A DNA stretch of 64,000 nt, taken from Candidatus Poribacteria bacterium (lineage in GTDB: Bacteria > Poribacteria > WGA-4E > WGA-3G). The translations under genes were made by a program, and so were the position numbers. The stretch covers positions 930,001 through 994,000 of the forward strand of contig OY282386.1 in NCBI GenBank assembly GCA_958295945.1, given 5' to 3'. Positions 1-64,000 of this stretch are shown here, piece by piece; position 1 is the stretch's first letter, and each line of letters opens with the position of its first letter. The notes below the pieces were generated by a model. The model was not told the origin of the DNA, did not search any database, and worked only from the letters and a program-made list of their open reading frames with translations.

Positions 1-2
1 TG

Positions 3-452
3 TTTAGCTTATGTTTGATTGGGTGTGAGCGGCGAACATGGGAGAATAGTCTCGACTCGCCAGACCAGATAGGTCTGGCAGTCGTTGACGCTCTTAATCG
101 CAAAGACTTTGAGCAATTAAACAGGTTGAGAGTTCAACGAGATGAGTATGTATCCTGGATTTATCCAGGTTTTCCAAAAAATAACTTTCCATCTGATTTC
201 GCATGGAACAATCTCAATAAAAAATGTAACATCGGAATGAAAAGGTGGATTCAGGCTTACGGTGATCTCAACTTAAGCTTTATAAGTATAAGTTTTAAAA
301 GACCGAAAGAATCTTATGGAGGTTTCCATCTACTACGGGGAACCGTTTTGACGTTAAAGGACATCTCAGGAAAAAAACTGAAATTGGATATATTGGGTTC
401 TGTTGTTGTGATGAATAACCGTTATAAATTGCTCAGTTATGATGACGGGTAA
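3..452 (+). CDS. Lipoprotein of unknown function, 5' end outside the window
   Basis: The frame is open to the left edge of the window. The residues just inside the edge read FSLCLIGCERR, a hydrophobic stretch ending in L-I-G-C, which fits a lipobox with the lipidated Cys encoded at about 24-26. The gene therefore starts upstream and the TTG at 15 is not a real start. The mature part is about 143 residues, soluble, with several Trp, Tyr and Phe residues (for example VSWIYPGFPKNNF). I do not recognise a family. Inferred location: membrane-anchored in the periplasm. The lipobox is seen directly; function is unknown. Confidence 0.6.
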   Translation, partial: FSLCLIGCERRTWENSLDSPDQIGLAVVDALNRKDFEQLNRLRVQRDEYVSWIYPGFPKNNFPSDFAWNNLNKKCNIGMKRWIQAYGDLNLSFISISFKRPKESYGGFHLLRGTVLTLKDISGKKLKLDILGSVVVMNNRYKLLSYDDG

Positions 453-492
453 CTTCGGTTTTCAGTTAGCTTGTTCAGGGTTCTTTCACATA

Positions 493-560
493 CCGCTCCG
501 CTGGAGCGGAAGACTGAAACAAAGCGTGCTATAAACATATCGCTCCGCTGGAGCGGAAGA
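493..560. repeat. Two tandem copies of a short palindromic hairpin
   Basis: A 20-base string beginning CGCTCCGCTGGAGCGG occurs at 494-513 and again at 541-560, starts 47 bases apart. Each copy folds as a perfect GC-rich stem: CCGCTCC/GGAGCGG with a GCT loop at 493-509, and a 6-bp version at 541-555. They lie between the lipoprotein and the TonB-family gene. There is no T-run, so they look like REP-type repeats or mRNA-processing/attenuation hairpins rather than intrinsic terminators. Confidence 0.7.
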
Positions 561-690
561 GTGGATGTCTTCAGGAGAACGAAGTTGATCAGGTTCTAAT
601 AGGTAGCAACTTGGGTTATCATATACCGAATTATTATATAAATTTAGTCATATTTTCATACAATTACCATATCTTGGAGGACTATATTGA

Positions 691-1704
691 ATGAGTTACG
701 CACTCTCGAATCTTGCATCTGGTAAACACAAGAGAAAACGTCTAAGAAAGAAGAAAGAAATGGCTGCAGACGCAGGGCAAAAGGCACCAAATGTTGCCAA
801 AAAAATGTCATCTGTAAAAGCTTCTGAAGTCAATATCACAGTTGCGGATGCGCAACGCGAGAATAGACAAGCATCCAAAAAATGGAAAGCAAAAGCACGG
901 AAATTCGCATTCGGTCTTGCAATCGGTCTACACGCTGCCGCACTTGTAGTACTTGCCGTTTGGTTTGTAAAAAAGACAGTCTTGCAGATGAGTGAAGATA
1001 AACTACAGAGTGTCGTGGTTGATCAACAAACACCACAGAAAAAACGCGTAAGTGCTGTACGTATGACACAAAAAACAACAAAACCTAAAGCAGTTAAACT
1101 GCTCATGCCAAAGGGGAATGCTGTCACCGCAAACGCGAATATCAATTTAGGTCCTGCTGATTTTACGATGCCTTTTACGGATTTACCCACTGATGACACT
1201 ATTCAACTAACCAGCTTAAATGCTGCAACATTAATGTCAGAAAAATCAAGGCAAGTCAAAATAGTCTCCACAGCACCCAAATTTGAAATGCCTAAGTTTG
1301 AATCAACTGGGTTGTCTATGACAATGGATATGGGGACAAGTTTAGCTTCCGTAGATTTTGGAGGGACAGAAGACCTCGGATTATCTGCAACAGACTTTGG
1401 AGAAACGAAGCAATCCTTCTCAGAATTCTTAAGAAAGGTGCGTGATCGGATTAAAGATTTTCAACGATTTCCTCCAAGTGTCCGTGATTTAGATGAAGGT
1501 TCATCAACGACCATTCGATTTACACTTCTTAGAAATGGCACAATAATGAACCCAACGGTGTCAACTTCGTCTGGTTCACGTGTATTAGACAATGCAGCAC
1601 TTGCTGCTGTCCAAAATGCCGAACCATTCCCACCATTCCCCGATGGACAGTCTGGCAGCAGTATAAGACTTGAACTGCCAGTCGTCTTTGAATTGGCAAA
1701 TTAA
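691..1704 (+). CDS. TonB-family energy-transducing protein
   Basis: 337 residues. A basic N-terminal cytoplasmic stretch (rich in Lys/Arg, about 1-70) is followed by one membrane helix at about 72-94, a long periplasmic linker, and a C-terminal TonB-type domain at about 250-335. That domain contains FPPSVRDLDEGSS, IRFTLLRNGTI, and the ending pattern ALAAVQNAEPFPPFP typical of TonB C-termini. Known role of the family: coupling the proton-motive force, through ExbB/ExbD, to outer-membrane transport. No exbB or exbD is visible nearby. The unusually long (about 70 residues) charged cytoplasmic N-terminus differs from classical TonB. Start chosen on the GGAGG at 676-680, 10 bases before the ATG. 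A strong terminator follows. Confidence 0.8.
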   Translation: MSYALSNLASGKHKRKRLRKKKEMAADAGQKAPNVAKKMSSVKASEVNITVADAQRENRQASKKWKAKARKFAFGLAIGLHAAALVVLAVWFVKKTVLQMSEDKLQSVVVDQQTPQKKRVSAVRMTQKTTKPKAVKLLMPKGNAVTANANINLGPADFTMPFTDLPTDDTIQLTSLNAATLMSEKSRQVKIVSTAPKFEMPKFESTGLSMTMDMGTSLASVDFGGTEDLGLSATDFGETKQSFSEFLRKVRDRIKDFQRFPPSVRDLDEGSSTTIRFTLLRNGTIMNPTVSTSSGSRVLDNAALAAVQNAEPFPPFPDGQSGSSIRLELPVVFELAN

Positions 1705-1727
1705 TTCTACAGGTTATGTTGAAATAG

Positions 1728-1759
1728 AAATAGGGTGGCAAACTGTCACCCTATTTTTT
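1728..1759. terminator. Bidirectional intrinsic terminator
   Basis: A perfect 10-bp stem, AAATAGGGTG (1728-1737) with CACCCTATTT (1747-1756), closes a 9-base loop and runs into a T-tract at 1754-1759. It lies between the convergent TonB-family and HEAT-repeat genes and overlaps the stop codon of the latter. The T-rich sequence on the other side suggests it can serve both strands. Confidence 0.85.
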
Positions 1760-2396
1760 ATTTATCCTCAGAAGGAGTTCCAATACTGGCATCATTTATT
1801 TGATGTAATGCTTCACTGATGTATCTACGTATCCATTCGCTTTCTGTATTTTCAGCCAAAGTATTGAGGGCAGAAATCGCTTGTGGGTTCCCAATACGTC
1901 CTAATGCAACAACAGCAGCGGAACATACCGCTCTATCAGAATCAGCGACACTGCTTATCAATGCTTCTATCACTTCTACAGGTGGGTTCGCAGCACGTTC
2001 TTCTGTGAGTCCCAATTCACCGAGTGCAACGACTGCAGCACATCTCATATCAGGTTCTTCATCATTTAGGAAAGTGATAAGATCTTCAATAGCACGCGCG
2101 TCGCGTAGATGTCCGAGGGCAGATATTGCAAAACGTCTGACGGTTGCATTGTCATCAGACAATGCTTCTATAAGCGGAACAACAGCATACACATCCCCAA
2201 CATTTCCCAAACCTTCCGCAGCATAGGCACGAATCTCAGCGGAGTCTGACCCCAGTTTTCGAAGTAACAACTTTGTTGGAAAGAAACGCCAATTTCGGAG
2301 TGGTCCGTCTTTGTTTACTAACAAGTGGACCATTCTGCGAACCTTATGTTGAATAGAATTATCCGAAACTGTGTTTGAGACTTCACGTACCATCAT
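1758..2396 (-). CDS. HEAT-repeat protein
   Basis: 212 residues made mostly of helical HEAT / PBS-lyase-type repeats of about 31 residues. Repeated cores include IRAYAAEGLGNVGD, VRRFAISALGHLRD, MRCAAVVALGELGL and VCSAAVVALGRIGN. There is no signal peptide or membrane segment, so it is probably cytoplasmic. The family acts as a protein-interaction scaffold or as phycobilin-lyase relatives; no specific role can be assigned. ATG at 2396, with a second in-frame ATG directly after it; a GAGG lies just upstream. It is separated from trpB by about 150 bases and shares a terminator with the TonB-family gene. Confidence 0.8.
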   Translation of the reverse strand: MMVREVSNTVSDNSIQHKVRRMVHLLVNKDGPLRNWRFFPTKLLLRKLGSDSAEIRAYAAEGLGNVGDVYAVVPLIEALSDDNATVRRFAISALGHLRDARAIEDLITFLNDEEPDMRCAAVVALGELGLTEERAANPPVEVIEALISSVADSDRAVCSAAVVALGRIGNPQAISALNTLAENTESEWIRRYISEALHQINDASIGTPSEDK

Positions 2397-2554
2397 ATTA
2401 CCTCTATAGCAGGTGAATTGTTGGTATTATAGCAGTAGCATTGAACCATTGCAAGTTGTTAAGTCTATAGCAAACGAAGTAGAATCGGACTAACCTAAGT
2501 TGATCGCAAGGACAAATAAACGTAAATTAAATATGAAGAATTGGAAGACCATCG

Positions 2555-3748
2555 CTATAGTGTAATACCCAATTCCTTCGCAATCGTATATACATCCTTA
2601 TCACCACGTCCGGAAAGACATACCACAATGGTCTTTTCTTCACCAAGTTCAGGAGCAAGTTCTCGGAGATATGCAATGGCATGTGCAGATTCTAACGCGG
2701 GAATAATACCTTCGGTTTCAGAAAGCAATTGAAAACCTTCCACTGCTTCCTTATCCGTAATTGGAACATATTCCGCTCTACCTATTTCACGATAATAACT
2801 GTGTTCTGGTCCTACACCCGGATAATCCAACCCGGCAGAGATTGAGTGTGCAGGGGTTATCTGTCCATCATCTTCCTGCAACAAGTAACATTTGGCTCCG
2901 TGAAACACACCGATACTGCCTGAAGTTAGAGGCGCAGCATGCCGACCACTTCGGATACTTTCACCTGCTGCTTCAACACCGATTAAACGAACCGATTCAT
3001 CATGGTAGAATGGATAAAACATGCCAAGCGAATTGCTGCCGCCACCAACACAGGCGACAACACAATCTGGAAATTGTCCTTCCTGTTCCAAAATCTGACT
3101 TCTCGCTTCCTGTCCAATAACCGCTTGGAAATCTCTGACCATCATCGGATAAGGGTGTGCGCCGACTACTGAACCTAATAGCATGTATGTAGTACGAACA
3201 TTGGTAACCCAATCTCTGAAACATGCATTGATCGCATCTTTTAGTGTTCGTGAGCCAGAATTCACAGGCACAACCTTCGTACCCATCAACTGCATGCGAA
3301 ATACATTGAGTGCTTGACGTTCTATGTCTTCTTCACCCATATAGACTTCACATTCCATATCAAACTTTGCAGCAACAGTTGCAGTAGCGACACCGTGCTG
3401 TCCTGCACCAGTTTCAGCGATAATCCGTTTTTTTCCCATCCACCTTGCAAGCAAGATTTGTCCGATTGCACTATTGATTTTGTGTGCACCTGTATGATTC
3501 AGGTCTTCCCTTTTCAGATAAATCTTTGCCCCACCCAACGATTGTGTTAAACGTTCTGCATAATATAACGGATTCGGACGACCTACATATTCACTCAGAT
3601 AATATTGAAATTCTTTTTGAAAATCAGGATTGTCTTTAAGTGTAGTATAAGCGTCTTCAAGTTCTAACAATGCTGGCATAAGGGTTTCAGGGACATATCT
3701 TCCACCGAACTGTCCGAAATGTCCTGATGCATCAGGAAGTTGTTGCAT
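2555..3748 (-). CDS. trpB: Tryptophan synthase beta chain
   Basis: 397 residues, the normal TrpB length. It catalyses the PLP-dependent condensation of indole with L-serine to give tryptophan. Seen directly: N-terminal [19 protein letters not shown], the PLP lysine in [11 protein letters not shown] (Lys90), the phosphate loop [15 protein letters not shown], and the C-terminal [10 protein letters not shown]. Start ATG follows GGAGA at a 7-base spacing. It is the last gene of a leftward run after two oxidoreductase genes, with only 47 bases between it and the preceding gene, so co-transcription is likely. No trpA or other trp gene lies in the window, so the alpha subunit must be encoded elsewhere. 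Confidence 0.95.
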
Positions 3749-3795
3749 GTATATTCTCCATTCACTATCTTGGTAATCTTATGTCTGTGAAAATG

Positions 3796-4806
3796 TTACT
3801 TCTTCATCAATGATTTGGCACGTAGGTTTGGACGTTCTAATACAGATGGGTTTACAATTGTATCTGGTAGTTCTCCAGTTAACACTTGTAGCACACATGT
3901 TGCAGCTGTTATTTCTAATTCATGAATTGATTCATCTGATATGAAAGCAGCATGCGGTGTGATTATGACATTATCAAGTTGCAGAAGCGATTCACCTAAA
4001 TCTGGTGGTTCGGTTTCCAAAACATCTAACCCTGCACCAGCAATTTCACCATTTTTGAGTGCTTCGGTGAGTGCCGATGAATGGACAATGCCTCCTCGTG
4101 CTGCATTGATTAGAAACGCTGTGCTTTTCATAGCACGAAACGCGTCATGACTAAACATGTGTTGTGTTTCTGCAGTTAACGGAGCATGTATTGAGACAAA
4201 ATCAGATGTTTTGAGAAGTTCATCAAACGTAACTTTATCAGCCTTGTATTGTTTAATAATCTCGGCAGATGTCCGCGGAGAATAGACATTAACCTTCAAT
4301 CCTAATGCAAGTACTTTCGGTATTAGTGCTTTTGTTATACGTCCAAATCCTATGACACCTACTGTTTTTCCACGCAGACGATACATTTGATGACCAATAT
4401 TTTGATCCCAAGTGCCATTCTTGACAGCAATATTGTATAGCGGTATGTTTCTGGCACAAGCAAGAAGTAGTGCAATTGCATGGTCAGAGACTTCATCTAC
4501 ACAATAGGCAGGCACATTCGTCACGATAATGCCATGCTCTGTAGCCGATTCAACATCAATGTTATCCAAACCAATACCGTATCGTCCTATGATTTTGCAC
4601 TTTTTTGCATCAGCAATGACGCGTGCACTAACAGGTTTCCAACATGTTAGAATACCATCAACCTTGGGGGCATAAGTCAATAGTTCTTCTTCATCGCCAG
4701 TTTCCGCGATGATTAATGCTGTTCCGATTTCGGCAAGCACTTGTCGCTCAGGTTCAATGGACGGCCACGCGTAATCGGTAATAAGTACTCTGAAATTATT
4801 TTGCAT
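3796..4806 (-). CDS. D-2-hydroxyacid dehydrogenase (SerA / C-terminal binding type)
   Basis: 336 residues. NAD-dependent D-isomer 2-hydroxyacid dehydrogenase. Visible: substrate-domain segment YGIGLDNIDVESATEHGI; nucleotide-binding GKTVGVIGFGRITKALIPK; the Arg-containing INAARGGIVHSSALTEAL; and the catalytic His in IITPHAAFISDES. It lacks the C-terminal ACT/regulatory domain of long SerA proteins, so it need not be phosphoglycerate dehydrogenase; a glycolate, glyoxylate or phosphonate-related substrate is equally possible. It sits between a GlcD-like oxidase and trpB in a run with gaps under 50 bases. The pairing with a GlcD-like protein suggests 2-hydroxyacid metabolism. No clear Shine-Dalgarno. 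Confidence 0.85.
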   Translation of the reverse strand: MQNNFRVLITDYAWPSIEPERQVLAEIGTALIIAETGDEEELLTYAPKVDGILTCWKPVSARVIADAKKCKIIGRYGIGLDNIDVESATEHGIIVTNVPAYCVDEVSDHAIALLLACARNIPLYNIAVKNGTWDQNIGHQMYRLRGKTVGVIGFGRITKALIPKVLALGLKVNVYSPRTSAEIIKQYKADKVTFDELLKTSDFVSIHAPLTAETQHMFSHDAFRAMKSTAFLINAARGGIVHSSALTEALKNGEIAGAGLDVLETEPPDLGESLLQLDNVIITPHAAFISDESIHELEITAATCVLQVLTGELPDTIVNPSVLERPNLRAKSLMKK

Positions 4807-4852
4807 ATTCTATTACATGTAATCACGATTAGAAATCGTTATCTATCCTACA

Positions 4853-6235
4853 TCAGACGAACACTTTTCCCGGATTCATTATATTCTGTGGGTCCAAGGC
4901 ATGTTTGATTGCACGCATTACCTCAACAGAGTTACCATGTTCTTTTACTAAGGCTGCCCGTTTGCCAATTCCGATACCGTGTTCACCGGTACTTGTTCCC
5001 TCCAACTCTAACGCTATGTCTACAATCTGTTCGCTTATTTTCCGTGCATCTTCCAATTCTTTTTTGTTTCCGGGTTCAAGTGGAAAAACAACATGGAAGT
5101 TCCCATCACCAACGTGCCCCAGCATCGTCGCAAGGAGATATGTGTTGGCAAGAAGTGTTTTAGTTCTTGCGATACACTCAGCCAGATGAGAGATTGGCAC
5201 ACATACATCAGTGACATATCCAACAGAACCGGGACGCAGATTCAGTGCAGCATAGTAACAATTATAACGTGCTTGCCAAAGTTTTTTCCTTTCATTTTCA
5301 TCTGTTGCCCAACGAAAATCAGAGCCACCATGTTGTGATGCAATCTCTCCAGCAATCTTTGAGTTTTCTGATACGGTATTCTCAGATCCGTGAAATTCAA
5401 AGAAAAGCGTTGGTGCAACCTCATACTCCAAATTTGAATACTTATTGACTGCATCCATCTGAAGTTCATCTAAAAGCTCAATACGAGCGATACTTATACC
5501 GGCATCCATTACTTTGATGACGGTATTGATCGCTGCATCTATAGTTGGAAAAGCACAAACAGCAGCTGCAACTGCTTCCGGCAAAAGTGCTAAATTGACA
5601 GTTATCTCCGTAATAATACCTAATGTCCCTTCCGAACCGATGTATAGACGGGTAAGATCATATCCTGCAGCGGATTTACGTGCTCTCCCACCTGTATGAA
5701 TGACTGTGCCATCCGCAGTAATCACGACTAATCCAAGCGTGTTTTCCAACATAGTTCCGTATTGGACAGCACTTGTACCGGATGCACGTGTCGCAACCAT
5801 GCCACCTAATGAGGCATCGGCACCCGGGTCTACTGGAAAATGGAGTTTTGTTCCAAGATTTATAAGATGTTCATTCAATTGTCCACGAGTTACGCCTGCT
5901 TGTACAGTAGCATCTCTATCCGTTTCATTCACCCTGATAATACTGTTCATTTCTCTTAATGATATGCATACTGTGCCATCACTCGCAACCACTGCACCTT
6001 CCACACCTGTCCCAGTTCCATAAGGTATAATCGGTATGTTGTATTTACTACAGATTTTGACTATTTCGGAGACTTCCGTATTTGTTTGTGGAAAGGTAAC
6101 TGCCTCGGGAAGTGATCCATGATGATATGACGCATCACTTGCATGCGCTTCCCTGACATCCTTTTCTGTGCTGATACGTGTTCCTAATAGCGAACAGAGT
6201 TCTCTATAATATTGGGGTGATTTCTGGTCATTCAT
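4853..6235 (-). CDS. FAD-linked 2-hydroxyacid oxidase, GlcD / D-lactate dehydrogenase type
   Basis: About 460 residues. PCMH-type FAD-binding domain with IIPYGTGTGVEGAVVASDG and LGGMVATRASGTSAVQYG, then an FAD-oxidase C-terminal domain with YVTDVCVPISHL, MLGHVGDGNFHVVFP, GTSTGEHGIGIGK and the usual ending DPQNIMNPGKVFV. Family role: oxidation of glycolate or D-lactate, often with GlcE/GlcF subunits that are not present here. An ATG at 6253 is in frame but lies inside the terminal inverted repeat of the adjacent IS. Removing the IS leaves the ATG at 6235 (protein MNDQKSPQYY...) as the ancestral start, so I use that. The insertion has probably cut the gene from its native promoter. Confidence 0.85.
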   Translation of the reverse strand: MNDQKSPQYYRELCSLLGTRISTEKDVREAHASDASYHHGSLPEAVTFPQTNTEVSEIVKICSKYNIPIIPYGTGTGVEGAVVASDGTVCISLREMNSIIRVNETDRDATVQAGVTRGQLNEHLINLGTKLHFPVDPGADASLGGMVATRASGTSAVQYGTMLENTLGLVVITADGTVIHTGGRARKSAAGYDLTRLYIGSEGTLGIITEITVNLALLPEAVAAAVCAFPTIDAAINTVIKVMDAGISIARIELLDELQMDAVNKYSNLEYEVAPTLFFEFHGSENTVSENSKIAGEIASQHGGSDFRWATDENERKKLWQARYNCYYAALNLRPGSVGYVTDVCVPISHLAECIARTKTLLANTYLLATMLGHVGDGNFHVVFPLEPGNKKELEDARKISEQIVDIALELEGTSTGEHGIGIGKRAALVKEHGNSVEVMRAIKHALDPQNIMNPGKVFV

Positions 6236-6262
6236 GCTATGTGTATTAGACATTATAATGAA

Positions 6263-6868
6263 TTAAATAGTAGGAGTTTCATAACACCAGGGTCTGAAGT
6301 TTAGTCGAAAATTGTGTAAACCACAACAAGTTTCCATAACTAAGTCACAAAACCCTTTCTTCCAATTTCTGAGTTTATCTTTGACAATACGGTATCTTTT
6401 GACACCACTAATGGCATGTTCAACACGTATGCGTATAGACGCTATCTTTCTATTGATTTCTTTTTCTTTTTCTCTCAGTTCTCCACCTTTCGGTTTTTTC
6501 TTCGGTTGAACGATGTGGACATCAGGAAGAGTGAACCCCTGAAAACCGGTATCTTGATACAAGGTGCTTCCCGGGGGCACACAATAGCCAACCTGATCAG
6601 CTATGTATTTGTCATGGTGTCTTCCTTCAAAAGAGGGTGTCAATAGGACGACTTTGCAGCTTTCATTGATAATCAGATTATTTTTTACTGTATGACATTT
6701 CTTTTTACCGCTATAATATGCCTTTTGAGTTTCTGGGTCTCTTGGACGTCGTATTCGCCGTTCTATACCATCATGAAAAAAAATATTCTTTATCTTGACT
6801 TTGACTTGATACCTCACAAGTATCACACGTAGATGTGGGAACTGTTTCCCGAGATGGCAGCTCTCCAA
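6263..6868 (-). CDS. IS427-like transposase, second frame (DDE catalytic part)
   Basis: Continues the transposase of the preceding frame. It holds the DDE nuclease: first Asp in FFHDGIERRIRRPRDPETQ, second Asp in LYQDTGFQGF, and Glu in IRVEHAISGVKRYRIVKDK. The coding end is only 14 bases from the left tip of the element. The first residues of the open frame are out-of-frame sequence of the first part, so translation is expected through the shift at the eight-T run rather than from an independent start. Confidence 0.8.
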   Translation of the reverse strand: MESCHLGKQFPHLRVILVRYQVKVKIKNIFFHDGIERRIRRPRDPETQKAYYSGKKKCHTVKNNLIINESCKVVLLTPSFEGRHHDKYIADQVGYCVPPGSTLYQDTGFQGFTLPDVHIVQPKKKPKGGELREKEKEINRKIASIRIRVEHAISGVKRYRIVKDKLRNWKKGFCDLVMETCCGLHNFRLNFRPWCYETPTI

Positions 6869-7211
6869 GTTCTGCTAATGCGGTGTTCAATATCGGTAAA
6901 AGCAAGTGAATCCATTTATTCGCAAGAGGTTGAGCCATACCAAAGAGCGTGCCGAATAGAACCTGTTTCGGAGCTTCATGAAGATAAATTAATATAAATA
7001 GCAACATATCTTCATGTGAAGCAAAACAACTATTTTTGTAGGGTTTATATCTCCGTTTTATGCGCGGTTTTCCATCAAGGGTCCGTGTTTCCATATAAGC
7101 TAAAAAACATTTAGAAAAATGAGGTAATAGTTTTGTAAACTCTTCTAAAGTATATCCAGTGAGAGATAGAAGCGTCCCAGCTTTGTCCTTAATATCTTCA
7201 AAAACGATCAT
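6771..7211 (-). CDS. IS427-like transposase, first frame (HTH part)
   Basis: 146 residues. A helix-turn-helix Tnp_4 type N-terminal region includes TGYTLEEFTKLLPHFSKCF and HEDMLLFILIYLHEAPKQV. The frame ends about 20 residues after the point where the second frame takes over. GGAGG stands 7-8 bases before the ATG at 7211. The overlap with the second frame contains a run of eight T on the coding strand (+ strand 6776-6783). Joining the frames there needs a +1 (or -2) shift, by ribosomal frameshifting or transcriptional slippage; alternatively the element is inactivated by a one-base indel. Confidence 0.8.
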   Translation of the reverse strand: MIVFEDIKDKAGTLLSLTGYTLEEFTKLLPHFSKCFLAYMETRTLDGKPRIKRRYKPYKNSCFASHEDMLLFILIYLHEAPKQVLFGTLFGMAQPLANKWIHLLLPILNTALAELGELPSRETVPTSTCDTCEVSSQSQDKEYFFS

Positions 7212-7335
7212 GAGAAAACCTCCATTTATAAGATTGTAATTAGAATAACAGAGGTTAACTAAACTTGCAACTAAATCATTATAATGTCTATTTTAGCATG
7301 ATTGGTGTGATTTGGCAAGGAAAAGAGGGATACGT

Positions 7336-7666
7336 GGGTGTGTGGAGTTTTTGGTACTAACTTCCTACCACCCATTGTAGTGCGGGGTCTCCGTGCCCCG
7401 CCATCTTTCAATCTACCAACAACTGCGGGTAACGGAGACCCGGGGAATCATGGCAAATACCAAACGCGTATTCGTCTAAGCGCATTCATAACCGGGGAAC
7501 GCCAAAAGGCGTTCATACCGTTGATTTCTTGATTTGGCGCTTTGTAAGCGCGCTGGACTTTGATCTCAAATTACGCTATTTATTTCTTAATCCTCATCAG
7601 GCGTTCATACCGTTGATTTGTACTACAATGGTTAATGTGAAATTTTGCCAAAGACTTTACACACCC
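7336..7666. mobile_element. Miniature inverted-repeat element, type A, copy 1
   Basis: Flanked by inverted termini: GGGTGTGTGGAGTTTTTGG at 7336 and the complement of GGGTGTGTAAAGTCTTTGGC ending at 7666. The same termini bound elements at 11844-12018 and 23288-24664. There is no transposase. The interior (331 bp in total) is a mosaic of short hairpin repeats: a GCGGGG...CCCCGC palindrome near 7382-7403 and two copies of the module GGCGTTCATACCGTTGATTT (7508-7527, 7600-7619). No target duplication is visible, so the copy is probably old. The rest of 7289-7770 shows no gene. Confidence 0.6.
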
Positions 7667-7770
7667 ATGAAACTTCAGGAGCACGAGATAATGAAATTAG
7701 AGTCTATTCAGGAAAGTAACACGAGCATATATTCCTGCAAAGATAATTCACATTAAATTGATGTAATTCG

Positions 7771-8898
7771 CTAACTTCTGAACAGGTCAAGATACTTTTC
7801 AAGAACAAACAGACGACCTTGAGTGTGTCCTCTGATTTGAGTGAGTATCCCCATTTCTACCAGAGATTTAAGCAGTCGATTCGCACTTGAAAAACTTATT
7901 TCTAAGACTTTTTCGACGGACCTCACACTTAGTATTGGAGTCATATACATCTGTTGAAGTAATTTTTGTGCATTTTTCGTACGAGCACCAAGAGTTAAAA
8001 TCTTTCTCTCATATTCCTCACGGAGGATGATAATAGATTTGTAGGTCTCTATCCCATCTTGTGCACTCTCTACCAATACATTTAAGAAAAAGATAATCCA
8101 CTGTTCCAAGTCACTGTCTGTCCGAACTTTAGTTAGAGAATCATAATATGTACTTCTATGTTTCTCAAAAAATGTGGACATATAAATGTTAGGTTTACTC
8201 AAGATGTTTGCATCAATAAGCTGCAACACAATCAATAACCTTCCACATCTACCATTTCCATCCAAAAAAGGATGAATCGTTTCAAATTGATAATGACTAA
8301 TTGCTATTTTAATGAGATCAGGCAGTTGTAATGATTTGTTATGCCAGAATTTCTCCAAATCGCTTAAAAGGTCTGGAACTTCTTCAGGTGAAGGTGGAAC
8401 AAAAATTGCATCAGAAAGCGAAGATCCACCGATCCAATTTTGACTTCTCCGAATTTCTCCTGGTGCTTTATGTTTACCACGCACACCTGACATCAATATC
8501 TTATGTACTTCCTTTAAAAGTCGTATTGACAATGGTAATTTGGGTAATCTGGAAATTGCATAGTTCATTGCATCAATGTAATTTTGGACTTCTTGCCAAT
8601 CGTCACGTCGCTCAGGATTAATCTCCGCAACTTGTAATAAAGTTTCATCAAGTTCAGTTTTAGTTCCTTCAATTTGATTGGAGTAAGTTGCTTCTTTTGC
8701 AATGTTCATTGGAATGAAAAAATCTACATCTTGACGAATTGTTGTATAGGCATTTAACTCACCTAACAGTTTTGCCCCCTGTTCTATTAATACATCTATC
8801 TCTGGATTTACCCATGCAATTTGACGATTAACAAATGAGGGTGTGAAACTCCTATATTCTTGTTGTTCTCTGTAATTTCCAGCTGTATATTTATTCAT
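7771..8898 (-). CDS. Fic-domain protein with C-terminal winged-helix region
   Basis: About 375 residues. The Fic core motif reads HPFLDGNGRCGR (about residues 209-220), matching HPFx(D/E)GN(G/K)R. The family transfers AMP or another nucleotide moiety to target hydroxyls. The N-terminal inhibitory motif (S/T)xxxE(G/N) is present as SNQIEG about 130 residues before the Fic motif, which marks a class II, self-inhibited Fic protein. The C-terminal 60 residues (MYMTPILSVRSVEKVLEISFSSANRLL...) look like a DNA-binding winged helix, so the protein may bind its own promoter. A TTG at 8901 is followed at once by ATG at 8898, which I take as the start. Three operator-like palindromes lie just upstream. 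Confidence 0.88.
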   Translation of the reverse strand: MNKYTAGNYREQQEYRSFTPSFVNRQIAWVNPEIDVLIEQGAKLLGELNAYTTIRQDVDFFIPMNIAKEATYSNQIEGTKTELDETLLQVAEINPERRDDWQEVQNYIDAMNYAISRLPKLPLSIRLLKEVHKILMSGVRGKHKAPGEIRRSQNWIGGSSLSDAIFVPPSPEEVPDLLSDLEKFWHNKSLQLPDLIKIAISHYQFETIHPFLDGNGRCGRLLIVLQLIDANILSKPNIYMSTFFEKHRSTYYDSLTKVRTDSDLEQWIIFFLNVLVESAQDGIETYKSIIILREEYERKILTLGARTKNAQKLLQQMYMTPILSVRSVEKVLEISFSSANRLLKSLVEMGILTQIRGHTQGRLFVLEKYLDLFRS

Positions 8899-8925
8899 CA
8901 ATATTTGATAACCAGTAAAATGATA

Positions 8926-9031
8926 TTGTCATTTTTGCATGTTTTTGACAATTCCGAAATCTATATTATCATTTTTACCTGTTTTTGACAACAGAATTGA
9001 TAATATTGTCATTTTCGCGCTATTCTGACAA
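8926..9031. promoter_or_regulatory. Array of three operator-like palindromes upstream of fic
   Basis: Three 26-bp inverted repeats of form TTGTCA-N14-TGACAA stand at 8926-8951, 8966-8991 and 9006-9031. The second has TTATCA in its left arm. Start-to-start distance is exactly 40 bp both times, and the interiors are T-rich and similar (ATTTTTGCATGTTTT, ATTTTTACCTGTTTT, ATTTTCGCGCTATTC). The array occupies the gap between fic and the oppositely bounded Gfo/Idh/MocA gene. It is most likely the binding region of the winged-helix part of the Fic protein or of another repressor. Confidence 0.6.
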
Positions 9032-9060
9032 TGTCATGTTCAGAATTATCTGGACAGATC

Positions 9061-10110
9061 CTACCAGTTATCTCTTGTAACATACAGCGAACGATTTTCC
9101 ATAGGAAGTGTGACCCGTTGACCACCCAAACGACTTGATTCAATCATACCCATCAACGTTTCTTGACTGCGACGGGCAAGATGCGCAGGTCCCTTTGTTT
9201 CTCTGTCTTCATCAAGTGCCTCTGCAATGTCAGTAATTCCCATAACAGTACCAGTTGCACGAGATACATCAGGAAACGGAACTTCTTCATAGAATGTACC
9301 CTGCTTCTTACGGAACTGGATTTCTCTACTGTTATTTTGGATACGGATTTTACCACCAGTCCCACAGACTTCATATTCAGGACCAGTGCCAGCAGTATTA
9401 TATCCGTGAACTCCATTTGCATAACGGATATACCCACAGTGAATTCCAGGATCAACTTTCAAGCAGTTACCATCCCAATCAGAGTCTTTACAAGAGATTG
9501 TGCCTTGAACAAAGTCAACTTCTGGATCTTTAGCCAAAAACAGGAGCATGTCAGCAGCATGTGTCAATCCCCAGAGTGCTGAGCCTGCACCATATTGCGC
9601 AATAGTACACTGGATATCTCCAATTTCACCTGCCTCAACAAGCTCACGCACTTTGCGATAAATAGGCATGTAACGTCGTTGTGTTCCATAGTTAAATTTA
9701 ACCCCATGCTTTTCAACAACATCCACTATGATATCTGCTTCTTCCATAGAGCAACAGAGTGGTTTTTCACAATATATCCCCTTAACACCATTTTCTGCTG
9801 CAAAGACAGTTATATCTGCATGTGGACCGGGACGTGTAGCAATACAAACGATGTCAGGTTTCTCCTTCTCAATCATCTCTTGATAATCTGTATAGGCGCG
9901 TTCTGCTCCATAACGTTTACGTATTGCTTCTGCTTTCTCTTCAAAGACATCTGAAACGGCAATAAGATGAGTTCTTTCACAAGCAACGGCAGCCGCTGCA
10001 TGTGAGAAAGGTTGCCAAATAAAACTATCGGGACGGTTTGCAACCTCATCATCTATCGTTGCCCCCATCCGTCCACATCCAATTAAAACGGTCTTATATG
10101 TATGTCCCAT
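9061..10110 (-). CDS. Gfo/Idh/MocA-family oxidoreductase
   Basis: 349 residues. The N-terminal Rossmann fold shows VLIGCGRMGATIDDE, and the family motif EKPLCCSMEEADIIV carries the EKP lysine. The C-terminal half is the Gfo/Idh/MocA substrate domain. These enzymes oxidise or reduce sugars and inositols with NAD(P). There is no signal peptide. GGAGG lies 6 bases before the ATG at 10110. It is likely a single-gene unit, isolated by the fic operator array on one side and repeats on the other. The substrate cannot be told from the sequence; nearby sugar-acid dehydratase and sulfatase genes hint at uronate or sulfated-sugar breakdown. Confidence 0.9.
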   Translation of the reverse strand: MGHTYKTVLIGCGRMGATIDDEVANRPDSFIWQPFSHAAAAVACERTHLIAVSDVFEEKAEAIRKRYGAERAYTDYQEMIEKEKPDIVCIATRPGPHADITVFAAENGVKGIYCEKPLCCSMEEADIIVDVVEKHGVKFNYGTQRRYMPIYRKVRELVEAGEIGDIQCTIAQYGAGSALWGLTHAADMLLFLAKDPEVDFVQGTISCKDSDWDGNCLKVDPGIHCGYIRYANGVHGYNTAGTGPEYEVCGTGGKIRIQNNSREIQFRKKQGTFYEEVPFPDVSRATGTVMGITDIAEALDEDRETKGPAHLARRSQETLMGMIESSRLGGQRVTLPMENRSLYVTRDNW

Positions 10111-10248
10111 GTTGCCTCCTCAAATAATTCACAGGTTAACATTGATACGATGATATGTATAAGATTTGATTTTGTAATGTTAACAAAACGGTGTGTCAAT
10201 GTCAAGCAGATAATATAATGTGAATTTGATAAATCAGATTTGTATACG

Positions 10249-10641
10249 GTGCGGTTATGAAACCGCACGATTTACGTCAATTTAAAGGACTTAATCTTGT
10301 AGGAGGGTTTTCCTAACCCCGATAAATACGCTGATAAATACGCTAATGAAGATTATTTTATTGAATGGGCAATTCTCATTTTCTCAAACCCGGTAGGCGG
10401 GGAATGCCAAAAGGCATTCATACCGTTGATTTGGCGCTTTGTCCGCGCGCTAGACTTTGAAGTCAAATTACCCTATTTATTCCTTAATCCTCATAAGTCT
10501 ATTTGACGTTGATTTGGACTGTCCCTTTTTTAGCAACATCAGTGCAGCCTAACTTACCAATTGCACTTTGAAACGTCAGACTCATAATCCTGTAATCTAC
10601 TAATCCCGGTGAATGCCCAATGGCATTCATACCGTTCATTT
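10249..10641. repeat. Cluster of short hairpin repeats in a gene-free stretch
   Basis: The 840-bp gap 10111-10953 has no convincing gene. It holds GTGCGGTT/AACCGCAC with loop ATGA (10249-10268); a tandem 12-mer GATAAATACGCT (10321-10332, 10333-10344); a block at 10346-10397 that recurs at 23410-23458; a hairpin GAATGCC-AAAA-GGCATTC (10402-10419) followed by CATACCGTTGATTT; and a second such hairpin GAATGCC-CAAT-GGCATTC (10611-10628). The block 10429-10498 also resembles 7531-7596. These are interspersed REP-like repeats. Confidence 0.65.
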
Positions 10642-10883
10642 TCAAATCCTGTTTCAGACAAAAGAATCAAATAAATTGAATCTTTTGGAATGGAACGTAC
10701 CTTTCCAAACTCCCATCCGTGTAATCCGCGCAATCTACGACAATCCGGAATTCTGAAACAACGAAAACACATCAATTCAGGATAACCAAATGCTCAAAAA
10801 TGCAACATCCAGAGAAATATATACAATTGTTCTAAGAAAATACACAAAAGAGTGAAAATGTGCCAAATATATTGCTTTTTTAC

Positions 10884-10913
10884 TTGACTTATGTTAGTTA
10901 CCTACGTTATAAT
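10884..10913 (+). promoter_or_regulatory. Sigma-70-type promoter for the 10954-11796 gene
   Basis: TTGACT (10884-10889) and TATAAT (10908-10913) with an 18-bp spacer; the expected transcript starts near 10920. A half-palindrome, TTACCTAC before the -10 box and GTAGGTTA at 10941-10948, brackets the start region and could be an operator. Confidence 0.6.
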
Positions 10914-10953
10914 ATGTGTCACATAAACAGTTTTGAAATGTAGGTTACCAAAT

Positions 10954-11796
10954 ATGTATACAGATCAGGTTAAACATGTCACAGCAAATGTCCAGCAAAT
11001 GTTCACGTCAATCCATAGAGTGACATTTCAAAATTCTGACAGATCAGAAACAAAATCGGTCATAGACGCGCAATTAAGTGCACCTCATGACATTTTGGAA
11101 ATGATACTCTTAACTATTGAATTATCATACCAGATTATGCGGGGAAGGTTTACATCTCCGATTTCTTACACACCGAAACTGAATATGGATGACGTACAAT
11201 TAAAAAAAATTTTTATTTTTGAAAAAACCTTTCTTAACCCTTATGTAGACAATGTTATCAACAACTTAAACAACGTACAGTTGTACATACTATTGTACGT
11301 CAATTGTACGTCGTTGTGGAGGAAAATTACAATGATATTTGAAGAAAGACATAAAGAATTCGCTGTTAAATGTTTCGCAAGATTCATGACCATTTCAGCC
11401 ATCGTCGACGCATTCAAAGAAGAATTCCATGATGATATACCAAAACCCGCTCCCGTGCAACAGAATCAGAACTTAGAGCAATATCATCAGGAAATTGAAA
11501 AACACAAACGCGCTATCAAAGGGAAACTCTATCAGCAACTCAGGAAGTATAACATCACACACAAAGATTTCCCACAAAAATGGCTGCAGCTCTTCAACCA
11601 AACACGCCAAGAATTCCTCAACTGCTACCTGCTTGAAGAACTACTAAACGAGGACAACATCTCTAAAGAACTTCAAACATTCTACGGATTCATCAAACAA
11701 CGTGTGTTTCAATACAGTGACTCAAAAGATACGGTGGCTAATGTCAAACTCGCGCAAAGCCTACTCAAAAACATTGCAAGATACAAAGTAGACTAA
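10954..11796 (+). CDS. Protein of unknown function
   Basis: 280 residues from the ATG at 10954, which follows GTAGGTT; a TTG at 10933 is a weaker alternative. I recognise no family. The protein is mainly helical and polar with no signal peptide. The N-terminal third (VKHVTANVQQMFTSIHRVTFQ) is followed by a hydrophobic patch (NNVQLYILLYVNCTSLW), a central charged linker containing PKPAPVQQNQNLEQYHQEIEKH, and a C-terminal helical domain rich in aromatic residues (WLQLFNQTRQEFLNCYLLEE). The coding DNA is AT-richer than its neighbours and the gene is flanked by repeats and a miniature element, which suggests horizontal origin. It has its own strong promoter. Confidence 0.6.
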   Translation: MYTDQVKHVTANVQQMFTSIHRVTFQNSDRSETKSVIDAQLSAPHDILEMILLTIELSYQIMRGRFTSPISYTPKLNMDDVQLKKIFIFEKTFLNPYVDNVINNLNNVQLYILLYVNCTSLWRKITMIFEERHKEFAVKCFARFMTISAIVDAFKEEFHDDIPKPAPVQQNQNLEQYHQEIEKHKRAIKGKLYQQLRKYNITHKDFPQKWLQLFNQTRQEFLNCYLLEELLNEDNISKELQTFYGFIKQRVFQYSDSKDTVANVKLAQSLLKNIARYKVD

Positions 11797-11843
11797 TTTA
11801 CTTCAAAAAATTAGGGCAATACTGCAACTTATTTTTTGCTTAC

Positions 11844-12018
11844 GGGTGTGTAAAGATTTTGTCACTAACTTCTTACCATCCATTGTAGGGGCGGGTCTCT
11901 GTGCCCGCCCGTTGCATTACAGGACAAGGAATGGCGGGGCACAGAGACCCCACCCTACTATAGATTACAGGTTTTTCACTTGAATTGATGTTTACAGTGA
12001 CAAAAACTTTACACACCC
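11844..12018. mobile_element. Miniature inverted-repeat element, type A, copy 2
   Basis: 175 bp. The 23-bp termini (11844-11866 and 11996-12018) match at 22 of 23 positions after inversion and begin GGGTGTGTAAAG. The centre carries an inverted GC-rich repeat, GGGCGGG...CCCGCCC near 11889-11909, followed by a related stretch (CATTGTAGG-type sequence also seen near 7373 and 54683). No coding capacity. It lies 75 bp before the start of the downstream dehydratase-like gene and may supply part of its leader. No target duplication is visible. Confidence 0.75.
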
Positions 12019-12092
12019 CAACTATACAATTATCCTTGACATCATACAGCATTGTTGTAATAATGCCTTGTAATGACTTAAGGTCCAAAATC

Positions 12093-13235
12093 ATGGAAAT
12101 TACTGCAATCAAAACCTTCATAGCAAACTTTGGCAACCGTTCAAGAGGACTCATCAAAGTAGAAACTGATGAGGAAATACATGGATGGGGTGAAGCCTAT
12201 TCTACCGGACCGGATCTCTCTGTTGAACCCATTGCAAACTATATCTTTGAAATGATTCAAGGGGATGATCCGCGTAGAATAGAATATATCATGCTAAAAC
12301 TCCATCAGCAATTCAGATTTCCTCCCGGTGGTGCAGGTTTATCAGTCATCTCTGCGATTGACCATGCGCTTTGGGACATCAGTGGGAAAGCCGCAGGCTT
12401 ACCAGTCTATATGCTTCTCGGTGGGCATGCACGAGACCGTATCAGAGTATATCGGGGTATTGGTGGAAGAGATGGTATTGAAGCCGCCGATCAAGCACGA
12501 AAACTCAATGAAGATTGGGGATTCACAGCATTCAAAACAAGTCCATATCAACTTAATCCTGATGCGGATCGGTGGGGAAGAGTCTGTGATGCAGCTGCTA
12601 CATATTTTGAACAAATTAGATTGGATACACCTGATGATTGGGAGTTCGCGTTTGACCCACATGCTAAAATCTTTGAACCGATACGCGCACTTCAATTGGC
12701 AAATGCACTTGCTCCCTATGACCCATATTTCTATGAAGAACCCCTACGTCCAGAACATATTCCAGCTTGGTCACGACTTCGTTCACAGATGCAAGTGCCG
12801 TTAGCAACAGGAGAATCCTTATATACTCGGTTTGAATTTCTTGATATAATCGCTGCACAAGGCGCAGACATCATACAACCTGATATTTGTGTCTGTGGAG
12901 GGTTATTAGAGATGCGAAAGATCGCAGCGATTGCAGAAGCACACTATGTTAGCATTGCTCCGCACAACCCCATGGGTCCTCTGGCAACAGCAGTGAATGT
13001 TCACTTCGCTGCTGCAACACCAAACTTCAAAATCCTTGAATATCTTCTGCCAACCGATAGTGCTTGGAATTCTTGGGTTGACGAACCGTATATGCCAACG
13101 GACGGTTATTTGGAATTACGGGATCGTCCTGGTCTCGGTGTTGAAATAAACGAAGATGCAGTAACTGACAACGAATATGCACATTGGCAAAGAACCTGTC
13201 CAATCCGTCCAGATGGATCTACAGGTTACATCTAA
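12093..13235 (+). CDS. Enolase-superfamily sugar-acid dehydratase, galactonate-dehydratase-like
   Basis: 380 residues from the ATG at 12093, which has AAGG 9 bases upstream; the longer open frame runs into the adjacent miniature element and is not real. Mandelate racemase / muconate lactonising fold. Visible active-site pattern: DPH (Asp188, His190), YEEP (Glu215), GES (Glu241) and APHNPMGPLA (His291). The spacing of the metal ligands and the His pair matches D-galactonate dehydratase (DgoD), which removes water from an aldonic acid to give a 2-keto-3-deoxy acid. The exact sugar acid is uncertain. Family assignment is firm, the substrate is inference. It is followed by a repeat-filled gap and a Gfo/Idh/MocA gene. 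Confidence 0.88.
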   Translation: MEITAIKTFIANFGNRSRGLIKVETDEEIHGWGEAYSTGPDLSVEPIANYIFEMIQGDDPRRIEYIMLKLHQQFRFPPGGAGLSVISAIDHALWDISGKAAGLPVYMLLGGHARDRIRVYRGIGGRDGIEAADQARKLNEDWGFTAFKTSPYQLNPDADRWGRVCDAAATYFEQIRLDTPDDWEFAFDPHAKIFEPIRALQLANALAPYDPYFYEEPLRPEHIPAWSRLRSQMQVPLATGESLYTRFEFLDIIAAQGADIIQPDICVCGGLLEMRKIAAIAEAHYVSIAPHNPMGPLATAVNVHFAAATPNFKILEYLLPTDSAWNSWVDEPYMPTDGYLELRDRPGLGVEINEDAVTDNEYAHWQRTCPIRPDGSTGYI

Positions 13236-13456
13236 AGCCAATTAAGACTATAGCAATAATCAAGACTTACGCATAATTGTAGGTGCACTTTGCAAGCGAT
13301 TTGAAGATTGAGTCAATCAAGGCATGCCGCATCTTGCAGTCGTAGGCGAGCTTTCTAAGCGCGCTGCTAAAACAAAATCCTTATTGAAACAAATATAGTC
13401 CAGTTTAGAATTAAGAAGACATTTCAATGCACTTGCAAGTACCACAAGTCCCGTAG

Positions 13457-13548
13457 GGGCGAGGTTTCCTCGCCCTCTGAGACGTGTCCTATTATAGTGA
13501 AATCTATAATAGGACACAATTGTAGCGCAAACTGCCAGTTTGTGCTAC
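13457..13548. repeat. Three consecutive intergenic hairpins
   Basis: The 415-bp gap 13236-13650 has no gene. It contains GGGCGAGG-TTT-CCTCGCCC (13457-13475); a perfect 14-bp stem GTGTCCTATTATAG (13484-13497) with its complement at 13504-13517 around a 6-base loop; and GTAGC.CAAACT/AGTTTG.GCTAC (13522-13548). The last resembles a hairpin at 41248-41264. None has a T-run. They look like REP-type elements lying end to end. Confidence 0.7.
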
Positions 13549-13650
13549 GGCATAGTCCATTAGTTTAGGTCTCACATGCCAAAAGTGTGAATAAATCTTT
13601 GTATTTCACTATAATTGTAAATTCCACTATATATACAAAATGGAGAAAAT

Positions 13651-14709
13651 ATGGATCCAGTAAAATTAGGTGTCATCGGGTGTGGTGTCATCGGTAGTAG
13701 GCATCTCAGTATTGCAACGGAAACAGAACATATTGAGTTAGTTGCTGCTGCGGACATGGTAGAATCTTACAGAGAACGCGCTACAGAACGATTTAATCCA
13801 CCAAAAATGTATACGAATGATGTTGATTTACTTGACGATGAAAACGTTGAAGCAGTCGTACTCGCTTTTCCGACACAATTCCGAACTGAAGTTGCTCTAC
13901 GTGCTTTTGAAAGAGAAAAACATGTTCTGATTGAAAAGCCAATAGCAATGAATGTAGAGGAAGTCAATCAACTTATCGCTGCACGTGGTGATTTAGTTTC
14001 CGGATGTTGTTCGTCACGTAACAGATTCAACAAAGCAGCACGTCTTGTAACGCAATTAATCACTTCAGGTGGGTTAGGTGAACTCCGAACAGTGCACTGT
14101 CGCGCAAAAAGAGGATGCGGAAAACAACCCGATTCACCCCGTCCAGACTGGCGTTTAACGAAATCCCTAAACGGCGGTGGTATCCTTGTTAATTGGGGCT
14201 GTTACGATATAGATTTCCTACTTGGAATTACGGGATGGCAACTCAAACCGAAAACAGTATTCGCACAAACGTGGACTGTTCCACCGGTCTTTGAATCGCA
14301 TATCGCTCCGGGTTCAGATGCTGAAACACACTATTTAGCTTTAGTCCGTTGTGAAGATGGCACAGCAATTACACTTGAACGCGGTGAATTCATGGCTGCT
14401 ACATCACAGTCCGACTGGGAAATAATCGGTTCTGAAGGTGCATTGAAACTGAATATGGGAGATGGCAATCCAGAGAAGGTTCAGCATAGTCAAACAACAA
14501 GAGAAGAAGGAGTTTCTACCAATCCGCTTGCGAACTCAGATGATACTGAAGGACCACATTACTCAGATCCATTGACAGACTTTGCTGCTGCAATCAGACA
14601 GAACCGACAACCCATAACTGGTTTGGAACAGGCTATTGTCGTTCAGCAAATTACGGATGCAATATATGCATCAGCGGAAAGTGGTTCTGCAGTAGAAATT
14701 AAAGATTGA
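13651..14709 (+). CDS. Gfo/Idh/MocA-family oxidoreductase
   Basis: 352 residues. Rossmann motif LGVIGCGVIGSRHLSIA at the N-terminus, family motif EKPIAMNVEEVNQLI around residues 90-104, and a C-terminal alpha/beta domain containing NWGCYDIDFLLGI. It is an NAD(P)-dependent sugar or cyclitol dehydrogenase; the substrate is unknown. GGAGA stands 4-8 bases before the ATG. It is only distantly similar to the family member at 9061-10110 by eye, so the two are not a recent duplication. It converges with the membrane protein gene at 14732, leaving 22 bases between the stops. Confidence 0.9.
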   Translation: MDPVKLGVIGCGVIGSRHLSIATETEHIELVAAADMVESYRERATERFNPPKMYTNDVDLLDDENVEAVVLAFPTQFRTEVALRAFEREKHVLIEKPIAMNVEEVNQLIAARGDLVSGCCSSRNRFNKAARLVTQLITSGGLGELRTVHCRAKRGCGKQPDSPRPDWRLTKSLNGGGILVNWGCYDIDFLLGITGWQLKPKTVFAQTWTVPPVFESHIAPGSDAETHYLALVRCEDGTAITLERGEFMAATSQSDWEIIGSEGALKLNMGDGNPEKVQHSQTTREEGVSTNPLANSDDTEGPHYSDPLTDFAAAIRQNRQPITGLEQAIVVQQITDAIYASAESGSAVEIKD

Positions 14710-14731
14710 CAGTTCACATTGTTTGGAAATA

Positions 14732-16357
14732 TCAAGGGTGGGGTTCACCGGTTTTCGGTTTCTCTTTAGGTGCGTTTGATTCCTCACCAAAACGGATATG
14801 TAGTGATGCACCAGGCGCGTGTTGTTTTCCATAAAGCAAGTGCTTAATTCCCCAGAAAGCAAACGTCGTGCCAAACATCACTACAATTCCCCAAATGGAT
14901 ACTGGCATAATCCAGTCAGAGAAAGAGAACACGTTTCCAGTCTGTTCTGGTACTACATTCGCACCAATTGCCGCAACGATTGTACAAATAACAGCATTCA
15001 GAGTAATTACACCTTCAGTAATCATTCTACCCGGACTAAAGTTGACTAATGCACGTTCAAAGTTGATAACTACAACCCACCATAAAAATACGAGATATAA
15101 TAACTGTCCTTTTCCCAACCAGTCTGATGATATAAACGGAATCGGATCGCGTAGATTGGAATACAATACTGCAATTAGCATGATAGATAGTGCAATATAG
15201 AATATCTCAAACCAGCCTATCCATCCGCGTGAATGACGAAACCATCCGATGACAGGTAAACCTAACATTCGTTCAGGCAAGGAATCTATGGAATCCACCC
15301 AAGTCTGACCTGCCTTGCGGTAATTCAGATATGTCAATACAATGAGGATACAGAATACTGAGAACATCTCAATCCAACGTGGAAAAGTTGGTTCAGTTTC
15401 TAATAGTGGTGTCCGATTGATTATCAATCCGAACGTAATTGCAATTCCTATTCCAAATAGGAGACCTTGTAATTGCTCCATGACACTGTGCCAGTTTGTC
15501 TGAAGTCCTGTCTTGAGACCGATAAGTTTCAGGAGTTGTCCGAAGGAAAATGCAACACCACCCGTGAAACCCGACATCAATGTTACAAATACCAGACCAC
15601 CCAGTTTATAGTGCCAGCAATATGCTAACATACCCACAACCATACCAACACATCCTGCCCAATTATCGCCACGAGGAGGTGTCATACGTAGTTTCAAAAC
15701 ATTCACCAATAGCAGAAATCCAACAAACCATCCGACACCTAAATAGAGGATTAAGGACGTACCCATATCTATTTTCCCGCGAATGATGATAATCAATAAC
15801 GTGGCAACGATGGCAACAAGCGCGGCTAACCAATCTGAGTCATACCAATAGAGTGGACTCTCATGCCGTTGCATCCGTTTCGGTGCAAAGATAAGATCCA
15901 CCACAACTGCTTGAAGCGACCATCCAACAAAAACCACACACATCGGTACAAATAACACAGGCAATAAAGAATTGGATTGATCCTGAACAGAATCTACGAG
16001 AAATGCAGGTAATGCTGTTCCCGCGCCACCAAGTGCAGCCCACAGGAAACCTATGACAAACAGATTAGCAAATCCATACAACACCGTAGGTGTATGGGAC
16101 GAATGTGTGAAACCGACTACCATCATATAGGACATACTGCCACCAAATGACCATCCAATTGCCCCGAACAACGCAAAAAAGTGGATATATCTAAACCAAT
16201 CTTCACGTCCTGACAAAAGGACGATTGCCATCGCAGCAAGCGCACCGGGTATGGCAGCACCATATTCATGACCAAAGTTACCGCGAATACCCCACCCAAC
16301 GCAGAGCGAAAGACCACACAATAATATCATTTGCCATGGAATTGATGAAATATCCAT
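14732..16357 (-). CDS. Polytopic inner-membrane protein of unknown function
   Basis: 541 residues from ATG 16357, chosen because GGGAG precedes it; the open frame extends 25 codons further without a ribosome site. At least 12 hydrophobic segments, from WQMILLCGLSLCVGWGIRG to WIMPVSIWGIVVMFGTTFAFWGI. Conserved-looking features include small-residue-rich helices (GALAAMAIVLLSG, GAIGWSFGGSMSY, GWAALGGAG-like) and a short charged C-terminal tail. I do not recognise a transporter family. Its position between a Gfo/Idh/MocA enzyme and a PQQ-type propeller gene suggests a sugar-related transport or sensing role, which is only inference. A clear promoter lies upstream. Confidence 0.75.
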   Translation of the reverse strand: MDISSIPWQMILLCGLSLCVGWGIRGNFGHEYGAAIPGALAAMAIVLLSGREDWFRYIHFFALFGAIGWSFGGSMSYMMVVGFTHSSHTPTVLYGFANLFVIGFLWAALGGAGTALPAFLVDSVQDQSNSLLPVLFVPMCVVFVGWSLQAVVVDLIFAPKRMQRHESPLYWYDSDWLAALVAIVATLLIIIIRGKIDMGTSLILYLGVGWFVGFLLLVNVLKLRMTPPRGDNWAGCVGMVVGMLAYCWHYKLGGLVFVTLMSGFTGGVAFSFGQLLKLIGLKTGLQTNWHSVMEQLQGLLFGIGIAITFGLIINRTPLLETEPTFPRWIEMFSVFCILIVLTYLNYRKAGQTWVDSIDSLPERMLGLPVIGWFRHSRGWIGWFEIFYIALSIMLIAVLYSNLRDPIPFISSDWLGKGQLLYLVFLWWVVVINFERALVNFSPGRMITEGVITLNAVICTIVAAIGANVVPEQTGNVFSFSDWIMPVSIWGIVVMFGTTFAFWGIKHLLYGKQHAPGASLHIRFGEESNAPKEKPKTGEPHP

Positions 16358-16414
16358 AATGAGATACTCCCGTTTCAAACTGCCTATAATCATTAGATGA
16401 ATTTCAGTTCTTAG

Positions 16415-16443
16415 ATTATGTAGAATTATCATATTGTTGTCAA
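16415..16443 (-). promoter_or_regulatory. Sigma-70-type promoter for the membrane protein gene
   Basis: On the minus strand, TTGACA (16443-16438) and CATAAT (16420-16415) with a 17-bp spacer. The expected start is near 16408, giving a 50-base leader before the ATG at 16357. A TATAAT at 16499-16504 on the plus strand may serve the divergent propeller gene. Confidence 0.6.
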
Positions 16444-16535
16444 GTTTCTATAGTTGACATAGATCTAGAAATTCCTCGTTAATACCTATGAAAAATGGTA
16501 TAATGATAACATAGTCAACAATAGGAAAAGGTATT

Positions 16536-17873
16536 ATGAGAACCCTAATTCTATACATAATTCATTCAATGATACTATTGTTTATCTTGCATTCTGAAGT
16601 GCATTCTTTGGATTGGCATAACTTCCTCGGTCCTGCACAGAATGGTAAATCCCAAGAGAAGATAAAAATAACACCATGGAACGAATCAGGTCCACCGATG
16701 CTGTGGACAAAAGAAATTGGCACGAGTTACGGTTCACCTACTGTAGCGAATGGTAAAGTTTACATATTCGCTCGTTACGGAGATATGGCACGTTTATCCT
16801 GCTTAGAAAGTCATACTGGAAACGAACTATGGCGATTTGAATATCCGACGGATTATGAGGATATGTATGGATACAATAACGGACCGCGGAGTTGTCCCAT
16901 TGTTGACGACGATCGCGTCTATATATTCGGTGCGGAAGGGATGCTGCACTGTGTCAATGCGAAAAACGGAAAACGTATTTGGAAAGTTGATACCGTCCAG
17001 CAGTTCAATGTTGTAGACAACTTTTTCGGTGTTGCATCTGCACCCGCGGTTGAAGGTGATTTACTCATTGTCCAAATCGGTGGTTCACCGCCTGGTACTC
17101 CAAAGGATATATGGGAATCGAAAGGTAAACCTAAAACAAATGGAAGTGGAATCGTTGCTTTCAACAAATTTTCAGGAGATGTGGTATACCAGACTGCAGA
17201 TGAATTGGCAAGTTACGCAAGTCCAGTCTTTGCTAATATCAACGGAAGACGGTGGGGATTTGCATTCATGCGTGGCGGACTGATTGGGTTTGAACCGAAA
17301 TCTGGGAAGATTGACTTCTACTATCCATGGCGAGATAACCAAGTTGAATCCGTTAACGCATCATCTCCAGTCATTGCTGATGACCTTGTTTTTATCAGTG
17401 AGTCTTATGGCATTGGTAGCTCAGTCCTTCAAGTACAACCAGGTGAATACAAAGTTGTTTGGAAGGATAGACCAAACTCACGAAACAGAGCAATGGAGAT
17501 GCATTGGCATACACCAATTCACCATGAAGGTTATATCTATGGATGTAGCGGTAGACATTCTGGTGGTGCAGAATTCCGATGTGTAGAACTCAAAACTGGA
17601 AAAATTATGTGGCGTAGTCGTGTAAACGAACGCGCATCATTACTTTGGGTAAATGACTACTTCATCTATCTCGGTGAATATGGACGTTTGATGCTATTGA
17701 AATGCACTCCAGATAATCTTGAAGTCATATCTCAATCTGTGCCAACTGACAAAAATGGAAAGCAGCTGATTAACTATCCTGCATGGGCAGCACCTGTATT
17801 AGCTGATGGTCATCTCTATGTTCGTGGAAAAGATCGACTCATCTGTTTTGTGTTGGATTCGCTCCAAGAATAG
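16536..17873 (+). CDS. Exported PQQ-type beta-propeller protein
   Basis: 445 residues. An N-terminal signal peptide (MRTLILYIIHSMILLFILHS) is followed by DWHNFLGPAQNGKSQE, a common opening of exported quinoprotein-like propellers. Repeated blades contain GxxLWRF / GKRIWKV / GKIMWRS motifs (PQQ-like repeats), for example CLESHTGNELWRFEYP and CVELKTGKIMWRSRVN. No dehydrogenase active-site Asp/Cys-Cys motif was seen, so it is probably a scaffold or binding protein (BamB-like fold) rather than a quinoprotein enzyme. AAAGG precedes the ATG; a TATAAT lies at 16499-16504. It is divergent from the membrane protein gene. The following 219 bp hold no gene. Confidence 0.85.
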   Translation: MRTLILYIIHSMILLFILHSEVHSLDWHNFLGPAQNGKSQEKIKITPWNESGPPMLWTKEIGTSYGSPTVANGKVYIFARYGDMARLSCLESHTGNELWRFEYPTDYEDMYGYNNGPRSCPIVDDDRVYIFGAEGMLHCVNAKNGKRIWKVDTVQQFNVVDNFFGVASAPAVEGDLLIVQIGGSPPGTPKDIWESKGKPKTNGSGIVAFNKFSGDVVYQTADELASYASPVFANINGRRWGFAFMRGGLIGFEPKSGKIDFYYPWRDNQVESVNASSPVIADDLVFISESYGIGSSVLQVQPGEYKVVWKDRPNSRNRAMEMHWHTPIHHEGYIYGCSGRHSGGAEFRCVELKTGKIMWRSRVNERASLLWVNDYFIYLGEYGRLMLLKCTPDNLEVISQSVPTDKNGKQLINYPAWAAPVLADGHLYVRGKDRLICFVLDSLQE

Positions 17874-18092
17874 TCTGATTCATAGACAACATTGATAAGT
17901 ATGTTAGTACGCTGAACTTGTATAATCTACGCACATCTTATTCTTTCAATTGATTACTTCTCTCCAATAAATCTCATCATATCAACAGATAGACCTAATA
18001 TTAAACGTGTCTATCTCAACAGTTGTTGATACAACTACCATCAGGAAGTTGGTGTTCCCTTTAAGAGATTGCAGCATATTGACAATTGATAC

Positions 18093-19469
18093 CTATAAAA
18101 GTTTTTGTTCCCACCACTCAACATAATCGGCATCGCTTATATCAGGCGTAAGACCGCGTTGTTCCATTCTTTCTCTAAATGACTCATCCATATTTTCATC
18201 CCAATAGGACTTTGTTTCATCTGATTCTGGTGTTTCTCCCATATCTCCTGTTGTTTGTGTCCAGGTATCCAATTGATTGCTTAGGTCCTTTCGTATTTCA
18301 CCATACTTCATATCATCTGCGAGATTATTGACTTCATAAGGATCACTCTTTAAATCATAGAGTTCTTCATCAGGACGTGTCTGTGCAAGAAAATGTTGCT
18401 GTGCTTGAGTCAGTTCACCTTTCTCGGCTAAGATGTGTATCAATGTCCATAATGGATATTGAAGTTTCTTATATCCGTTAAATTGCATATAAGGTAATTC
18501 AGGATGATAGTTGCGGATTAGCTTATAGTCTTTTGTGCGGATACAACGGATGCGATCATCTGTGCCATCACATCGGTCACGGGCAGCGAAGATAGCATCA
18601 CGAGATGTAGCATCCTTTCCAAGAAAAACTTGTCCTTGAACGTAACTTGGAATGTCAATACCTGTTAGAGATAGTGATGTCGGCATTAAGTCAACGCCAC
18701 TGACAAGTTCATCGCTGACAACGCCAGCATCAATATTATCTGGATGTCTTACAATAAGTGGAATGTGTATTCCACCATCATATAGAAACTGTTTGCATCG
18801 GATATGCGCACGTCCATGATCACTGATGAAGAAGACAATTGTGTTTTCTGAGAGTCCTTCATCATCCAAGCGATTGAGTATCCTCCCCACTTTTTTGTCT
18901 AATATTTGGATGCTTTCCAAGTAAAGTGCCCAATCCTTTCGTATTAGCGGATGGTCAGGGTAATATGAAGGTAATTCTACATCATCAGGATTTATAGGGC
19001 GTTCTGGATCCGGTTTGAAAACGCGATGTGTGTCAGGTATGTTGATTTGTGCATAGAAAGGTTGCCCCTCATCACGTTCTTTCCAATCTATACCATCAAA
19101 TGGGTTCTTACTCTGAAAGTTGAAATCGGTTTTTCCGCGCTTGTTATAGGGAGGTCCAGGACTGTTACATGTGAAATAACCGGCTTCTCTGAAACAATCA
19201 GTGATTAGTTTCATGTCTGAACGTAACGGTTTGTCACGATTGCTGCGATGGTTATGTGCATCGAAGTGCGTTTGATACGTTCCCGTAATTAGTGCTGAAC
19301 GGCTTGGTGAACAGACAGGACAAGTAACATAAGCATTAGAAAACCGTGTTCCTTCTTCTGCAAGTCGGTCTATATTGGGTGTAGAGACTGCGGGTGTTCC
19401 ATAACATCCCAAATCAGGTGAGAGATCTTCTCCGTATATCCACAGTACATTCGGTTGCGTTGTTGGCAA
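18093..19469 (-). CDS. Type I sulfatase (Cys-type, arylsulfatase / N-sulfatase-like)
   Basis: 458 residues. The active-site signature CSPSR (Cys53) is where the formylglycine cofactor would be formed by a maturation enzyme not seen in the window. N-terminal metal-binding region PNVLWIYGEDLSPDLGCYG; second metal site FFISDHGRAHIRCKQFLYD; C-terminal YDLKSDPYEVNNLADD, all family hallmarks. It hydrolyses sulfate esters or sulfamates of glycans. No signal peptide is visible, unusual for polysaccharide sulfatases and suggesting action on imported small sugars. Start TTG at 19469 with AAGGAG 6 bases upstream. It lies downstream of two PhyH genes on the same strand but 146 bp away. Confidence 0.92.
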   Translation of the reverse strand: MPTTQPNVLWIYGEDLSPDLGCYGTPAVSTPNIDRLAEEGTRFSNAYVTCPVCSPSRSALITGTYQTHFDAHNHRSNRDKPLRSDMKLITDCFREAGYFTCNSPGPPYNKRGKTDFNFQSKNPFDGIDWKERDEGQPFYAQINIPDTHRVFKPDPERPINPDDVELPSYYPDHPLIRKDWALYLESIQILDKKVGRILNRLDDEGLSENTIVFFISDHGRAHIRCKQFLYDGGIHIPLIVRHPDNIDAGVVSDELVSGVDLMPTSLSLTGIDIPSYVQGQVFLGKDATSRDAIFAARDRCDGTDDRIRCIRTKDYKLIRNYHPELPYMQFNGYKKLQYPLWTLIHILAEKGELTQAQQHFLAQTRPDEELYDLKSDPYEVNNLADDMKYGEIRKDLSNQLDTWTQTTGDMGETPESDETKSYWDENMDESFRERMEQRGLTPDISDADYVEWWEQKLL

Positions 19470-19554
19470 AACTATCTCCTTAAAATTCTGTTATTGTTAT
19501 TGTTATTTGTATCTATTTATAGTAGATTTTGAAAGGACTTGAACACTCTTCATC

Positions 19555-19576
19555 GGCGAGGTTAGGAAACCTCGCC
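19555..19576. repeat. GC-rich hairpin repeat
   Basis: GGCGAGGTT (19555-19563) pairs with AACCTCGCC (19568-19576) around the loop AGGA. It is related to the hairpin at 13457-13475 and to GCGGTT/AACCGC hairpins elsewhere in the window. It sits between the PhyH gene and the sulfatase gene. Confidence 0.65.
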
Positions 19577-19615
19577 TACCGTGGGACGAAAGTTTCAACT
19601 TATATTTATAATTCA

Positions 19616-20449
19616 CTATAATCTATCTACCACATACCGATCACGAAAGAGTGTTTGCCGCATCGGTGGCATTTGCTCAAGCAATTTTGGATTCGGTTTA
19701 TATACCCTTGCATATCCACTATCCACAGGACTATACAGGTTGAAAATTGCTAATCTATCGTTGTCAGTATTTGTCCAAGGATTTGCACTATGTGTCAATG
19801 CTTCTGTAAAAAACAGGAGTGAACCCGGTGGACATCCGTAAGTGCTCCATATATCCGATTCTGGATTCTGGATTTCTGCGGGTGCGGTATAGACAGATTT
19901 ATGACTTCCTGTTACCAATAGTGTCCCACCTTGTCTGTATTTGACTTCGTTCAATTCCCATACGATACGGGTGTGCGGACTATATCCTTTCCCTGGGAAT
20001 GCGTTATAATAGTGTGCATCACCTGGAAAGCGAAGCATACCGTTCCCGTTATGTGGTCCAAATCCACCCATACCTTGTGTGCGGTAAAATAGGTTTGTGC
20101 TCTCAACCGTATAACCGTAACAATCGCTACTGCTTACAGAAGGATGTGCTGTGAATTCATTGAGCAGTGAAACGACTAATGGATGGTCAATCAATTTCTG
20201 TAGAGGTCCGCCGAGTGTATTTCGTTCATGTTCTGGGATAGATTCTGGATCATGATGCAATCTACTGGCAAAATCCTGCATCTCCTTCAGTTCAATTCCG
20301 TTGATCACCTCTGGCATCAACAACCAACCGTGTGTATCAAATTCGTATATCTGTTCAGGTGTCGTTTCAGGAACAACTAACCCATCGGCGTTGTTCGTGG
20401 GGAGTTCACAGATATCGGTTGGTAATAATACATTTGTTGCGGTATGCAT
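19616..20449 (-). CDS. Phytanoyl-CoA dioxygenase (PhyH) family protein
   Basis: 277 residues from the ATG at 20449; a GTG at 20491, three bases after the upstream stop, is an alternative start. Non-haem Fe(II)/2-oxoglutarate dioxygenase fold. Candidate metal ligands are His133 in GPHNGNGMLRFPGD and His220 in TEALTHSANPW; the usual HxD is not present in canonical form, so the iron site is atypical. A conserved GSHKSVY lies between. Family members hydroxylate diverse small molecules. It is a tandem paralogue of the gene directly upstream (shared QxRQTLFR near the C-terminus and GGPLQKLxDHPxVV). Probably translated from the same mRNA. Confidence 0.85.
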   Translation of the reverse strand: MHTATNVLLPTDICELPTNNADGLVVPETTPEQIYEFDTHGWLLMPEVINGIELKEMQDFASRLHHDPESIPEHERNTLGGPLQKLIDHPLVVSLLNEFTAHPSVSSSDCYGYTVESTNLFYRTQGMGGFGPHNGNGMLRFPGDAHYYNAFPGKGYSPHTRIVWELNEVKYRQGGTLLVTGSHKSVYTAPAEIQNPESDIWSTYGCPPGSLLFFTEALTHSANPWTNTDNDRLAIFNLYSPVDSGYARVYKPNPKLLEQMPPMRQTLFRDRYVVDRL

Positions 20450-20494
20450 AATGTGACTCTCTATTCCTTTTTTCAATACAGATAAATCCACTAT

Positions 20495-21427
20495 CTAAAT
20501 TTCTATGGGATATGCAGAAGTTCGGTTACCAAAATCCCCGTTAATTACATTTCCACCCGTATATACACCTCGAAATAGTGTTTGTCGTTTTTCAGGCATT
20601 GCATCCAATAGTTGCTGATTCGGCATCCAATTTGACCAACGACTTGCTACAGTATTATACAGATTTGAGACACGGATCCGAGTAATCTCTGAATGATGTG
20701 ACGCTGCTACATCATACTTCTGTGAGATGGATTCAGTATATAGGAAAAGTGATCCTGGTAGACATTCGTAAGTATCCCATAAAGAAGAATCACCATCAAA
20801 TATTGTGTCTGGTGGGGAATATGCTGCTTTGTGGCTGCCTGTTATGAAGCGAAAATTATTAGTTTCCGGTTTGACATTGGATAATTCCCATATTGCTCTC
20901 GTTATTCCACTCCATCCACGTCCGGGCACACATCTGTAGATATGAGAATCTCCCGGTAATCGAAACAGACCGTTCCCCTTATTAGTTATAGTTTGTGTTT
21001 CCGATTCTTCATTCTCTGAACCGAAGTAAATATCTGTTTCTTCAAGTCGGAATCCGTAACAATCCTCACTTGCCAAGGCTGGATAAGCCAAAAACTCGTT
21101 CAGAAGTCCTACCACAACGGGATGATCTACAAGTTTTTGTAGAGGTCCGCCAAGTCCACAACGCTCCGGTCCTGCTATGCTCTCTGGTTCAGAATTCAGA
21201 CGTTCACAGAATTCATACATTTCCTGAATATCTTCGTTAGATAAGACATTTGGAATTAACAGCCAACCTCTTCTATCAAAATCATATTTTTGTTTTTGTG
21301 TCGGAATGACGATAGGTTCACCATCTGCATTCATGCTGGTCAAATCTTCTGGTTCTACTTCTAAAGCACTACCAAGGTTTTTATTAACAACAAAAGGCTT
21401 CTTTGTTGCAAGTTCTCTGTAAGTCAT
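20495..21427 (-). CDS. PhyH-family paralogue with altered iron ligands
   Basis: 310 residues from the ATG at 21427, preceded by AAAGGA. Clearly homologous to the next gene: GGPLQKLVDHPVVVGLLNEF, GNGLFRLPGDSH, TGSHKAAY and PEKRQTLFRG align along the whole length. At the two positions where the paralogue has His133 and His220, this protein has Asn149 (ITNKGNG) and Gln236 (TESISQKY). If those are the iron ligands, this copy cannot bind iron in the usual way and may be a non-catalytic partner or regulator. The residue differences are seen directly; loss of activity is inference. Confidence 0.8.
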   Translation of the reverse strand: MTYRELATKKPFVVNKNLGSALEVEPEDLTSMNADGEPIVIPTQKQKYDFDRRGWLLIPNVLSNEDIQEMYEFCERLNSEPESIAGPERCGLGGPLQKLVDHPVVVGLLNEFLAYPALASEDCYGFRLEETDIYFGSENEESETQTITNKGNGLFRLPGDSHIYRCVPGRGWSGITRAIWELSNVKPETNNFRFITGSHKAAYSPPDTIFDGDSSLWDTYECLPGSLFLYTESISQKYDVAASHHSEITRIRVSNLYNTVASRWSNWMPNQQLLDAMPEKRQTLFRGVYTGGNVINGDFGNRTSAYPIEI

Positions 21428-21726
21428 GAGAATCCTTTCTATAGGTATGAAATGATGGTATGAGTCTATCACGTATTTGATAATATGTAAAGAAATCAGA
21501 ATTTCTGAACAGGTTTATTTAGTCTTAGGTTTTTTGATCAATATTAATCACAAACGTTAAATTCATTATGGGTTTGTATTCCTATTTGTCTGAACCAGGA
21601 TTTTCAGGATTAGTTGATTTACAGGATTATGAGTCTGACGTTTCTAAGTGCCATTATTAAGATTAGCTGCTCCGATGTTGTAAGTGTCTTCAACGCAGAT
21701 GGTTTGAGTCAAGACCAGTAATATGG

Positions 21727-21787
21727 GGTTGGAAACCACTCCAACAATGTATGGTGCATAATCGTGGTTGAAAACCACTCCAACAAT
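21727..21787. repeat. Two 22-bp direct repeats, each with internal dyad
   Basis: GGTTGGAAACCACTCCAACA (21727-) and GGTTGAAAACCACTCCAACA (21766-) occur 39 bp apart, 22 bases each with one difference. Each can form TTGGA/TCCAA around AACCAC or GGTT/AACC. They lie about 100 bp upstream of the UMF1-type transporter gene. The surrounding gap 21473-21885 holds no gene. Possibly tandem regulator-binding sites. Confidence 0.5.
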
Positions 21788-21891
21788 ATTGATTATGACA
21801 GTTGAATGGCTCTGTATCAATAGACGAATTATATTGATAGTTCTAGTCAATTATGAGAGAATACATATAGATTTATTACTCAAGGATGAAT

Positions 21892-23229
21892 ATGAAAAAC
21901 GATAAGAGAACAATCTTCGGTTGGTGTATGTATGATTTAGCAAATTCAGCATACATTACGACTGTAGGTGCAGCACTGCTTCCTATCTATTTTAGGGAAG
22001 GTATCGTTGGAGATAGTGGTGTTGATGTATTTGGACTTACGGTCAGTGCAACTGCAATGTGGGGGTTTATGTTGGGATTTGCTGCATTGCTTGTTTTTCT
22101 TTTTGCTCCTGTTCTCGGTTCTATAGCGGATTTCTCTGCAGCGAAAAAGAAGTTTCTGATAAGTTTTGCATATTTTGGGAGTCTGTTTGCTACTTTACTC
22201 TTTTTTTGTGGACCAGGTGATGCAGGCAAATCAGGTGATGTATGGTTCACAGTAGTCTTATACATTTGCACGCAAGTATGCTTTGTTGGGGCAAATGTTT
22301 TCTATGATGCTTTTTTGCCACATATTGCATCAGAGGACAAAATGGATTCGGTTTCAGCGAAAGGTTATGCTTACGGGTATGTAGGAGGTTCTATACAATT
22401 TGGGATCGCACTTGCGTTGGTTTCTTTGCATGAGAAAATAGGGATTGATCAAACACTTGCTGTGCGCATTGGCATGGCGATGACAGGAATTTGGTGGGCA
22501 GGATGGACACTCTTTACTGTCAAATACTTGAAAGAAGTGAAGACTGATGAGAAATTACCTGAGAAATATAGTAAAGTGCCTAAACTGTTTGCATATCTGT
22601 CGCTCGGTATTGATCGTACTATCAATACAGTAAGAAAAATAGGGAAGTTTAGGCAGCTTACCATTTTCATCATTGCATATATGGCGTATAACGATGGGGC
22701 ACATACTGTCACCACTATGGCGGCAATATACGGTAAAGATGAATTAGGTCTTGGCACGACAGACCTGATGGTTACACTATTGTTGGTTCAGGTCGTTGCG
22801 TTTGGTGGGGCATTGGTATTCAGCAGAATTGCAAATCGGATAGGTGCCAGACGTGCAGTGATGATTTCTTTAGTATTATGGAGTGGGGTTGTAATTTATG
22901 CGTATTTTATTCAAACTGCAACAGAGTTCTTTGTTTTAGGAATGATCGTGGGGGTTGTGCTTGGCGGAACACAAGCACTTAGTCGATCTTTCTATGGTAC
23001 TATGATACCTGAAAATGCGAGTGCAGAATTCTATGGTTTCTTTTCTGTCTTTAGTAAGTTTTCTGCCATTTGGGGACCGTTCATATTTGGCTTCATTAAA
23101 CAGGTAACTGGTCAAGCAAGGCTTGCTATTATCTCATTGATTGTTTTCTTTATCGTTGGATTTATTCTACTTGCGTTTGTCAATGATGAGAAGGCAAAAG
23201 CAGAGAAATTGGCTTATGAAATTGTGTAG
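21892..23229 (+). CDS. MFS transporter, UMF1 / Atg22-like
   Basis: 445 residues, about 12 membrane helices. The N-terminal signature GWCMYDLANSAYITTV is the hallmark of the UMF1/Atg22-like branch of the major facilitator superfamily, whose yeast member exports amino acids from the vacuole. Cytoplasmic loops are basic (DFSAAKKKFL and NRIGARRAVM between helices). I choose ATG 21892, 7 bases after AAGG, over the ATG at 21886 that touches that site. The substrate is unknown. It is alone on this strand, followed by a mobile-element nest. Confidence 0.88.
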   Translation: MKNDKRTIFGWCMYDLANSAYITTVGAALLPIYFREGIVGDSGVDVFGLTVSATAMWGFMLGFAALLVFLFAPVLGSIADFSAAKKKFLISFAYFGSLFATLLFFCGPGDAGKSGDVWFTVVLYICTQVCFVGANVFYDAFLPHIASEDKMDSVSAKGYAYGYVGGSIQFGIALALVSLHEKIGIDQTLAVRIGMAMTGIWWAGWTLFTVKYLKEVKTDEKLPEKYSKVPKLFAYLSLGIDRTINTVRKIGKFRQLTIFIIAYMAYNDGAHTVTTMAAIYGKDELGLGTTDLMVTLLLVQVVAFGGALVFSRIANRIGARRAVMISLVLWSGVVIYAYFIQTATEFFVLGMIVGVVLGGTQALSRSFYGTMIPENASAEFYGFFSVFSKFSAIWGPFIFGFIKQVTGQARLAIISLIVFFIVGFILLAFVNDEKAKAEKLAYEIV

Positions 23230-23287
23230 GTTCTGGTTATGTCATTGCTGAAGATTCCAATTTTTAAATCTCATCTTACCGCAATAA

Positions 23288-24664
23288 GGGTGTGTAAAGT
23301 TATTGGCAGACGTAATTTAAGAAGATCAATCCGTTTTATTAGTGACCTCAGTCCCGTAGGGACGATATGTCTATAGCACAACGTTCAACACCCATTTCTT
23401 AGTCCCGTATGAAGATTAATTTATTAATCGGGTAATTCTCATTTTCCCAAACCCGGTAGGTGTGGTTTCCTAACCGCGCCAGAGGCATCAATTTAGCGGA
23501 AAATTTGGCGCACCCATCGCCAAAGTTTTTCAATTGGGTTCGTCCAAGGCGCATAGGTCGGTAGTTGTCCTATCTCTATTGGCAACTGAGGAAGTTTTCC
23601 TATTTTCGTAGAACCTTTCTCCCAACTCGGTAGGAGTGGCTTATTGAACGATGATCTCTGCGGCAAAAGTGCTTCCAAGAGACGCACATGGAGGTGAATA
23701 GGACGATTGTCTTGTCCCATATAAATGTGTTTAGCATGAGGATACCGTTCACAAACTGCTGTGTCCAACGCATGTGTTGCTAACACGGTGGCACTTTCTA
23801 CTTGATGGTAAACGACATCGCCAGTGTGTGTGTGTGCAGTGCACCTATCCCACAGCAGGTCAAATCCGAACCTAATCCCTGGTGGGCAAGCGGTTCTTTT
23901 GTGCCACGTTGTGTCCAATCTTTTGCTAATGTAGGGCATCGGTGAAAAGCAAACTCGTCTTCGCCCAACGCAACATAGGTATCGGGATATTGCTTCGCTT
24001 GTTCCAACGCCTGAGCAACGCATATCATTTTTTCTTTGGACGCAACATCAGGACTATGGATGTCCGTTCTACCACGCTTGTAGCTAATACCGAGCCGTGA
24101 GAGAATGGCAGGCACTCCCGGCACAGAGATGTTAGTCCGCCACGGCACTGATTCCTTGATCTGTTGCAGTGTCCAGCGCGTCGGATGTCCATTGTGGGTA
24201 TCTGGTGACATACCCACAATGGTTTGAAGTTCTTCCTCTGCGTCTTGCGGACTTCGGAGCAAACGCAGGTTTTCTGCCTCTTCCAGATTTGTGAAAGAGC
24301 CCAGGGATTCCTTGATCGCGAAACCGGCTCAACCAGCTATAGAAGGTATCGGGTTTTCGTTTCTTCAACAGACTTTTCATTGCGACTTTATGTGGAGACA
24401 TACCTGAGCCGATCTTCAATATTGCAGCAGCACGCTCGCGCAAATAAGCTGGTTTTCCATTATCTCGCAGTTTGCAAAGGGTGTGTTTTTGTTCATCAGT
24501 GAGGTCAAGAGTGTGTCTTGGCATAGATTTTTTCCTCCTTGATAAACACTATAACAGATTTTTAGAATTACCCGTTTAATAAATTAATCTTCATCAGGCA
24601 TTCATACCGTTGATTTGGCGCTACAATAGTTACTAGGATATTATGCCAAAAACTTTACACACCC
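23288..24664. mobile_element. Type A inverted-repeat element, copy 3, carrying an IS630-type insertion
   Basis: Outer 21-bp termini (23288-23308 and 24644-24664) begin GGGTGTGTAAAG and match at 20 of 21 positions after inversion. Just inside lies a second inverted pair, 23410-23439 and 24564-24593 (TGAAGATTAATTTATTAA and complement). The middle holds an IS630-type transposase remnant. The left inner block also occurs at 10346-10397 without IS630, so the IS630 sequence is a later insertion into a pre-existing repeat. A copy of the GGCATTCATACCGTTGATTT module is at 24597-24616. Confidence 0.6.
23493..24524 (-). pseudogene. IS630-family transposase, broken by two frameshifts
   Basis: Reading leftward from ATG 24524 (AAGGAGG upstream), the first frame encodes the helix-turn-helix part (MPRHTLDLTDEQKHTLCKL ... 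FYSWLSRFRDQGIPGLFHKS). The second frame (about 24262-23798) continues with WTLQQIKESVPWRTNIS and the first catalytic Asp region VALGEDEFAFHRCP. The third frame (same phase as the first) supplies YMGQDNRPIHLH and the Glu in YAPWTNPIEKLWRW. The second switch falls at a GT dinucleotide run, 23824-23836. Removing one GT unit there would rejoin frames two and three. Two separate shifts make it inactive as it stands. Confidence 0.75.
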
Positions 24665-24742
24665 ATATTCTTATGCGATTTTAAGTGTTAATGTGATATA
24701 ATAAATAATTATGAATTCAATACAATACTAAAGGAAATAAGC

Positions 24743-25552
24743 ATGATCCATGTAGTAGTTAATGGCGCGTGTGGACGCATGGGAAGATTGATTACGCAAG
24801 GCGTTGCACAACAAGACGATATGCAACTTGTCGGTGCAACTGAATTTGCTACGCATCCAGAAATCGGTGCTGATGTTGGTGTGGTAGCAGGTATCGGTGA
24901 ACTCGGTATTGCAATCACGAGTGATCTCAATGATGTGATTGCAGATGCTGATGTCGCAATTGAATTTTCAACACCTGATGCGTCATTAGAACATCTCAGA
25001 CAAGTTGTAGAGGCAGATAAAGCAATGGTTCTTGCAACGACAGGGTTCAACGGAGACGAATTAGCAAAAGTCCATAAACTCGCATCAAAGATAAAATGTG
25101 TCATGGCACCGAATATGAGTCTCGGTGTGAACGTCATGATACAGGCTTTGGAATTGGTTGCAAAGGCACTTGGCGATGACTATGATATTGAAGTAATTGA
25201 AGCACATCACAATTATAAAGCGGATTCCCCGAGTGGCACAGCACTGAGATTAGCGGAAACTGTCGCCGCAGCCGTTGGACGTGATTTGGATGAAGTTGGT
25301 GTCTATGGTCGACACGGTATCATCGGCCCGCGTCCTAAAAAACAAATTGGGGTCCATGCTATTCGTGGTGGAGACATTGCGGGAGATCATACTGTCATGT
25401 TTGCAACGGAAGGTGAAACACTGAGTGTAGTACACCGCGCACACAGTCCGGAAGCGTTTGCAAAAGGTGCTATCCGTGCCGCAAGATGGGTGGTAGACGC
25501 ACCCCGAGGATTACACGATGTTAGCGAAGTCCTTTTTGGAAAGAATCAATAA
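24743..25552 (+). CDS. dapB: 4-hydroxy-tetrahydrodipicolinate reductase
   Basis: 269 residues, normal DapB length. It reduces 4-hydroxy-tetrahydrodipicolinate with NAD(P)H on the route to diaminopimelate and lysine. N-terminal nucleotide site VVVNGACGRMGRLI; catalytic region EAHHNYKADSPSGTALRLAE with the His-His and Lys of the family; then GRHGIIGPRPKKQIGVHAIRGG and the substrate/C-terminal GDHTVMFATEGE. AAAGGA stands before the ATG, and a TATAAT at 24697-24702 is a likely -10 box. It is the first gene of a tight operon that ends with the aminotransferase dapL and a sensor gene. Confidence 0.96.
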   Translation: MIHVVVNGACGRMGRLITQGVAQQDDMQLVGATEFATHPEIGADVGVVAGIGELGIAITSDLNDVIADADVAIEFSTPDASLEHLRQVVEADKAMVLATTGFNGDELAKVHKLASKIKCVMAPNMSLGVNVMIQALELVAKALGDDYDIEVIEAHHNYKADSPSGTALRLAETVAAAVGRDLDEVGVYGRHGIIGPRPKKQIGVHAIRGGDIAGDHTVMFATEGETLSVVHRAHSPEAFAKGAIRAARWVVDAPRGLHDVSEVLFGKNQ

Positions 25553-27584
25553 GCATGCAAAGGGAATACTTATAGGTCTCTTCCTGTTACATCTTGTCGC
25601 AATTTTATCAGTTCTCGGATGCCAAAACACACAAAAAAACACTATAGGTATATGGAAAACAGTATTAGAAGGAGACTGGAGTGCCCGGTTATATGATGTC
25701 CATTTTATCTCTGAAACACATGGGTGGATAGTAGGTAATTCAGTCGGGTTGGTATCAGATCACAACGTCAATGAATCCGATAATTCCTACACCGATGGGG
25801 CAGAGAGTATTATCCTACATACTGAGGATGGAGGAAAAAGTTGGTATAAACAACATAGCACAGTTTTTGGAAATCCACTGAGAAAAGTATTCTTTCGCAA
25901 TGGTAAGGAAGGTTGGTCGATTGGTGAAGGTGGCGTTATTATACGGACAACCGATGGTGGGAAAACGTGGTTAAGAATTGAATCAGGAACCGAACACGAT
26001 TTACACGGTCTCTATATCGGGAAAGAAATCTGTTGGATAGTTGGGGATTGGGGAACACTCCTCAAATCAATAGACGGTGGAAAAACTTATGAAATTTTTG
26101 GAACCAGTTTTGGAAGAAAATCAATAAAAGGAATTCAGTTTGTTGATAACACACACGGCTGGATTATCACCTACAGCACACCGAATGCCCCAGAGAACTC
26201 AGGCTATATCTATCACACCCAAGATGGTGGACAGACATGGAAAGAACAATTCAAAACTGAACCCGCACTCTTTAGTTTGCATTTCGTTGATAGGATGACG
26301 GGTTGGGTTGTTGGTGATAGACGGAGCATATATGTAACCAACGATGGCGGACAAACTTGGAGGCATCTCACTGAAGGAAGTAATCAACGACACACTGAAA
26401 AATACGGACAACCCGAATATCTTGGCAATGAACCATTACACACCTTTACGCTCTATGATGTTGACTTTGCTGACAATCAGCACGGGTGGATTGTGGGAGA
26501 TTTGGGTGTAATTCTCCATATTGCATCAGGTGTGAAGAAAGATGACAGCCGTATATGGAGACACCAACGCGGTGGACCGCGCTTTCACAACAGTGCCGAT
26601 GCACTTTTGTTAGGTGTTGACTTTGTTTCCAATAAACTCGGGTGGGCAGTTGGTGAAAACGGAACGATATTGCATACACGCAACGGTGGTATCACATGGG
26701 ATGCACAATCAAGTCCAACACATTTACTCTTTGATATATGCATCACTGCCGACAATAAGGGATATGTCGTAGGGGATCGAGGTGCAATTTTACAAACTGA
26801 GGATAGCGGTTCTAATTGGCAAGCACAGGATAGTAGAACTACCGAGTGCTTTGGCGGAACGCATTTTGTAACTCCGAAAAAAGGGTGGGCAGTTGCAGAA
26901 GCAGGTGTGATTTTACACACAACAAACGGGGGAGTAGTCTGGCAACGGCAGACCTCTAACACAGAACAAGACCTACTCGCCGTGTACTTTGTTGATGAAA
27001 ATACAGGATGGTGTGTAGGCAGTGCGGGAGAAATCGTACATACTTCCAACGGTGGCAAAACTTGGTCCCAACAAAAAAGTGGTGTTTCATTTAACCTATT
27101 TGACATTCATTTTACGTCTAAAACTGAAGGGTGGATAGTCGGATTATTTGGAACACTTTTATACACGAATGATGGTGGTAAAAAGTGGCAACTATCTACA
27201 CTCACACGCGAACTCAAGAGAATGAACACTATGCAGAATGCATGGTTAAACGCTGTCTATTTTGTGACTCCACAAATAGGATGGGTGGTTGGTGTGGATG
27301 GCTTGATATTTCACACCGATGATGGTGGCAAAAGTTGGACACAACAAAATAGCAACACGTTAGATTTTCTTTACGATGTGTTTTTTATCTCAAAAGAAGA
27401 AGGATGGATTGTTGGAAAAGACGGACTTGTTTTGCATACAATAGATGGGGGTACGAACTGGAGACCCCAACGAACAAATACACGAACAGACCTAACGGCT
27501 ATTCACATGAGCAGTCCGAACTCAGGATTAGTTACAGGTCAAGGTGGAACCATTCTAAAGTATGAGGTGCTTGAGCTCGAATAA
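25518..27584 (+). CDS. YCF48/BNR-repeat lipoprotein
   Basis: 688 residues. N-terminal signal with lipobox: IGLFLLHLVAILSVLGC, Cys at about residue 35. The rest is about 14 repeats of roughly 45 residues with the pattern GW(I/A/V)VG..G.ILHT.DGG..W, for example GWAVGENGTILHTRNGGITW and GWIVGKDGLVLHTIDGGTNW. Fourteen such units would form one very large or two seven-bladed propellers. The family is named for photosystem II stability factor YCF48, but similar proteins are common at the surface of non-photosynthetic bacteria. The 5' end overlaps dapB by 35 bases, so the two are translationally linked. Function unknown; presumably an exported binding protein. Confidence 0.88.
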   Translation: MLAKSFLERINKHAKGILIGLFLLHLVAILSVLGCQNTQKNTIGIWKTVLEGDWSARLYDVHFISETHGWIVGNSVGLVSDHNVNESDNSYTDGAESIILHTEDGGKSWYKQHSTVFGNPLRKVFFRNGKEGWSIGEGGVIIRTTDGGKTWLRIESGTEHDLHGLYIGKEICWIVGDWGTLLKSIDGGKTYEIFGTSFGRKSIKGIQFVDNTHGWIITYSTPNAPENSGYIYHTQDGGQTWKEQFKTEPALFSLHFVDRMTGWVVGDRRSIYVTNDGGQTWRHLTEGSNQRHTEKYGQPEYLGNEPLHTFTLYDVDFADNQHGWIVGDLGVILHIASGVKKDDSRIWRHQRGGPRFHNSADALLLGVDFVSNKLGWAVGENGTILHTRNGGITWDAQSSPTHLLFDICITADNKGYVVGDRGAILQTEDSGSNWQAQDSRTTECFGGTHFVTPKKGWAVAEAGVILHTTNGGVVWQRQTSNTEQDLLAVYFVDENTGWCVGSAGEIVHTSNGGKTWSQQKSGVSFNLFDIHFTSKTEGWIVGLFGTLLYTNDGGKKWQLSTLTRELKRMNTMQNAWLNAVYFVTPQIGWVVGVDGLIFHTDDGGKSWTQQNSNTLDFLYDVFFISKEEGWIVGKDGLVLHTIDGGTNWRPQRTNTRTDLTAIHMSSPNSGLVTGQGGTILKYEVLELE

Positions 27585-27596
27585 GGAAATAGAATT

Positions 27597-28340
27597 ATGA
27601 CAGGCGAACAAAAATATCTATTTGATTTACAAGGATACATTGTCTTGAAAGATGTCGTGCCTCATAATGTCATTGAGGCATGCAACGCGGTGCTTGACAA
27701 GTATGAGAACATGAATCCAAGTGATTACCCGGACCCGTTATGCTTGGGTACAGAACGAACAGAGAGAGAACTTTACATATCAAATATTTTGGAAGCAGAC
27801 AGTGCCTTGAATGCACTCGTTGATATTCCTGAAGTACTCAATGTAGTTGCGGGGGTAACCGGTGGACCGTATCGTCTAAACCATACCTATACAATATATC
27901 GGTGGGGAGGCGGTTATACCGGGTTGCACATGCATGGAACACCGATTATTCCAAAGTGTCAGTATCACTGCAGAAATGGAGAGATGGTCTCTACGTTAAC
28001 AAAGGCAGTCTTTCCGATGCTCGATTGTGGTGTAGATGATGGGTGTTTTGCAGTTATCCCTGGGGCACATAAGAGCAACTTTCCTAAACCGTGGGGAAGT
28101 CATCCAGATGAAAACCCAGTGCTGATGCCTATTCCCGCTAAAGCAGGAGATGCAATATTATTTACAGAAGCACTTACACACGGATCCGTCATCAATGTGT
28201 CAGGAAAACCGCGCAGAACACTCTACTACTGTTATAGCGTAGGTTATATGCCCGATTGGGGTGGTCAAGGTTTGCATTTTAGCCCCAAAGTCATGAACCA
28301 ACTCAATGAAACACAACAAGCTATCTTACATCTGAAATAA
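27597..28340 (+). CDS. PhyH-family dioxygenase in the dap operon
   Basis: 247 residues. Fe(II)/2-oxoglutarate dioxygenase fold with TGLHMHGTP (His111, His113), VIPGAHKSNFP and TEALTHGSVINVSGKPRRT (His195 and a distal Arg that may bind 2-oxoglutarate). The usual HxD appears as HxH, so the facial triad would be all-His or use another residue. RBS AAGGA overlaps the stop codon of the YCF48 gene and the ATG is 12 bases after that stop. Its substrate is unknown; the operon position between dapB and dapL may be incidental or may point to modification of a lysine-pathway or cell-wall compound. Confidence 0.85.
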   Translation: MTGEQKYLFDLQGYIVLKDVVPHNVIEACNAVLDKYENMNPSDYPDPLCLGTERTERELYISNILEADSALNALVDIPEVLNVVAGVTGGPYRLNHTYTIYRWGGGYTGLHMHGTPIIPKCQYHCRNGEMVSTLTKAVFPMLDCGVDDGCFAVIPGAHKSNFPKPWGSHPDENPVLMPIPAKAGDAILFTEALTHGSVINVSGKPRRTLYYCYSVGYMPDWGGQGLHFSPKVMNQLNETQQAILHLK

Positions 28341-28358
28341 TAAGGAGAGGACATTACT

Positions 28359-29537
28359 TTGATTACAATTGCAGAACGGTTACAAAAACTTTCCCCCTAT
28401 CTTTTTGTGGATTTACGACAAAAAATGATGGCCGCCAAAGAACGAGGTATTGATGTCATCAGTCTTGGAATCGGCGATCCTGATTTTCCTACACCCGACA
28501 CGGTAGTGCAAACTTTATGTAGCACAATACAAGACTCAGAAGACCCTGATAGACACCGTTACGGATGCGATAGTCCTGTAACAGAATTTCCGCAGGCAGT
28601 GAGTGCGTTTTATCAAAATCGCTTCGGCGTTTCCTTAAAAGAGAATCAGATCGTAACGACACTCGGCAGCAAAGATGCAATTGTCAAAATGGCATTAGGT
28701 ATACTAAATCCAGGGGATATAGGTATTGCTGCAAGTCCAGGATATCCAACATATAACATCGGGCATGTATTTGCAAGTGCAACCACATACTATGCACCGA
28801 TCTTAAGAGAAAACGATTTCTATGTTGACTTTGATGCTATACCCGTTGAGGTGAAACGTCTTGCTAAAGTTCTATGGATCAACTATCCAAACAATCCTAC
28901 CACGGCTGTTGCTGATTTAGACTTTTTCAAACGAGCAATAGAATTTGGCAGACAGAACAACATACTCATCGCACATGATAATGCGTATAGTGAAAATACT
29001 TATGATGGATATAAGTCACCAAGCATACTACAGGTGGATGGAGCCGATGAAGTCGCAGTTGAATTCTTTTCATTGAGCAAAGCATTCAATATGACTGGGT
29101 GGCGATTGGGGTTTGTTGTTGGCAATGCTACTGCAGTTGAAGCTGTGAAAAAGGTAAAAGACAATATTGACAACGGTTCATTACGTGCATTACAATACTC
29201 TGGAGCGAAGGCACTATCAATTGCAGACGAAGTTACACCAAAACTCAATAAAATATATCAGAAACGTAGAGACACGGTGATTGAGGCACTCAAACAGAGT
29301 GGATGGTCTATTGAAAAACCGAAAGCAACTATGTATGTTTGGGCACCAGTACCAGAACGTTTTGACGGTTCAAGTCGCGCTTTTGCTACTGCTCTCCTTG
29401 AAGAGGCGGGTGTCGTAGTAACTCCCGGACTCGGTTATGGACAATGGAGTGAAGGGTATTTCAGGATTTCATTGACATATCCCGATAATGTAATTGAAGA
29501 GGCGATTACGCGAATTAGAGATTTTTCCTCACAATAA
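28359..29537 (+). CDS. dapL: LL-diaminopimelate aminotransferase-like, class I/II aminotransferase
   Basis: 392 residues. PLP fold type I aminotransferase with PLP lysine Lys241 in SLSKAFNMTGWRLGF; also ISLGIGDPDFPTPD near the N-terminus, NYPNNPTTAVAD and HDNAYSENTYDG. DapL converts tetrahydrodipicolinate directly to LL-diaminopimelate; the operon link with dapB supports that reading over other aminotransferases. TTG start with AAGGAGAGG 9 bases upstream, 18 bases after the PhyH stop. Two bases separate its stop from the next gene. Family call firm; the DapL assignment rests on similarity plus context. Confidence 0.85.
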   Translation: MITIAERLQKLSPYLFVDLRQKMMAAKERGIDVISLGIGDPDFPTPDTVVQTLCSTIQDSEDPDRHRYGCDSPVTEFPQAVSAFYQNRFGVSLKENQIVTTLGSKDAIVKMALGILNPGDIGIAASPGYPTYNIGHVFASATTYYAPILRENDFYVDFDAIPVEVKRLAKVLWINYPNNPTTAVADLDFFKRAIEFGRQNNILIAHDNAYSENTYDGYKSPSILQVDGADEVAVEFFSLSKAFNMTGWRLGFVVGNATAVEAVKKVKDNIDNGSLRALQYSGAKALSIADEVTPKLNKIYQKRRDTVIEALKQSGWSIEKPKATMYVWAPVPERFDGSSRAFATALLEEAGVVVTPGLGYGQWSEGYFRISLTYPDNVIEEAITRIRDFSSQ

Positions 29538-29539
29538 AC

Positions 29540-32500
29540 ATGAGGTGGTTTATTTTGATTCGATTGCTAAAATTTGCTCACATTTTATCACTGATTTTCA
29601 TCATTAGTATAGTTGAAGACGCTACAGCATTTGAACAGATGAAAAGCTACACTGTGGCAGATGGTTTGGTAGGTCCTATAGTGCCTATTATTTATCAAGA
29701 TAGTCGTGGTGTTCTTTGGTTTGGTTCAGATAGAGGTGGTATCAGCAGATATGACGGAAATAATTTTACCCCTTATACTGAGATTGTTAATAATGAGCAA
29801 ACTGAAGAGTTTCGTGGCAGAACCAAAACTATTGTTGAGGATAGGTGGGGACATATTTGGTGTCTGAGTAAACATCCAGCTGAAGGTAGCGGTGTTGTCA
29901 GTAGGTATAATGGAACATCCTTCGAAAATATAACCAATGGAAATTGCCTTGCAGTTGATAATAGCGGGGATATATGGGTTGGCAGTGACGACGCAGTTAC
30001 ACGTTATAAATCCCTCAACATTCAAGATCCTCCACTTGAATTTCAACAGACTATTAGTGGAACTTCCGTCGCCATAATAAATGTCATTTTTCAAAGCGAA
30101 GATGGCACATACTGGATTGGTGGACACGATGCGAATGGTGCACTAATTATGAAGTTCCAAACTGATGGGAGTATGTGGCAAATTGGAAACATAGAACGGA
30201 TGGAAAATATCCCAAATGCTCCAAAAGATCGCGCGGTCCATGTAATTATGCAAGACCGTAATGATGTTCTCTGGTTTGGGGGGCAATCACTACTATTTAG
30301 TTATGATGGAAATGAATTCAAGGATATACTTAACACATCTACAGAAACACAGAATAGAAGCGTAAAATTACAAACTACTAATGATGGGAATGTAACGGTA
30401 AAGAGCGATGTATACGGAAGAATATGGTTCAGTGATTATAGGCAATTGAGTTGGTGGGATGGCAATACACTCATACGTTTAAAAAAATATAACCCAGGTT
30501 CAAGTCAACAGGTTAATATGCAAGGTTCCTTTGAAATTGAAGATGCGTGGAACAATTTATGGTTTGCAAGTGAAATGGGAGCTCATGCATACGATAGTAA
30601 GTATTTTGAAAAAAAAGAGAACAGTCTCTTTCAATTAGACGAAACACAAACTGAACCAACAGAGTTACAACCGAAAGTATACAGAGTTGACGATGGACTT
30701 GGAAGTGACAATATAATCACAATCTTTGAAGCCTTGGATGGTAAAATCTGGTTTGGTCATGACAACGGGGTGACATCATTTGAACAACAACCTGTCATCG
30801 TAAACCATACAACCCGTACAATATTGGGTAGCAATAGTGTTAGATTGATGGAATCAGATAGTGCTGGAACTCTATGGCTAAGCATTCCTGGCGGTGTAGC
30901 ACAGTATCTTGAAAATGAAGATTTACTCAAGCAACACAATTTAACAGACTTTGCCTACAAAACCGAGTCATTCAGTATTGAGATTAAATTTGATAACAAT
31001 CCGAATTTAAATAGACGTGCAGAGGTATCACATATTTTTGAAGCAGATGGTTATATCTGGTTTATTAACAAACCAATTTTATCTCAAGAGCCATTTACAT
31101 TGTACAGAATTTTCCGATATAAAGATAAGACATTTGAAAAATACTCACTCCTTTTACAAGCAGATATCGGTCCAGGTGGAGATACAATTTACGTTGATTC
31201 GGAACCAATTGTTACTTCAGGCAAGAATCCTTGGATTGTAATAGGTGGTTGGGTTTTCCTGCCAAGAGGTAACGGGATGCACCGTCTTTTACCAAATGGC
31301 AGAATTCGCAGGACATCATTTAATTCTACAGAATCGTTACCCTCACCATCTACAGCAGTAACTGCACTTCACACTGACAAACAAGATAGACTATGGTGTT
31401 ATTATGACAAAGGAGAAGTCAAACGATTCTCAAATATAACAATTCGTGCAAATTACGTGGGCGGTAACATCCATGCAGAAGTCATGCAACTGAGTTCTGT
31501 AATTCCTGTTATAGGTAATTCTGAGGGGAATGTAGTCCAATGGTTTTACAATACGGTGAGCGGACAGTTAATGTTTTGGCAGAATCCTGATAACAGAAAT
31601 ACATTGACTGAACTTCCCGGAGCAGCAAGCGGTGCACCAATTTTGGCTATTCAAAATACTACATCTTCTCAAGACGTTTCTGAATCTGTTACTTTAGTTT
31701 TTCATGATAGTATTAAAACATATCAAGGGACAGAATTGAGAAACGCAGCAACTGTTGCCATTGAACAGGTCAACGGATCCATCACATCCTCTGAAGGTGA
31801 TCTTTGGTTAGCTACAGCGCAGGGGGCAGTTCAGTATAATGGACAGGAAGCAATCACATATACGACTACAGACGGTTTCCTTGTTGATGATTTACGGGAT
31901 GTGCATGAAGACCGTTGGGGTAATATATGGTTTGCTACATGGGGTGGTGGTGTCGTCAGATACGATGGCAACTCATTCCAATCTGTTACTACCAAAGACG
32001 GTCTTATCCACAATAATGTATCAAGTATCCATGCGGCAAACGAAAAAGAATTGTGGTTTGGCACCGAAGGTGGCGCAACGCAGTATCGGGCAAATCTGGG
32101 GGCACTACCGTTCTGTCGTATCATTTCTGTTGACGCAGGAAAGTCATTCACCGAACCGTTTAGTTTAGAAGCAGGCAATCAGAAAATTACTGAAATTACA
32201 GAACTGCTTCCCGCACGCCTCAAAAACATGACTATTCATTTTCAAGGTGTTAACCCGCTTAGAGATGAAATGGAATATAGATTTAGGTTAATTGGACTTG
32301 ATGACTTTGCATGGACGCGCATTTCGTCTGATACGGAGCAATCTGTTAGTGAAACAACTTTAGGTGGCGATGTAAAGCAATACTATCAACCACAACAAAT
32401 AGGGGAAGATGGTCGTTTGCCACATATCCGTTATGAAGGCTTAAAATCAGGGAATTATACTTTTCTGATAAAAGCATTTCGTAAAGGGTGGCCCTATACA

Positions 32501-33421
32501 CAACAACCTGCGGTGGTAAATTTTACCATTGATCAGCCAATTTGGTCTCGATGGCGTAATTATCTCCCAACTTTGATTTTTGTGGCAGCAGTTGGTTCTT
32601 TGCTATTTAGATTGATTGTCAATAGAAGACATACCACTCAGTTGCGCCTTGAAATGCGGGAAAAAGAAGAGGCAGAAGTTCAACGGATACGCGCGGAGTT
32701 GAATGAAGCACAAAATATACAAATGGCTCTCCTACCAATAGAAGCACCGGATACAAGTGATTTTGATATTGCTGGCAGATCTATTCCAGCAACACAAGTC
32801 GGAGGAGACTTTTTCGACTATTTGACTGTGGCAAACGGACAAACTGCGATTGCTGTCGCTGATGCCGCTGGAAAAGGTATACGTGGCGCAATGAATGCTG
32901 TGTTGACAAACGGCATGTTGCACGAAGTCGCACGCTATAAATCTGAGGCTGATGTCATATTGACCGATCTCAATGCTGGCTTGTCACCACGTATGTATGG
33001 TCCCAGTTTTATCGCACTCAACTTAGCTGTCCTAGATGAATCCGGGAAAAGTGTTGATTATGCAAACGGTGGACAACCTTATCCTATTCTCAAAAGAGGG
33101 GATCAAATCATTGAAATTGAAATTGCCGATCTTCCTCTGGGAAGTAGGAAAAACGTCGAATATGAATCTACTACATTTGACTTAAATGCGGGTGAATTTT
33201 TGGTCTTCCATTCCGATGGTTTGATTGAAGCACTCAACGCACAACAAGATATGTACGGAACAGATCGGTTAAATGATCTGATTGCAAATATCCCAAGTGA
33301 AAGTAGTGCTGAAGAAATGATACAGCATATATTTGATGATGTGCAGGAATTTGTTCAGGAGGCAGAACAATATGATGATATGACGCTTGTAGTTCTCAAA
33401 CGGATATCGGTGCCTGAATAA
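29540..33421 (+). CDS. Membrane sensor: Reg_prop propeller, Y_Y_Y domain, SpoIIE-type PP2C phosphatase
   Basis: 1293 residues. Signal/anchor at about 5-31; a long periplasmic propeller region at about 45-850 with repeats such as YQDSRGVLWFGSDRGG and VHEDRWGNIWFATWGGGV; a Y_Y_Y domain at about 895-1000 (MEYRFRLIGLDDFAW ... GNYTFLIKAF); one membrane helix at about 1008-1029; a short coiled coil; then a SpoIIE/RsbU-type PP2C phosphatase at about 1054-1290 (QMALLPIEAP, QVGGDFFDY, AVADAAGKGIRGAM, FHSDGLIEALN, YDDMTLVVLK). The output would dephosphorylate an anti-sigma-factor antagonist. Propellers like this usually feed a histidine kinase; here they feed a phosphatase. It is two bases after dapL, thus in the same operon. 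Confidence 0.9.
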   Translation: MRWFILIRLLKFAHILSLIFIISIVEDATAFEQMKSYTVADGLVGPIVPIIYQDSRGVLWFGSDRGGISRYDGNNFTPYTEIVNNEQTEEFRGRTKTIVEDRWGHIWCLSKHPAEGSGVVSRYNGTSFENITNGNCLAVDNSGDIWVGSDDAVTRYKSLNIQDPPLEFQQTISGTSVAIINVIFQSEDGTYWIGGHDANGALIMKFQTDGSMWQIGNIERMENIPNAPKDRAVHVIMQDRNDVLWFGGQSLLFSYDGNEFKDILNTSTETQNRSVKLQTTNDGNVTVKSDVYGRIWFSDYRQLSWWDGNTLIRLKKYNPGSSQQVNMQGSFEIEDAWNNLWFASEMGAHAYDSKYFEKKENSLFQLDETQTEPTELQPKVYRVDDGLGSDNIITIFEALDGKIWFGHDNGVTSFEQQPVIVNHTTRTILGSNSVRLMESDSAGTLWLSIPGGVAQYLENEDLLKQHNLTDFAYKTESFSIEIKFDNNPNLNRRAEVSHIFEADGYIWFINKPILSQEPFTLYRIFRYKDKTFEKYSLLLQADIGPGGDTIYVDSEPIVTSGKNPWIVIGGWVFLPRGNGMHRLLPNGRIRRTSFNSTESLPSPSTAVTALHTDKQDRLWCYYDKGEVKRFSNITIRANYVGGNIHAEVMQLSSVIPVIGNSEGNVVQWFYNTVSGQLMFWQNPDNRNTLTELPGAASGAPILAIQNTTSSQDVSESVTLVFHDSIKTYQGTELRNAATVAIEQVNGSITSSEGDLWLATAQGAVQYNGQEAITYTTTDGFLVDDLRDVHEDRWGNIWFATWGGGVVRYDGNSFQSVTTKDGLIHNNVSSIHAANEKELWFGTEGGATQYRANLGALPFCRIISVDAGKSFTEPFSLEAGNQKITEITELLPARLKNMTIHFQGVNPLRDEMEYRFRLIGLDDFAWTRISSDTEQSVSETTLGGDVKQYYQPQQIGEDGRLPHIRYEGLKSGNYTFLIKAFRKGWPYTQQPAVVNFTIDQPIWSRWRNYLPTLIFVAAVGSLLFRLIVNRRHTTQLRLEMREKEEAEVQRIRAELNEAQNIQMALLPIEAPDTSDFDIAGRSIPATQVGGDFFDYLTVANGQTAIAVADAAGKGIRGAMNAVLTNGMLHEVARYKSEADVILTDLNAGLSPRMYGPSFIALNLAVLDESGKSVDYANGGQPYPILKRGDQIIEIEIADLPLGSRKNVEYESTTFDLNAGEFLVFHSDGLIEALNAQQDMYGTDRLNDLIANIPSESSAEEMIQHIFDDVQEFVQEAEQYDDMTLVVLKRISVPE

Positions 33422-33441
33422 TTGGATTAGATCATCAACAA

Positions 33442-35358
33442 CTATGCATTTCTAAAATCTATCACCGTTTGCCGATATTCTTCTGGTAAACCGATATCAA
33501 ACCGTCGTCCTTTCACAACATACCCAGAAAAGCCATCTGCCTTTCGCAAATCGTCCAAACAAGATGTGAGTTGAAATTCGCCACGTTCACGGAGATTGTG
33601 TTCAATATTCTGCTCAAGGAAACCAAAAACCTGCGGTTCAATTACATAAATTCCGAAAACTGTGAGGAAACTATCATCATCCATACCATCTACATGTAAA
33701 TGTTCCCTTGCATATTCAGGATCAGGTTTTTCATAGAACTCAGTTACCGATAGCATTGATTCTTCACTCCATATTCCTGTGACGCACCCAAAGTTAGATA
33801 GTTCATCTATCGGTGTCTCCTTCAAGCCGACAACACTATGTCCTACCCGCTCGTAAGCATCTAAGACCTGTTTTGCACAGGAATATGCTTCATCGGAGGC
33901 GTAGAGATGATCCCCTAACATCAGTAGGAAAGGTTCCCCGTTGACCCAATCTTTAGCACAGTAAACAGCGTGACCGAACCCTTCTTGAACATCCTGTGTA
34001 ACAAACGATAAACGACTACCCAATTCTATTAGATAGTCACAGTATGCTTTATTTTCCTTGCTCAGTTTATTATAGTGTTCAATACGCGGTGGTGTTTTGA
34101 AATAGGATTCAAAAAGGTCAATATCTCTACTTTGAACAATAAGACATACTTCCTCAATACCCGCATTGACTGCTTCTTCAACGATTGCCATGATGGCTGG
34201 TTTTGCACGACCCGTCCGGTCTATAACCGGAAATAGTTCCTTTTTCATTGCTTTTGAGGCGGGGAAAAGTCGAGTGCCAAATCCAGCTGCAGGGATAACC
34301 GCCTTACGCACATGCTTACTTGCTTCAACTACCAATTTCAGACAGGACATCTGCAGATCACGTTCTATAATCTCAATGACTTTCCGCTGACACTCTTCAT
34401 CTTTTACGATAAATTGTGCAGTCCCATCACCTTGAGAACCAACCCCTTTACCACCCCAGATATAAGGTTGTATCGGTTCATAGTTGAGCACTTTATGAAG
34501 GACAGGAGCTGTTAATTGCGATGGACACGCAGGAATCAAGTGCTCATCAAACGCATGTTGTGCGCGTGTCATTAACTCGCCAACAGCCTCTGCATTCCCA
34601 ACTCTAAGTGCTTCATAGGCAGATTGTGTGATCTCTTTACTCAATGGACCGAGAAAATGCTGCACTTTATTCTGTAGTTCATTTTCAGCAAAAGGATAAC
34701 AGTGATTCAACTGACTAAGTATCAGCAGCGTATCTTTTCCAACACCCAAGTCAACAATGACCATGTATAGATTTGATGACACACTGAATTCTCTGACATT
34801 AATGTTATCCCCATCAAAAACCATGAGGATAGGATGTTGATAAGCACATCCCTGGTCCATCCTACCACAACGCGAAGGTGTCTTAATTTCACCTTGATAA
34901 GCACATTCCATTTCATCGCGTGTTGTCATCTTTAGATCGTATATCCGATTAAATGCTCTTGCAACTAACACGCAGATCGCTGCACTGGAGGATAGTCCTT
35001 TTTTCACAGGTAAATCTGTTAGATAGTTATCTATTTCTAACCCTTGGACGCGATAATTTGTGAGAATTTGGTATGCGACACCCGCAGCATAACTGAAAAA
35101 ACTGCCTTTTTCAGCTTCTTCAAGTAAAGCAGCCGGTTCCATCGGTAATGTAAACGGACCGTGACGCGTCCCATCGCTCAGACTGGTTTTCAAAATAAGA
35201 CTTGTTGGATGAGGTTGTACTTCGGCATAGACCCCTTGATTCGTGCTTGTGATGAGGGTATACCCTTTTTCAAGTTCAGCGTTCGTTCGCCTATGTCCAC
35301 CAGCCCAATCGCTGTGTTCTCCGAAGAGGCATATCCGTCCTGGAACAAAAAGTTTCAT
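33442..35358 (-). CDS. Fusion of GHMP sugar kinase and UTP-sugar-1-phosphate uridylyltransferase
   Basis: 638 residues, two enzymes in one chain. Residues 1 to about 345: a GHMP kinase with the galactokinase-like start GRICLFGEHSDWAGG, ATP loop LPVKKGLSSSAAICVL and C-terminal GKGVGSQGDGTAQF. Residues about 350-638: a GalU-type nucleotidyltransferase with VIPAAGFGTRLFPASKAMKK, EVCLIVQSR, LLMLGDHLY and EFYEKPDPE. Together they could turn a free sugar into its 1-phosphate and then the UDP-sugar. Order is kinase first, opposite to the Bacteroides fucose enzyme FKP. ATG at 35358. It converges with the sensor gene (20-base gap). The sugar is unknown. Confidence 0.88.
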   Translation of the reverse strand: MKLFVPGRICLFGEHSDWAGGHRRTNAELEKGYTLITSTNQGVYAEVQPHPTSLILKTSLSDGTRHGPFTLPMEPAALLEEAEKGSFFSYAAGVAYQILTNYRVQGLEIDNYLTDLPVKKGLSSSAAICVLVARAFNRIYDLKMTTRDEMECAYQGEIKTPSRCGRMDQGCAYQHPILMVFDGDNINVREFSVSSNLYMVIVDLGVGKDTLLILSQLNHCYPFAENELQNKVQHFLGPLSKEITQSAYEALRVGNAEAVGELMTRAQHAFDEHLIPACPSQLTAPVLHKVLNYEPIQPYIWGGKGVGSQGDGTAQFIVKDEECQRKVIEIIERDLQMSCLKLVVEASKHVRKAVIPAAGFGTRLFPASKAMKKELFPVIDRTGRAKPAIMAIVEEAVNAGIEEVCLIVQSRDIDLFESYFKTPPRIEHYNKLSKENKAYCDYLIELGSRLSFVTQDVQEGFGHAVYCAKDWVNGEPFLLMLGDHLYASDEAYSCAKQVLDAYERVGHSVVGLKETPIDELSNFGCVTGIWSEESMLSVTEFYEKPDPEYAREHLHVDGMDDDSFLTVFGIYVIEPQVFGFLEQNIEHNLRERGEFQLTSCLDDLRKADGFSGYVVKGRRFDIGLPEEYRQTVIDFRNA

Positions 35359-35487
35359 TGTGCGTCCTTATTTATTAAATATGTGATAAAGTTCAAATCT
35401 TCTTATGTATATTATATTATGAATATGTGCTATGGTCAAGATAGCTTTGTGATTTTGTGATATGGATTAAATGGTTTATTCTGGGAA

Positions 35488-38400
35488 TTATTTCCGTATC
35501 AACATCTTGCGTGTGGCGGTGAAATCCCCCGCATTGAACGTGTAAAAATACAAACCGCTTGCAACAGGTTCACCTACACTGTTTCTACCATCCCAATATG
35601 CCGCCCGGTTCTGACTTTGATAGATACCTGCTGCCTGATGTCCTAACGTTAATGTCCGAACAACCGTACCGTTTGCTGTATAGATAGTCAAGGTAACATC
35701 CGCAGACTTCGCAAGGTTATACGGTATCCACGTCTCTGGATTGAATGGGTTTGGATAGTTTGCAAGGAGTGCTGTCTTTTCAGGAATCAGCGATGCTAAT
35801 AGTCGTTGGAGATTTTCTATCCCTTGTTGGAAAGCGATTGATCCATCATCTGCGACCTGTGCTTGATCTATCCATGTTTGTATCATTGCTGGTGTTAGAT
35901 TGTCGCTGTCTACTACAAGTGTAGCAGGTGCAGCGGAATCTGTTGTCTCACCCATGTGTTGTGCTACAATAATAAGGTCTTGAATGTTGATAACACCATC
36001 GCGATTTACATCCGTTCGCAAGTTAGCAGGCGCATCTGAACCTAAGTCGTTCGCCACAAGCACAAGGTCTATGATACTCACCCGTCCATCCTGATTCACA
36101 TCCCAAGCAGGATAGTCTCCGACAGTGATGGTAATATCTGGCGGAACAGTAGGAATGATTGCGCCACTGATAGAACTGAACTCAAAGTTTTCCAGTGTCA
36201 CTTGTGTTTCGCCTGCTGCTTTTGCCTTGAACGTCACCGACAGTAGTGTGCCTGTACCGCTAACACCGCTTTCAGCTATCCGCGCCGAATACAAACTTGT
36301 GATTTTACCCGCTGCGTTATCAATCGTGCCAGCTTGGAAGTACGTATCTCCCCCTTCTGCTTTCAGGAAATCACCTTCGGTGACTTCAACGGCTTCAAGC
36401 ACATTCGGGTCAAAGGTAATATCTGCCTGCCAACCTGCTAAATCAGTGATGTTTTCCGCGTTGAGGTTCAGTGTAATCATATCCTCAGCGAGTAGGTTTG
36501 TCTCCGTTGCTGAAAACGAGAAGCCGACGCCAGGAGGAATAACCGTATACTCTGTGTCTTCTTCAAATCCGAAAAAGAGAGACCATAGATCGTAATGTGC
36601 TTTGAACCCGTCAAGCCTTACCAGCAATACATTTTTCCCTTTTTGTAACGTGACAGGAAAAAATGTTCGGTAACCAACATTGTGTGCTCCAAAGGCATAG
36701 TCTGTATAGTCTTGATGTACTAATTTGCCATTTAGATAGACTTTCTGCCCCTCACTAGCCCCTATAAATATTTTCGTCTGCTGTGTTCTCGGTGCAAGTA
36801 AAATCATAGAACTGTAGACAACGAAATGCTGTCCGTAGATATTGGGTGTGATAGCGTCTTGAGAGTCTAATAATCTTCTAAGATTCGTCTTATTGGCATT
36901 GGAGTCATTCGAATGGTAAGGCTCAAGCATCCCGACTGACCATGCACTGTTTCCTATCACAGTGCCCTCTGAAGCACCGAGAGTAGCAACCTGTATTTCT
37001 GTAGATTTATTGTTGGATGCTGTTGCTAAATAATCGACATCTTTGTCTACTCTTCCGGGCAAAGTCAACCATAGCCAAGGCCCCTCAATATTTGGACCGC
37101 CTTGTGGAAAGGCAGGGTTACCAAACCAAGTGAATACTTCTATAGTCTCGCGTATGCCAGCCAAGGGGGAGAGATCAGAGATGTTATTGTTGTGAAGTTG
37201 TAAATTTTTCAAGTTACGCAGAGAAGCAAGGGGTGAAACATCTACGATTCGGTTTTCATTGAGTATCAACGTTTCTAAGTTAACTAACCCGGCTAACGGA
37301 GTAAGATCCGAAATCTCCGTATCGGATAGGTCAAGATGCCTCAATTCTGTTAATCCCGACAAGGGTGAGAAATCTGATATGTGATCAGTATGCGTAAGCC
37401 CCAACCATCTAAGATTTGTTAAGCCTTTTAAGGGGGAAATGTCGGTTGCTTGGCAGTCATATAAGTACAATCTTGTTAAGTTTGTTAATCCTGCCAAAGG
37501 TGAGAGATCGGAAATATCAGAATGTACAGTATCTAGCTTTTTCAGATTTTTCAATCCTGCCAACGGCGCGAGATTTGATATACGGGTGTGATCGGCATCT
37601 ATTTCTTCAAGATTGAGCAAGGACGCGAGGGGTGAAAGATCGGTTACTTCAGTGTTATCAAATTTTATTTGGCGCAATTTTGTCAAAGAAGCAATCGGTG
37701 AAATGTCTGATAAAGGGTTGTGAGCAATAGATAATTCTGTTAGATTCTTTGCAAACGCAATGCCAGTTAAATCTTTAATCTCCTTGTCGCTTGCCCTTAG
37801 GGTTGTTAATGTTGCCATTTCTTCACGCGTAATTGGATCAGAATCAGAGTCCTCCTTACCGAGTGCCTCAGCAATTACAGCACGTAGGTTTGGGTCTGGG
37901 ATAATACGAGGAGGTAGTACCGTGTATTCTGTGTCTTCTGCGAATCCAAAAAAGCCGCTCCAGTTTCCTCCTATGTTATCAATTGCAACCAGTAACAAAT
38001 TCACCCCTTCATTTAAGGTTGTGGGGATAGTATGTTGATAATTGATAGCATTAGGATCCCAACGAGCACCAATCCTTTTATGTACTAACTGTCCGTTGAA
38101 CCAGACTTTGACATTATCATCTGCTCCTACAAATATCCTTGTCTGCTGTTCGCGTGGGGAATTCAATTTGATAGAACCATAGATAATATAACCAACTGTC
38201 TCTTCACCAGTTGTCCAACCGAGAGCGTTTGTCATCTCACTAATATTATTTTCCCCTGACGGTGTAATCCGATGAGCAGTCCATGTACTATTTCCAACAG
38301 ATTCACCCTCTACTGCACCATAAGTAGCAATCTGTAGTTCGGTGACTGTACCACTACTTACTTGTGAAAGGAAATCTTTACTGCTCTCAAGTTCTGGTCC

Positions 38401-40983
38401 TGACACCAATGCCCATAACCAAGGACCTTCTATTTTCGGACCACCGACAGGAAAACCCGGATTCTCATACCAAATTATATTTGGATCTTCTGGTAACCCC
38501 TCCACGTGTGAAATGTCTGAGATGTTGTTAAATGCAAGATCTATCCAAACCAAGCCATGCAGAGATGTCAGAGCGGAAACATCTGAAATTTTGTTCCCGT
38601 GTAGATTTAAACGTTTCAAATTCCGCAAAGATGCTAGTGGGGAAATATCCGATATTTCATTATTGTCAAACAACTCTAATTCCTCTAAATTAACCAATCC
38701 TGCCAGCGGTGAAATACTTGTTATTCCACTACGTCCAACAGATAGTTTTTTCAATTCCACTAATCCTTTTAATGGTTCAAGACTTGGACCCTCAGCGTAG
38801 AAAATTTCTAACTTTTCCAAATTTTCCAACTCTGCAAGTGGTAACAAATCTGATACTGGTGCGTGATTAAAGTACAACCTTTTCATTTTTGTAAGATCCA
38901 TGAGGGGAGATAAATCAGATACATCAGTTGAAAATAAGACAAGGTCCTCTATGTTTATTAATTCCGCAATTGGCGATAAGTCGGTTATAGATTTACCAGA
39001 GACATTAAGACGTTTAAGGTTTGTTAATCCAGCAAGAGGTGATAAATCGGATAATAAACCATCAAAAGACCATCTAACAACGAAGGATTCCAGGTTGGTT
39101 GCTAACTGAAGTCCGGTCAGATTTTGGATACTTGCTTCCACTGAGTTAAGGTGAATCAGCGACTCCATTTCTTCAACTGTAATCACATCACCAGCTGCTT
39201 TACCAAGTGCTTCTTCAATTGCAGCACGAAGGTTCGCATCGGGAATGTAAACACCAGTACCAGGAATATTTTCTGGTCGTTCCACAACGGGTGGTAGGCT
39301 CGTATCAGGAGAGTTGATCTTAGAAATCACATCGTGAAAAGATGATGTCCATGCGTCTCGTTTGATGGCACCGTTTTCTACCACCAATGCCCCTAATAAG
39401 TTTTGTAAACTGACATTCTGCCTAATTTTCTCAAGGAAAGCGTCGGTTTCTAATCCAACGGCAGCCGCAGCGTGTGCAGCATTAAGCGTCCCTTGAAACA
39501 CCTCATGGAATCGTTGTATCGGTTCAATACCACCAAATACACCGCCTGCCGTTTCAAGTGCTATTCTGTAACGTTGCGTATCCTCGTCAACGAGGTCATC
39601 CATTACCGTCTTTTCTACATAGAGGTCTAACGCACGCGCCTTGTTAAAAGGTGGGTTATCAGCTTGTTCAACGGCAGCACGCACTTCGTCTTCAAACGTC
39701 TTCATTCCTTGCGTATGGCAGCCGATACAGGACAGACCATTTCGCACAGCAGGATCACTTGCAGCAGGATTAGAAACGATCTCTGTCGGTGCAACATCCA
39801 GCCGATTACCTATTGCATCTACCAGATAATATGCTTGAAGTCCGTTTGGCAGATTAAAGATAATTTCACCACCGTCATGTGTGAAATCAAGCGGATGTGA
39901 AAAGATATTCTGGGATTCCGCACTGCCAGCGAAATCGTAGCTTTTCCAGTATGCCCCATGTTGAGAGGTATGGCGTTCAACAACGCGGTTATGTCTTGAA
40001 ACGCCGGAGTCGTTGAAACCCGCACGCCAGACGCGTTTCCCTGGTGCATTTTGAAGATTGTCTGCAACGTATACATCGAGATTTTCTTCTAATTTTCGGT
40101 CTGTTTCGGGTAATGCAAGAATGTCATGATAGAGCGGTGGCAACGATGCAGTTGCAAGAAACCAATCTACATGGACAAACGGCACTTCGCAGCTCATCTC
40201 TTGCTGTAAAGTTGTCAGTTTTTCGCGCAGATGTGTTTGTGTAGGGGCATCAAACGTTATTTGGTAAGGATATACTTGCTCAATCTGTGCCCACGCATCG
40301 TTTCGGACATCCCACTCGTAGTCGCGTAGGTCAATGTAGAAGATCGTTTCTTTTGGATCAATAGGCTGCGGTTTGATAACTTCGCGTCCCCAAGAGAGAC
40401 TATTTATCAGTTTGGAGAGCGCGCGCCGATAAGCGTTTAGTGCCTCGGTTGTTTCCCCTGCGTTATAGAGATGTGTCAAGGTAAAATAGCGTGCGAACGA
40501 TTTGTCACTTGACGATAGAGAATTGACGTGTTTTTCAATCGTTTCAAGCATAGTATCGGTTGTTATGAAGTCTATATCTTGACGTGACGCGGCATTCCAA
40601 TCAGGTGCACCTGCTTTTATCCATTGCCATATCGTCTCAATCGCTGCGGGATCAAGTGGTGGTTGTCCTTGCGGCATCCGTTTTGCAGAATCTGTTTCAA
40701 TGAGTCGCTGATAGAATACGGAATCGTCTGGATCACCGGGAATGATTTTTTTGTCATCAACGAGTGCTGCGTGATCAATGATGAGTGCCTCTGTATAGGC
40801 ACCGTTTTCTCCGTGACATACCAGACAGGATTGTTCTATGATTGCATAAGCTTCTTGTGCCAGATTCTGTTGTCCATCAAGTCTGTTAACAAAAATGAAG
40901 GCTAATAGGCAACTGATAAGTATAAAATAACTCTGGTATTTCAACTGATTTCTCCCTGAGTATAATTTTTGTGGGGCTCTCAT
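35488..40983 (-). CDS. Giant secreted protein: cytochrome c-like motifs, LRRs, cohesin, dockerin, C-terminal sorting-like domain
   Basis: 1831 residues. Signal anchor at about 18-34; haem motif CLVCH (53-57) in a planctomycete-cytochrome-like segment ending in PPLDPAAIETIWQWIKAGA; a second haem motif CIGCH (419-423); two internalin-like leucine-rich repeat blocks (about 575-840 and 1025-1275, cores like LSPLAGLTNLKRL), each followed by a jelly-roll-like segment (KVWFNGQLVHKR; KVYLNGKLVHQD). Then a cohesin-like domain (about 1485-1620), a dockerin with two calcium loops (DVNQDGRVSIIDL, DVNRDGVINIQDL), and a C-terminal domain (YPNPFNPETWIPYNL ... FTATRKMLIRK) resembling FlgD-like/sorting domains. 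Cohesin and dockerin in one chain suggest self-assembly. Confidence 0.85.
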   Translation of the reverse strand: MRAPQKLYSGRNQLKYQSYFILISCLLAFIFVNRLDGQQNLAQEAYAIIEQSCLVCHGENGAYTEALIIDHAALVDDKKIIPGDPDDSVFYQRLIETDSAKRMPQGQPPLDPAAIETIWQWIKAGAPDWNAASRQDIDFITTDTMLETIEKHVNSLSSSDKSFARYFTLTHLYNAGETTEALNAYRRALSKLINSLSWGREVIKPQPIDPKETIFYIDLRDYEWDVRNDAWAQIEQVYPYQITFDAPTQTHLREKLTTLQQEMSCEVPFVHVDWFLATASLPPLYHDILALPETDRKLEENLDVYVADNLQNAPGKRVWRAGFNDSGVSRHNRVVERHTSQHGAYWKSYDFAGSAESQNIFSHPLDFTHDGGEIIFNLPNGLQAYYLVDAIGNRLDVAPTEIVSNPAASDPAVRNGLSCIGCHTQGMKTFEDEVRAAVEQADNPPFNKARALDLYVEKTVMDDLVDEDTQRYRIALETAGGVFGGIEPIQRFHEVFQGTLNAAHAAAAVGLETDAFLEKIRQNVSLQNLLGALVVENGAIKRDAWTSSFHDVISKINSPDTSLPPVVERPENIPGTGVYIPDANLRAAIEEALGKAAGDVITVEEMESLIHLNSVEASIQNLTGLQLATNLESFVVRWSFDGLLSDLSPLAGLTNLKRLNVSGKSITDLSPIAELINIEDLVLFSTDVSDLSPLMDLTKMKRLYFNHAPVSDLLPLAELENLEKLEIFYAEGPSLEPLKGLVELKKLSVGRSGITSISPLAGLVNLEELELFDNNEISDISPLASLRNLKRLNLHGNKISDVSALTSLHGLVWIDLAFNNISDISHVEGLPEDPNIIWYENPGFPVGGPKIEGPWLWALVSGPELESSKDFLSQVSSGTVTELQIATYGAVEGESVGNSTWTAHRITPSGENNISEMTNALGWTTGEETVGYIIYGSIKLNSPREQQTRIFVGADDNVKVWFNGQLVHKRIGARWDPNAINYQHTIPTTLNEGVNLLLVAIDNIGGNWSGFFGFAEDTEYTVLPPRIIPDPNLRAVIAEALGKEDSDSDPITREEMATLTTLRASDKEIKDLTGIAFAKNLTELSIAHNPLSDISPIASLTKLRQIKFDNTEVTDLSPLASLLNLEEIDADHTRISNLAPLAGLKNLKKLDTVHSDISDLSPLAGLTNLTRLYLYDCQATDISPLKGLTNLRWLGLTHTDHISDFSPLSGLTELRHLDLSDTEISDLTPLAGLVNLETLILNENRIVDVSPLASLRNLKNLQLHNNNISDLSPLAGIRETIEVFTWFGNPAFPQGGPNIEGPWLWLTLPGRVDKDVDYLATASNNKSTEIQVATLGASEGTVIGNSAWSVGMLEPYHSNDSNANKTNLRRLLDSQDAITPNIYGQHFVVYSSMILLAPRTQQTKIFIGASEGQKVYLNGKLVHQDYTDYAFGAHNVGYRTFFPVTLQKGKNVLLVRLDGFKAHYDLWSLFFGFEEDTEYTVIPPGVGFSFSATETNLLAEDMITLNLNAENITDLAGWQADITFDPNVLEAVEVTEGDFLKAEGGDTYFQAGTIDNAAGKITSLYSARIAESGVSGTGTLLSVTFKAKAAGETQVTLENFEFSSISGAIIPTVPPDITITVGDYPAWDVNQDGRVSIIDLVLVANDLGSDAPANLRTDVNRDGVINIQDLIIVAQHMGETTDSAAPATLVVDSDNLTPAMIQTWIDQAQVADDGSIAFQQGIENLQRLLASLIPEKTALLANYPNPFNPETWIPYNLAKSADVTLTIYTANGTVVRTLTLGHQAAGIYQSQNRAAYWDGRNSVGEPVASGLYFYTFNAGDFTATRKMLIRK

Positions 40984-41072
40984 AATTTACAAGAGAACAT
41001 GTGTATTAACGTGAGTTTGGTTTAAGAAACAGGCAATTCTTAATGCTCAAATTCTACCTTATATCCACGGTC

Positions 41073-41264
41073 GGTGCGGTTTCCTAACCACACTTTGCAG
41101 TACAAACTGTCCGAAGTTTAATAAAATAGTTCGGTAATTTTGTAGTGAAGTCCGGTGCGTTCACAAAACGCACCCACAAGGTTTGATGGTAATTAGTAGA
41201 ACCGAATTAATAACTTAATCTTCATTTAGTTTGTGCATCCGTGAAACGCAAACTAACAGTTTGC
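41073..41264. repeat. Hairpin repeats in the gap 40984-41371
   Basis: The gap has no gene. It contains GGTGCGGTT...AACCACAC at about 41073-41092, a perfect GGTGCGTT (41154-41161)/AACGCACC (41167-41174) stem, and GCAAACT-AAC-AGTTTGC (41248-41264). The first two share the GGTGCGGTT/AACCGCACC theme of repeats at 10249, 23459 and 44160; the third resembles 13527-13545. Confidence 0.6.
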
Positions 41265-41371
41265 TCTACAAAAATGTCTATACCGAATTCCCGTTAAATT
41301 ATATAACTTTTTAATTTTACGTGTCAATGTTTTTATATTCCATTATTACAAACAGATAACATCGTTGAATA

Positions 41372-43702
41372 TTATTCTTTGTGATTTTTTGCCCACTGAC
41401 ACCGATCTACCCAAACTTGTGCCGCATATATATCTCCCAATGAGAGTGCCTTATCTGCAGCAATATCAGTATATATCCTCTCTGCAATGGCATAATCCTT
41501 CTTGCGATAGGCGTTCATCCCTAACAACTGAAGCGATTCTATACGGATTAAATTGGGTATCTTACTTTCTCCCTTCCCGCTACCTAAGTCTAATGCATGA
41601 TGTAAATATTGTGTGCTGAGTTCCCATTCCTTCTCCTGATGTAGTAGTTCTCCAGCTAAATAATGGGCTAACCAACTGTTCGGTTCCGAACGTATAATTC
41701 GCAACAGTAACGTCATTTTTGTTCCACTATAAGTGCGACTAAGACTGTTGTTACGGATAAGCACCCTACGCAACCGATTTCTGGATTCTGAAGAAAAACT
41801 ATCCGAGAGTACTGTGATCCGCTTTAATATGCTCTTTTCTGTTGATTCGCGTGTCGCAAACGTAGAAGCGTTATTGTAGGTGAGCAATGCATCTTCAATA
41901 TTCCCTTGAAGCCAATAGATATCTCCAAGTACCTGTGCTGCTTCCGATCTAAATTGTGAACTCTCATCCGAAATGATTTGCTTTGCAATTGAAATTGTAG
42001 ATTGATAATTGCCTGTGTGATAAGTGCTATACATTAGTCCACGTGCGTTTGTTGCATTCTCAGGTTCATAAGACAACAATTTTTGGAATGATTCAATAGC
42101 AGTTGTATAATCTTGACGATAATATGCACCCAGAGCATCATTTCGTAATGATGCCATTTCATGCGCGCACACCTGTTCAAAGATACCCCCACGTTTTAGT
42201 CTTTGTGTTGCATAGTTTAGTTCATCTTCTCTTAGTGAAACTTCATTTTTTAGATATAAACGCCATTCTTCCTCTAAGTCATGTTGTTCCTTTCCATAAC
42301 TTTTTGACAAATTTCCAGTTGGAAATGCCTTTTTACACTTTTCAATTCCGTATCTATCAATTAGGAAACGCACATAGGAACCCGCCATAGAGTAACTACG
42401 TGATCCAGCATGTTTCCAAAAACCGAGACTCATGACACTTGAAAGTGGCGGCGCGACATTTAATTCTTGCATTGCCTTTGCCCACTGATGAACGGTTAAT
42501 TTATCTTCTTCCCAATCTGCAGCAACAGCAACCCCTTCATGCATTCCAACATTCAAACTGACTTTCCAAGGTGACCAATCCGCAGTCAGCACATGTGCAA
42601 GTTCATGTTTTAGGACTGGATGTGGGAAACCGAGAGAATGAACGTGAAAACCGTAACCGAAAGGATCCTCAACGAATGTATCTCCAGCACCAATCAGTCG
42701 TTTTTTCTGCTCAGGTGAAGCATATAAATATACACGAACCTTACGCGAATTTTCTGTCTGCAAATACTCTGACACTTGGACATAACGGAATTCACAATCG
42801 TCTGCAAATAAGGCAATCTCGTTTTCAAGTTCTCTGCTATAGAAGACTTCAAAATGCTCCGTTTCCCTATAACCACCTAAAGACTCAGCAATGTCTTGAC
42901 GTGAGGGACGTATCCCCAACTTTCCAGAATAGAGTTCAATTCCTGCTATTGCCAATACTATCAAAGACAATGTAGTGACACGCAAAAGGGAGAACTGTGA
43001 AGACTTTACGAGTCTCCTCCATCTCAATTTGGGAGTCAGTGCTGTTGTTCTGTTAACTTCACACGTAAAAACTGAAATAGTTAAAAAGACTAACCCCCAT
43101 AATATAGTTTCTGTTCGTGAAATCAGTAAGGTAGGGGTGATTGAGATTACGAAATCATAAATCGGTCCCGGAAAATAACCGAGTATTGGGTGAAAGGCAA
43201 ATACAGGGGGATGAAAGATTAGGTTAGTAATTGTAGGAACACACGATACAATTAGAAAAGTCAGGTATGCTAAATAAGCGATCCAACGTCTTTGTATCCA
43301 TAGATTAAAAAATATACCTGCGGCGGTTACTGTAAAACAACTGAATATTGGCAATATGAGGTAAAAAAGAAAGCCTTCTATGATATTGCAATTTTTGATG
43401 CGTATAGCATTTGTGAGAATAATAATTAGTGGAATTAATAGTAATATGGCGTTTGATTTAAGTGCCTTATAGAGACATCTCAGAATTATGTTGTGTGATG
43501 ATCCAGCAAGTTCGTCAGGATTCTTTTTCATCACCTGTAATTCTGTCATTGCTATATGCGCACCAGCAAATGCTATGAAAAGTGTGATGACTGCACAAAA
43601 CTCAAAGGCAAGGAGATTAAACAGAGGCACTGTCCCAAGCACCAATGACAAGACACCGGAAAATAGTATCCACAACCAATATGAAAATGTTCTATTTATC
43701 AT
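41372..43702 (-). CDS. Membrane-embedded gluzincin metallopeptidase (MA-like) with TPRs
   Basis: 776 residues. The N-terminal third has about 6-7 membrane helices (SYWLWILFSGVLSLVLGTVPL through LSLIVLAIAGIELYSG) resembling an ABC-permease-like core. Then an extracytoplasmic zinc peptidase: HELAH (about 366-370) in HPVLKHELAHVLTADW and a downstream Glu in GMHEGVAVAADWEE, typical of peptidase MA. The C-terminal 260 residues are TPR-like (YYRQDYTTAIESFQKLLSYEPENA, YWLQGNIEDALLTYNNAS). Joining of a polytopic membrane domain to an MA peptidase is uncommon. It could process exported proteins; substrate unknown. ATG start; leftward, not closely linked to neighbours. Confidence 0.8.
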   Translation of the reverse strand: MINRTFSYWLWILFSGVLSLVLGTVPLFNLLAFEFCAVITLFIAFAGAHIAMTELQVMKKNPDELAGSSHNIILRCLYKALKSNAILLLIPLIIILTNAIRIKNCNIIEGFLFYLILPIFSCFTVTAAGIFFNLWIQRRWIAYLAYLTFLIVSCVPTITNLIFHPPVFAFHPILGYFPGPIYDFVISITPTLLISRTETILWGLVFLTISVFTCEVNRTTALTPKLRWRRLVKSSQFSLLRVTTLSLIVLAIAGIELYSGKLGIRPSRQDIAESLGGYRETEHFEVFYSRELENEIALFADDCEFRYVQVSEYLQTENSRKVRVYLYASPEQKKRLIGAGDTFVEDPFGYGFHVHSLGFPHPVLKHELAHVLTADWSPWKVSLNVGMHEGVAVAADWEEDKLTVHQWAKAMQELNVAPPLSSVMSLGFWKHAGSRSYSMAGSYVRFLIDRYGIEKCKKAFPTGNLSKSYGKEQHDLEEEWRLYLKNEVSLREDELNYATQRLKRGGIFEQVCAHEMASLRNDALGAYYRQDYTTAIESFQKLLSYEPENATNARGLMYSTYHTGNYQSTISIAKQIISDESSQFRSEAAQVLGDIYWLQGNIEDALLTYNNASTFATRESTEKSILKRITVLSDSFSSESRNRLRRVLIRNNSLSRTYSGTKMTLLLRIIRSEPNSWLAHYLAGELLHQEKEWELSTQYLHHALDLGSGKGESKIPNLIRIESLQLLGMNAYRKKDYAIAERIYTDIAADKALSLGDIYAAQVWVDRCQWAKNHKE

Positions 43703-43864
43703 AGGAATTTTATGTCGTTATTGTCGCATTGCTTTAAGGACTGTGTCCGTTCTCATATTGATGATTACCACTGATTAAATCAACATATATTGGAATTAAC
43801 TATTCTATATGAATCACTATATGTCTGTCAATTGAAATTCAGACCAGAATAGGTTTGTTTAGTT

Positions 43865-44104
43865 GAGGGGTGTGCATAAATAAATTTGATTCTAAGCTTA
43901 TGTCGTAGGTCGGGTAGAACGCAGTGAAACCCGACACAATCGTATTGAGTCTTGCATGTCGGGTTTCGCAAGCTCTACCCGACCTACAAAATCTTGTCCT
44001 TTTTGCGTCCTTTTTGCACTAAAAATGGTGTCCATCCACATGAAGAAGTTTGTGATGTGTGTCACCATCTATGTTGATCCACCGATTATTTATGCACACC
44101 CCTC
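43865..44104. mobile_element. Miniature element (MITE), type B, derived from the IS at 49.5-50.6 kb
   Basis: 240 bp. Termini GAGGGGTGTGCATAAATAA (43865-43883) and the complement at 44086-44104 are perfect over 19 bases and match the ends of the IS at 49489-50620 (18 bases identical at the right end). Flanks GTTTAGTT (43857-43864) and ATTTAGTT (44105-44112) look like an 8-bp target duplication with one change. The interior is a large palindrome: GTAGGTCGGGTAG (43905-43917) with its complement at 43975-43987, and GAAACCCGACA (43926-43936) with 43957-43967. No coding sequence. Confidence 0.8.
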
Positions 44105-44142
44105 ATTTAGTTTTCGGTTTCCTTGTGTTTTTTCACAAATGC

Positions 44143-44194
44143 TAAATTGATGCCTATGGTGTGGATCGGAAACCGCACCATAGGCATCAATTTA
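44143..44194. repeat. Long perfect hairpin
   Basis: A 19-bp perfect stem: TAAATTGATGCCTATGGTG (44143-44161) with its complement at 44176-44194 and a 14-base loop. The outer sequence AGGCATCAATTTA also occurs near 23483-23495. No T-run follows. The remainder of 43703-44596 holds the MITE and a weak promoter but no other gene. Confidence 0.75.
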
Positions 44195-44413
44195 ATGGAT
44201 TTCTTTTTGTCTGAATCGCGGATATCGCGGAAATGTCGGCTGCCGTGATTATGAGTTTGGTTCCCCAATGTTCGTTCTCACAGACAAGCGTTATCTTTTT
44301 CAATGGTTCTTTGATATTTGAATTTTCTATCCTGCGTTCTGGATATATAGCAGGCGTTATTAAATCGCAAGAAATCCTAAAACCAAATTAAACTGTCGAT
44401 CCCAACTTTTATG

Positions 44414-44442
44414 TTGACTTTAAAGAAAATATTTGATACCAT
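44414..44442 (+). promoter_or_regulatory. Possible promoter of the TCA-cycle cluster
   Basis: TTGACT (44414-44419) and TACCAT (44437-44442) with a 17-bp spacer, about 150 bp before the citrate-synthase-like gene. The -10 box matches consensus at only four positions. Confidence 0.35.
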
Positions 44443-44596
44443 ATTTTAAGATGTAAAACAATCAGTCAGTAAACTTTCATAACCAATGGAATCTGAAACC
44501 TTACCGTTACAACGCAACTTCAAATAAACGAGCAAGTTGTGTCAACAGGTAGTTATGTGTTTTTGGACTAATCAGATTCTGTACGAAGGAGATTTC

Positions 44597-46156
44597 ATGT
44601 TGAATAAGAATATGGAGACGAAGCAGGAATCGGTGATTAGAAAAATCCTGTCTGAAGTTCCCGCGACTTCTACGTACTCCCCTGTAAATGAGGCAATAGA
44701 GAGGGCAACAGAGTTGGGGGAGGACAAAATTGCGGCAGCACTCAATGGTTTCAGTTCTATGCCACAATCTACAAATGTTTTCGCGAACCCCGTTTTACAC
44801 AAGGCTGCCGTAGACTGTAAGGACGCACAGATAACATTGAATATCAGAAGTTTCGCAATTCGTGGGGTTGTCTCAGAGAGTGAGATTATTGAAAACAAAC
44901 TTAGTCCTGCATCCGTTATTTTCGTAGGTCTTTTTGGTAGAAAACCTAATAAAGACACTGATGGTATAGATGAAGAGAATGTTTTTTCAGAACTGATAAA
45001 TAATAATTTCTATAAGTTTACTGAACTTGACAGAGAAGGACTAACAGGTAAACAGAGTCTCATCAATCAGGTCGCAGAATTCGTAAAATCCTTCCCAGAT
45101 GCCGGTCCTGAAGCAGCTATCCAACATTTCTCAACACTACGTAAATTAAGTGAACCGAATCAGCAAGGAATTAAAGGAACAAGGGATCCAGTGGATCTGT
45201 TGTTAGAATTGATTGGGACACACATGGAAAACGTTGCTGTAGGAACAGTATCTGTTTTCATGCGTCACCAGTTGAGAGAAAGCAATGCATTGCACCCCCA
45301 AGTGTTGGCAATGCGTGCAAACGACCTTATTTCTGAACATCAAAAAAGTGGTAAGACCACATTTCAGACTTGTTATAGTCTCCTTTTGGGTAGACAAGCA
45401 AGTGCTGTTGAAGCGAATATTTTAGAACGGATGGGAATCATACAAACACACCACGGTTCTGCAGGTTCAAACGTAGTTGCCCGTTATCTTGCATCTTTGT
45501 ATGCTGGTGCTGTGTCCGATTTCTTTGTTGCATCACAGATGGCTTTAGATGGTGACCGTCATTTTGGTGCTATTCATGATATGACTGCATTTATCAATGA
45601 AATTGAACCGCTTGATACTGAAGCAAGAGAGAAAGCAATTCGTGAACGGATGCGGAGTGCGCTGCCAACCTTTGGACATCCCATGATCGCAGCTGCAGGT
45701 AGATCCGATGAAATCCAACAAGATCCAAGACCCGCAATCTATTTCAATCCATTCATAGATGCAGTTGAAAAGGGAGAGATTCAACTGAGTGATAGACAGA
45801 AAAAGCGTTTAGCAATTATGCAACGTTTATATCAGATTGCTTTTGTTGAAGGCGTTGTGCGTGCTGGTCGTGAAGATGAACCCCCACTCCGTCTAACTCC
45901 TAACACAGACTTCGGGGGATGGGCAGTTCAAGAAGGACTGGACATTTACGAAAGCGATAGGACATTCCTGACTTACATCTTCCGCGGATTTGGTTGGATT
46001 ATGGATGCACGGGAACAACTCCAACTGAAGATTATCCGTCCAGTTATTCCACCAGACCCAGAGATTGTTCCCAAACCCTCCGATGATACGACAATCGCAA
46101 ATGAAGTTGTCGCATTACACAATCGAATGGCAGGTGCTGAGATTTTTGACCAATAG
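44597..46156 (+). CDS. Citrate synthase-like protein
   Basis: 519 residues from the ATG at 44597, which has AAGGAG 6 bases upstream; an in-frame ATG at 44537 has none. Divergent citrate synthase: core segments HHGSAGSNVVARYLASLYAG, MALDGDRHFGAIHDMTAF, FGHPMIAAAGRSDEI and the C-terminal GFGWIMDAREQLQLKIIRP correspond to the regions around the catalytic His residues and the CoA/oxaloacetate site. About 100 residues longer than typical, mostly at the N-terminus. Direct adjacency to icd and mdh strongly supports a TCA role: oxaloacetate plus acetyl-CoA to citrate. 2-methylcitrate synthase or ATP-independent relatives cannot be excluded. Confidence 0.75.
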   Translation: MLNKNMETKQESVIRKILSEVPATSTYSPVNEAIERATELGEDKIAAALNGFSSMPQSTNVFANPVLHKAAVDCKDAQITLNIRSFAIRGVVSESEIIENKLSPASVIFVGLFGRKPNKDTDGIDEENVFSELINNNFYKFTELDREGLTGKQSLINQVAEFVKSFPDAGPEAAIQHFSTLRKLSEPNQQGIKGTRDPVDLLLELIGTHMENVAVGTVSVFMRHQLRESNALHPQVLAMRANDLISEHQKSGKTTFQTCYSLLLGRQASAVEANILERMGIIQTHHGSAGSNVVARYLASLYAGAVSDFFVASQMALDGDRHFGAIHDMTAFINEIEPLDTEAREKAIRERMRSALPTFGHPMIAAAGRSDEIQQDPRPAIYFNPFIDAVEKGEIQLSDRQKKRLAIMQRLYQIAFVEGVVRAGREDEPPLRLTPNTDFGGWAVQEGLDIYESDRTFLTYIFRGFGWIMDAREQLQLKIIRPVIPPDPEIVPKPSDDTTIANEVVALHNRMAGAEIFDQ

Positions 46157-46224
46157 AGATTTTCTCCTTCATAATTCCTTATAACACTTTATAGATACTC
46201 CGTGTGAATCAGAGAGGAATCACA

Positions 46225-47472
46225 GTGATTGAATTTGACCAATTAAAAGTACCGACAACCGGTGAGAAAATTGAGACATCCAACGGACAGATGGTTGTCC
46301 CAGATAACCCCATCGTCCCTGTTATTGAAGGCGACGGTATCGGACGCGACATCATGAAAACGGCACGTCGTGTCGTTGATGCCGCTGTTCAAAGTGCTTA
46401 TGATGGTGAGAAGCAGATCGTTTGGTTTGATGTGTATGCTGGCGAAAACGCGATGGATAAGTATAATGAATGGCTGCCACAAGACACCTTCAATGCGATT
46501 GAACATTTCCGTGTGGCACTAAAAGGACCGCTGACAACTCCCGTCGGCGGTGGATTTCGCAGTTTGAACGTAACACTACGTCAAGTGCTTGAACTCTATG
46601 CTTGCGTGCGACCTGTCCGTTATTTTCAAGGTGTCCCCGCGCCTGTGACGCATCCAGAAAAGATGGACGTTGTCATTTTCCGTGAGAATACCGAAGATGT
46701 CTACGCTGGCATCGAATGGGAGCAAGGCACCCCTGAAGTGAAAAAGGTTATTGACTTGCTACGCACAGAAATGGGTGTTGAAATACGTGAAGATTCTGGT
46801 GTCGGTATTAAGCCGATTAGTATTTTCGCAACGAAACGGCTTACACGCATGGCAATTCAATATGCTATTGAACACAGTAGACGTAGTGTAACCTTTGTCC
46901 ACAAAGGCAATATCATGAAATTCACTGAAGGTGCGTTCTGTGCATGGGGATATGAACTCGCGAAAGAGGAATTTGCTGACACAACAATTACAGAAGCTGA
47001 ACTCTATGACGAATATGATGGGAACGTCCCAGAAGGAAAAATAATCGTCAATGATAGAATTGCCGATAGCATGTTACAGCAGATTTTAACCCGTACCGAT
47101 GAATACGATGTCATTGTTACACCGAATTTAAACGGAGATTATCTTTCAGATGCAGCAGCAGCACAGGTCGGAGGAATCGGCATGGCACCGGGTGGTAATC
47201 TCAACGATGAAGTTGCACTCTTTGAAGCAACACACGGCACAGCACCGAAATATACTGATCAAGATGTCGTCAATCCGAGTTCACTTATCCTGTCAGCAGT
47301 GATGATGTTGGAACATATCGGGTGGCAAGAATCAGCAGACCTTATTATTGCTGGACTTGAGAAGACCATTCTTCAAAAGAAAGTAACTTATGATCTGGAA
47401 CGGTTGATGGAGGGTGCAACGAAAGTTCGCACATCTGAATTCGGTGAAGCAATTATTGACAACTTTCAGTAA
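46225..47472 (+). CDS. icd: Isocitrate dehydrogenase (NADP type)
   Basis: 415 residues from GTG 46225, which follows GAGAGGA; the GTG at 46204 has no ribosome site. Converts isocitrate to 2-oxoglutarate and CO2. Seen: [10 protein letters not shown]-type start ([15 protein letters not shown]), the phosphorylatable-serine loop [60 protein letters not shown] and ATHGTAPKY. All are standard prokaryotic Icd motifs and the length is normal. It is 68 bases after the citrate-synthase-like gene and 34 bases before a small membrane-protein gene, consistent with one operon. Confidence 0.95.
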
Positions 47473-47506
47473 AAACATTCTGTTACGGTTTACAAGAGAA
47501 CAACAG

Positions 47507-47644
47507 ATGTCATTAAAAACTAAAATAATCCTTAGTGTAGGTTTGTTGGCTGGCATTGGTTTTCTAATGGTGTATGTGATCTATTATCTTCACAAACGTA
47601 TTTTGGAAGAAGTTATTGCAATTCGTGAGCATGTTGAGAAGTAG
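47507..47644 (+). CDS. 45-residue single-span membrane protein between icd and mdh
   Basis: 45 residues: MSLKTKIILS, then one membrane helix at about 6-28 (IILSVGLLAGIGFLMVYVIYY), then a charged amphipathic tail (HKRILEEVIAIREHVEK). Chosen start ATG 47507; an open frame extends upstream into icd but has no ribosome site. It lies 34 bases after icd and 47 bases before the mdh GTG, so it would be co-transcribed with TCA enzymes. Small membrane proteins of this type often tether or modulate larger partners. Family unknown; the coding call rests on the clean helix and position. Confidence 0.55.
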   Translation: MSLKTKIILSVGLLAGIGFLMVYVIYYLHKRILEEVIAIREHVEK

Positions 47645-47691
47645 TATTCGACAAGATATTTTAATGAATAATTTTGTAATTGGAGGAAGAA

Positions 47692-48618
47692 GTGGCAAGA
47701 AAGAAAATTAGTGTAATTGGGGCAGGAAACGTCGGCGCGACAGCAGCATTCCTTATCGCACAGAAACAGCTAGGTGATGTCGTGATGATAGACATCGTTG
47801 ATGGCGTGCCGCAAGGCAAAGCATTAGATATGGCGGAAATGGGTCCGGTAGAACTGTTTGACGCTGCGATTAGCGGTGACCTTGATTATTCCGCAACTGC
47901 TAACTCAGATTTAGTGATTATCACATCGGGTTCCCCACGCAAACCGGGTATGACACGCGAAGACCTATTGCAAACAAACGCGAACATTGTCAGAAGCGTA
48001 ACAGAAAATGTGGTGAAGCATTCACCAGATACTATCCTATTAATGCTTACCAACCCGCTTGACATCATGACATACCATGCGTGGAAGGTTTCAGGATTTC
48101 CTTCACACAGAGTCGTAGGACAAGCTGGTGTGTTGGACTCAGCGCGGTTCCGTTATTTCATCTCGTTAGAACTTGGCGTATCTGTAGAAGATATCCACGC
48201 ACTTGTTCTTGGCGGACACGGTGATACGATGGTGCCGTTACCACGTTATACTACCGTCAACGGTATTCCAATTCCGCAGTTGATACCAGAAGATCGTATT
48301 GAAGCGATGGCACAACGCACTCGTGATGGTGGTGCTGAGGTTGTCAATTTGCTCAAAACGAGTGGATATTATGCGGCGGGTGCATCGTTAGCACAGATGG
48401 CAGAAGCGATAATGTTGGATAAGAAACGACTACTCCCATGCTCTGCACATCTCACCGGACAATACGGTATCAACGATCTGTATATCGGTGTGCCAATCAA
48501 ACTCGGTGCGAATGGCATTGAAGAAATCCTTGAGATTGAGCTGACAGATGACGAGTTGAACGCCTTGCAAACTTCTGCGAATACTTATCGCGAGGGGATA
48601 GCGTTGCTGGGGTACTAA
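47692..48618 (+). CDS. mdh: Malate dehydrogenase (LDH-like type)
   Basis: 308 residues from GTG 47692 with GGAGG 5 bases upstream. Interconverts malate and oxaloacetate with NAD. Seen: IGAGNVGATAAFLI (NAD site), the Asp of MIDIVDG favouring NAD over NADP, SGSPRKPGMTREDL with the substrate Args of malate-type enzymes, MLTNPLDIMTYH, the catalytic His in LGGHGDTMVPLPR, and YGINDLYIGVPIKLG. Length is normal. It is the third enzyme of the TCA cluster. A second copy of its last 22 codons, differing mostly at third positions, lies 255 bases downstream. Confidence 0.95.
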   Translation: MARKKISVIGAGNVGATAAFLIAQKQLGDVVMIDIVDGVPQGKALDMAEMGPVELFDAAISGDLDYSATANSDLVIITSGSPRKPGMTREDLLQTNANIVRSVTENVVKHSPDTILLMLTNPLDIMTYHAWKVSGFPSHRVVGQAGVLDSARFRYFISLELGVSVEDIHALVLGGHGDTMVPLPRYTTVNGIPIPQLIPEDRIEAMAQRTRDGGAEVVNLLKTSGYYAAGASLAQMAEAIMLDKKRLLPCSAHLTGQYGINDLYIGVPIKLGANGIEEILEIELTDDELNALQTSANTYREGIALLGY

Positions 48619-48641
48619 GCAATTTATATTATAAACTTAAT

Positions 48642-48869
48642 ATGAATGACAGGGAAATCATAGAAAATACTGAATGCGAAACGGTCAAGGAAGTTCGTGA
48701 AGTCCGGCATAAAATCTCCGCACGGTTTGACCATGATGTAGGACGGTTGGTCGCGCACTACCAAGAGATGCAGGAAAAGATGCGCCGGTCTGGTAAATAT
48801 AAATTCGCAGATTTACCAAGTAAAAATCCAAAACTCCCAGAACCCGTGGATTCTGAAGTTGCTGATTGA
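48642..48869 (+). CDS. Small conserved-type hypothetical protein downstream of mdh
   Basis: 75 residues, highly charged: TVKEVREVRHKISARFDHDVGRLVAHYQEMQEKMRRSGK. The pattern EVRxxRxxISxxFxxD is familiar from small proteins of cyanobacteria and planctomycetes often found beside toxin-antitoxin genes, but I cannot name a function. It starts 24 bases after the mdh stop and is followed directly by a degenerate second copy of the mdh 3' end, so the gene is bracketed by two mdh tails. No clear ribosome site. Confidence 0.6.
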   Translation: MNDREIIENTECETVKEVREVRHKISARFDHDVGRLVAHYQEMQEKMRRSGKYKFADLPSKNPKLPEPVDSEVAD

Positions 48870-48872
48870 TGC

Positions 48873-48941
48873 GGTGAGTTGGGTGCTTTGCAGACTTCTG
48901 CACAGACTTATCGTGAGGGTATTGTTTTGTTGGGGTACTAA
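48873..48941 (+). pseudogene. Duplicated 3' end of mdh
   Basis: Read in frame, 48873-48941 gives GELGALQTSAQTYREGIVLLGY then TAA, against the true mdh end DELNALQTSANTYREGIALLGY then TAA. Most DNA differences are at third codon positions (CAA/CAG, GCG/GCA, CGC/CGT), so this piece evolved for a while as part of a functional mdh. There is no upstream mdh sequence. See the finding on a possible integration scar. Confidence 0.75.
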
Positions 48942-48965
48942 TTTTTATTCCGTGATCTACTGTTT

Positions 48966-49488
48966 TTAACTGACGTAGATTTTTTCTCTTCTACCTACGG
49001 CATTTCTATATCCTGGGTCTTTTCCTTTCTTCGATCTAAGTTGTCCTGACTTATCTTTCGAATGCATGTTATCTTCTTGTGAGAAAATCCTAACTTTTTG
49101 ACCTACAGCATTTTTATATTTCTTTTGATCTTTAAGATTACCTATTTCCTTCTGCATCTTTTTTTTCTCTGCCTTAAGTTGTTCTACCTCACTTTTCAGA
49201 GACTCAATTTTTCGACGCTTATCTTGTTCTCTCCGCAATAATTCTTTTTCTGTTTTTCCTGATTCATTTCTTAGCACCTCGATCTTTTGATGTGCCTTAG
49301 TTACTTCTGATTCAAGTCGTGCTACCTCACTTTCCAGATACTCAGTTTCTTGGCGCGCAGCCTGTCCCCTCGCCAATAATGCTTGTTCTGATTCTTTTGC
49401 TTTCTCAATTCTTTCAATAAGTTTTGTTTTTCGAGAATCAAGCGACAGTATTTCAGCATTTAGATAACCAGAATATAATTGTTTAAGT
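48966..49488 (-). pseudogene. 3' part of a GIY-YIG/coiled-coil gene cut by an IS
   Basis: After joining to 50621-50885 and dropping the IS and one 8-bp duplication, the frame runs without a stop. This part then encodes about 170 residues: NAEILSLDSRKTKLIERIEK and a long coiled coil (ESEVARLESEVTKAHQKIE, LKSEVEQLKAEKKKMQKEIG), ending in two copies of a short motif (YKNAVGQKVRI, YRNAVGRREKI). The free-standing piece could start at a TTG at 49376 but has no ribosome site. The stop is at 48966. Confidence 0.8.
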
Positions 49489-50620
49489 GAGGGGTGTGCA
49501 TAATTGAATTTAGTCAGGATATAGGTTAAACTCTTATTAAAAGAATAATCTAAAAGGAGTATTAACCATGAGTTATCCTGACCAAAGATATTATATCACA
49601 TTTTTCTCTAAACGCTACAAAGATTTTGAAAAGTCTATCAACGCCAATCAATCCAAACCGAAAGGAAGACCTAAAGTGCATCCTGATAGTTCACTGATTA
49701 TCTTTTTTGCGATTATGCTGATGAGAGGCATAAATCGGTTTAAAGCACAGCACGCTTTTCTTTGTGAACATCCAGCCTGGGTAAAAAAACTCAAGTTCAA
49801 AAGCATTCCGGATCGGACAACTTTATCCCGTCGCTATAAACAACTTGCACCCAGGATTGAGCAGTTCGTTGACTATCTCGGTGACTTAGGTGCCGCATTA
49901 GACACCGATACGCCTCGAGATGTTGTCTTTGTTGACAAAAGCCTCTATAAAGCAGAAGGCAGTGTGTGGCATCAAAAAGACCGAAAAGAAAATCACATTC
50001 CCGAAGGTTTGCGCAACCTTGATACCGATGCAAGTTGGTCAACAAGCAAGTATCGTGGATGGGTTTATGGGTATGGACTGCATCTGACGACAACAGCGAA
50101 AGGTTTTCCGATGTTCGCAAATGTTTGGACCGCTTCTGTAAGCGAAAAAACAGGACTTGATCAAAGGACTGACGCACTTCTAGCGAGAAATATCCAATAT
50201 GTCGTTGCGGATGCTGGCTATACCGACTTTACTCGCACTCAGACACTTGCAAAAGATGGACTTTTCCTTTTGACACCAATAACAGGTGCTAAAGCTACTG
50301 AAAAGGTAGCTTATCTAAAAGCGATTGAAACATCACCGCAGCTTGAAACTTATCAAAAACAACGCAAAACTGCGATTGAACCGGTTTTCAATCTGTTGAC
50401 CGATCTGACAGGAACAAAGAACAATCAGAAACAACTGCCAATATCTCGTCTTGAAAATGTGAGAACCTTTCTGATGTTGGCAATCGTCTTGCTACAAATA
50501 GCAATGTTGGTCAACTCAATATGGAACAGACCTCACAGAGAGGTATCAAGAATGAAAACATTATTTCAATAAACGGAGTGAAAAGGACTATTTTGTTATC
50601 AATATTTATGCACACCCCTC
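49489..50620 (+). mobile_element. Intact insertion sequence with 8-bp target duplication
   Basis: 1132 bp. Perfect 15-bp terminal inverted repeats GAGGGGTGTGCATAA (49489-49503 and complement at 50606-50620), flanked on both sides by GTTTAAGT (49481-49488 and 50621-50628). It carries a single DDE transposase gene on the plus strand. The ends match the miniature element at 43865-44104. The intact repeats, duplication and gene indicate a recent insertion. It splits a GIY-YIG/coiled-coil gene. Confidence 0.9.
49568..50572 (+). CDS. DDE transposase of the IS (IS4/IS5-type fold)
   Basis: 334 residues. N-terminal DNA-binding region (SLIIFFAIMLMRGINRFKAQ, SIPDRTTLSRRYKQL); catalytic Asp in VVFVDKSLYKAEG; second Asp in VVADAGYTDFTRT; catalytic Glu in RKTAIEPVFNLLTDLTG with the Y/R-K pattern of DDE_Tnp_1 enzymes. 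AAGGAG lies 11 bases before ATG 49568. The gene is complete and there is no frameshift. It would also be expected to mobilise the related miniature element. Family within IS4/IS5 is not certain; an 8-bp duplication would fit the ISH1 group of IS5. Confidence 0.9.
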   Translation: MSYPDQRYYITFFSKRYKDFEKSINANQSKPKGRPKVHPDSSLIIFFAIMLMRGINRFKAQHAFLCEHPAWVKKLKFKSIPDRTTLSRRYKQLAPRIEQFVDYLGDLGAALDTDTPRDVVFVDKSLYKAEGSVWHQKDRKENHIPEGLRNLDTDASWSTSKYRGWVYGYGLHLTTTAKGFPMFANVWTASVSEKTGLDQRTDALLARNIQYVVADAGYTDFTRTQTLAKDGLFLLTPITGAKATEKVAYLKAIETSPQLETYQKQRKTAIEPVFNLLTDLTGTKNNQKQLPISRLENVRTFLMLAIVLLQIAMLVNSIWNRPHREVSRMKTLFQ

Positions 50621-50885
50621 GTTTAAGTACCCTAATTGCATCATTGACCGGATACCTAAAGAACTCTTTCTTAGTATTCACACGGTAAGCATTGAGTTTC
50701 TTATGTATATCCGTTTCAAGTTTTTTATACTGTTCACAATATAGGGCGCAGGCAACTTCAAATGGACATGGAACACCAGTTGGGGGAAGGAGTTCTCCCG
50801 CCCGTTCCTCAGCAGTACGACTTGTTTGCCCAATTTTTACTAACCCCGGCATTGCTTCATTCACCAAAATATAGACACATCCCAT
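50621..50885 (-). pseudogene. 5' part of a GIY-YIG/coiled-coil gene cut by an IS
   Basis: ATG 50885 with AAGGAG upstream. Encodes MGCVYILVNEAMPGLVKIGQ and SRTAEERAGELL, a GIY-YIG-type (T5orf172-like) nuclease domain of about 88 residues, up to NDAIRVLK where the IS begins. The open frame then runs 36 codons into the IS. Rejoining with 48966-49488 gives a 259-residue protein. GIY-YIG domains of this type are found in DNA-cleaving or mobile-element-associated proteins. The N-terminal fragment might still be expressed. Confidence 0.8.
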
Positions 50886-51084
50886 GTTTTACTCCTTATA
50901 ATTCCTTTAAAAGGCAATCTGTCCATTGTTAATCTATCTTACATGTGCCATCTTATGTTTAATATAAACTATGTTGACTGATAAAACATACAATTATAGC
51001 ATTTATCAACAAAGTCTATTATGCCGTAGAGTGAAATATCAACGGAATCAAAACTGGTCCATAGTGATGCGACTATACCTTTTA

Positions 51085-51690
51085 TCATACTCTCTGTGCC
51101 ACCATGCTGGCAAGGATACCGAGAATCCTGTCGCACCGCTCAATCGTATAGGTTGACATATCAAGCTGCAAACACTTTCCATCCAACTTGAGAAATAACC
51201 ACTCAACCCCTGTAGTACTCGCACCATAGACAGTGGAGATGTCATTTTCCCTATCGGAGTTAAAACGTTGGGCAGCGATCATCTCAGCAATACACTGCCC
51301 AAGTCCCAGTTTCAAGTCAAGATTCTTGGCTTCAACAAGGATGACAATAGGTGCTTCCAAGTAAAATTGGTTCGGTGATAGACTTACTAAAAAATCACAT
51401 ACACCAGTTAAACCAGATTCTACATCAACATTAAAATCAATTCCAGAGAAGAAACTGATACGCTTTTCACAATGCTCGCGGAGTTCAACAAGCACATCAG
51501 CGACAATCAGTTCCGACCGCGCTTTTTCTGTGCCGATAGCGGTAGCTAAAGCAGCTTTTTTTGCTAATGCAGTCGTCAGATGGTCACTTGGAGGAACCGA
51601 TTCAACATCTGAAAAAAGAGCCGTAGTATCAATTTTCTCAAGTTGAAACGATGGTACTACTGATTCAAGGGTAAACTCGCTGTAAGCCAT
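51085..51690 (-). CDS. PD-(D/E)XK-fold hypothetical protein
   Basis: 201 residues. The core GVCDFLVSLSP (Asp99) followed by PIVILVEAKN (Glu120-x-Lys122) and then GQCIAEMIAAQ (Gln132, Glu136) is the order D...ExK...QxxxE expected for a PD-(D/E)XK nuclease-like fold. Such proteins are common, mostly uncharacterised, in cyanobacteria and planctomycetes, and resemble the nuclease part of restriction enzymes. GGAG precedes the ATG. It begins 39 bases after the dnaK stop and may be read from the same transcript. Whether it cuts DNA is unknown. Confidence 0.7.
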   Translation of the reverse strand: MAYSEFTLESVVPSFQLEKIDTTALFSDVESVPPSDHLTTALAKKAALATAIGTEKARSELIVADVLVELREHCEKRISFFSGIDFNVDVESGLTGVCDFLVSLSPNQFYLEAPIVILVEAKNLDLKLGLGQCIAEMIAAQRFNSDRENDISTVYGASTTGVEWLFLKLDGKCLQLDMSTYTIERCDRILGILASMVAQRV

Positions 51691-51729
51691 ATCTGTTATC
51701 TCCAGAATAGGATGGATACATCAAGGCAA

Positions 51730-53649
51730 TTATTCCTTCTTCTCTTCATCTGCGTCAACAACTTCGTATTCAGCATCAACGACATCCTCAGGTGGCGTAT
51801 CTTCTGAAGGAACATCTTCAGGTGCAGCACCCTGTTCGGCATCGGCTGTCTGTTGATAAAGTTGCGCTGATGCCTCATGCCAAATCTGCATCAATTCATC
51901 AGTAGCAGATTTAATCTCCTCGTTGTTGTTTGTTTCAAGTGCCTGCTTGACCCGTTCAACCCCTGCGTTGACTTTTTCCTTTGTAGCATCATCCACCTTA
52001 TCCCCAAATTCCTTCAGGTTCTTCTCAGTTTCATAGACTAAAGAGTCAGCACGGTTGCGAGTTTCAACTTCTTCCCGTTTCTGTTTATCCTCTTCCGCGT
52101 GTGATTCGGCATCTTTCACCATCTGATCAATTTCTGCATCAGAGAGACCGGAGGATGCAGTAATCGTTATCTTCTGCTCCTTACCTGTTGCCGTATCTTT
52201 GGCAGACACATTCAGAATACCGTTGGCATCAATATCAAAGGTAACATCAATCTGCGGCATGCCTCTAGGTGCGGGTGGAATATCGCTCAGACGGAACCGA
52301 CCAATCGTTTTGTTATAAACTGCCTGTTCACGTTCACCTTGAAGCACATGCACATCAACAGAAGTCTGATTGTCTTCAGCAGTTGTGAACTTTTCAGATT
52401 TCTTTGTCGGAATCGTAGTGTTCTTTTCTATCAACCGCGTAAAGATACCGCCAAGTGTTTCAATACCGAGTGAAAGCGGGGTTACATCTAATAGAAGGAT
52501 ATCTTTTACTTCCTCATCACCTGCAAGCACGCCGCCTTGAATTGCCGCGCCTACAGCAACAACCTCATCAGGATTAACGCCTTTATGCGGTTCCTTACCG
52601 AATAGTTGCTCCACTGCTTCTTGAACCTTTGGCATACGTGTTTGTCCACCAACAAGTATGACTTCATCAATATCGGAGGGTTGCATCTCAGCATCAGCAA
52701 GAGCTTGTTTGCACGGTGTCAAAGAACGTTGAACTAACTCATCGGTAATTTGTTCAAGTTTCGCGCGTGTCAGTGTCAAATTAAGGTGCTTGGGACCACT
52801 CGCATCACTTGTAATAAACGGCAGATTAATATCCGTCTGTGGTGTGCTGGAGAGTTCACATTTTGCAGTTTCTGCTGCCTCTTTTAGACGTTGGAGTGCC
52901 ATCTGATCGCTTCGCAAGTCAATGCCTTGACTACTAAGAAACTCTTGTGCCATCCAATCAATAATCGTTTGGTCAAAATCGTCACCACCGAGGTGAGTAT
53001 CTCCGTTTGTGCTTTTCACCTCAAAGACACCATCACCGATTTCCAAAATAGAGATGTCAAACGTGCCACCCCCAAGGTCGTAGACAGCGATTTTCTTGTC
53101 ACCTTCATTTTGCAACCCATAAGCGAGTGAAGCAGCAGTCGGTTCGTTGATTATCCGTAACACTTCTAAACCGGCGATCTTACCGGAATCCGCTGTAGCT
53201 TGACGTTGGGAATCATTGAAGTATGCAGGCACGGTAATAACTGCTTGTGTGACATCTTCCCCAAGATATGCCTCAGCGGTTTCTTTCATTTTCCGCAAAA
53301 CCATTGCAGAAATTTCTGGAGGAGAGTATTCTTTGCCATCAATATTGACGGCAACATCACCATCTTTATCACTTTTTAATTCATAAGGCACGCGGGAAGC
53401 ATCGTCCCCAAGTTCATTATATTTTCGTCCCATGAACCTTTTTATTGAAAAAATTGTATTTTGAGGGTTTGTGATAGCTTGTCTTTTGGCTACTTGTCCG
53501 ACCGGACGCTCACCCTCTTTCGTAAAACCGACAATTGAGGGAGTCGTCCGATTGCCTTCCGCGTTTTCAATAACCTTAGCATCACCGCCTTCTAAAACGG
53601 CAACGCATGAATTTGTCGTTCCTAAATCAATTCCAATTACTTTGCTCAT
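51730..53649 (-). CDS. dnaK: Chaperone DnaK (Hsp70)
   Basis: 639 residues from ATG 53649 (GGAG 7 bases upstream); an in-frame ATG at 53661 is four codons earlier. ATP-dependent folding chaperone. N-terminal [53 protein letters not shown] and [11 protein letters not shown] mark the ATPase; the peptide-binding domain has [16 protein letters not shown] and [10 protein letters not shown]; the C-terminal lid ends in an acidic tail [13 protein letters not shown], which differs from the EEV.D ending by being extended with Lys. No dnaJ or grpE is adjacent, and no CIRCE element was seen upstream. Confidence 0.97.
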
Positions 53650-53808
53650 TATTGTCTCCATCAGTATAATAAATATATAGTTTGTATAATTTGCTGAAAT
53701 TATAAGTGCAATTTCTGTGCCAACATTAATGTTTGAAAATTCGGGTTAAGTTAGGGAAGTAAGTCAATTTGGCAGTTTTAATCGTAATGAGAATATAAAA
53801 TATGTCTG

Positions 53809-54618
53809 TCAATATGACACACCGCGAATTTGATATTTCTGTTTAAGGTATCCCCAGGTTATCGGCAATTTATCATCTGGGTCAACCGATAACAATCTAT
53901 CAATACCTTTCTGAACCAATTGCACCTCTTTTTGAGTAAGTCCACGGTTGTAGATAGCAAACTCGTCCATATCCCCATTATAGTAGCGATTTAGATTAGG
54001 TGGGTCTTCATCACCAAGCAGCAGATGTGCTTCAACAGGCACTAATTCACTTTTCTGACGCGGATGATCAATCAATACCTCACCATCAAGATAGACCGTC
54101 CACCATTCTCCACTTTGAAAGGAAATAGCAACATGCTGCCATTTATCCTTGACTATTCTTGCAGGACTTTTTTCGGGGACCTGCCGTCCATTTGTTAATT
54201 TCCAACCCATCCATATATATCCATCTGGATGGAGAAGCACCTCAAAATATTCCTCTACATCCGGTCCCTTGGCTGCAATGAGTTGCCATTCACCAGGTCC
54301 TTTGAATAAGGTAGGTCGGATCCATGCACATACGGTTATGCCTTCGGTAAATAGAAATTGATGGGAATGGAAAACCCGTACAATCCCGTTTTCTCCACCG
54401 AAATTGAGTCCTTTACCGTATTTACCATCGGTCCAACTCGTGTCTCCTTCTAATTTCCCTTCCTGTCCGTTTCCAGATAGATCTGTGACGGTTTCACCCT
54501 GTCCATCTTCAAAACCGAAATAAACAACTAAACCTTCCACTTCAGCTGCTACACAGTCAATTTGATAACTCGCTACCATACATAGTATTATGAGAAAGAG
54601 AATGATAAGGTTTCGCAT
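53809..54618 (-). CDS. Exported LamG / concanavalin-like protein
   Basis: 269 residues. Signal peptide (MRNLIILFLIILCMVASYQ), then a LamG-like jelly roll: LVVYFGFEDGQGETVTDLSGNG at the start, ITVCAWIRP, WQHVAISFQSGEWWTVYLDGE, and the closing YYNGDMDEFAIYNRGLTQKEV are the standard marks. Typical of carbohydrate-binding or adhesion proteins in Poribacteria and Planctomycetes. A short helical tail (PITWGYLKQKYQ) follows the fold. AGGAG stands before the ATG. It shares a strand with the PhyH and ThuA genes but lies 159 bases away from the PhyH stop. Confidence 0.85.
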   Translation of the reverse strand: MRNLIILFLIILCMVASYQIDCVAAEVEGLVVYFGFEDGQGETVTDLSGNGQEGKLEGDTSWTDGKYGKGLNFGGENGIVRVFHSHQFLFTEGITVCAWIRPTLFKGPGEWQLIAAKGPDVEEYFEVLLHPDGYIWMGWKLTNGRQVPEKSPARIVKDKWQHVAISFQSGEWWTVYLDGEVLIDHPRQKSELVPVEAHLLLGDEDPPNLNRYYNGDMDEFAIYNRGLTQKEVQLVQKGIDRLLSVDPDDKLPITWGYLKQKYQIRGVSY

Positions 54619-54682
54619 AAGTTTCTCCTGTGTTTAATCGGAACGATGGGTTGCATGATGTGGATGCATCAACATCTAACTA

Positions 54683-54761
54683 CATTGTAAGGTAAGGGCT
54701 CTGTATCAGCCTCAATTTCCTTATGAAACAATAGTAAGACACAGAGACCCATCCTACAATG
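54683..54761. repeat. Imperfect inverted repeat
   Basis: CATTGTAAGGTAAGGGCTCT (54683-) and ACAGAGACCCATCCTACAAT (54741-) form an imperfect inverted pair. The sequence CATTGTAGG...GGTCTCTGTG resembles the interior of the miniature elements near 7373 and 11881, so this may be a remnant of the same repeat family. It lies between the LamG and PhyH genes. Confidence 0.45.
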
Positions 54762-54777
54762 ACTTATGAGTTACGAT

Positions 54778-55500
54778 CTAAGCAAATGGGAATGTGCCTT
54801 GATATCCACGGGGACGTGAAACATGCCATACACCATCATACATAGGTGTTACCTGATAATGGCAAACGACATTGCTCCGTTCCATATCGTCTCTTTCCTT
54901 TGCACCTTGATGCGGCATGTGATTGATGAACACAACACAATCCCCTGCTTTCGGATACAAGATAACATGTTCTTGTGATTCGCACCATTCTTCAAATTTA
55001 GGACGATCTAACGGATACAGATGCGGTGGTTCGTTGATATGACCACCTTGGACAAACTTGAGATGTCCATCGCCTGGACCGTTGTCTTGAAAATAGTACG
55101 TGGTGTTAATCCCGGCTGGTGCCATAGCAAACGGATATTCTTCAACATATCGCTTTTCGTGCCAATACCCGTAAAAGTCCATGTGCCATTCCTGTAGGTA
55201 AGGACCTGGATTGATATGAGCACGCAAACTACGGAGTTGACACTGTTTCCCCATCAACCCCTCAAGATATGGACGGACATTTGGATGTCCGACAAGTGGG
55301 GCATAGGTATCAGGTTCACGATCAAGCAGGGAATCAAACCACATGTTGCCTACTGCGTTCAAACCTTCTTCCCAACCTTGTTCACGGGCATAATTCACAC
55401 GTTGACGTATATTTTCGGTTTCTTCCTGTGACAACGCACCTTCTATTAAGATATAACCGTCTTCCAATAGTTGTGCGACGTTAGCTTTATTATCTTCCAT
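54778..55500 (-). CDS. PhyH-family dioxygenase with canonical HxD site
   Basis: 240 residues. HMD at residues 106-108 (QEWHMDFYGYW) and distal His197 (NHMPHQGAKERDD) give a complete two-His-one-carboxylate iron site; Arg208 nearby may hold 2-oxoglutarate. Of the four family members in this window it is the only one with the textbook HxD...H pattern. AAGGAG precedes the ATG. It follows the ThuA-like gene by 127 bases on the same strand. Substrate unknown. Confidence 0.88.
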   Translation of the reverse strand: MEDNKANVAQLLEDGYILIEGALSQEETENIRQRVNYAREQGWEEGLNAVGNMWFDSLLDREPDTYAPLVGHPNVRPYLEGLMGKQCQLRSLRAHINPGPYLQEWHMDFYGYWHEKRYVEEYPFAMAPAGINTTYYFQDNGPGDGHLKFVQGGHINEPPHLYPLDRPKFEEWCESQEHVILYPKAGDCVVFINHMPHQGAKERDDMERSNVVCHYQVTPMYDGVWHVSRPRGYQGTFPFA

Positions 55501-55627
55501 GGTTCATCTCCTTTTGAAGATTCAGCGTTAGTAGGAGTATTGACTATAAACATATAGCGAGTACTAAAAAGCATACGAGTTCAGAACCGAACAGATAAAC
55601 CAAATAGTTACACTGACAACATGCACT

Positions 55628-56350
55628 CTATTCTAATGGTTCTAAAGGTTGTGAATGTCCAAAGACAGGTTTCGGTGCATCTCCAAGTGCTGCCCATCGC
55701 GCAGCATTCGCTATGACAAGCCGAACATTCTCATCGTAATAGATAGGATAGGTTTCATGACCTGGACGGAAATAGAATATCTTTCCTCTACCACGATAGT
55801 AGCAACAACCACTTCTGAATACTTCACCACCGGGGAACCAACTAATAAAAACAAGCGTATCAGGTTCTGGAACGTCAAACGGTTCACCATACATTTCTGC
55901 ATGTTCTATTTCAAAGTATTCGTCCAATCCTTCAACAATCGGGTGTCCATGTTCTATCACCCAGATACGTTCCTTCTCTGCTGCTTCTCTCCATTTGAGA
56001 CTACATGAAGTACCCATCAAGCGGATAAAAGGTTTGGAATAGTGTCCAGAATGCAGGACAATAAGTCCCATTCCCTGTAGCACCCGTGCCTTTACCTTAT
56101 CAGCAATGGTATCCTCAACGGCACCGTGTGCAGCATGTCCCCACCATATCAGCACATCCGTTTTTTCCAGTACTGCATCAGTTAAACCGTGTTCAGGTTC
56201 ATCTAACGTAGCGGTTAACGTTTCAATACCGTGTTCACTTAATCCATCGGCAATAGCGTTATGAATGCCTTTCGGATAAAGTTTCTTGATAGTTTCGTTC
56301 GTTTTTTCGTGTCTAAATTCGTTCCAAACTGTAACTAAAGGTTGTGACAT
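55628..56350 (-). CDS. ThuA-like protein (trehalose utilisation family)
   Basis: 240 residues with a class I glutamine-amidotransferase-like fold: [42 protein letters not shown] and the closing [33 protein letters not shown] are the ThuA pattern. In rhizobia ThuA/ThuB oxidise trehalose-type disaccharides; homologues in this kind of genome are usually near Gfo/Idh/MocA or PhyH genes with unknown sugars. AAGGAG precedes the ATG. 127 bases upstream of the PhyH gene, possibly one transcript. Confidence 0.88.
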
Positions 56351-56408
56351 AAGTTTCTCCTTGTGATTAGAAATTGCATTGGATTATGCCGTAGAAACAA
56401 ATTAAACT

Positions 56409-56672
56409 TTATTCAACAGCAACAACGTATTCTGTCAACACAGACCGTCTTTCTTTGGCGCGCTTGGCAGCGTCAACGAATTCGCGTAGTGCTACAATCA
56501 ATTCATCTGCTGTCTCTGGTGTGAATGAGGCTTCTCCATCTACGGGACAAACCCAAGCATAGACGTTTGGAATTTGGATTGAGATACCATCTTCATTATA
56601 ACAAAATACCGTTTGCTGCCATTCTTTTTTTTTCTTGTGGTCTCTACAAATCGGTGGTTCTTTTAGAGTCAT
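56409..56672 (-). CDS. Probable antitoxin-like partner, YgiT-like
   Basis: 87 residues. Short N-terminal Cys/His pair (ICRDH) and a second Cys in VCPVDGEASF, then a helix typical of the end of YgiT/MqsA zinc-finger antitoxins (FTPETADELIVALREFVDAAKRAKE). The metal site is degenerate (C..H...C..D in place of CxxC...CxxC). Start ATG 56672, only 3 bases after the stop of the preceding DUF4258-like gene, with AAGGAG inside that gene. Together they look like a two-gene toxin-antitoxin unit. Assignment from pattern and context, not proven. Confidence 0.5.
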   Translation of the reverse strand: MTLKEPPICRDHKKKKEWQQTVFCYNEDGISIQIPNVYAWVCPVDGEASFTPETADELIVALREFVDAAKRAKERRSVLTEYVVAVE

Positions 56673-56675
56673 AAG

Positions 56676-57002
56676 TTATCTCCTTTTACGCCTTATGCGC
56701 TCAAACGGAGGAAATTGCCATTGATTCTCATCGGGGATGTAAGCAGTCACAAACTCAATGTAAAGCGGATCCGTATATTCACACACAACATGTAGGTAAA
56801 CAACAATGTTCTCAAAGAGAGTAGAACGTCCACAAATTAAAACTCGTCCATCATCCGGATAAGTTTCTATTATTCTTCCGTTAAGAACTCCTTCTACCAT
56901 GTTTTTTACTTGAAAACCTTCTTTTTGCGCATGCAGAATCGCGTGATTTTTAACAAGATAGCTGCCATTTTGAACTCTCTCACGGATGCTTTGTAAATCC
57001 AC
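56676..57002 (-). CDS. Probable toxin-like protein, DUF4258
   Basis: 108 residues. Pattern NHAILHAQKEGFQVKNMVEGVLNG, then IIETYPDDGRVLICGRS and VVYLHVVCEYTDPLYIEFVTAYIPDENQW matches DUF4258, a RelE-like small fold usually encoded beside a YgiT-type zinc-finger gene. It ends in a basic tail (RIRRKRR). GTG start at 57002. The following antitoxin-like gene begins 3 bases after its stop. Order toxin-then-antitoxin is common for this pair. A role as RNase is only inferred. Confidence 0.6.
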   Translation of the reverse strand: MDLQSIRERVQNGSYLVKNHAILHAQKEGFQVKNMVEGVLNGRIIETYPDDGRVLICGRSTLFENIVVYLHVVCEYTDPLYIEFVTAYIPDENQWQFPPFERIRRKRR

Positions 57003-57057
57003 ACCACATTATCCTAAATCAGATTTACAATCTGTTGCCTAAATAAGTGTACCATTC

Positions 57058-58251
57058 TTAGAACATTAATTCTGTTTCCACTGCTTCATCATAATCAACA
57101 CCCTCGACCTCAAATCCAAAGAGGTTACGAAAACGTCTTCTGTAGCCAGCATAATCAGAGAGTTCATGGAAATTGTCAGTATTAATTTTATCCCACCGTT
57201 CAGTAACCGCATTGGTCACATCCTGCCGCAATTCTCTGTCATCCAAACGAATGTAACGATCACTATCCAGTTGCGGTTGTAAGCCAGGACCGAGATGTTC
57301 AGAGAATAACCGCTGCATCTGTCCAATAGGTGCCTCATTGATACCTTTTGCATTCATAATATCATATAGTATACTGATATAAAGCGGGACAACAGGAATC
57401 GCTGCAGACGCTTGTGTTACAACTGCTTTGTTCACAGAAATATATGCATTACCGCCGAATTGATTTGCTAGTTGTTCATCAAGAGCATCAACACGTGCTT
57501 TCAAATCATCTTTCGCCTTGCCGATGGTGCCGTCTCGGTAAATAGACCAAGTTAATGCACTGCCGATATAGGTATACGCAACAACCTTTACTTCTGAGGC
57601 AAGCAATTCTGCATCTGCTAAAGCAGTAATCCACATCTCCAAGTCTTCGCCACCCATCACTGCGATTGTGTCGGAAATTTCTTTATCGTTTGCGGGTTCA
57701 ATCGTTACTGGCACGACGATTTCGTTGTTCAGGTCAATGGTCTTACCAGTATACGGTTCACCAATAGGTTTTAGTTCAGAATTATGCGTTTCACCTGTGC
57801 GAGGATGGGTTCGGCGCGGGGCAGCGATGCTATACACAAGTATATCTACTTTACCGAAATTTGCTTTGAGTTGGTCAATAGCTTCCTGCTTCACCTCATC
57901 AGAAAATGCATCTCCGTTGATGCTTTTAGCAGAAAAACCATCTTTTTGTGCTTGTTGATGAAATGCGACGGTATTGTAATAACCAGCAGATGCAGTACGT
58001 CGTTCATCTGCAGGACGTTCATAGAGAAGTCCTAACGTCTTCGCGCCGTCTCCCCACGTCAATGCAATGCGAGAAGCGAGTCCATAACCCGTTGAAGCAC
58101 CAACGACAAGAGCGTTCAAACCGGTGTCTTTATGAGTAGTGTTCTCTTTTATGAATCCTATCTGGTTTTGAACATTCGCTAGACACCCAGCAGGATGTGC
58201 ATTCGTACAGATAAAACCACGTATCCGTGGTTTAACAATTTGAACTGCCAT
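57058..58251 (-). CDS. fabV: Enoyl-ACP (trans-2-enoyl-CoA) reductase FabV
   Basis: 397 residues, the usual FabV length. NADH-dependent reduction in the last step of fatty-acid elongation. Rossmann segment ALVVGASTGYGLASRIAL with the long FabV-type spacing, GLLYERPADERRTASAGYYN, DILVYSIAAPRRTHPRTG, and the catalytic Tyr-x8-Lys in YIGSALTWSIYRDGTIGKAK-type sequence; C-terminal FEVEGVDYDEAVETEL. FabV is a triclosan-insensitive alternative to FabI. AAGGA precedes the ATG. Separated by only 21 bases from the RidA gene upstream, so likely co-transcribed. Confidence 0.95.
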   Translation of the reverse strand: MAVQIVKPRIRGFICTNAHPAGCLANVQNQIGFIKENTTHKDTGLNALVVGASTGYGLASRIALTWGDGAKTLGLLYERPADERRTASAGYYNTVAFHQQAQKDGFSAKSINGDAFSDEVKQEAIDQLKANFGKVDILVYSIAAPRRTHPRTGETHNSELKPIGEPYTGKTIDLNNEIVVPVTIEPANDKEISDTIAVMGGEDLEMWITALADAELLASEVKVVAYTYIGSALTWSIYRDGTIGKAKDDLKARVDALDEQLANQFGGNAYISVNKAVVTQASAAIPVVPLYISILYDIMNAKGINEAPIGQMQRLFSEHLGPGLQPQLDSDRYIRLDDRELRQDVTNAVTERWDKINTDNFHELSDYAGYRRRFRNLFGFEVEGVDYDEAVETELMF

Positions 58252-58272
58252 TATATCCTTCTTTTTTAAAGG

Positions 58273-58734
58273 TTAGTCTTCAATTTCTACGACCATCTCA
58301 ACTTCAACAGGAATCCCGCCGGGTAATTGCACCATACCGACTGCAGAACGCGCATGTTTGCCTTTATCACCGAATACTTCTACAAGCAGATCTGATACAC
58401 CATTGACAACAGCAGGTTGATCCGTGAAATCTGCTGATGAGTTGACAAAACCGACAACCTTCACTACACGTTTAATCCGATCCAGATCGTCTAATGCATG
58501 TTTGAGTGTGCTTATCAATCCGAGTCCAACTTGACGGGCAGATTCATATCCCTCTTCAATAGTGGCATCTGTTCCGAGTTGACTTTTATATATTTTCCCT
58601 TCACCTGTGCCGGGTCCGTGTCCGGAAGTAAAGATCAGATTTCCTGTTTGAACTGTGGTAACATAATTGGCTACGGGTATAGCAGGCTCGGGTAATTCTA
58701 TCCCTAATTCTTCAAGCCGTTTCTCTATTTTCAT
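58273..58734 (-). CDS. RidA / YjgF-family protein
   Basis: 153 residues. Typical trimeric enamine/imine deaminase family: GNLIFTSGHGPGTGEGKIY at the front, VKVVGFVNSSADFTDQPAVVNGVS in the middle and HARSAVGMVQLPGGIPVEVEMVVEI at the end, with the conserved Arg before SAVGM and the final Glu. It protects PLP enzymes from reactive enamines or has a related deaminase role. About 20 residues longer at the N-terminus than E. coli RidA. Located directly upstream of fabV on the same strand. Confidence 0.9.
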   Translation of the reverse strand: MKIEKRLEELGIELPEPAIPVANYVTTVQTGNLIFTSGHGPGTGEGKIYKSQLGTDATIEEGYESARQVGLGLISTLKHALDDLDRIKRVVKVVGFVNSSADFTDQPAVVNGVSDLLVEVFGDKGKHARSAVGMVQLPGGIPVEVEMVVEIED

Positions 58735-59028
58735 GTAATATCATATCTCCCAAATAGGTTTATAAATTAATATTCTGCAAATAGGAAAATTTGCAGTAAC
58801 TTGTATTATTAAATAGGTTTTAAGTGATTTTGTCAAGGGAATTAATGTTGTTAAGGTTTTCAATATGCATTGAATTTCTACTGATAATGTGATATAATTT
58901 CATTTATAATTCTGGTGAATCTAATTTGTGTATCAACTTTTAATCAAATCCTTTTGGTGTTGTATTTCAAGAAATTGTTTAGTAAACTAAAATGAAAACG
59001 TAAATCCACAATAGGAAAGATACAGATT

Positions 59029-59148
59029 ACACAACGACTGATCAAAGTGATGGAAATTCCACCGCATCTCACCTATGATTACGTTGAAGCACGCCTTAAA
59101 CCGATTTTAACAATCGTAGGTTGTGAGGTAAATACGGAATCACTTTAG
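59029..59148 (+). pseudogene. Remnant of an antitoxin-type gene
   Basis: One frame reads QRLIKVMEIPPHLTYDYVEA before a stop at 59146-59148. This matches QRLIKAMEKPPHLTDEDIEA in the gene at 59534-59968, about 800 bases away, at 15 of 20 positions. There is no start or upstream part. It is a degenerate duplicate of the antitoxin-like C-terminal tail. The gap 58735-59187 contains nothing else I can identify. Confidence 0.6.
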
Positions 59149-59187
59149 TGTGAAGACAGAAATTGTGGACACAATACAACACTTTTC

Positions 59188-59531
59188 ATGAAAATACCTA
59201 ATGCTGAAAATGCAATTGTAGACATTCGCAAGTTACAGGATTATTGCCTTAATCCCAACCATAATAAAGGAAAACATAAAGCTCGTCTATTTTCCACCTT
59301 GTTAGGTATGAGTGCAAGTGATGCAGAAGAGTTGCGCAATATATTGTTAGAAGCAGTCAAGAATCAAGATGCACAATTGGCTGAAAAGAATGCTTATGGT
59401 CAGCGGTTTACGCTTGATTTCATACTGAATTGGCAGGAAAAAATGCGATGATTCGGAGTGGCTGGATTATTGAAACTAATTCTGACATTCCAAAATTGGC
59501 GACTGCGTTTCCATTGATACGTAAGGATTAA
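59188..59531 (+). pseudogene. DUF6883-like protein, split by a frameshift at an A6 run
   Basis: The first frame (59188-59451) encodes 87 residues: MKIPNAENAIVDIRKLQDYCL, NHNKGKHKARLFSTLLGMSA, AEELRNILLEAVKN, ending ILNWQEKMR. The ATG of a second short frame at 59448 overlaps its stop and encodes MIRSGWIIETNSDIPKLATA to a stop at 59531. The tail (R-S-G-W-I-I...D-I-P-K-L) is what the end of this family normally looks like, so an intact gene would run through. A -1 shift at the six-A run 59438-59443 would give one protein of about 117 residues. It is either a programmed shift or a broken gene. Directly upstream of the DUF4926 gene. Confidence 0.55.
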
Positions 59532-59533
59532 CT

Positions 59534-59968
59534 ATGAATAATAAACCTACCGACGACATTTCACGCGTAGATGACTTGTCTGAAAACAATCAAGAACATG
59601 CAGAAAATGCCGAAATCAAACTTCTAGATGTCGTTGCGCTTACTGAAGACCAACCTGAACATAATCTTAAGCGTGGAGAAGTCGGAACAGTCGTTGAAAT
59701 CCTATCCGATGGAGAAGCGTTTGAGGTAGAATTCAGTGATGACAACGGACAAATGTATAAGTGTAGTAGTTTCCTTGCGTCTCAAATCACATTGTTGAAA
59801 AATAATACGGTGAAAAAAAATCCCGCCGCACAACGTCTCATCAAAGCAATGGAAAAGCCACCACATCTCACTGATGAAGACATTGAAGCCCTGAATCAGT
59901 CAATAAAAGAGGGGAAGATACCTATAAAGTTTGATTCACCCTTTGATTCCAATGATAGCGAAAATTAA
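59534..59968 (+). CDS. DUF4926-type protein with antitoxin-like C-terminus
   Basis: 144 residues. Residues about 28-86 (IKLLDVVALTEDQPEHNLKR, GEVGTVVEILSDG, FEVEFSDDNGQMYKC) match DUF4926, a small SH3-like fold usually paired with a DUF6883 gene. The C-terminal 50 residues (AAQRLIKAMEKPPHLTDEDI, IKEGKIPIKFDSPFDSND) look like the tail of an antitoxin that precedes a PIN-domain gene. So the protein may be a hybrid of two modules. AAGGA is 6 bases before the ATG, two bases after the upstream stop. An ATG overlapping its stop opens a PIN-like remnant. Confidence 0.6.
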   Translation: MNNKPTDDISRVDDLSENNQEHAENAEIKLLDVVALTEDQPEHNLKRGEVGTVVEILSDGEAFEVEFSDDNGQMYKCSSFLASQITLLKNNTVKKNPAAQRLIKAMEKPPHLTDEDIEALNQSIKEGKIPIKFDSPFDSNDSEN

Positions 59969-60045
59969 TGAACAAATATCTGTTGGATACATCTTACGAA
60001 AGAATAACTGAATTGGGGTTACGTTTGGAAGACTGGAAGAATTAA
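59968..60045 (+). pseudogene. Possible remnant of a PIN-domain (VapC-like) toxin gene
   Basis: The ATG overlaps the stop codon of the preceding gene (TAATG). It reads MNKYLLDTS, the usual start of PIN-domain toxins (M.YLLDT.), but then continues as unrelated YERITELGLRLEDWKN and stops after 25 codons. Suggests that a toxin gene was deleted or replaced while the antitoxin-like tail stayed. The rest of the gap to 60290 shows no gene. Confidence 0.4.
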
Positions 60046-60253
60046 GAAGAGAGAATTAGAATATATATTGCCTTCCATTACTACTCAGTTTAAACTGCCT
60101 TGTTCCACACAGATTATATAGCAAGCGTTTTCCTGTACTATTTTTCACAAATTTTAACCAATGTTGATGTAGGTTAGGTTCCCAACCACACACATCACAA
60201 TATTCAACCATTGATCAAGTCCATTATATTTGCCCTCAATCCCCAATTTATCC

Positions 60254-60282
60254 TTGCCAACATAAACAATAATTGTTATCCT
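60254..60282 (+). promoter_or_regulatory. Possible promoter of the methyltransferase gene
   Basis: TTGCCA (60254-60259) and TATCCT (60277-60282) with a 17-bp spacer. The expected start, near 60289, would leave almost no leader before the ATG at 60291, which also lacks a Shine-Dalgarno sequence. Weak -10 box. Confidence 0.35.
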
Positions 60283-60290
60283 CTTATTAA

Positions 60291-61766
60291 ATGAAAAAAC
60301 AAGTTGGACAGGTTTTTACACCACTAAATTGGGCAAAATGGCTCATCAATAAATGGGGCATCTTTGATGCATGGATTGATGGTGCACATGTATGCGACCC
60401 GACTGCAGGACAAGGGATATTCGCTCTTGCCATGCTACATATAGCACGAAATAGAGGCATCCCTATCACATCAGAACGGCTATCCCGTATCACCCTCATT
60501 GAGATGATTCCCACACATCTTAAGCATTTCAAAAGAGAAGTCAGAAGAGAATTTAACATTGACTTTCCAGCCGCACAGGTTTTCTGTAAGGATATAATCA
60601 CCAAAAAGCATGATGAGAAATACGATATTCTTATAGGAAACCCTCCGTGGGCGAATTTCGGGGATTTACCCGCAGCTTACAAGAAAGTAATTAAACCTTT
60701 TTTCATTCAAGAGGGATTGGTCGACAATAAGCAACAGTTGCTCTTAGGTTCTTCTCGTGTTGATATGGCAGCATTAGTTTTGAAGGTTGTTGTGGGTAAA
60801 CTACTCAATCAGAACGGATTAGGATATTTCTATCTACCGACCTCTCTCTTTTTCGGTGAGAGTGCACATAGAGGATTTAGAAATTACAAGGCTGATTACC
60901 GACATTTTGCTATTGATAATGTTTATGAATTTTCAACGACTACGGTCTTTGAAGGTGTCAGCACATCATACTGTTGCGCAAGAATTCATGCCGATAAAAA
61001 ACAGAAATTCCCTGTTACATATTACAGAGAATCGGAAGGAAATTGGGTTGAATACAAAGCAGTACCATTTGAAAACCAAAACGCCCCGTGGCGGATCGTC
61101 CAAAATATAGATGAACTCAAGACAGATAATTCACTTGAAATCAGTTTAACTCCTGAACAAAAGCCGCGGCAAGGCGTGAATACATGCGGTGCGAATAATA
61201 TCTTTATTTATGAGCATAAACCATCACATCTACCAGAACATTTGCTATTTCCACTCGCAACAAAAGAGATATGGCGGCAAGACAAATCCTCACCACACAG
61301 ATGGATTATGTTACCCTACTGTCGGGAAACAGGAAAACCGCTTACACACGAGCAAATACAAAAGTATGATACATTGTGCAGTTATCTGCAAAATTTCAGG
61401 GATGTACTACGAGACAGGAAAGGGACAATGCTGCAAACGTTTATTAGTAGAGGGAATTGGTGGGCAATGCTTGGTGTTGGACCCTATTCGTTTGCACCAT
61501 TTAAAGTAATGTGGGAGGCGTATGGAAGAAACAAATTTAACCCCATGGTTTTGAGCAGTGTAGATGGACAGATGTGGCAGGGGAATCAAGCGATGCACGC
61601 CTTTATACCGTGTTGGTCTGAGGAAAACGCACACAAGATAAAAATTGCACTTGAGAACCCAGAAATACTAAAATTGTTACGCCAGCTTAATGGGGGAGGA
61701 AAATGCAACTGGGCACAACCCGGAAAGATAAAGAAATTGTTGTCGTTTTTAGAGATAGATGGGTAA
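60291..61766 (+). CDS. DNA adenine-type methyltransferase (N6, gamma-like), orphan
   Basis: 491 residues. QVFTP near the N-terminus, SAM-binding DPTAGQG (36-42), catalytic NPPW (117-120), and FYLPTSLFFGESAHRGFR downstream are marks of N6-adenine methyltransferases of the TaqI/type IIG kind. The C-terminal half (about 250-490) would be the target-recognition region and is rich in Trp and Arg (WWAMLGVGPYSFAPFKVMWE). No restriction nuclease is adjacent, although a PD-(D/E)XK protein lies 9 kb away. It follows a decayed toxin-antitoxin locus, so a defence-island remnant is plausible. Confidence 0.85.
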   Translation: MKKQVGQVFTPLNWAKWLINKWGIFDAWIDGAHVCDPTAGQGIFALAMLHIARNRGIPITSERLSRITLIEMIPTHLKHFKREVRREFNIDFPAAQVFCKDIITKKHDEKYDILIGNPPWANFGDLPAAYKKVIKPFFIQEGLVDNKQQLLLGSSRVDMAALVLKVVVGKLLNQNGLGYFYLPTSLFFGESAHRGFRNYKADYRHFAIDNVYEFSTTTVFEGVSTSYCCARIHADKKQKFPVTYYRESEGNWVEYKAVPFENQNAPWRIVQNIDELKTDNSLEISLTPEQKPRQGVNTCGANNIFIYEHKPSHLPEHLLFPLATKEIWRQDKSSPHRWIMLPYCRETGKPLTHEQIQKYDTLCSYLQNFRDVLRDRKGTMLQTFISRGNWWAMLGVGPYSFAPFKVMWEAYGRNKFNPMVLSSVDGQMWQGNQAMHAFIPCWSEENAHKIKIALENPEILKLLRQLNGGGKCNWAQPGKIKKLLSFLEIDG

Positions 61767-61921
61767 CCTATAATACCATTTCTAAACAATAACTTATCAT
61801 CACCAAAAACACGTTTGTAGGCGCGCAATTCATTGTGCATCGGACACGCTCTACTTCAATGTGAACTCATGAACCCATAATGAAGTCTTCTTCTTCAGAA
61901 ATGGTGAATGGTGTAATAAAC

Positions 61922-61950
61922 TTGCTTGCTGCCACGTTCATTGCTATAAT
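61922..61950 (+). promoter_or_regulatory. Promoter of uppP, predicting a leaderless mRNA
   Basis: TTGCTT (61922-61927) and TATAAT (61945-61950), 17-bp spacer. The -10 box ends 7 bases before the ATG at 61958, so transcription would start at or next to the first codon. No Shine-Dalgarno is present there. Confidence 0.5.
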
Positions 61951-61957
61951 AAACATT

Positions 61958-62803
61958 ATGACATTATTTGAAGCAATTCTTCTCGGCATTTTGCAAGGTC
62001 TAACCGAATTCCTCCCCATAAGCAGCTCAGGACACCTCGTCTTAGCACAGAACTTCCTCGGGTTGGAAAAACACCTCGTCTTTTTTGATGTGATGCTACA
62101 TTTAGGGACACTTTTCGCTGTGCTTGTCGTATATCGTCAAGCATTAGGAAAATTAGTAGGTGTAGGACTGTCAACTCTTGCAAATGGACAGTTTTATCGC
62201 AAGCCAATCACAACAGTCAACGCATCAGTTGAACTCAGATTTATATGGTTAATTCTACTGGGTATGATTCCAACAGGCATCATTGCCCTGCTGTTCAAAT
62301 CTGAGTTGGAATCCTTCTTTGATAATGTGCAACTTGTCAGCATCATGCTAATCATCACCGGTGTTATTCTTCAATTACCACGACTGCGGAAACAGCAAAC
62401 AGAAAACTCAGATTCTACTCCAGACAAAATCAAGACTTGGCACGCACCGCTCATCGGAATCGCACAAGGAGGTGCCATTACCCCCGGTATCTCTCGCTCT
62501 GGAACAACAATATCTTTAGGGTTATTTTTAGGAATTCCAGCAAAAACCGCTGCTGAATACTCATTCCTTCTCTCAATACCAGCAATACTCGGGGCAGTTG
62601 TGCTCAAGATTCCGGATATTGGTGACACACACATCCCTTACTACATTTTAGCTGCGGGAATGTTCGCCTCATTCGTTGTAGGTTATATTGCATTGCGGTT
62701 TCTATTGGGAGTGTTGAATCGTGGAAAATTCTCCCTCTTTTCTTATTACTGCGTGGCTTTAGGACTCATCTCGCTCTATGTTTCCACCTTCGTTCTCCCA
62801 TAA
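61958..62803 (+). CDS. uppP: Undecaprenyl-diphosphatase
   Basis: 281 residues, about 8 membrane helices, normal BacA/UppP length. It recycles the lipid carrier for peptidoglycan by removing a phosphate from undecaprenyl diphosphate. Motifs: GILQGLTEFLPISSSGHLVL with the catalytic Glu, and PGISRSGTTISLGLFLG with the family's serine/arginine motif. The open frame extends 26 codons upstream but the true N-terminus MTLFEAILLG begins at 61958. A good promoter lies so close that the transcript may be leaderless. Confidence 0.95.
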   Translation: MTLFEAILLGILQGLTEFLPISSSGHLVLAQNFLGLEKHLVFFDVMLHLGTLFAVLVVYRQALGKLVGVGLSTLANGQFYRKPITTVNASVELRFIWLILLGMIPTGIIALLFKSELESFFDNVQLVSIMLIITGVILQLPRLRKQQTENSDSTPDKIKTWHAPLIGIAQGGAITPGISRSGTTISLGLFLGIPAKTAAEYSFLLSIPAILGAVVLKIPDIGDTHIPYYILAAGMFASFVVGYIALRFLLGVLNRGKFSLFSYYCVALGLISLYVSTFVLP

Positions 62804-62864
62804 GCGTCAATATAATAAGCTGCTCTATTGTCAATACCTTCGCCAAAAAAATTGTTGAATAAAT

Positions 62865-62928
62865 TGGGCAAATGTCCTAAAGTTATGCAAATATATTAAT
62901 AAAATAACTTTGAAAGGACAATTGCCCA
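62865..62928 (+). promoter_or_regulatory. Hairpin covering the ribosome site of a transposase gene
   Basis: Left arm 62865-62886 (TGGGCAAATGTCCT + AAAGTTAT) pairs with right arm 62904-62928 (ATAACTTT + GAA bulge + AGGACAATTGCCCA), 21 of 22 pairs matching. The right arm contains the Shine-Dalgarno AAAGGA (62913-62918) and the first base of the ATG. Folding would hide the start of the transposase from ribosomes, a known way in which insertion sequences block expression from readthrough transcripts. Confidence 0.6.
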
Positions 62929-64000
62929 TGCAAGTAATTATAGCACTTTTTGCAGTTTTTGCACCACATATATCTGCAACGACAGGACGCCAATTATCAT
63001 GTGTTGTCCTCGCAGTGCTTGCGATGACAGGACGGGTCACCATGTTAAATATCTCTCGTTGGACATCAAAAGGCGGTAGCTACCGCACACTTCAACGCTT
63101 TTTCAACACGGTGCTGCCTTGGCCGACCCTCTTCTGGGTGTTTTTTCGCACACACCTGCTTGATCGTGAAAGCGAATATATCATCGTAGGAGACGAAACA
63201 ATCAAGCCCAAAACGGGTTCAAAGACTTTTGGTTTAGACCGTTTCTTTTCTTCAACACATGGCAAAGCGATCCCAAGTTTGTCATTCTTAGCCGTGTCCT
63301 TAGTGAGTGTCAATGAACGGCGTTCTTATCCAATGGCTATAGAACAAATCGTCCGAGATGACACATCATCGACTTCAGCTGCCAAACAAGATGCTACCCC
63401 AAAGGACCCCTTGAAACGCCCGCGTGGACGCCCAAAAGGGAGCAAAAACCGAGATAAAACCGATGTCGTGATTATCGGTGTTTTGAAACAACTTCAAATT
63501 ATGATCAAAACGCTACTGTCAAAAGTCGGAGGTGCGATCCAACTCCGGTATTTAGTGCTTGATGGATATTTTGGACATAATAACGGAGGACAAATGACAA
63601 GACAATGTGATCTCCATCTCATCTCAAAACTTCGCTCGGATGCCGCACTGTTTTGGCAACCGACAGACGAAAAAGAAGGCCCCGGACGCCCACGGCTCTA
63701 CGGGGAAAGGTTCAACCCACAACAGATTGATCCGAAATATCGCATCTCTATCCAAACCGATGGAAATATCAGAACCGACATCTATCAAGGACACCTGCGA
63801 AACCAAAAGTTCCCAGAACTTCTAAACGTCGTTTGCCTCCTCAAGACAAACTTGAAAACAAAAAAGCAATCACACATCCTATTGTTTAGTTCTGATTTAG
63901 CATTAGACGCAGAAAAGATGATTGACTATTATTCCCTTCGTTTCCAAATCGAGTTCAACTTCCGGGATGCGAAACAATATTGGGGATTGCAAGATGCTAT
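62928..64000 (+). CDS. IS4-type transposase, 3' end outside the window
   Basis: Open from ATG 62928 to the window edge, 357 codons with no stop. N-terminal FAVFAPHISATTGRQLSCVV; DDE residues in IIVGDETIKPKTGSKTFGLD (Asp), YLVLDGYFGHNNGG (Asp) and YYSLRFQIEFNFRDAKQYWG (Glu, with the Y..R..E signature of IS4-type enzymes). A basic RPRGRPKGSKNRDK insert sits near residue 165. AAAGGA stands 9 bases upstream, inside a stable hairpin. The left end of the element is probably in 62810-62865 but no inverted repeat can be fixed without the right end. Confidence 0.85.
   Translation, partial: MQVIIALFAVFAPHISATTGRQLSCVVLAVLAMTGRVTMLNISRWTSKGGSYRTLQRFFNTVLPWPTLFWVFFRTHLLDRESEYIIVGDETIKPKTGSKTFGLDRFFSSTHGKAIPSLSFLAVSLVSVNERRSYPMAIEQIVRDDTSSTSAAKQDATPKDPLKRPRGRPKGSKNRDKTDVVIIGVLKQLQIMIKTLLSKVGGAIQLRYLVLDGYFGHNNGGQMTRQCDLHLISKLRSDAALFWQPTDEKEGPGRPRLYGERFNPQQIDPKYRISIQTDGNIRTDIYQGHLRNQKFPELLNVVCLLKTNLKTKKQSHILLFSSDLALDAEKMIDYYSLRFQIEFNFRDAKQYWGLQDA

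Follow-up and report, generated by a model that had tools for sequence, protein, structure and literature searches.

A ladder of palindromic half-sites in front of a class II fic gene from Candidatus Poribacteria is likely a self-operator, at which the Fic protein would bind its own promoter and repress its own gene. Fic proteins with a winged helix are widespread and are counted among phage-defence systems. We analysed a window of 64,000 nucleotides (contig OY282386.1, positions 930,001 to 994,000) from a poribacterial genome that consists of one contig of 5.34 Mb, together with the upstream regions of fic homologs. Sequence comparison yields five lines of evidence: the array itself, its restriction to fic in the source genome, its recurrence upstream of homologous genes, a common core flanked by exchanged arms, and a recognition helix, in the Fic protein encoded next to these arms, that covaries with them.

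On the minus strand, a gap of 162 bp (8899-9060) separates fic from an oxidoreductase gene upstream of it, and nearly all of the gap is occupied by the array. The features of this region are:

9061-10110, minus strand: Gfo/Idh/MocA oxidoreductase gene, the upstream neighbour of fic, which bounds the intergenic region
9026-9051, minus strand: putative operator dyad 4, the weakest, with AGATAA (5/6) as its outermost half-site; assigned from the half-site ladder
8986-9011, minus strand: putative operator dyad 3, TGACAATATTATCAATTCTGTTGTCA; exact match to TGAYAATAT-N11-TTRTCA and part of the ladder
8946-8971, minus strand: putative operator dyad 2, TGATAATATAGATTTCGGAATTGTCA; exact match to the same pattern and part of the ladder
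8906-8931, minus strand: putative operator dyad 1, TGACAATATCATTTTACTGGTTATCA; exact match to the same pattern and part of the ladder
8986-8991, minus strand: candidate -35 element TTGTCA, inside dyad 3; with the -10 element below, at a spacer of 17, the highest-scoring sigma70-like pair in front of fic
8963-8968, minus strand: candidate -10 element TAATAT, inside dyad 2 and of the extended type (TGA just before it); the other half of that pair
7771-8898, minus strand: fic, encoding a 375-aa class II protein that resembles Fic adenylyltransferases; open reading frame, Pfam and PADLOC

The array runs from 8906 to 9051 and comprises eight half-sites of 6 bp (TGAYAA or its complement), which alternate in strand at an exact 20-bp step (8906, 8926, 8946, 8966, 8986, 9006, 9026, and 9046). 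Each of the first seven is TGATAA or TGACAA, and the eighth (9046) is AGATAA, a 5/6 fit. A sequence-only reading had described three TTGTCA-N14-TGACAA palindromes at 40-bp spacing. The spacing is exact and the repeat is real, with two exact copies at 8926-8951 and 9006-9031, but the left arm of the middle copy (8966-8991) is TTATCA, a mismatch in one of the six arms, and the array is longer, with four dyads in a register that is probably shifted by 20 bp. The repeat is far above chance: the three-palindrome pattern matches 35 of 36 arm letters versus at most 23 after dinucleotide shuffling of the intergenic DNA (2000 shuffles), and the seven-half-site ladder matches 40/42 versus a maximum of 31 in 5000 such shuffles. 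The same reading placed the sites on one face of the DNA, which holds only approximately: with 10.5 bp per turn, a 40-bp step amounts to about 3.8 turns.

Searching the whole 5.34-Mb genome for exact TGAYAATAT-N11-TTRTCA returned three matches, all inside the fic array. No wider regulon emerged: TTGTCA-N14-TGACAA with one mismatch occurs at 33 sites genome-wide versus 17 for a reversed control, but the sites outside the array lack the conserved interior. On the minus strand of the array (8906-9051), A-runs lie about 10 bp apart (AAAAA-N5-AAAAA) within the TTGTCA-N14-TGACAA palindromes. Such phased runs could bend DNA intrinsically; they are kept in Poribacteria and not in other phyla.

Half-sites alternate every 20 bp, so two families of palindromes use identical arms. 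In one register, TTGTCA-N14-TGACAA, the centre is A-rich and asymmetric and doubles as the promoter spacer. In the other, shifted register, the array forms four 26-bp dyads of the type TGAYAATAT-N11-TTRTCA at a 40-bp step. Core symmetry in the source-genome array is only partial. A palindrome scan of the homologs that made no use of the core found perfect 13/13 palindromes at L031 (TGCCAATATGGGATCCCATATTGGCA), L042 (TCAAAATATAGAATTCTATATTTTGA), L052 (TGGAGATATGGATATCCATATCTCCA), and L055 (TTGAGATATAAATATTTATATCTCAA), all in the shifted register, which is therefore preferred by about 3 to 1; the 26-bp dyads are probably the better candidate for the dimer site. A higher interior symmetry of these dyads (4.6 versus 2.7 of 7 pairs) is biased by the selection for a symmetric core, and we do not count it as evidence. 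It is conceivable, though doubtful given the perfect palindromes, that the true dimer site is the TTGTCA-N14-TGACAA register. All arms are common to both registers, two loci (L085 and L152) are symmetric in that register as well, and the half-sites of CccR, the Yersinia Fic protein considered below, face outward as they do there.

The array recurs upstream of fic genes elsewhere, a check that the sequence-only reading had proposed. Among poribacterial relatives with a 67-74% identical Fic, 29 of 29 carry at least one such site upstream. The TTGTCA-type motif (at most two mismatches) is present at 24 of these 29 loci, mostly 62-64 bp upstream and often repeated 40 bp further upstream, and the remaining five (L032, L038, L041, L042, and L043) keep the 40-bp layout with arms of the TC[A/G] type. 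A ladder test that ignores arm sequence gave p<=0.01 for 45 of 155 homologs, with about 1.5 expected. Homologs from other phyla retain the layout with different 6-bp arms flanking a common core, TATRRAWWTYYATA. When we scored this core with any palindromic arms, 51/157 fic upstream regions contained a dyad at a threshold of >=17/20, versus 14/2643 control segments from the same loci and contigs. Distances between dyads within a locus were exactly 40 bp in 38/65 cases, 80 bp in 5/65, and 120 bp in 1/65. With sites picked by the core alone, the two arms of a dyad agreed at 4.05/6 positions and arms of separate dyads at the same locus at 4.41/6, versus 2.48/6 for arms from different loci. Thus, the arms are particular to each locus and are repeated there as a set, a pattern that marks a single cognate reader at each locus. 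Together, these comparisons support the assignment of the array to fic.

One upstream gene group is common to 23/30 poribacterial loci. Conserved neighbours were rejected as the source of the conservation of the array, which occurs in at least four other upstream contexts and in other phyla too. Nor is the operator common to all Fic proteins: ladders at p<=0.01 were found for 0/8 homologs of 38-42% identity, and GC-rich proteobacteria mostly have none. By the ladder and dyad tests, some half of the homologs have no recognisable array, and most of these belong to GC-rich Pseudomonadota. Four loci with a 38-42% identical Fic (L179, L182, L184, and L240) have upstream palindromes with other centres, for example TTAAAGAAAACATCGTTTTTCTTTAA and CGATCATAAAATGCGTTTTTTGATCG, and these may represent another type of operator. 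At another locus (L051), from Candidatus Parcubacteria bin JAGLTA010000066.1, the fic gene is 61-62% identical and is preceded by two perfect poribacterial array units at 40-bp spacing, reflecting either horizontal transfer or mis-binning.

We place the start of fic at ATG 8896-8898, the residue at which aligned homologs begin; the listed open reading frame opens one codon earlier, at TTG 8901. The protein matches Pfam Fic_N (64 bits) and Fic (71 bits), and its parts are:

8665-8682, minus strand: inhibitory motif SNQIEG, residues 73-78; S73, E77, and G78 do not vary across an alignment of 66 homologs
8239-8274, minus strand: catalytic FIC motif HPFLDGNGRCGR, residues 209-220; alignment of the 66 homologs
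7777-7935, minus strand: predicted C-terminal winged helix-turn-helix, residues 322-374; AlphaFold2 model
7855-7893, minus strand: predicted recognition helix, residues 336-348; AlphaFold2 model; S337 and R341 best track the operator arms

Seven positions of the FIC motif (H209, P210, D213, N215, G216, R217, and R220) are invariant in the 66 homologs, and HPFLDGNGRCGR agrees with the class II form HPFx[D/E]GN[G/K]RxxR. SNQIEG agrees with the class II [S/T]xxxE[G/N] helix that lies N-terminal to the FIC motif, which confirms the earlier assignment to class II from an SxxxEG motif. A C-terminal winged helix, which the same reading had described for many class II Fic proteins, is also found, in a confident AlphaFold2 model (mean pLDDT 94, pTM 0.92; above 89 for residues 322-374), with a strand at 322-324, helices at 325-332 and 336-348, and a wing of strands 353-356 and 362-365. 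The nearest solved folds are those of SoFic (TM about 0.8), followed by Mycobacterium marinum Fic; 7xux, which we take to be the CccR structure, and CbFic2 match more distantly (TM about 0.6). Neither phages nor plasmids yielded a near relative of this Fic, the best phage match being 31% and the best plasmid match 43%.

To ask which part of Fic tracks the arms, we scanned 8-residue windows of the protein against arm differences between loci, after removing overall divergence (residues 1-310). The top window was 335-342 (SFSSANRL), at the start of the recognition helix, with a partial r of 0.39 (59 loci); windows outside the winged helix came to 0.19 at best (59 loci). For the first 47 loci, window 335-342 gave a partial r of 0.40 and a permutation p of 0.0005, although partial Mantel tests of this kind may overstate significance. 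The single sites that best track the arms are R341, ranked first, and S337. A G at arm position 2 is found at 22/23 loci with Arg341 and at 1/36 without it. Loci fetched after this rule had been formed behave alike: G2 occurs in 3/3 with Arg341 and 1/10 without (Fisher p 0.014). Within Poribacteria, loss of Arg341 (SANL, STSL) coincides with a change of the arms from TGAYAA to TC[A/G]TAA or TCAAAA. There are exceptions, namely L033, which combines Leu341 with TGA arms, and L074 and its relatives, which combine Arg341 with CTCCAT arms. On the tree, each trait changed about six times, and independent pairs were concordant in three cases, opposite in none, and neutral in one; a sign test falls short of significance because the independent pairs are too few. 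We propose a rule in which Arg341 would specify G2 of the arm, Leu341 would specify TC arms, and His340 with Arg341 would specify TGCGAA (two loci).

The sequence-only reading had left the binder as either the Fic protein or a phage-type repressor. Since the arms covary with the recognition helix of Fic itself, Fic is favoured over a separate phage-type repressor. A separate regulator, encoded by the host or a prophage, could still bind the array and control fic; palindromes in front of genes often serve regulators encoded elsewhere. We consider this quite improbable, because the arms shift in step with the recognition helix encoded in the same gene, while other parts of Fic track them less well, the layout accompanies fic across phyla, and the exact dyad occurs only at fic in the source genome. 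It is also formally conceivable that the repeats are mere tandem sigma70 promoters (TTGTCA as -35, TAATAT as -10) that were duplicated and involve no repressor. The dyads do overlap a candidate sigma70-like promoter, and TTGTCA-N17-TAATAT with an extended -10 is the best-scoring promoter upstream of fic both here and in many relatives. However, L023-L030, L033, and L039 have a consensus TTGACA-N17-TATAAT promoter directly upstream of, and apart from, one separate operator copy, and arms from other phyla depart from promoter consensus (CTCCAT, GTAAAA, TGGAGA, and TGCGAA) yet remain palindromic at 40-bp steps. We regard the tandem-promoter explanation as highly improbable. A consensus promoter just upstream of an operator copy is also consistent with repression. 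The source array, unlike those loci, holds its promoter elements internally.

As the dyads overlap the candidate -35 and -10, repression is the likeliest consequence of binding. In the self-operator model, the winged helix of Fic would read the 6-bp arm (TGAYAA) with the first part of its recognition helix, and each 26-bp dyad (arm-TATRRAWWTYYATA-arm') would hold two subunits. Dyads placed over the promoter at 40-bp steps, perhaps filled cooperatively, would then allow bound Fic to block RNA polymerase, and this self-repression would hold a potentially toxic AMP-transferase at a low level. Leaky expression is toxic in the case of the SoFic homolog from E. coli (PMC12249575). Alternatively, Fic might bind the array mainly to set its enzyme state, so that the dimer on DNA is either inactive or deAMPylating, or it might act as an activator of transcription. 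Binding of DNA by the C-terminal HTH of Coxiella CbFic2 causes the protein to dimerise and changes its (de)AMPylation (PMC10628234), and eight half-sites exceed the needs of simple repression. We nevertheless think this unlikely, as overlap with a candidate promoter is the usual place for a repressor and the sole tested Fic operator, that of CccR, is repressive (PMC9755527). A more speculative proposal, which we hold to be improbable, is that the array acts as a DNA antitoxin that keeps Fic as inactive DNA-bound dimers. Loss of DNA or displacement of Fic during phage attack would induce the gene and release active enzyme, and arms would diversify under selection against cross-repression between neighbouring Fic systems.

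Self-repression by a Fic protein is itself a known idea. HTH domains fused to Fic were proposed in 2009 to regulate fic expression (PMC2686095), and CccR of Yersinia pseudotuberculosis, a T6SS effector, binds and represses its own promoter, as determined by gel shift, footprint, and reporter assays (PMC9755527). Like CccR, the poribacterial Fic is a class II Fic with a C-terminal HTH and has inverted repeats near the candidate -35 and -10 of its own promoter. The CccR half-site, ATGATAATCT, resembles the poribacterial TGATAATAT, and the 70 A between the DNA-binding helices of CccR (PMC9755527) is close to a 20-bp half-site step (about 68 A), a match of arithmetic only. The operator geometry differs: CccR has a single pair of 10-bp repeats with 26 bp between them (PMC9755527), in contrast to the 20-bp ladder and 40-bp dyad repeats seen here, and no family of arm-swapped operators has been described for it. 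We infer that the poribacterial Fic works like CccR at an operator of different architecture.

SoFic of Shewanella oneidensis, which PADLOC and DefenseFinder list as a defence system, has the same arrangement of domains and the same fold (TM about 0.8 to 3eqx and 3zcn), at 27% identity. The protein matches the PADLOC SoFic profile (369.8 bits, E 4.2e-111, residues 14-374), whereas it scores 158.3 bits against a cut-off of 550 for the NCBIfam SoFic equivalog NF046030, and is therefore SoFic-like and not an equivalog; it may likewise act against phages. DNA binding by SoFic was still undemonstrated in 2023 (PMC10628234). CbFic2 of Coxiella burnetii (structure 8cil) is likewise a Fic with a C-terminal HTH that binds DNA, but random DNA was used, no cognate operator was reported, and its targets are host histones (PMC10628234); its fold is also a more distant match than that of SoFic. 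The Phd-Doc type II toxin-antitoxin system resembles ours in having a Fic-fold toxin and autorepression at palindromic operators. There, the antitoxin Phd binds DNA, whereas the poribacterial Fic carries the DNA-binding domain on the enzyme itself, and the self-operator model makes an antitoxin gene unnecessary.

In the literature searched, CccR was the only winged-helix Fic protein with a known operator and we found no other Fic operator family, nor an earlier report of the ladder architecture, its spread over phyla, or the arm-to-helix rule. If the self-operator model is correct, sequence would suffice to locate the operators of dozens of fic genes across many phyla, and the simple arm-to-helix rule would make DNA recognition by Fic directly testable and reprogrammable. 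Negative self-control would then be a common check on Fic toxins, beside the inhibitory helix or an antitoxin.

Two mobile or repetitive elements lie around fic. Directly downstream, an IS transposase occupies 6263-7211 on the minus strand in two overlapping frames, HTH_Tnp_4 (6771-7211) and DDE_Tnp_4 (6263-6868), which may reflect a programmed frameshift or a broken gene. A 29-bp repeat, ATTTGGCGCTTTGTCCGCGCGCTAGACTT, flanks the fic region on the plus strand at 7532-7560 and 10429-10457, with three mismatches between the copies. Both sit in longer similar stretches with GGCATTCATACCGTT and look like members of a dispersed poribacterial repeat family.

Follow-up and report, generated by a model that had tools for sequence, protein, structure and literature searches.

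Among the closest described systems are the type II VapBC toxin-antitoxin pairs, in which VapC is a PIN ribonuclease (PDB 6nkl and 3zvk; FitAB, 2h1c). The locus described here shares with them a PIN gene that overlaps the antitoxin stop codon and a PIN family that matches VapC in profile and structure searches, and versions composed of a small VapB, the tail discussed below, and a PIN protein exist in Poribacteria. However, in most intact loci with a strong tail match, the tail ends a STAND protein of 1,430 to 1,510 aa or other N-terminal domains, and in the window, the PIN has been deleted. A second comparison is with antiviral STAND (NLR-like) proteins carrying a Cap4 (DUF4297) nuclease (Avs/AVAST-like; Lamassu LmuA), with which the giant proteins of Poribacteria have in common a Cap4-like N terminus, a STAND NTPase, and TPR repeats, as well as homologues that stand alone on plasmids. 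The poribacterial giants differ in the addition of a VapB tail and a VapC gene and often of DUF4926 and DUF6883, whereas the window keeps neither nuclease nor NTPase. The third is the DUF6883-DUF4926 pair found in many phyla, which has the same gene order as the window; elsewhere, however, DUF4926 is short, free-standing, and tail-less, while in the window it is joined to the tail and follows a broken DUF6883 gene.

The window is a 64,000-nucleotide stretch of a Poribacteria genome, referred to below as the own genome (G and L designate genomes and loci). We consider it very probable that the locus is the relic of an operon encoding DUF6883, a DUF4926-STAND-tail protein, and a VapC-type PIN protein, which has undergone two in-frame deletions and the loss of one base in DUF6883 (Table 1). 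The operon was NLR-like and probably immune. DUF6883 and DUF4926 are adjacent in that order, and PF21814 and PF16277 are both above the cutoff. On the upstream side lie genes for FabV and RidA, which also adjoin the intact operon in a genome of the same genus (G045; RidA orthologue, 92% identity) and a short form in a third genome of that genus (G042), where the PIN gene is missing at the same RidA-FabV site. The methylase-like gene at 60291 to 61766 is downstream of the relic and outside it; it is solitary and Eco57I/type IIG-like, with 491 aa versus about 1,100 aa in full type IIG profiles. A search for RNA families around the locus found none. Elsewhere in the window, positions 35488 to 40983 encode one 1,831-aa chain with leucine-rich repeats and cohesin, dockerin, and FlgD-like domains.

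Table 1. Features of the relic locus and its neighbors (positions in the window)
Feature	Positions	Strand	Evidence
FabV (trans-2-enoyl-CoA reductase)	57058..58251	-	Pfam E 5.6e-103; upstream synteny marker
RidA/YjgF family protein	58273..58734	-	Pfam PF14588 8e-24; synteny marker
Decayed extra copy of the putative antitoxin tail, between RidA and DUF6883	59032..59092	+	blastn, tblastn, own-genome search
DUF6883 gene, 5' part, early stop at frameshift	59188..59451	+	PF21814 E 1.1e-18, profile positions 1-82 of 110 only
A6 run at frame break	59438..59443	+	DNA alignment; one base fewer than intact relatives
DUF6883 3' remainder, -1 frame	59445..59531	+	Translation; tblastn segment q85-114, 80% identity
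Hybrid 144-aa protein: N-terminal extension, DUF4926, and VapB-like tail	59534..59968	+	PF16277; alignment to ends of G045 giant
DUF4926 domain, residues 30-86	59621..59791	+	PF16277 E 2.3e-21; dN/dS 0.09
Junction of 4,098-bp in-frame deletion (relative to G045)	59785..59815	+	blastn blocks; length calculation
VapB-like putative antitoxin tail (KNPAAQRLIKAMEKPPHLTDEDIEALNQSIKEGKIPIKFDSPF...), residues ~95-144	59815..59965	+	Profile A1; precedes family PINs
VapC-type PIN gene, 113 codons deleted in frame, junction 59993/59994	59968..60045	+	blastn vs G045 PIN
Eco57I-type adenine methylase-like protein, 491 aa	60291..61766	+	PF07669 1.4e-5; PADLOC IIG/MTase profiles

The RidA-FabV site of G045 holds one 1,504-codon open reading frame (ORF) that encodes DUF4926, a Cap4-like nuclease, a STAND NTPase, TPR repeats, and the tail, and it is directly followed by an intact 138-aa VapC-type PIN gene. 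By blastn, the FabV-RidA region of the window (57058 to 58843) corresponds to G045 positions 5641 to 7435 (82.6%), DUF4926 (59595 to 59785) to 8194 to 8384 (88%), the tail with the PIN start (59815 to 59993) to 12512 to 12690 (89%), and the PIN end (59994 to 60048) to 13030 to 13084 (84%). Because all of the window pieces match the intact G045 operon in the same order, at 84 to 89% DNA identity, chance is implausible. Compared with G045, the window has lost 4,098 bp (1,366 codons) that separate DUF4926 from the tail, and its PIN gene is shorter inside by 339 bp (113 codons, with the stop codon counted); both deletions are in frame. The stretch from 58843 to 59595, which includes DUF6883 and a tail remnant upstream of it, has no aligned counterpart at the G045 site, and this points to at least one further rearrangement. 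The 61-bp tail remnant, which matches the G045 tail with 84% DNA identity (E 1.5e-11; tblastn E 2e-4), is unexplained by the two-deletion history.

The second deletion left an ORF that reads MNKYLLDTSYERITELGLRLEDWKN followed by a stop codon, in which PIN residues 1 to 9 are joined in frame to the last 16 residues. These 16 residues match the C terminus of the PIN family both in tblastn (E 8e-5) and, at the DNA level, in blastn (83.6% over 55 bp, E 2e-9), and since they remain, the gene has been internally deleted rather than truncated. The original prediction, made from this DNA by itself, recognized the damage to the PIN gene but had it cut after nine residues. With the protein reduced from 138 to 25 aa, the catalytic core is gone, including E43, D102, D120, and D122 (alignment A3), all of which are kept in G045, in G058, and in a second locus of the own genome (L246). 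The overlap of MNKYLLDTS with the DUF4926 stop codon had been read correctly: the two share one base at 59968 (TAATG), and the tail thus lies directly upstream of the PIN start in the order typical of VapBC. A PIN gene is also present at homologous loci, as had been expected, with the intact gene of G045 as an example.

Giant ORFs such as that of G045 have 1,430 to 1,512 codons and encode a Cap4/DUF4297-like nuclease, a STAND NTPase, TPR repeats, and the tail. Domain scores are 1.3e-13 for PADLOC LmuA and 4e-7 for DUF4297, along with 6.6e-5 for Cap4 and 5e-4 for nSTAND3, the last two being under the curated Pfam cutoffs (23.6 versus 26.2 bits and 20.3 versus 27.2 bits, respectively). Their alignment contains an invariant ED...QVK, a Walker A sequence (GKTTLA), and a GHPxLVHA motif. 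For the first 633 residues, the structural model is of low quality (mean pLDDT, 48.5), with the NTPase core alone reaching 70 to 82; its two best fold matches are NbNRC2 and Sr35, both NLR resistosomes, and Apaf-1 is fifth. We therefore class the giant proteins as NLR-like. Searches for sequence relatives of the giant in the PDB and for phage records containing it found none. Homologues on proteobacterial plasmids stand alone and end before the tail (best, 26% identity over residues 11 to 1361), and for this reason, the tail and the PIN gene look like additions made in or near Poribacteria.

DUF4926 is located at the N terminus of seven giants, five of which have an intact DUF6883 gene directly upstream. 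In L239 (G058:C84:64964-71964; positions 1085 to 6401), an intact DUF6883 gene of 115 codons overlaps a giant ORF of 1,509 codons (DUF4926-Cap4-STAND-TPR-tail), which is followed by VapC; all of these ORFs are open and overlapping, which makes the locus a candidate for an immune operon that carries its own antitoxin. The own genome retains a complete STAND-tail ORF of 1,430 codons, which lacks DUF4926, together with an undamaged VapC gene (L246; C1:1217001-1225000), as well as an intact DUF6883-DUF4926 pair (L003). We found no earlier account of this complete arrangement, in which VapC lies next to a STAND protein whose end is a VapB tail, and no papers in the open-licence literature that combine STAND, antitoxin, and PIN in this manner; the function proposed below is read from genes.

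The tail was searched for with profile A1 in 85 Poribacteria genomes and was matched in 57 of them. It is about 45 to 50 residues long, with the consensus KNPAAQRLIKAMEKPPHLTDEDIEALNQSIKEGEIPIKFDSPF, and it is found at the end of small VapB-like proteins (L160 and L161), an AF2212-like antitoxin domain (L031), DUF4926, the giants, and a HicB-like domain that was recognized by eye only (L034 and L152). A PIN gene often lies directly 3' of it, and all 39 near-full-length PINs of the family (matches with E<=1e-45 in the 85 genomes) have a tail immediately upstream, with none lacking it. The family is VapC-like (PF01850, 1e-14; NCBIfam VapC, 1.3e-13; PDB 6nkl VapC, 3.5e-7). On the basis of this linkage and gene order, the tail would be the toxin-binding part of a VapB-type antitoxin; the PDB contains no convincing relatives of it. 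The resemblance of the last 50 residues of a DUF4926-type gene to a VapB tail, noted in the original prediction, is borne out by PF16277 and by the position of the tail before all 39 PINs, and the occurrence of the tail before PIN genes independently of DUF4926 was found in the small VapB-like pairs. The same prediction would have failed if the tail were an ordinary part of DUF4926 proteins; this is ruled out beyond Poribacteria, where only 1 of 38 DUF4926-bearing genomes of other phyla had a match, in the form of separate small proteins, but the combination is common within Poribacteria. In the own genome, a second VapB-like tail (L005; C1:750997-754131) is followed by the beginning of another PIN gene (MEYLLETTCSLFM...), which departs from the family after about 14 residues. 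A DNA methylase gene repeatedly occurs directly after tail-PIN loci (L247:6579-8159 and, similarly, L241, L244, L246, L248, L253, and L254); its product (PF01555, 1e-33 in L247) begins with MPTLEF.GK..IY.H and is possibly a type III modification subunit.

There are 19 short DUF4926-tail loci in the phylum, and the fusion in the window is thus not an isolated case. Those with longer linkers still have the first codons of the giant's nuclease (KVDFKRQGHEQVKG in L135, versus NADFKRQAHASIKG in the giant L242), and in a codon tree of DUF4926, giants and short forms are intermixed and are separate from bicistronic DUF4926. Together with the G045 alignment, these giant codons and the mixing in the tree lead us to conclude that the short forms derive from giants by in-frame internal deletion, which probably took place more than once. 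The original prediction had correctly attributed the hybrid to deletion, but it derived the halves from two different toxin-antitoxin modules. Direct joining of a neighboring DUF6883-DUF4926 pair and a VapB-PIN pair in the window strain would be in keeping with the intact tail-less DUF6883-DUF4926 pair of the own genome and with the existence of the small VapB-like pairs, yet we regard it as very unlikely, given that both halves are the ends of one 1,504-codon ORF at the orthologous site of G045, that some of the 19 short loci have a giant-derived linker, and that their DUF4926 groups with the giants rather than with bicistronic DUF4926. The reverse order of events, in which the short DUF4926-tail-PIN operon came first and later acquired the nuclease-STAND-TPR block as an in-frame insertion, could draw on the frequency of the short form and on one example that has an intact PIN gene (L016/G069). 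It is nonetheless highly improbable: genomes of other genera and families (G013, G021, and G029) encode STAND-tail ORFs that lack DUF4926, tail-less homologues are found alone on the proteobacterial plasmids, and long-linker short forms carry giant codons. The DUF4926-less ORFs and the tail-less plasmid homologues also indicate that the giant predates its fusion to DUF4926. Derivation from giants is therefore the history followed here; the deletion history is well supported, whereas how the intact operon works and what the surviving protein does are inferred.

The locus had been described as decaying, which is true of DUF6883 and PIN but does not extend to the hybrid ORF. The hybrid would be drifting debris like the rest if the breakage of both flanking genes and the additional tail fragment upstream were taken as representative of the whole locus, a reading that we consider unlikely. 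Its reading frame has stayed open both in the window and in 17 other short loci. Among five window-type short genes of equal linker length, dN/dS was 0.09 for DUF4926 and 0.13 for the tail, whereas the linker reached 0.73 and the N-terminal extension 0.46; these values cannot date each deletion exactly, and part of the divergence behind them may predate PIN loss. Furthermore, the window tail is identical to a PIN-linked tail (L030) over 43 residues despite nine synonymous changes. The hybrid protein thus has probably been kept under purifying selection. DUF6883, in turn, is frameshifted as had been described, with an A6 run and an ATG (59448 to 59450) overlapping the TGA stop codon (59449 to 59451), and its missing end, AMIRSGWIIETNSDIPKLATAFPLIRKD followed by a stop codon, is encoded in the -1 frame at 59445 to 59531. 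In the DNA alignment, one base is absent, the window having GGA-AAAAATGCGATGATT / GGA-AAAAATGCG where intact relatives have GGATAAACAAGCGACAATT / GGATAAACAAGCG. A homopolymer error in the assembly, with the gene intact in the cell, would account for a single-base loss at an A6 run and for a 3' remainder that is still conserved (6.5 to 10 nonsynonymous differences per ~63 sites, similar to the spread among intact relatives), but since 17 of the 18 other short loci either lack DUF6883 or carry a broken copy, a real break is to be expected, and we think such an error improbable. The A6 run, the ATGA overlap, and the conserved -1 frame remainder could also be taken as signs of a programmed -1 frameshift that expresses DUF6883, as had been offered in the original prediction. 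To this we attach very little probability: five intact relatives have no A run and need no shift, the GAA AAA ATG of the window is not a canonical X XXY YYZ heptamer, and the lesions at other short loci are different (a stop codon in L008, 5' loss in L016 and L011, and 18 aa left in L007). Because no slippery site is conserved in the alignment with relatives, the missing base is better explained by mutation or by a read error in the homopolymer than by a programmed shift. A 16-nucleotide direct repeat inside DUF6883 was judged to be due to chance.

DUF6883 is paired with DUF4926 in about 36 of 51 loci from many phyla and in almost every one of 30 DUF6883 loci taken from Poribacteria. A lone DUF4926 ORF with neither DUF6883 nor tail is also found in the own genome (L004; C1:48899-52117). 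DUF6883 is disrupted in many loci whose DUF4926 frame is still open, a pattern suggesting that DUF6883 may be the toxin-like member of the pair. Its model has a pLDDT of 96 and consists of three helices and a four-stranded sheet; compared with PDB folds, it had no match below 1e-3, and RelE-family proteins appeared only as weak matches. In the open-licence literature, we found no papers naming DUF6883 and a single one naming DUF4926. A testable toxin/antitoxin assignment is thereby available for DUF6883 and DUF4926, both of which are unstudied families.

What is lost and what is kept differ consistently between the two forms. PIN is intact in 12 of 15 giant-tail loci versus 1 of 19 short DUF4926-tail loci (Fisher P = 9e-6), and DUF6883 is intact in 5 of 7 DUF4926 giants versus 1 of 19 short forms (Fisher P = 0.002), although these tests are naive in that the loci come from related genomes and the counts are phylogenetically nonindependent. 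PIN has been damaged independently, with the tail left in frame, in L131 (where the tail runs into the final 14 residues of PIN), L135 (with the joint at TGAAT), L168, L008 (frameshift), and L130 (PIN cut after 12 residues). In G079, tail and PIN have been lost together. Loss of PIN with retention of the tail is the asymmetry predicted for a toxin-antitoxin pair. In the intact operon, the tail would bind and silence VapC, with its LTDEDIEALNQSI helix and IPIKFDSPF segment occupying the PIN active site, and the STAND protein would in this way be its own antitoxin. A mutation that removed the tail while PIN was intact would free the toxin, which would explain why the losses spare the tail and disarm PIN.

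The hybrid 144-aa protein would then be an orphan two-part antitoxin, which may still neutralize the undamaged VapC encoded in the other STAND operon of the own genome (L246) and, via DUF4926, perhaps also DUF6883. A wider proposal, which we put forward tentatively as a possibility that is somewhat less than even, is that the immune sensor serves as its own antitoxin, so that degradation, deletion, or activation of the STAND protein would free the RNase (as a guard or as a second effector) and cells would escape via a tiny DUF4926-tail orphan. The hybrid gene can be viewed as a readout of the dismantling of an immune operon, in which the middle of the giant and the core of the toxin have been removed and the antitoxin ends survive under selection. 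If a bacterial NLR-like protein does carry an antitoxin tail, loss of the immune gene would be tied directly to release of a toxin.

Work on combinatorial type II toxin-antitoxin networks reportedly emphasizes one antitoxin domain meeting many toxins. Those networks (PMC10440598) resemble the poribacterial loci in that antitoxin parts are mixed with different partners, but in Poribacteria, a single tail and a single toxin family are combined with many different N-terminal parts. The AF2212-like (COG2880) PIN-associated antitoxins (Makarova 2009, PMC2701414) have a parallel in L031, which fuses an AF2212-like domain to the tail before PIN, whereas the window has DUF4926 in the AF2212-like position. 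CreTA, a toxin-antitoxin system that guards CRISPR-Cas (PMC10097628), offers a similar idea, namely, that loss of an immune gene frees a toxin. However, CreTA relies on RNA and on transcriptional repression, while in the intact poribacterial operon, the antitoxin would be part of the immune protein.
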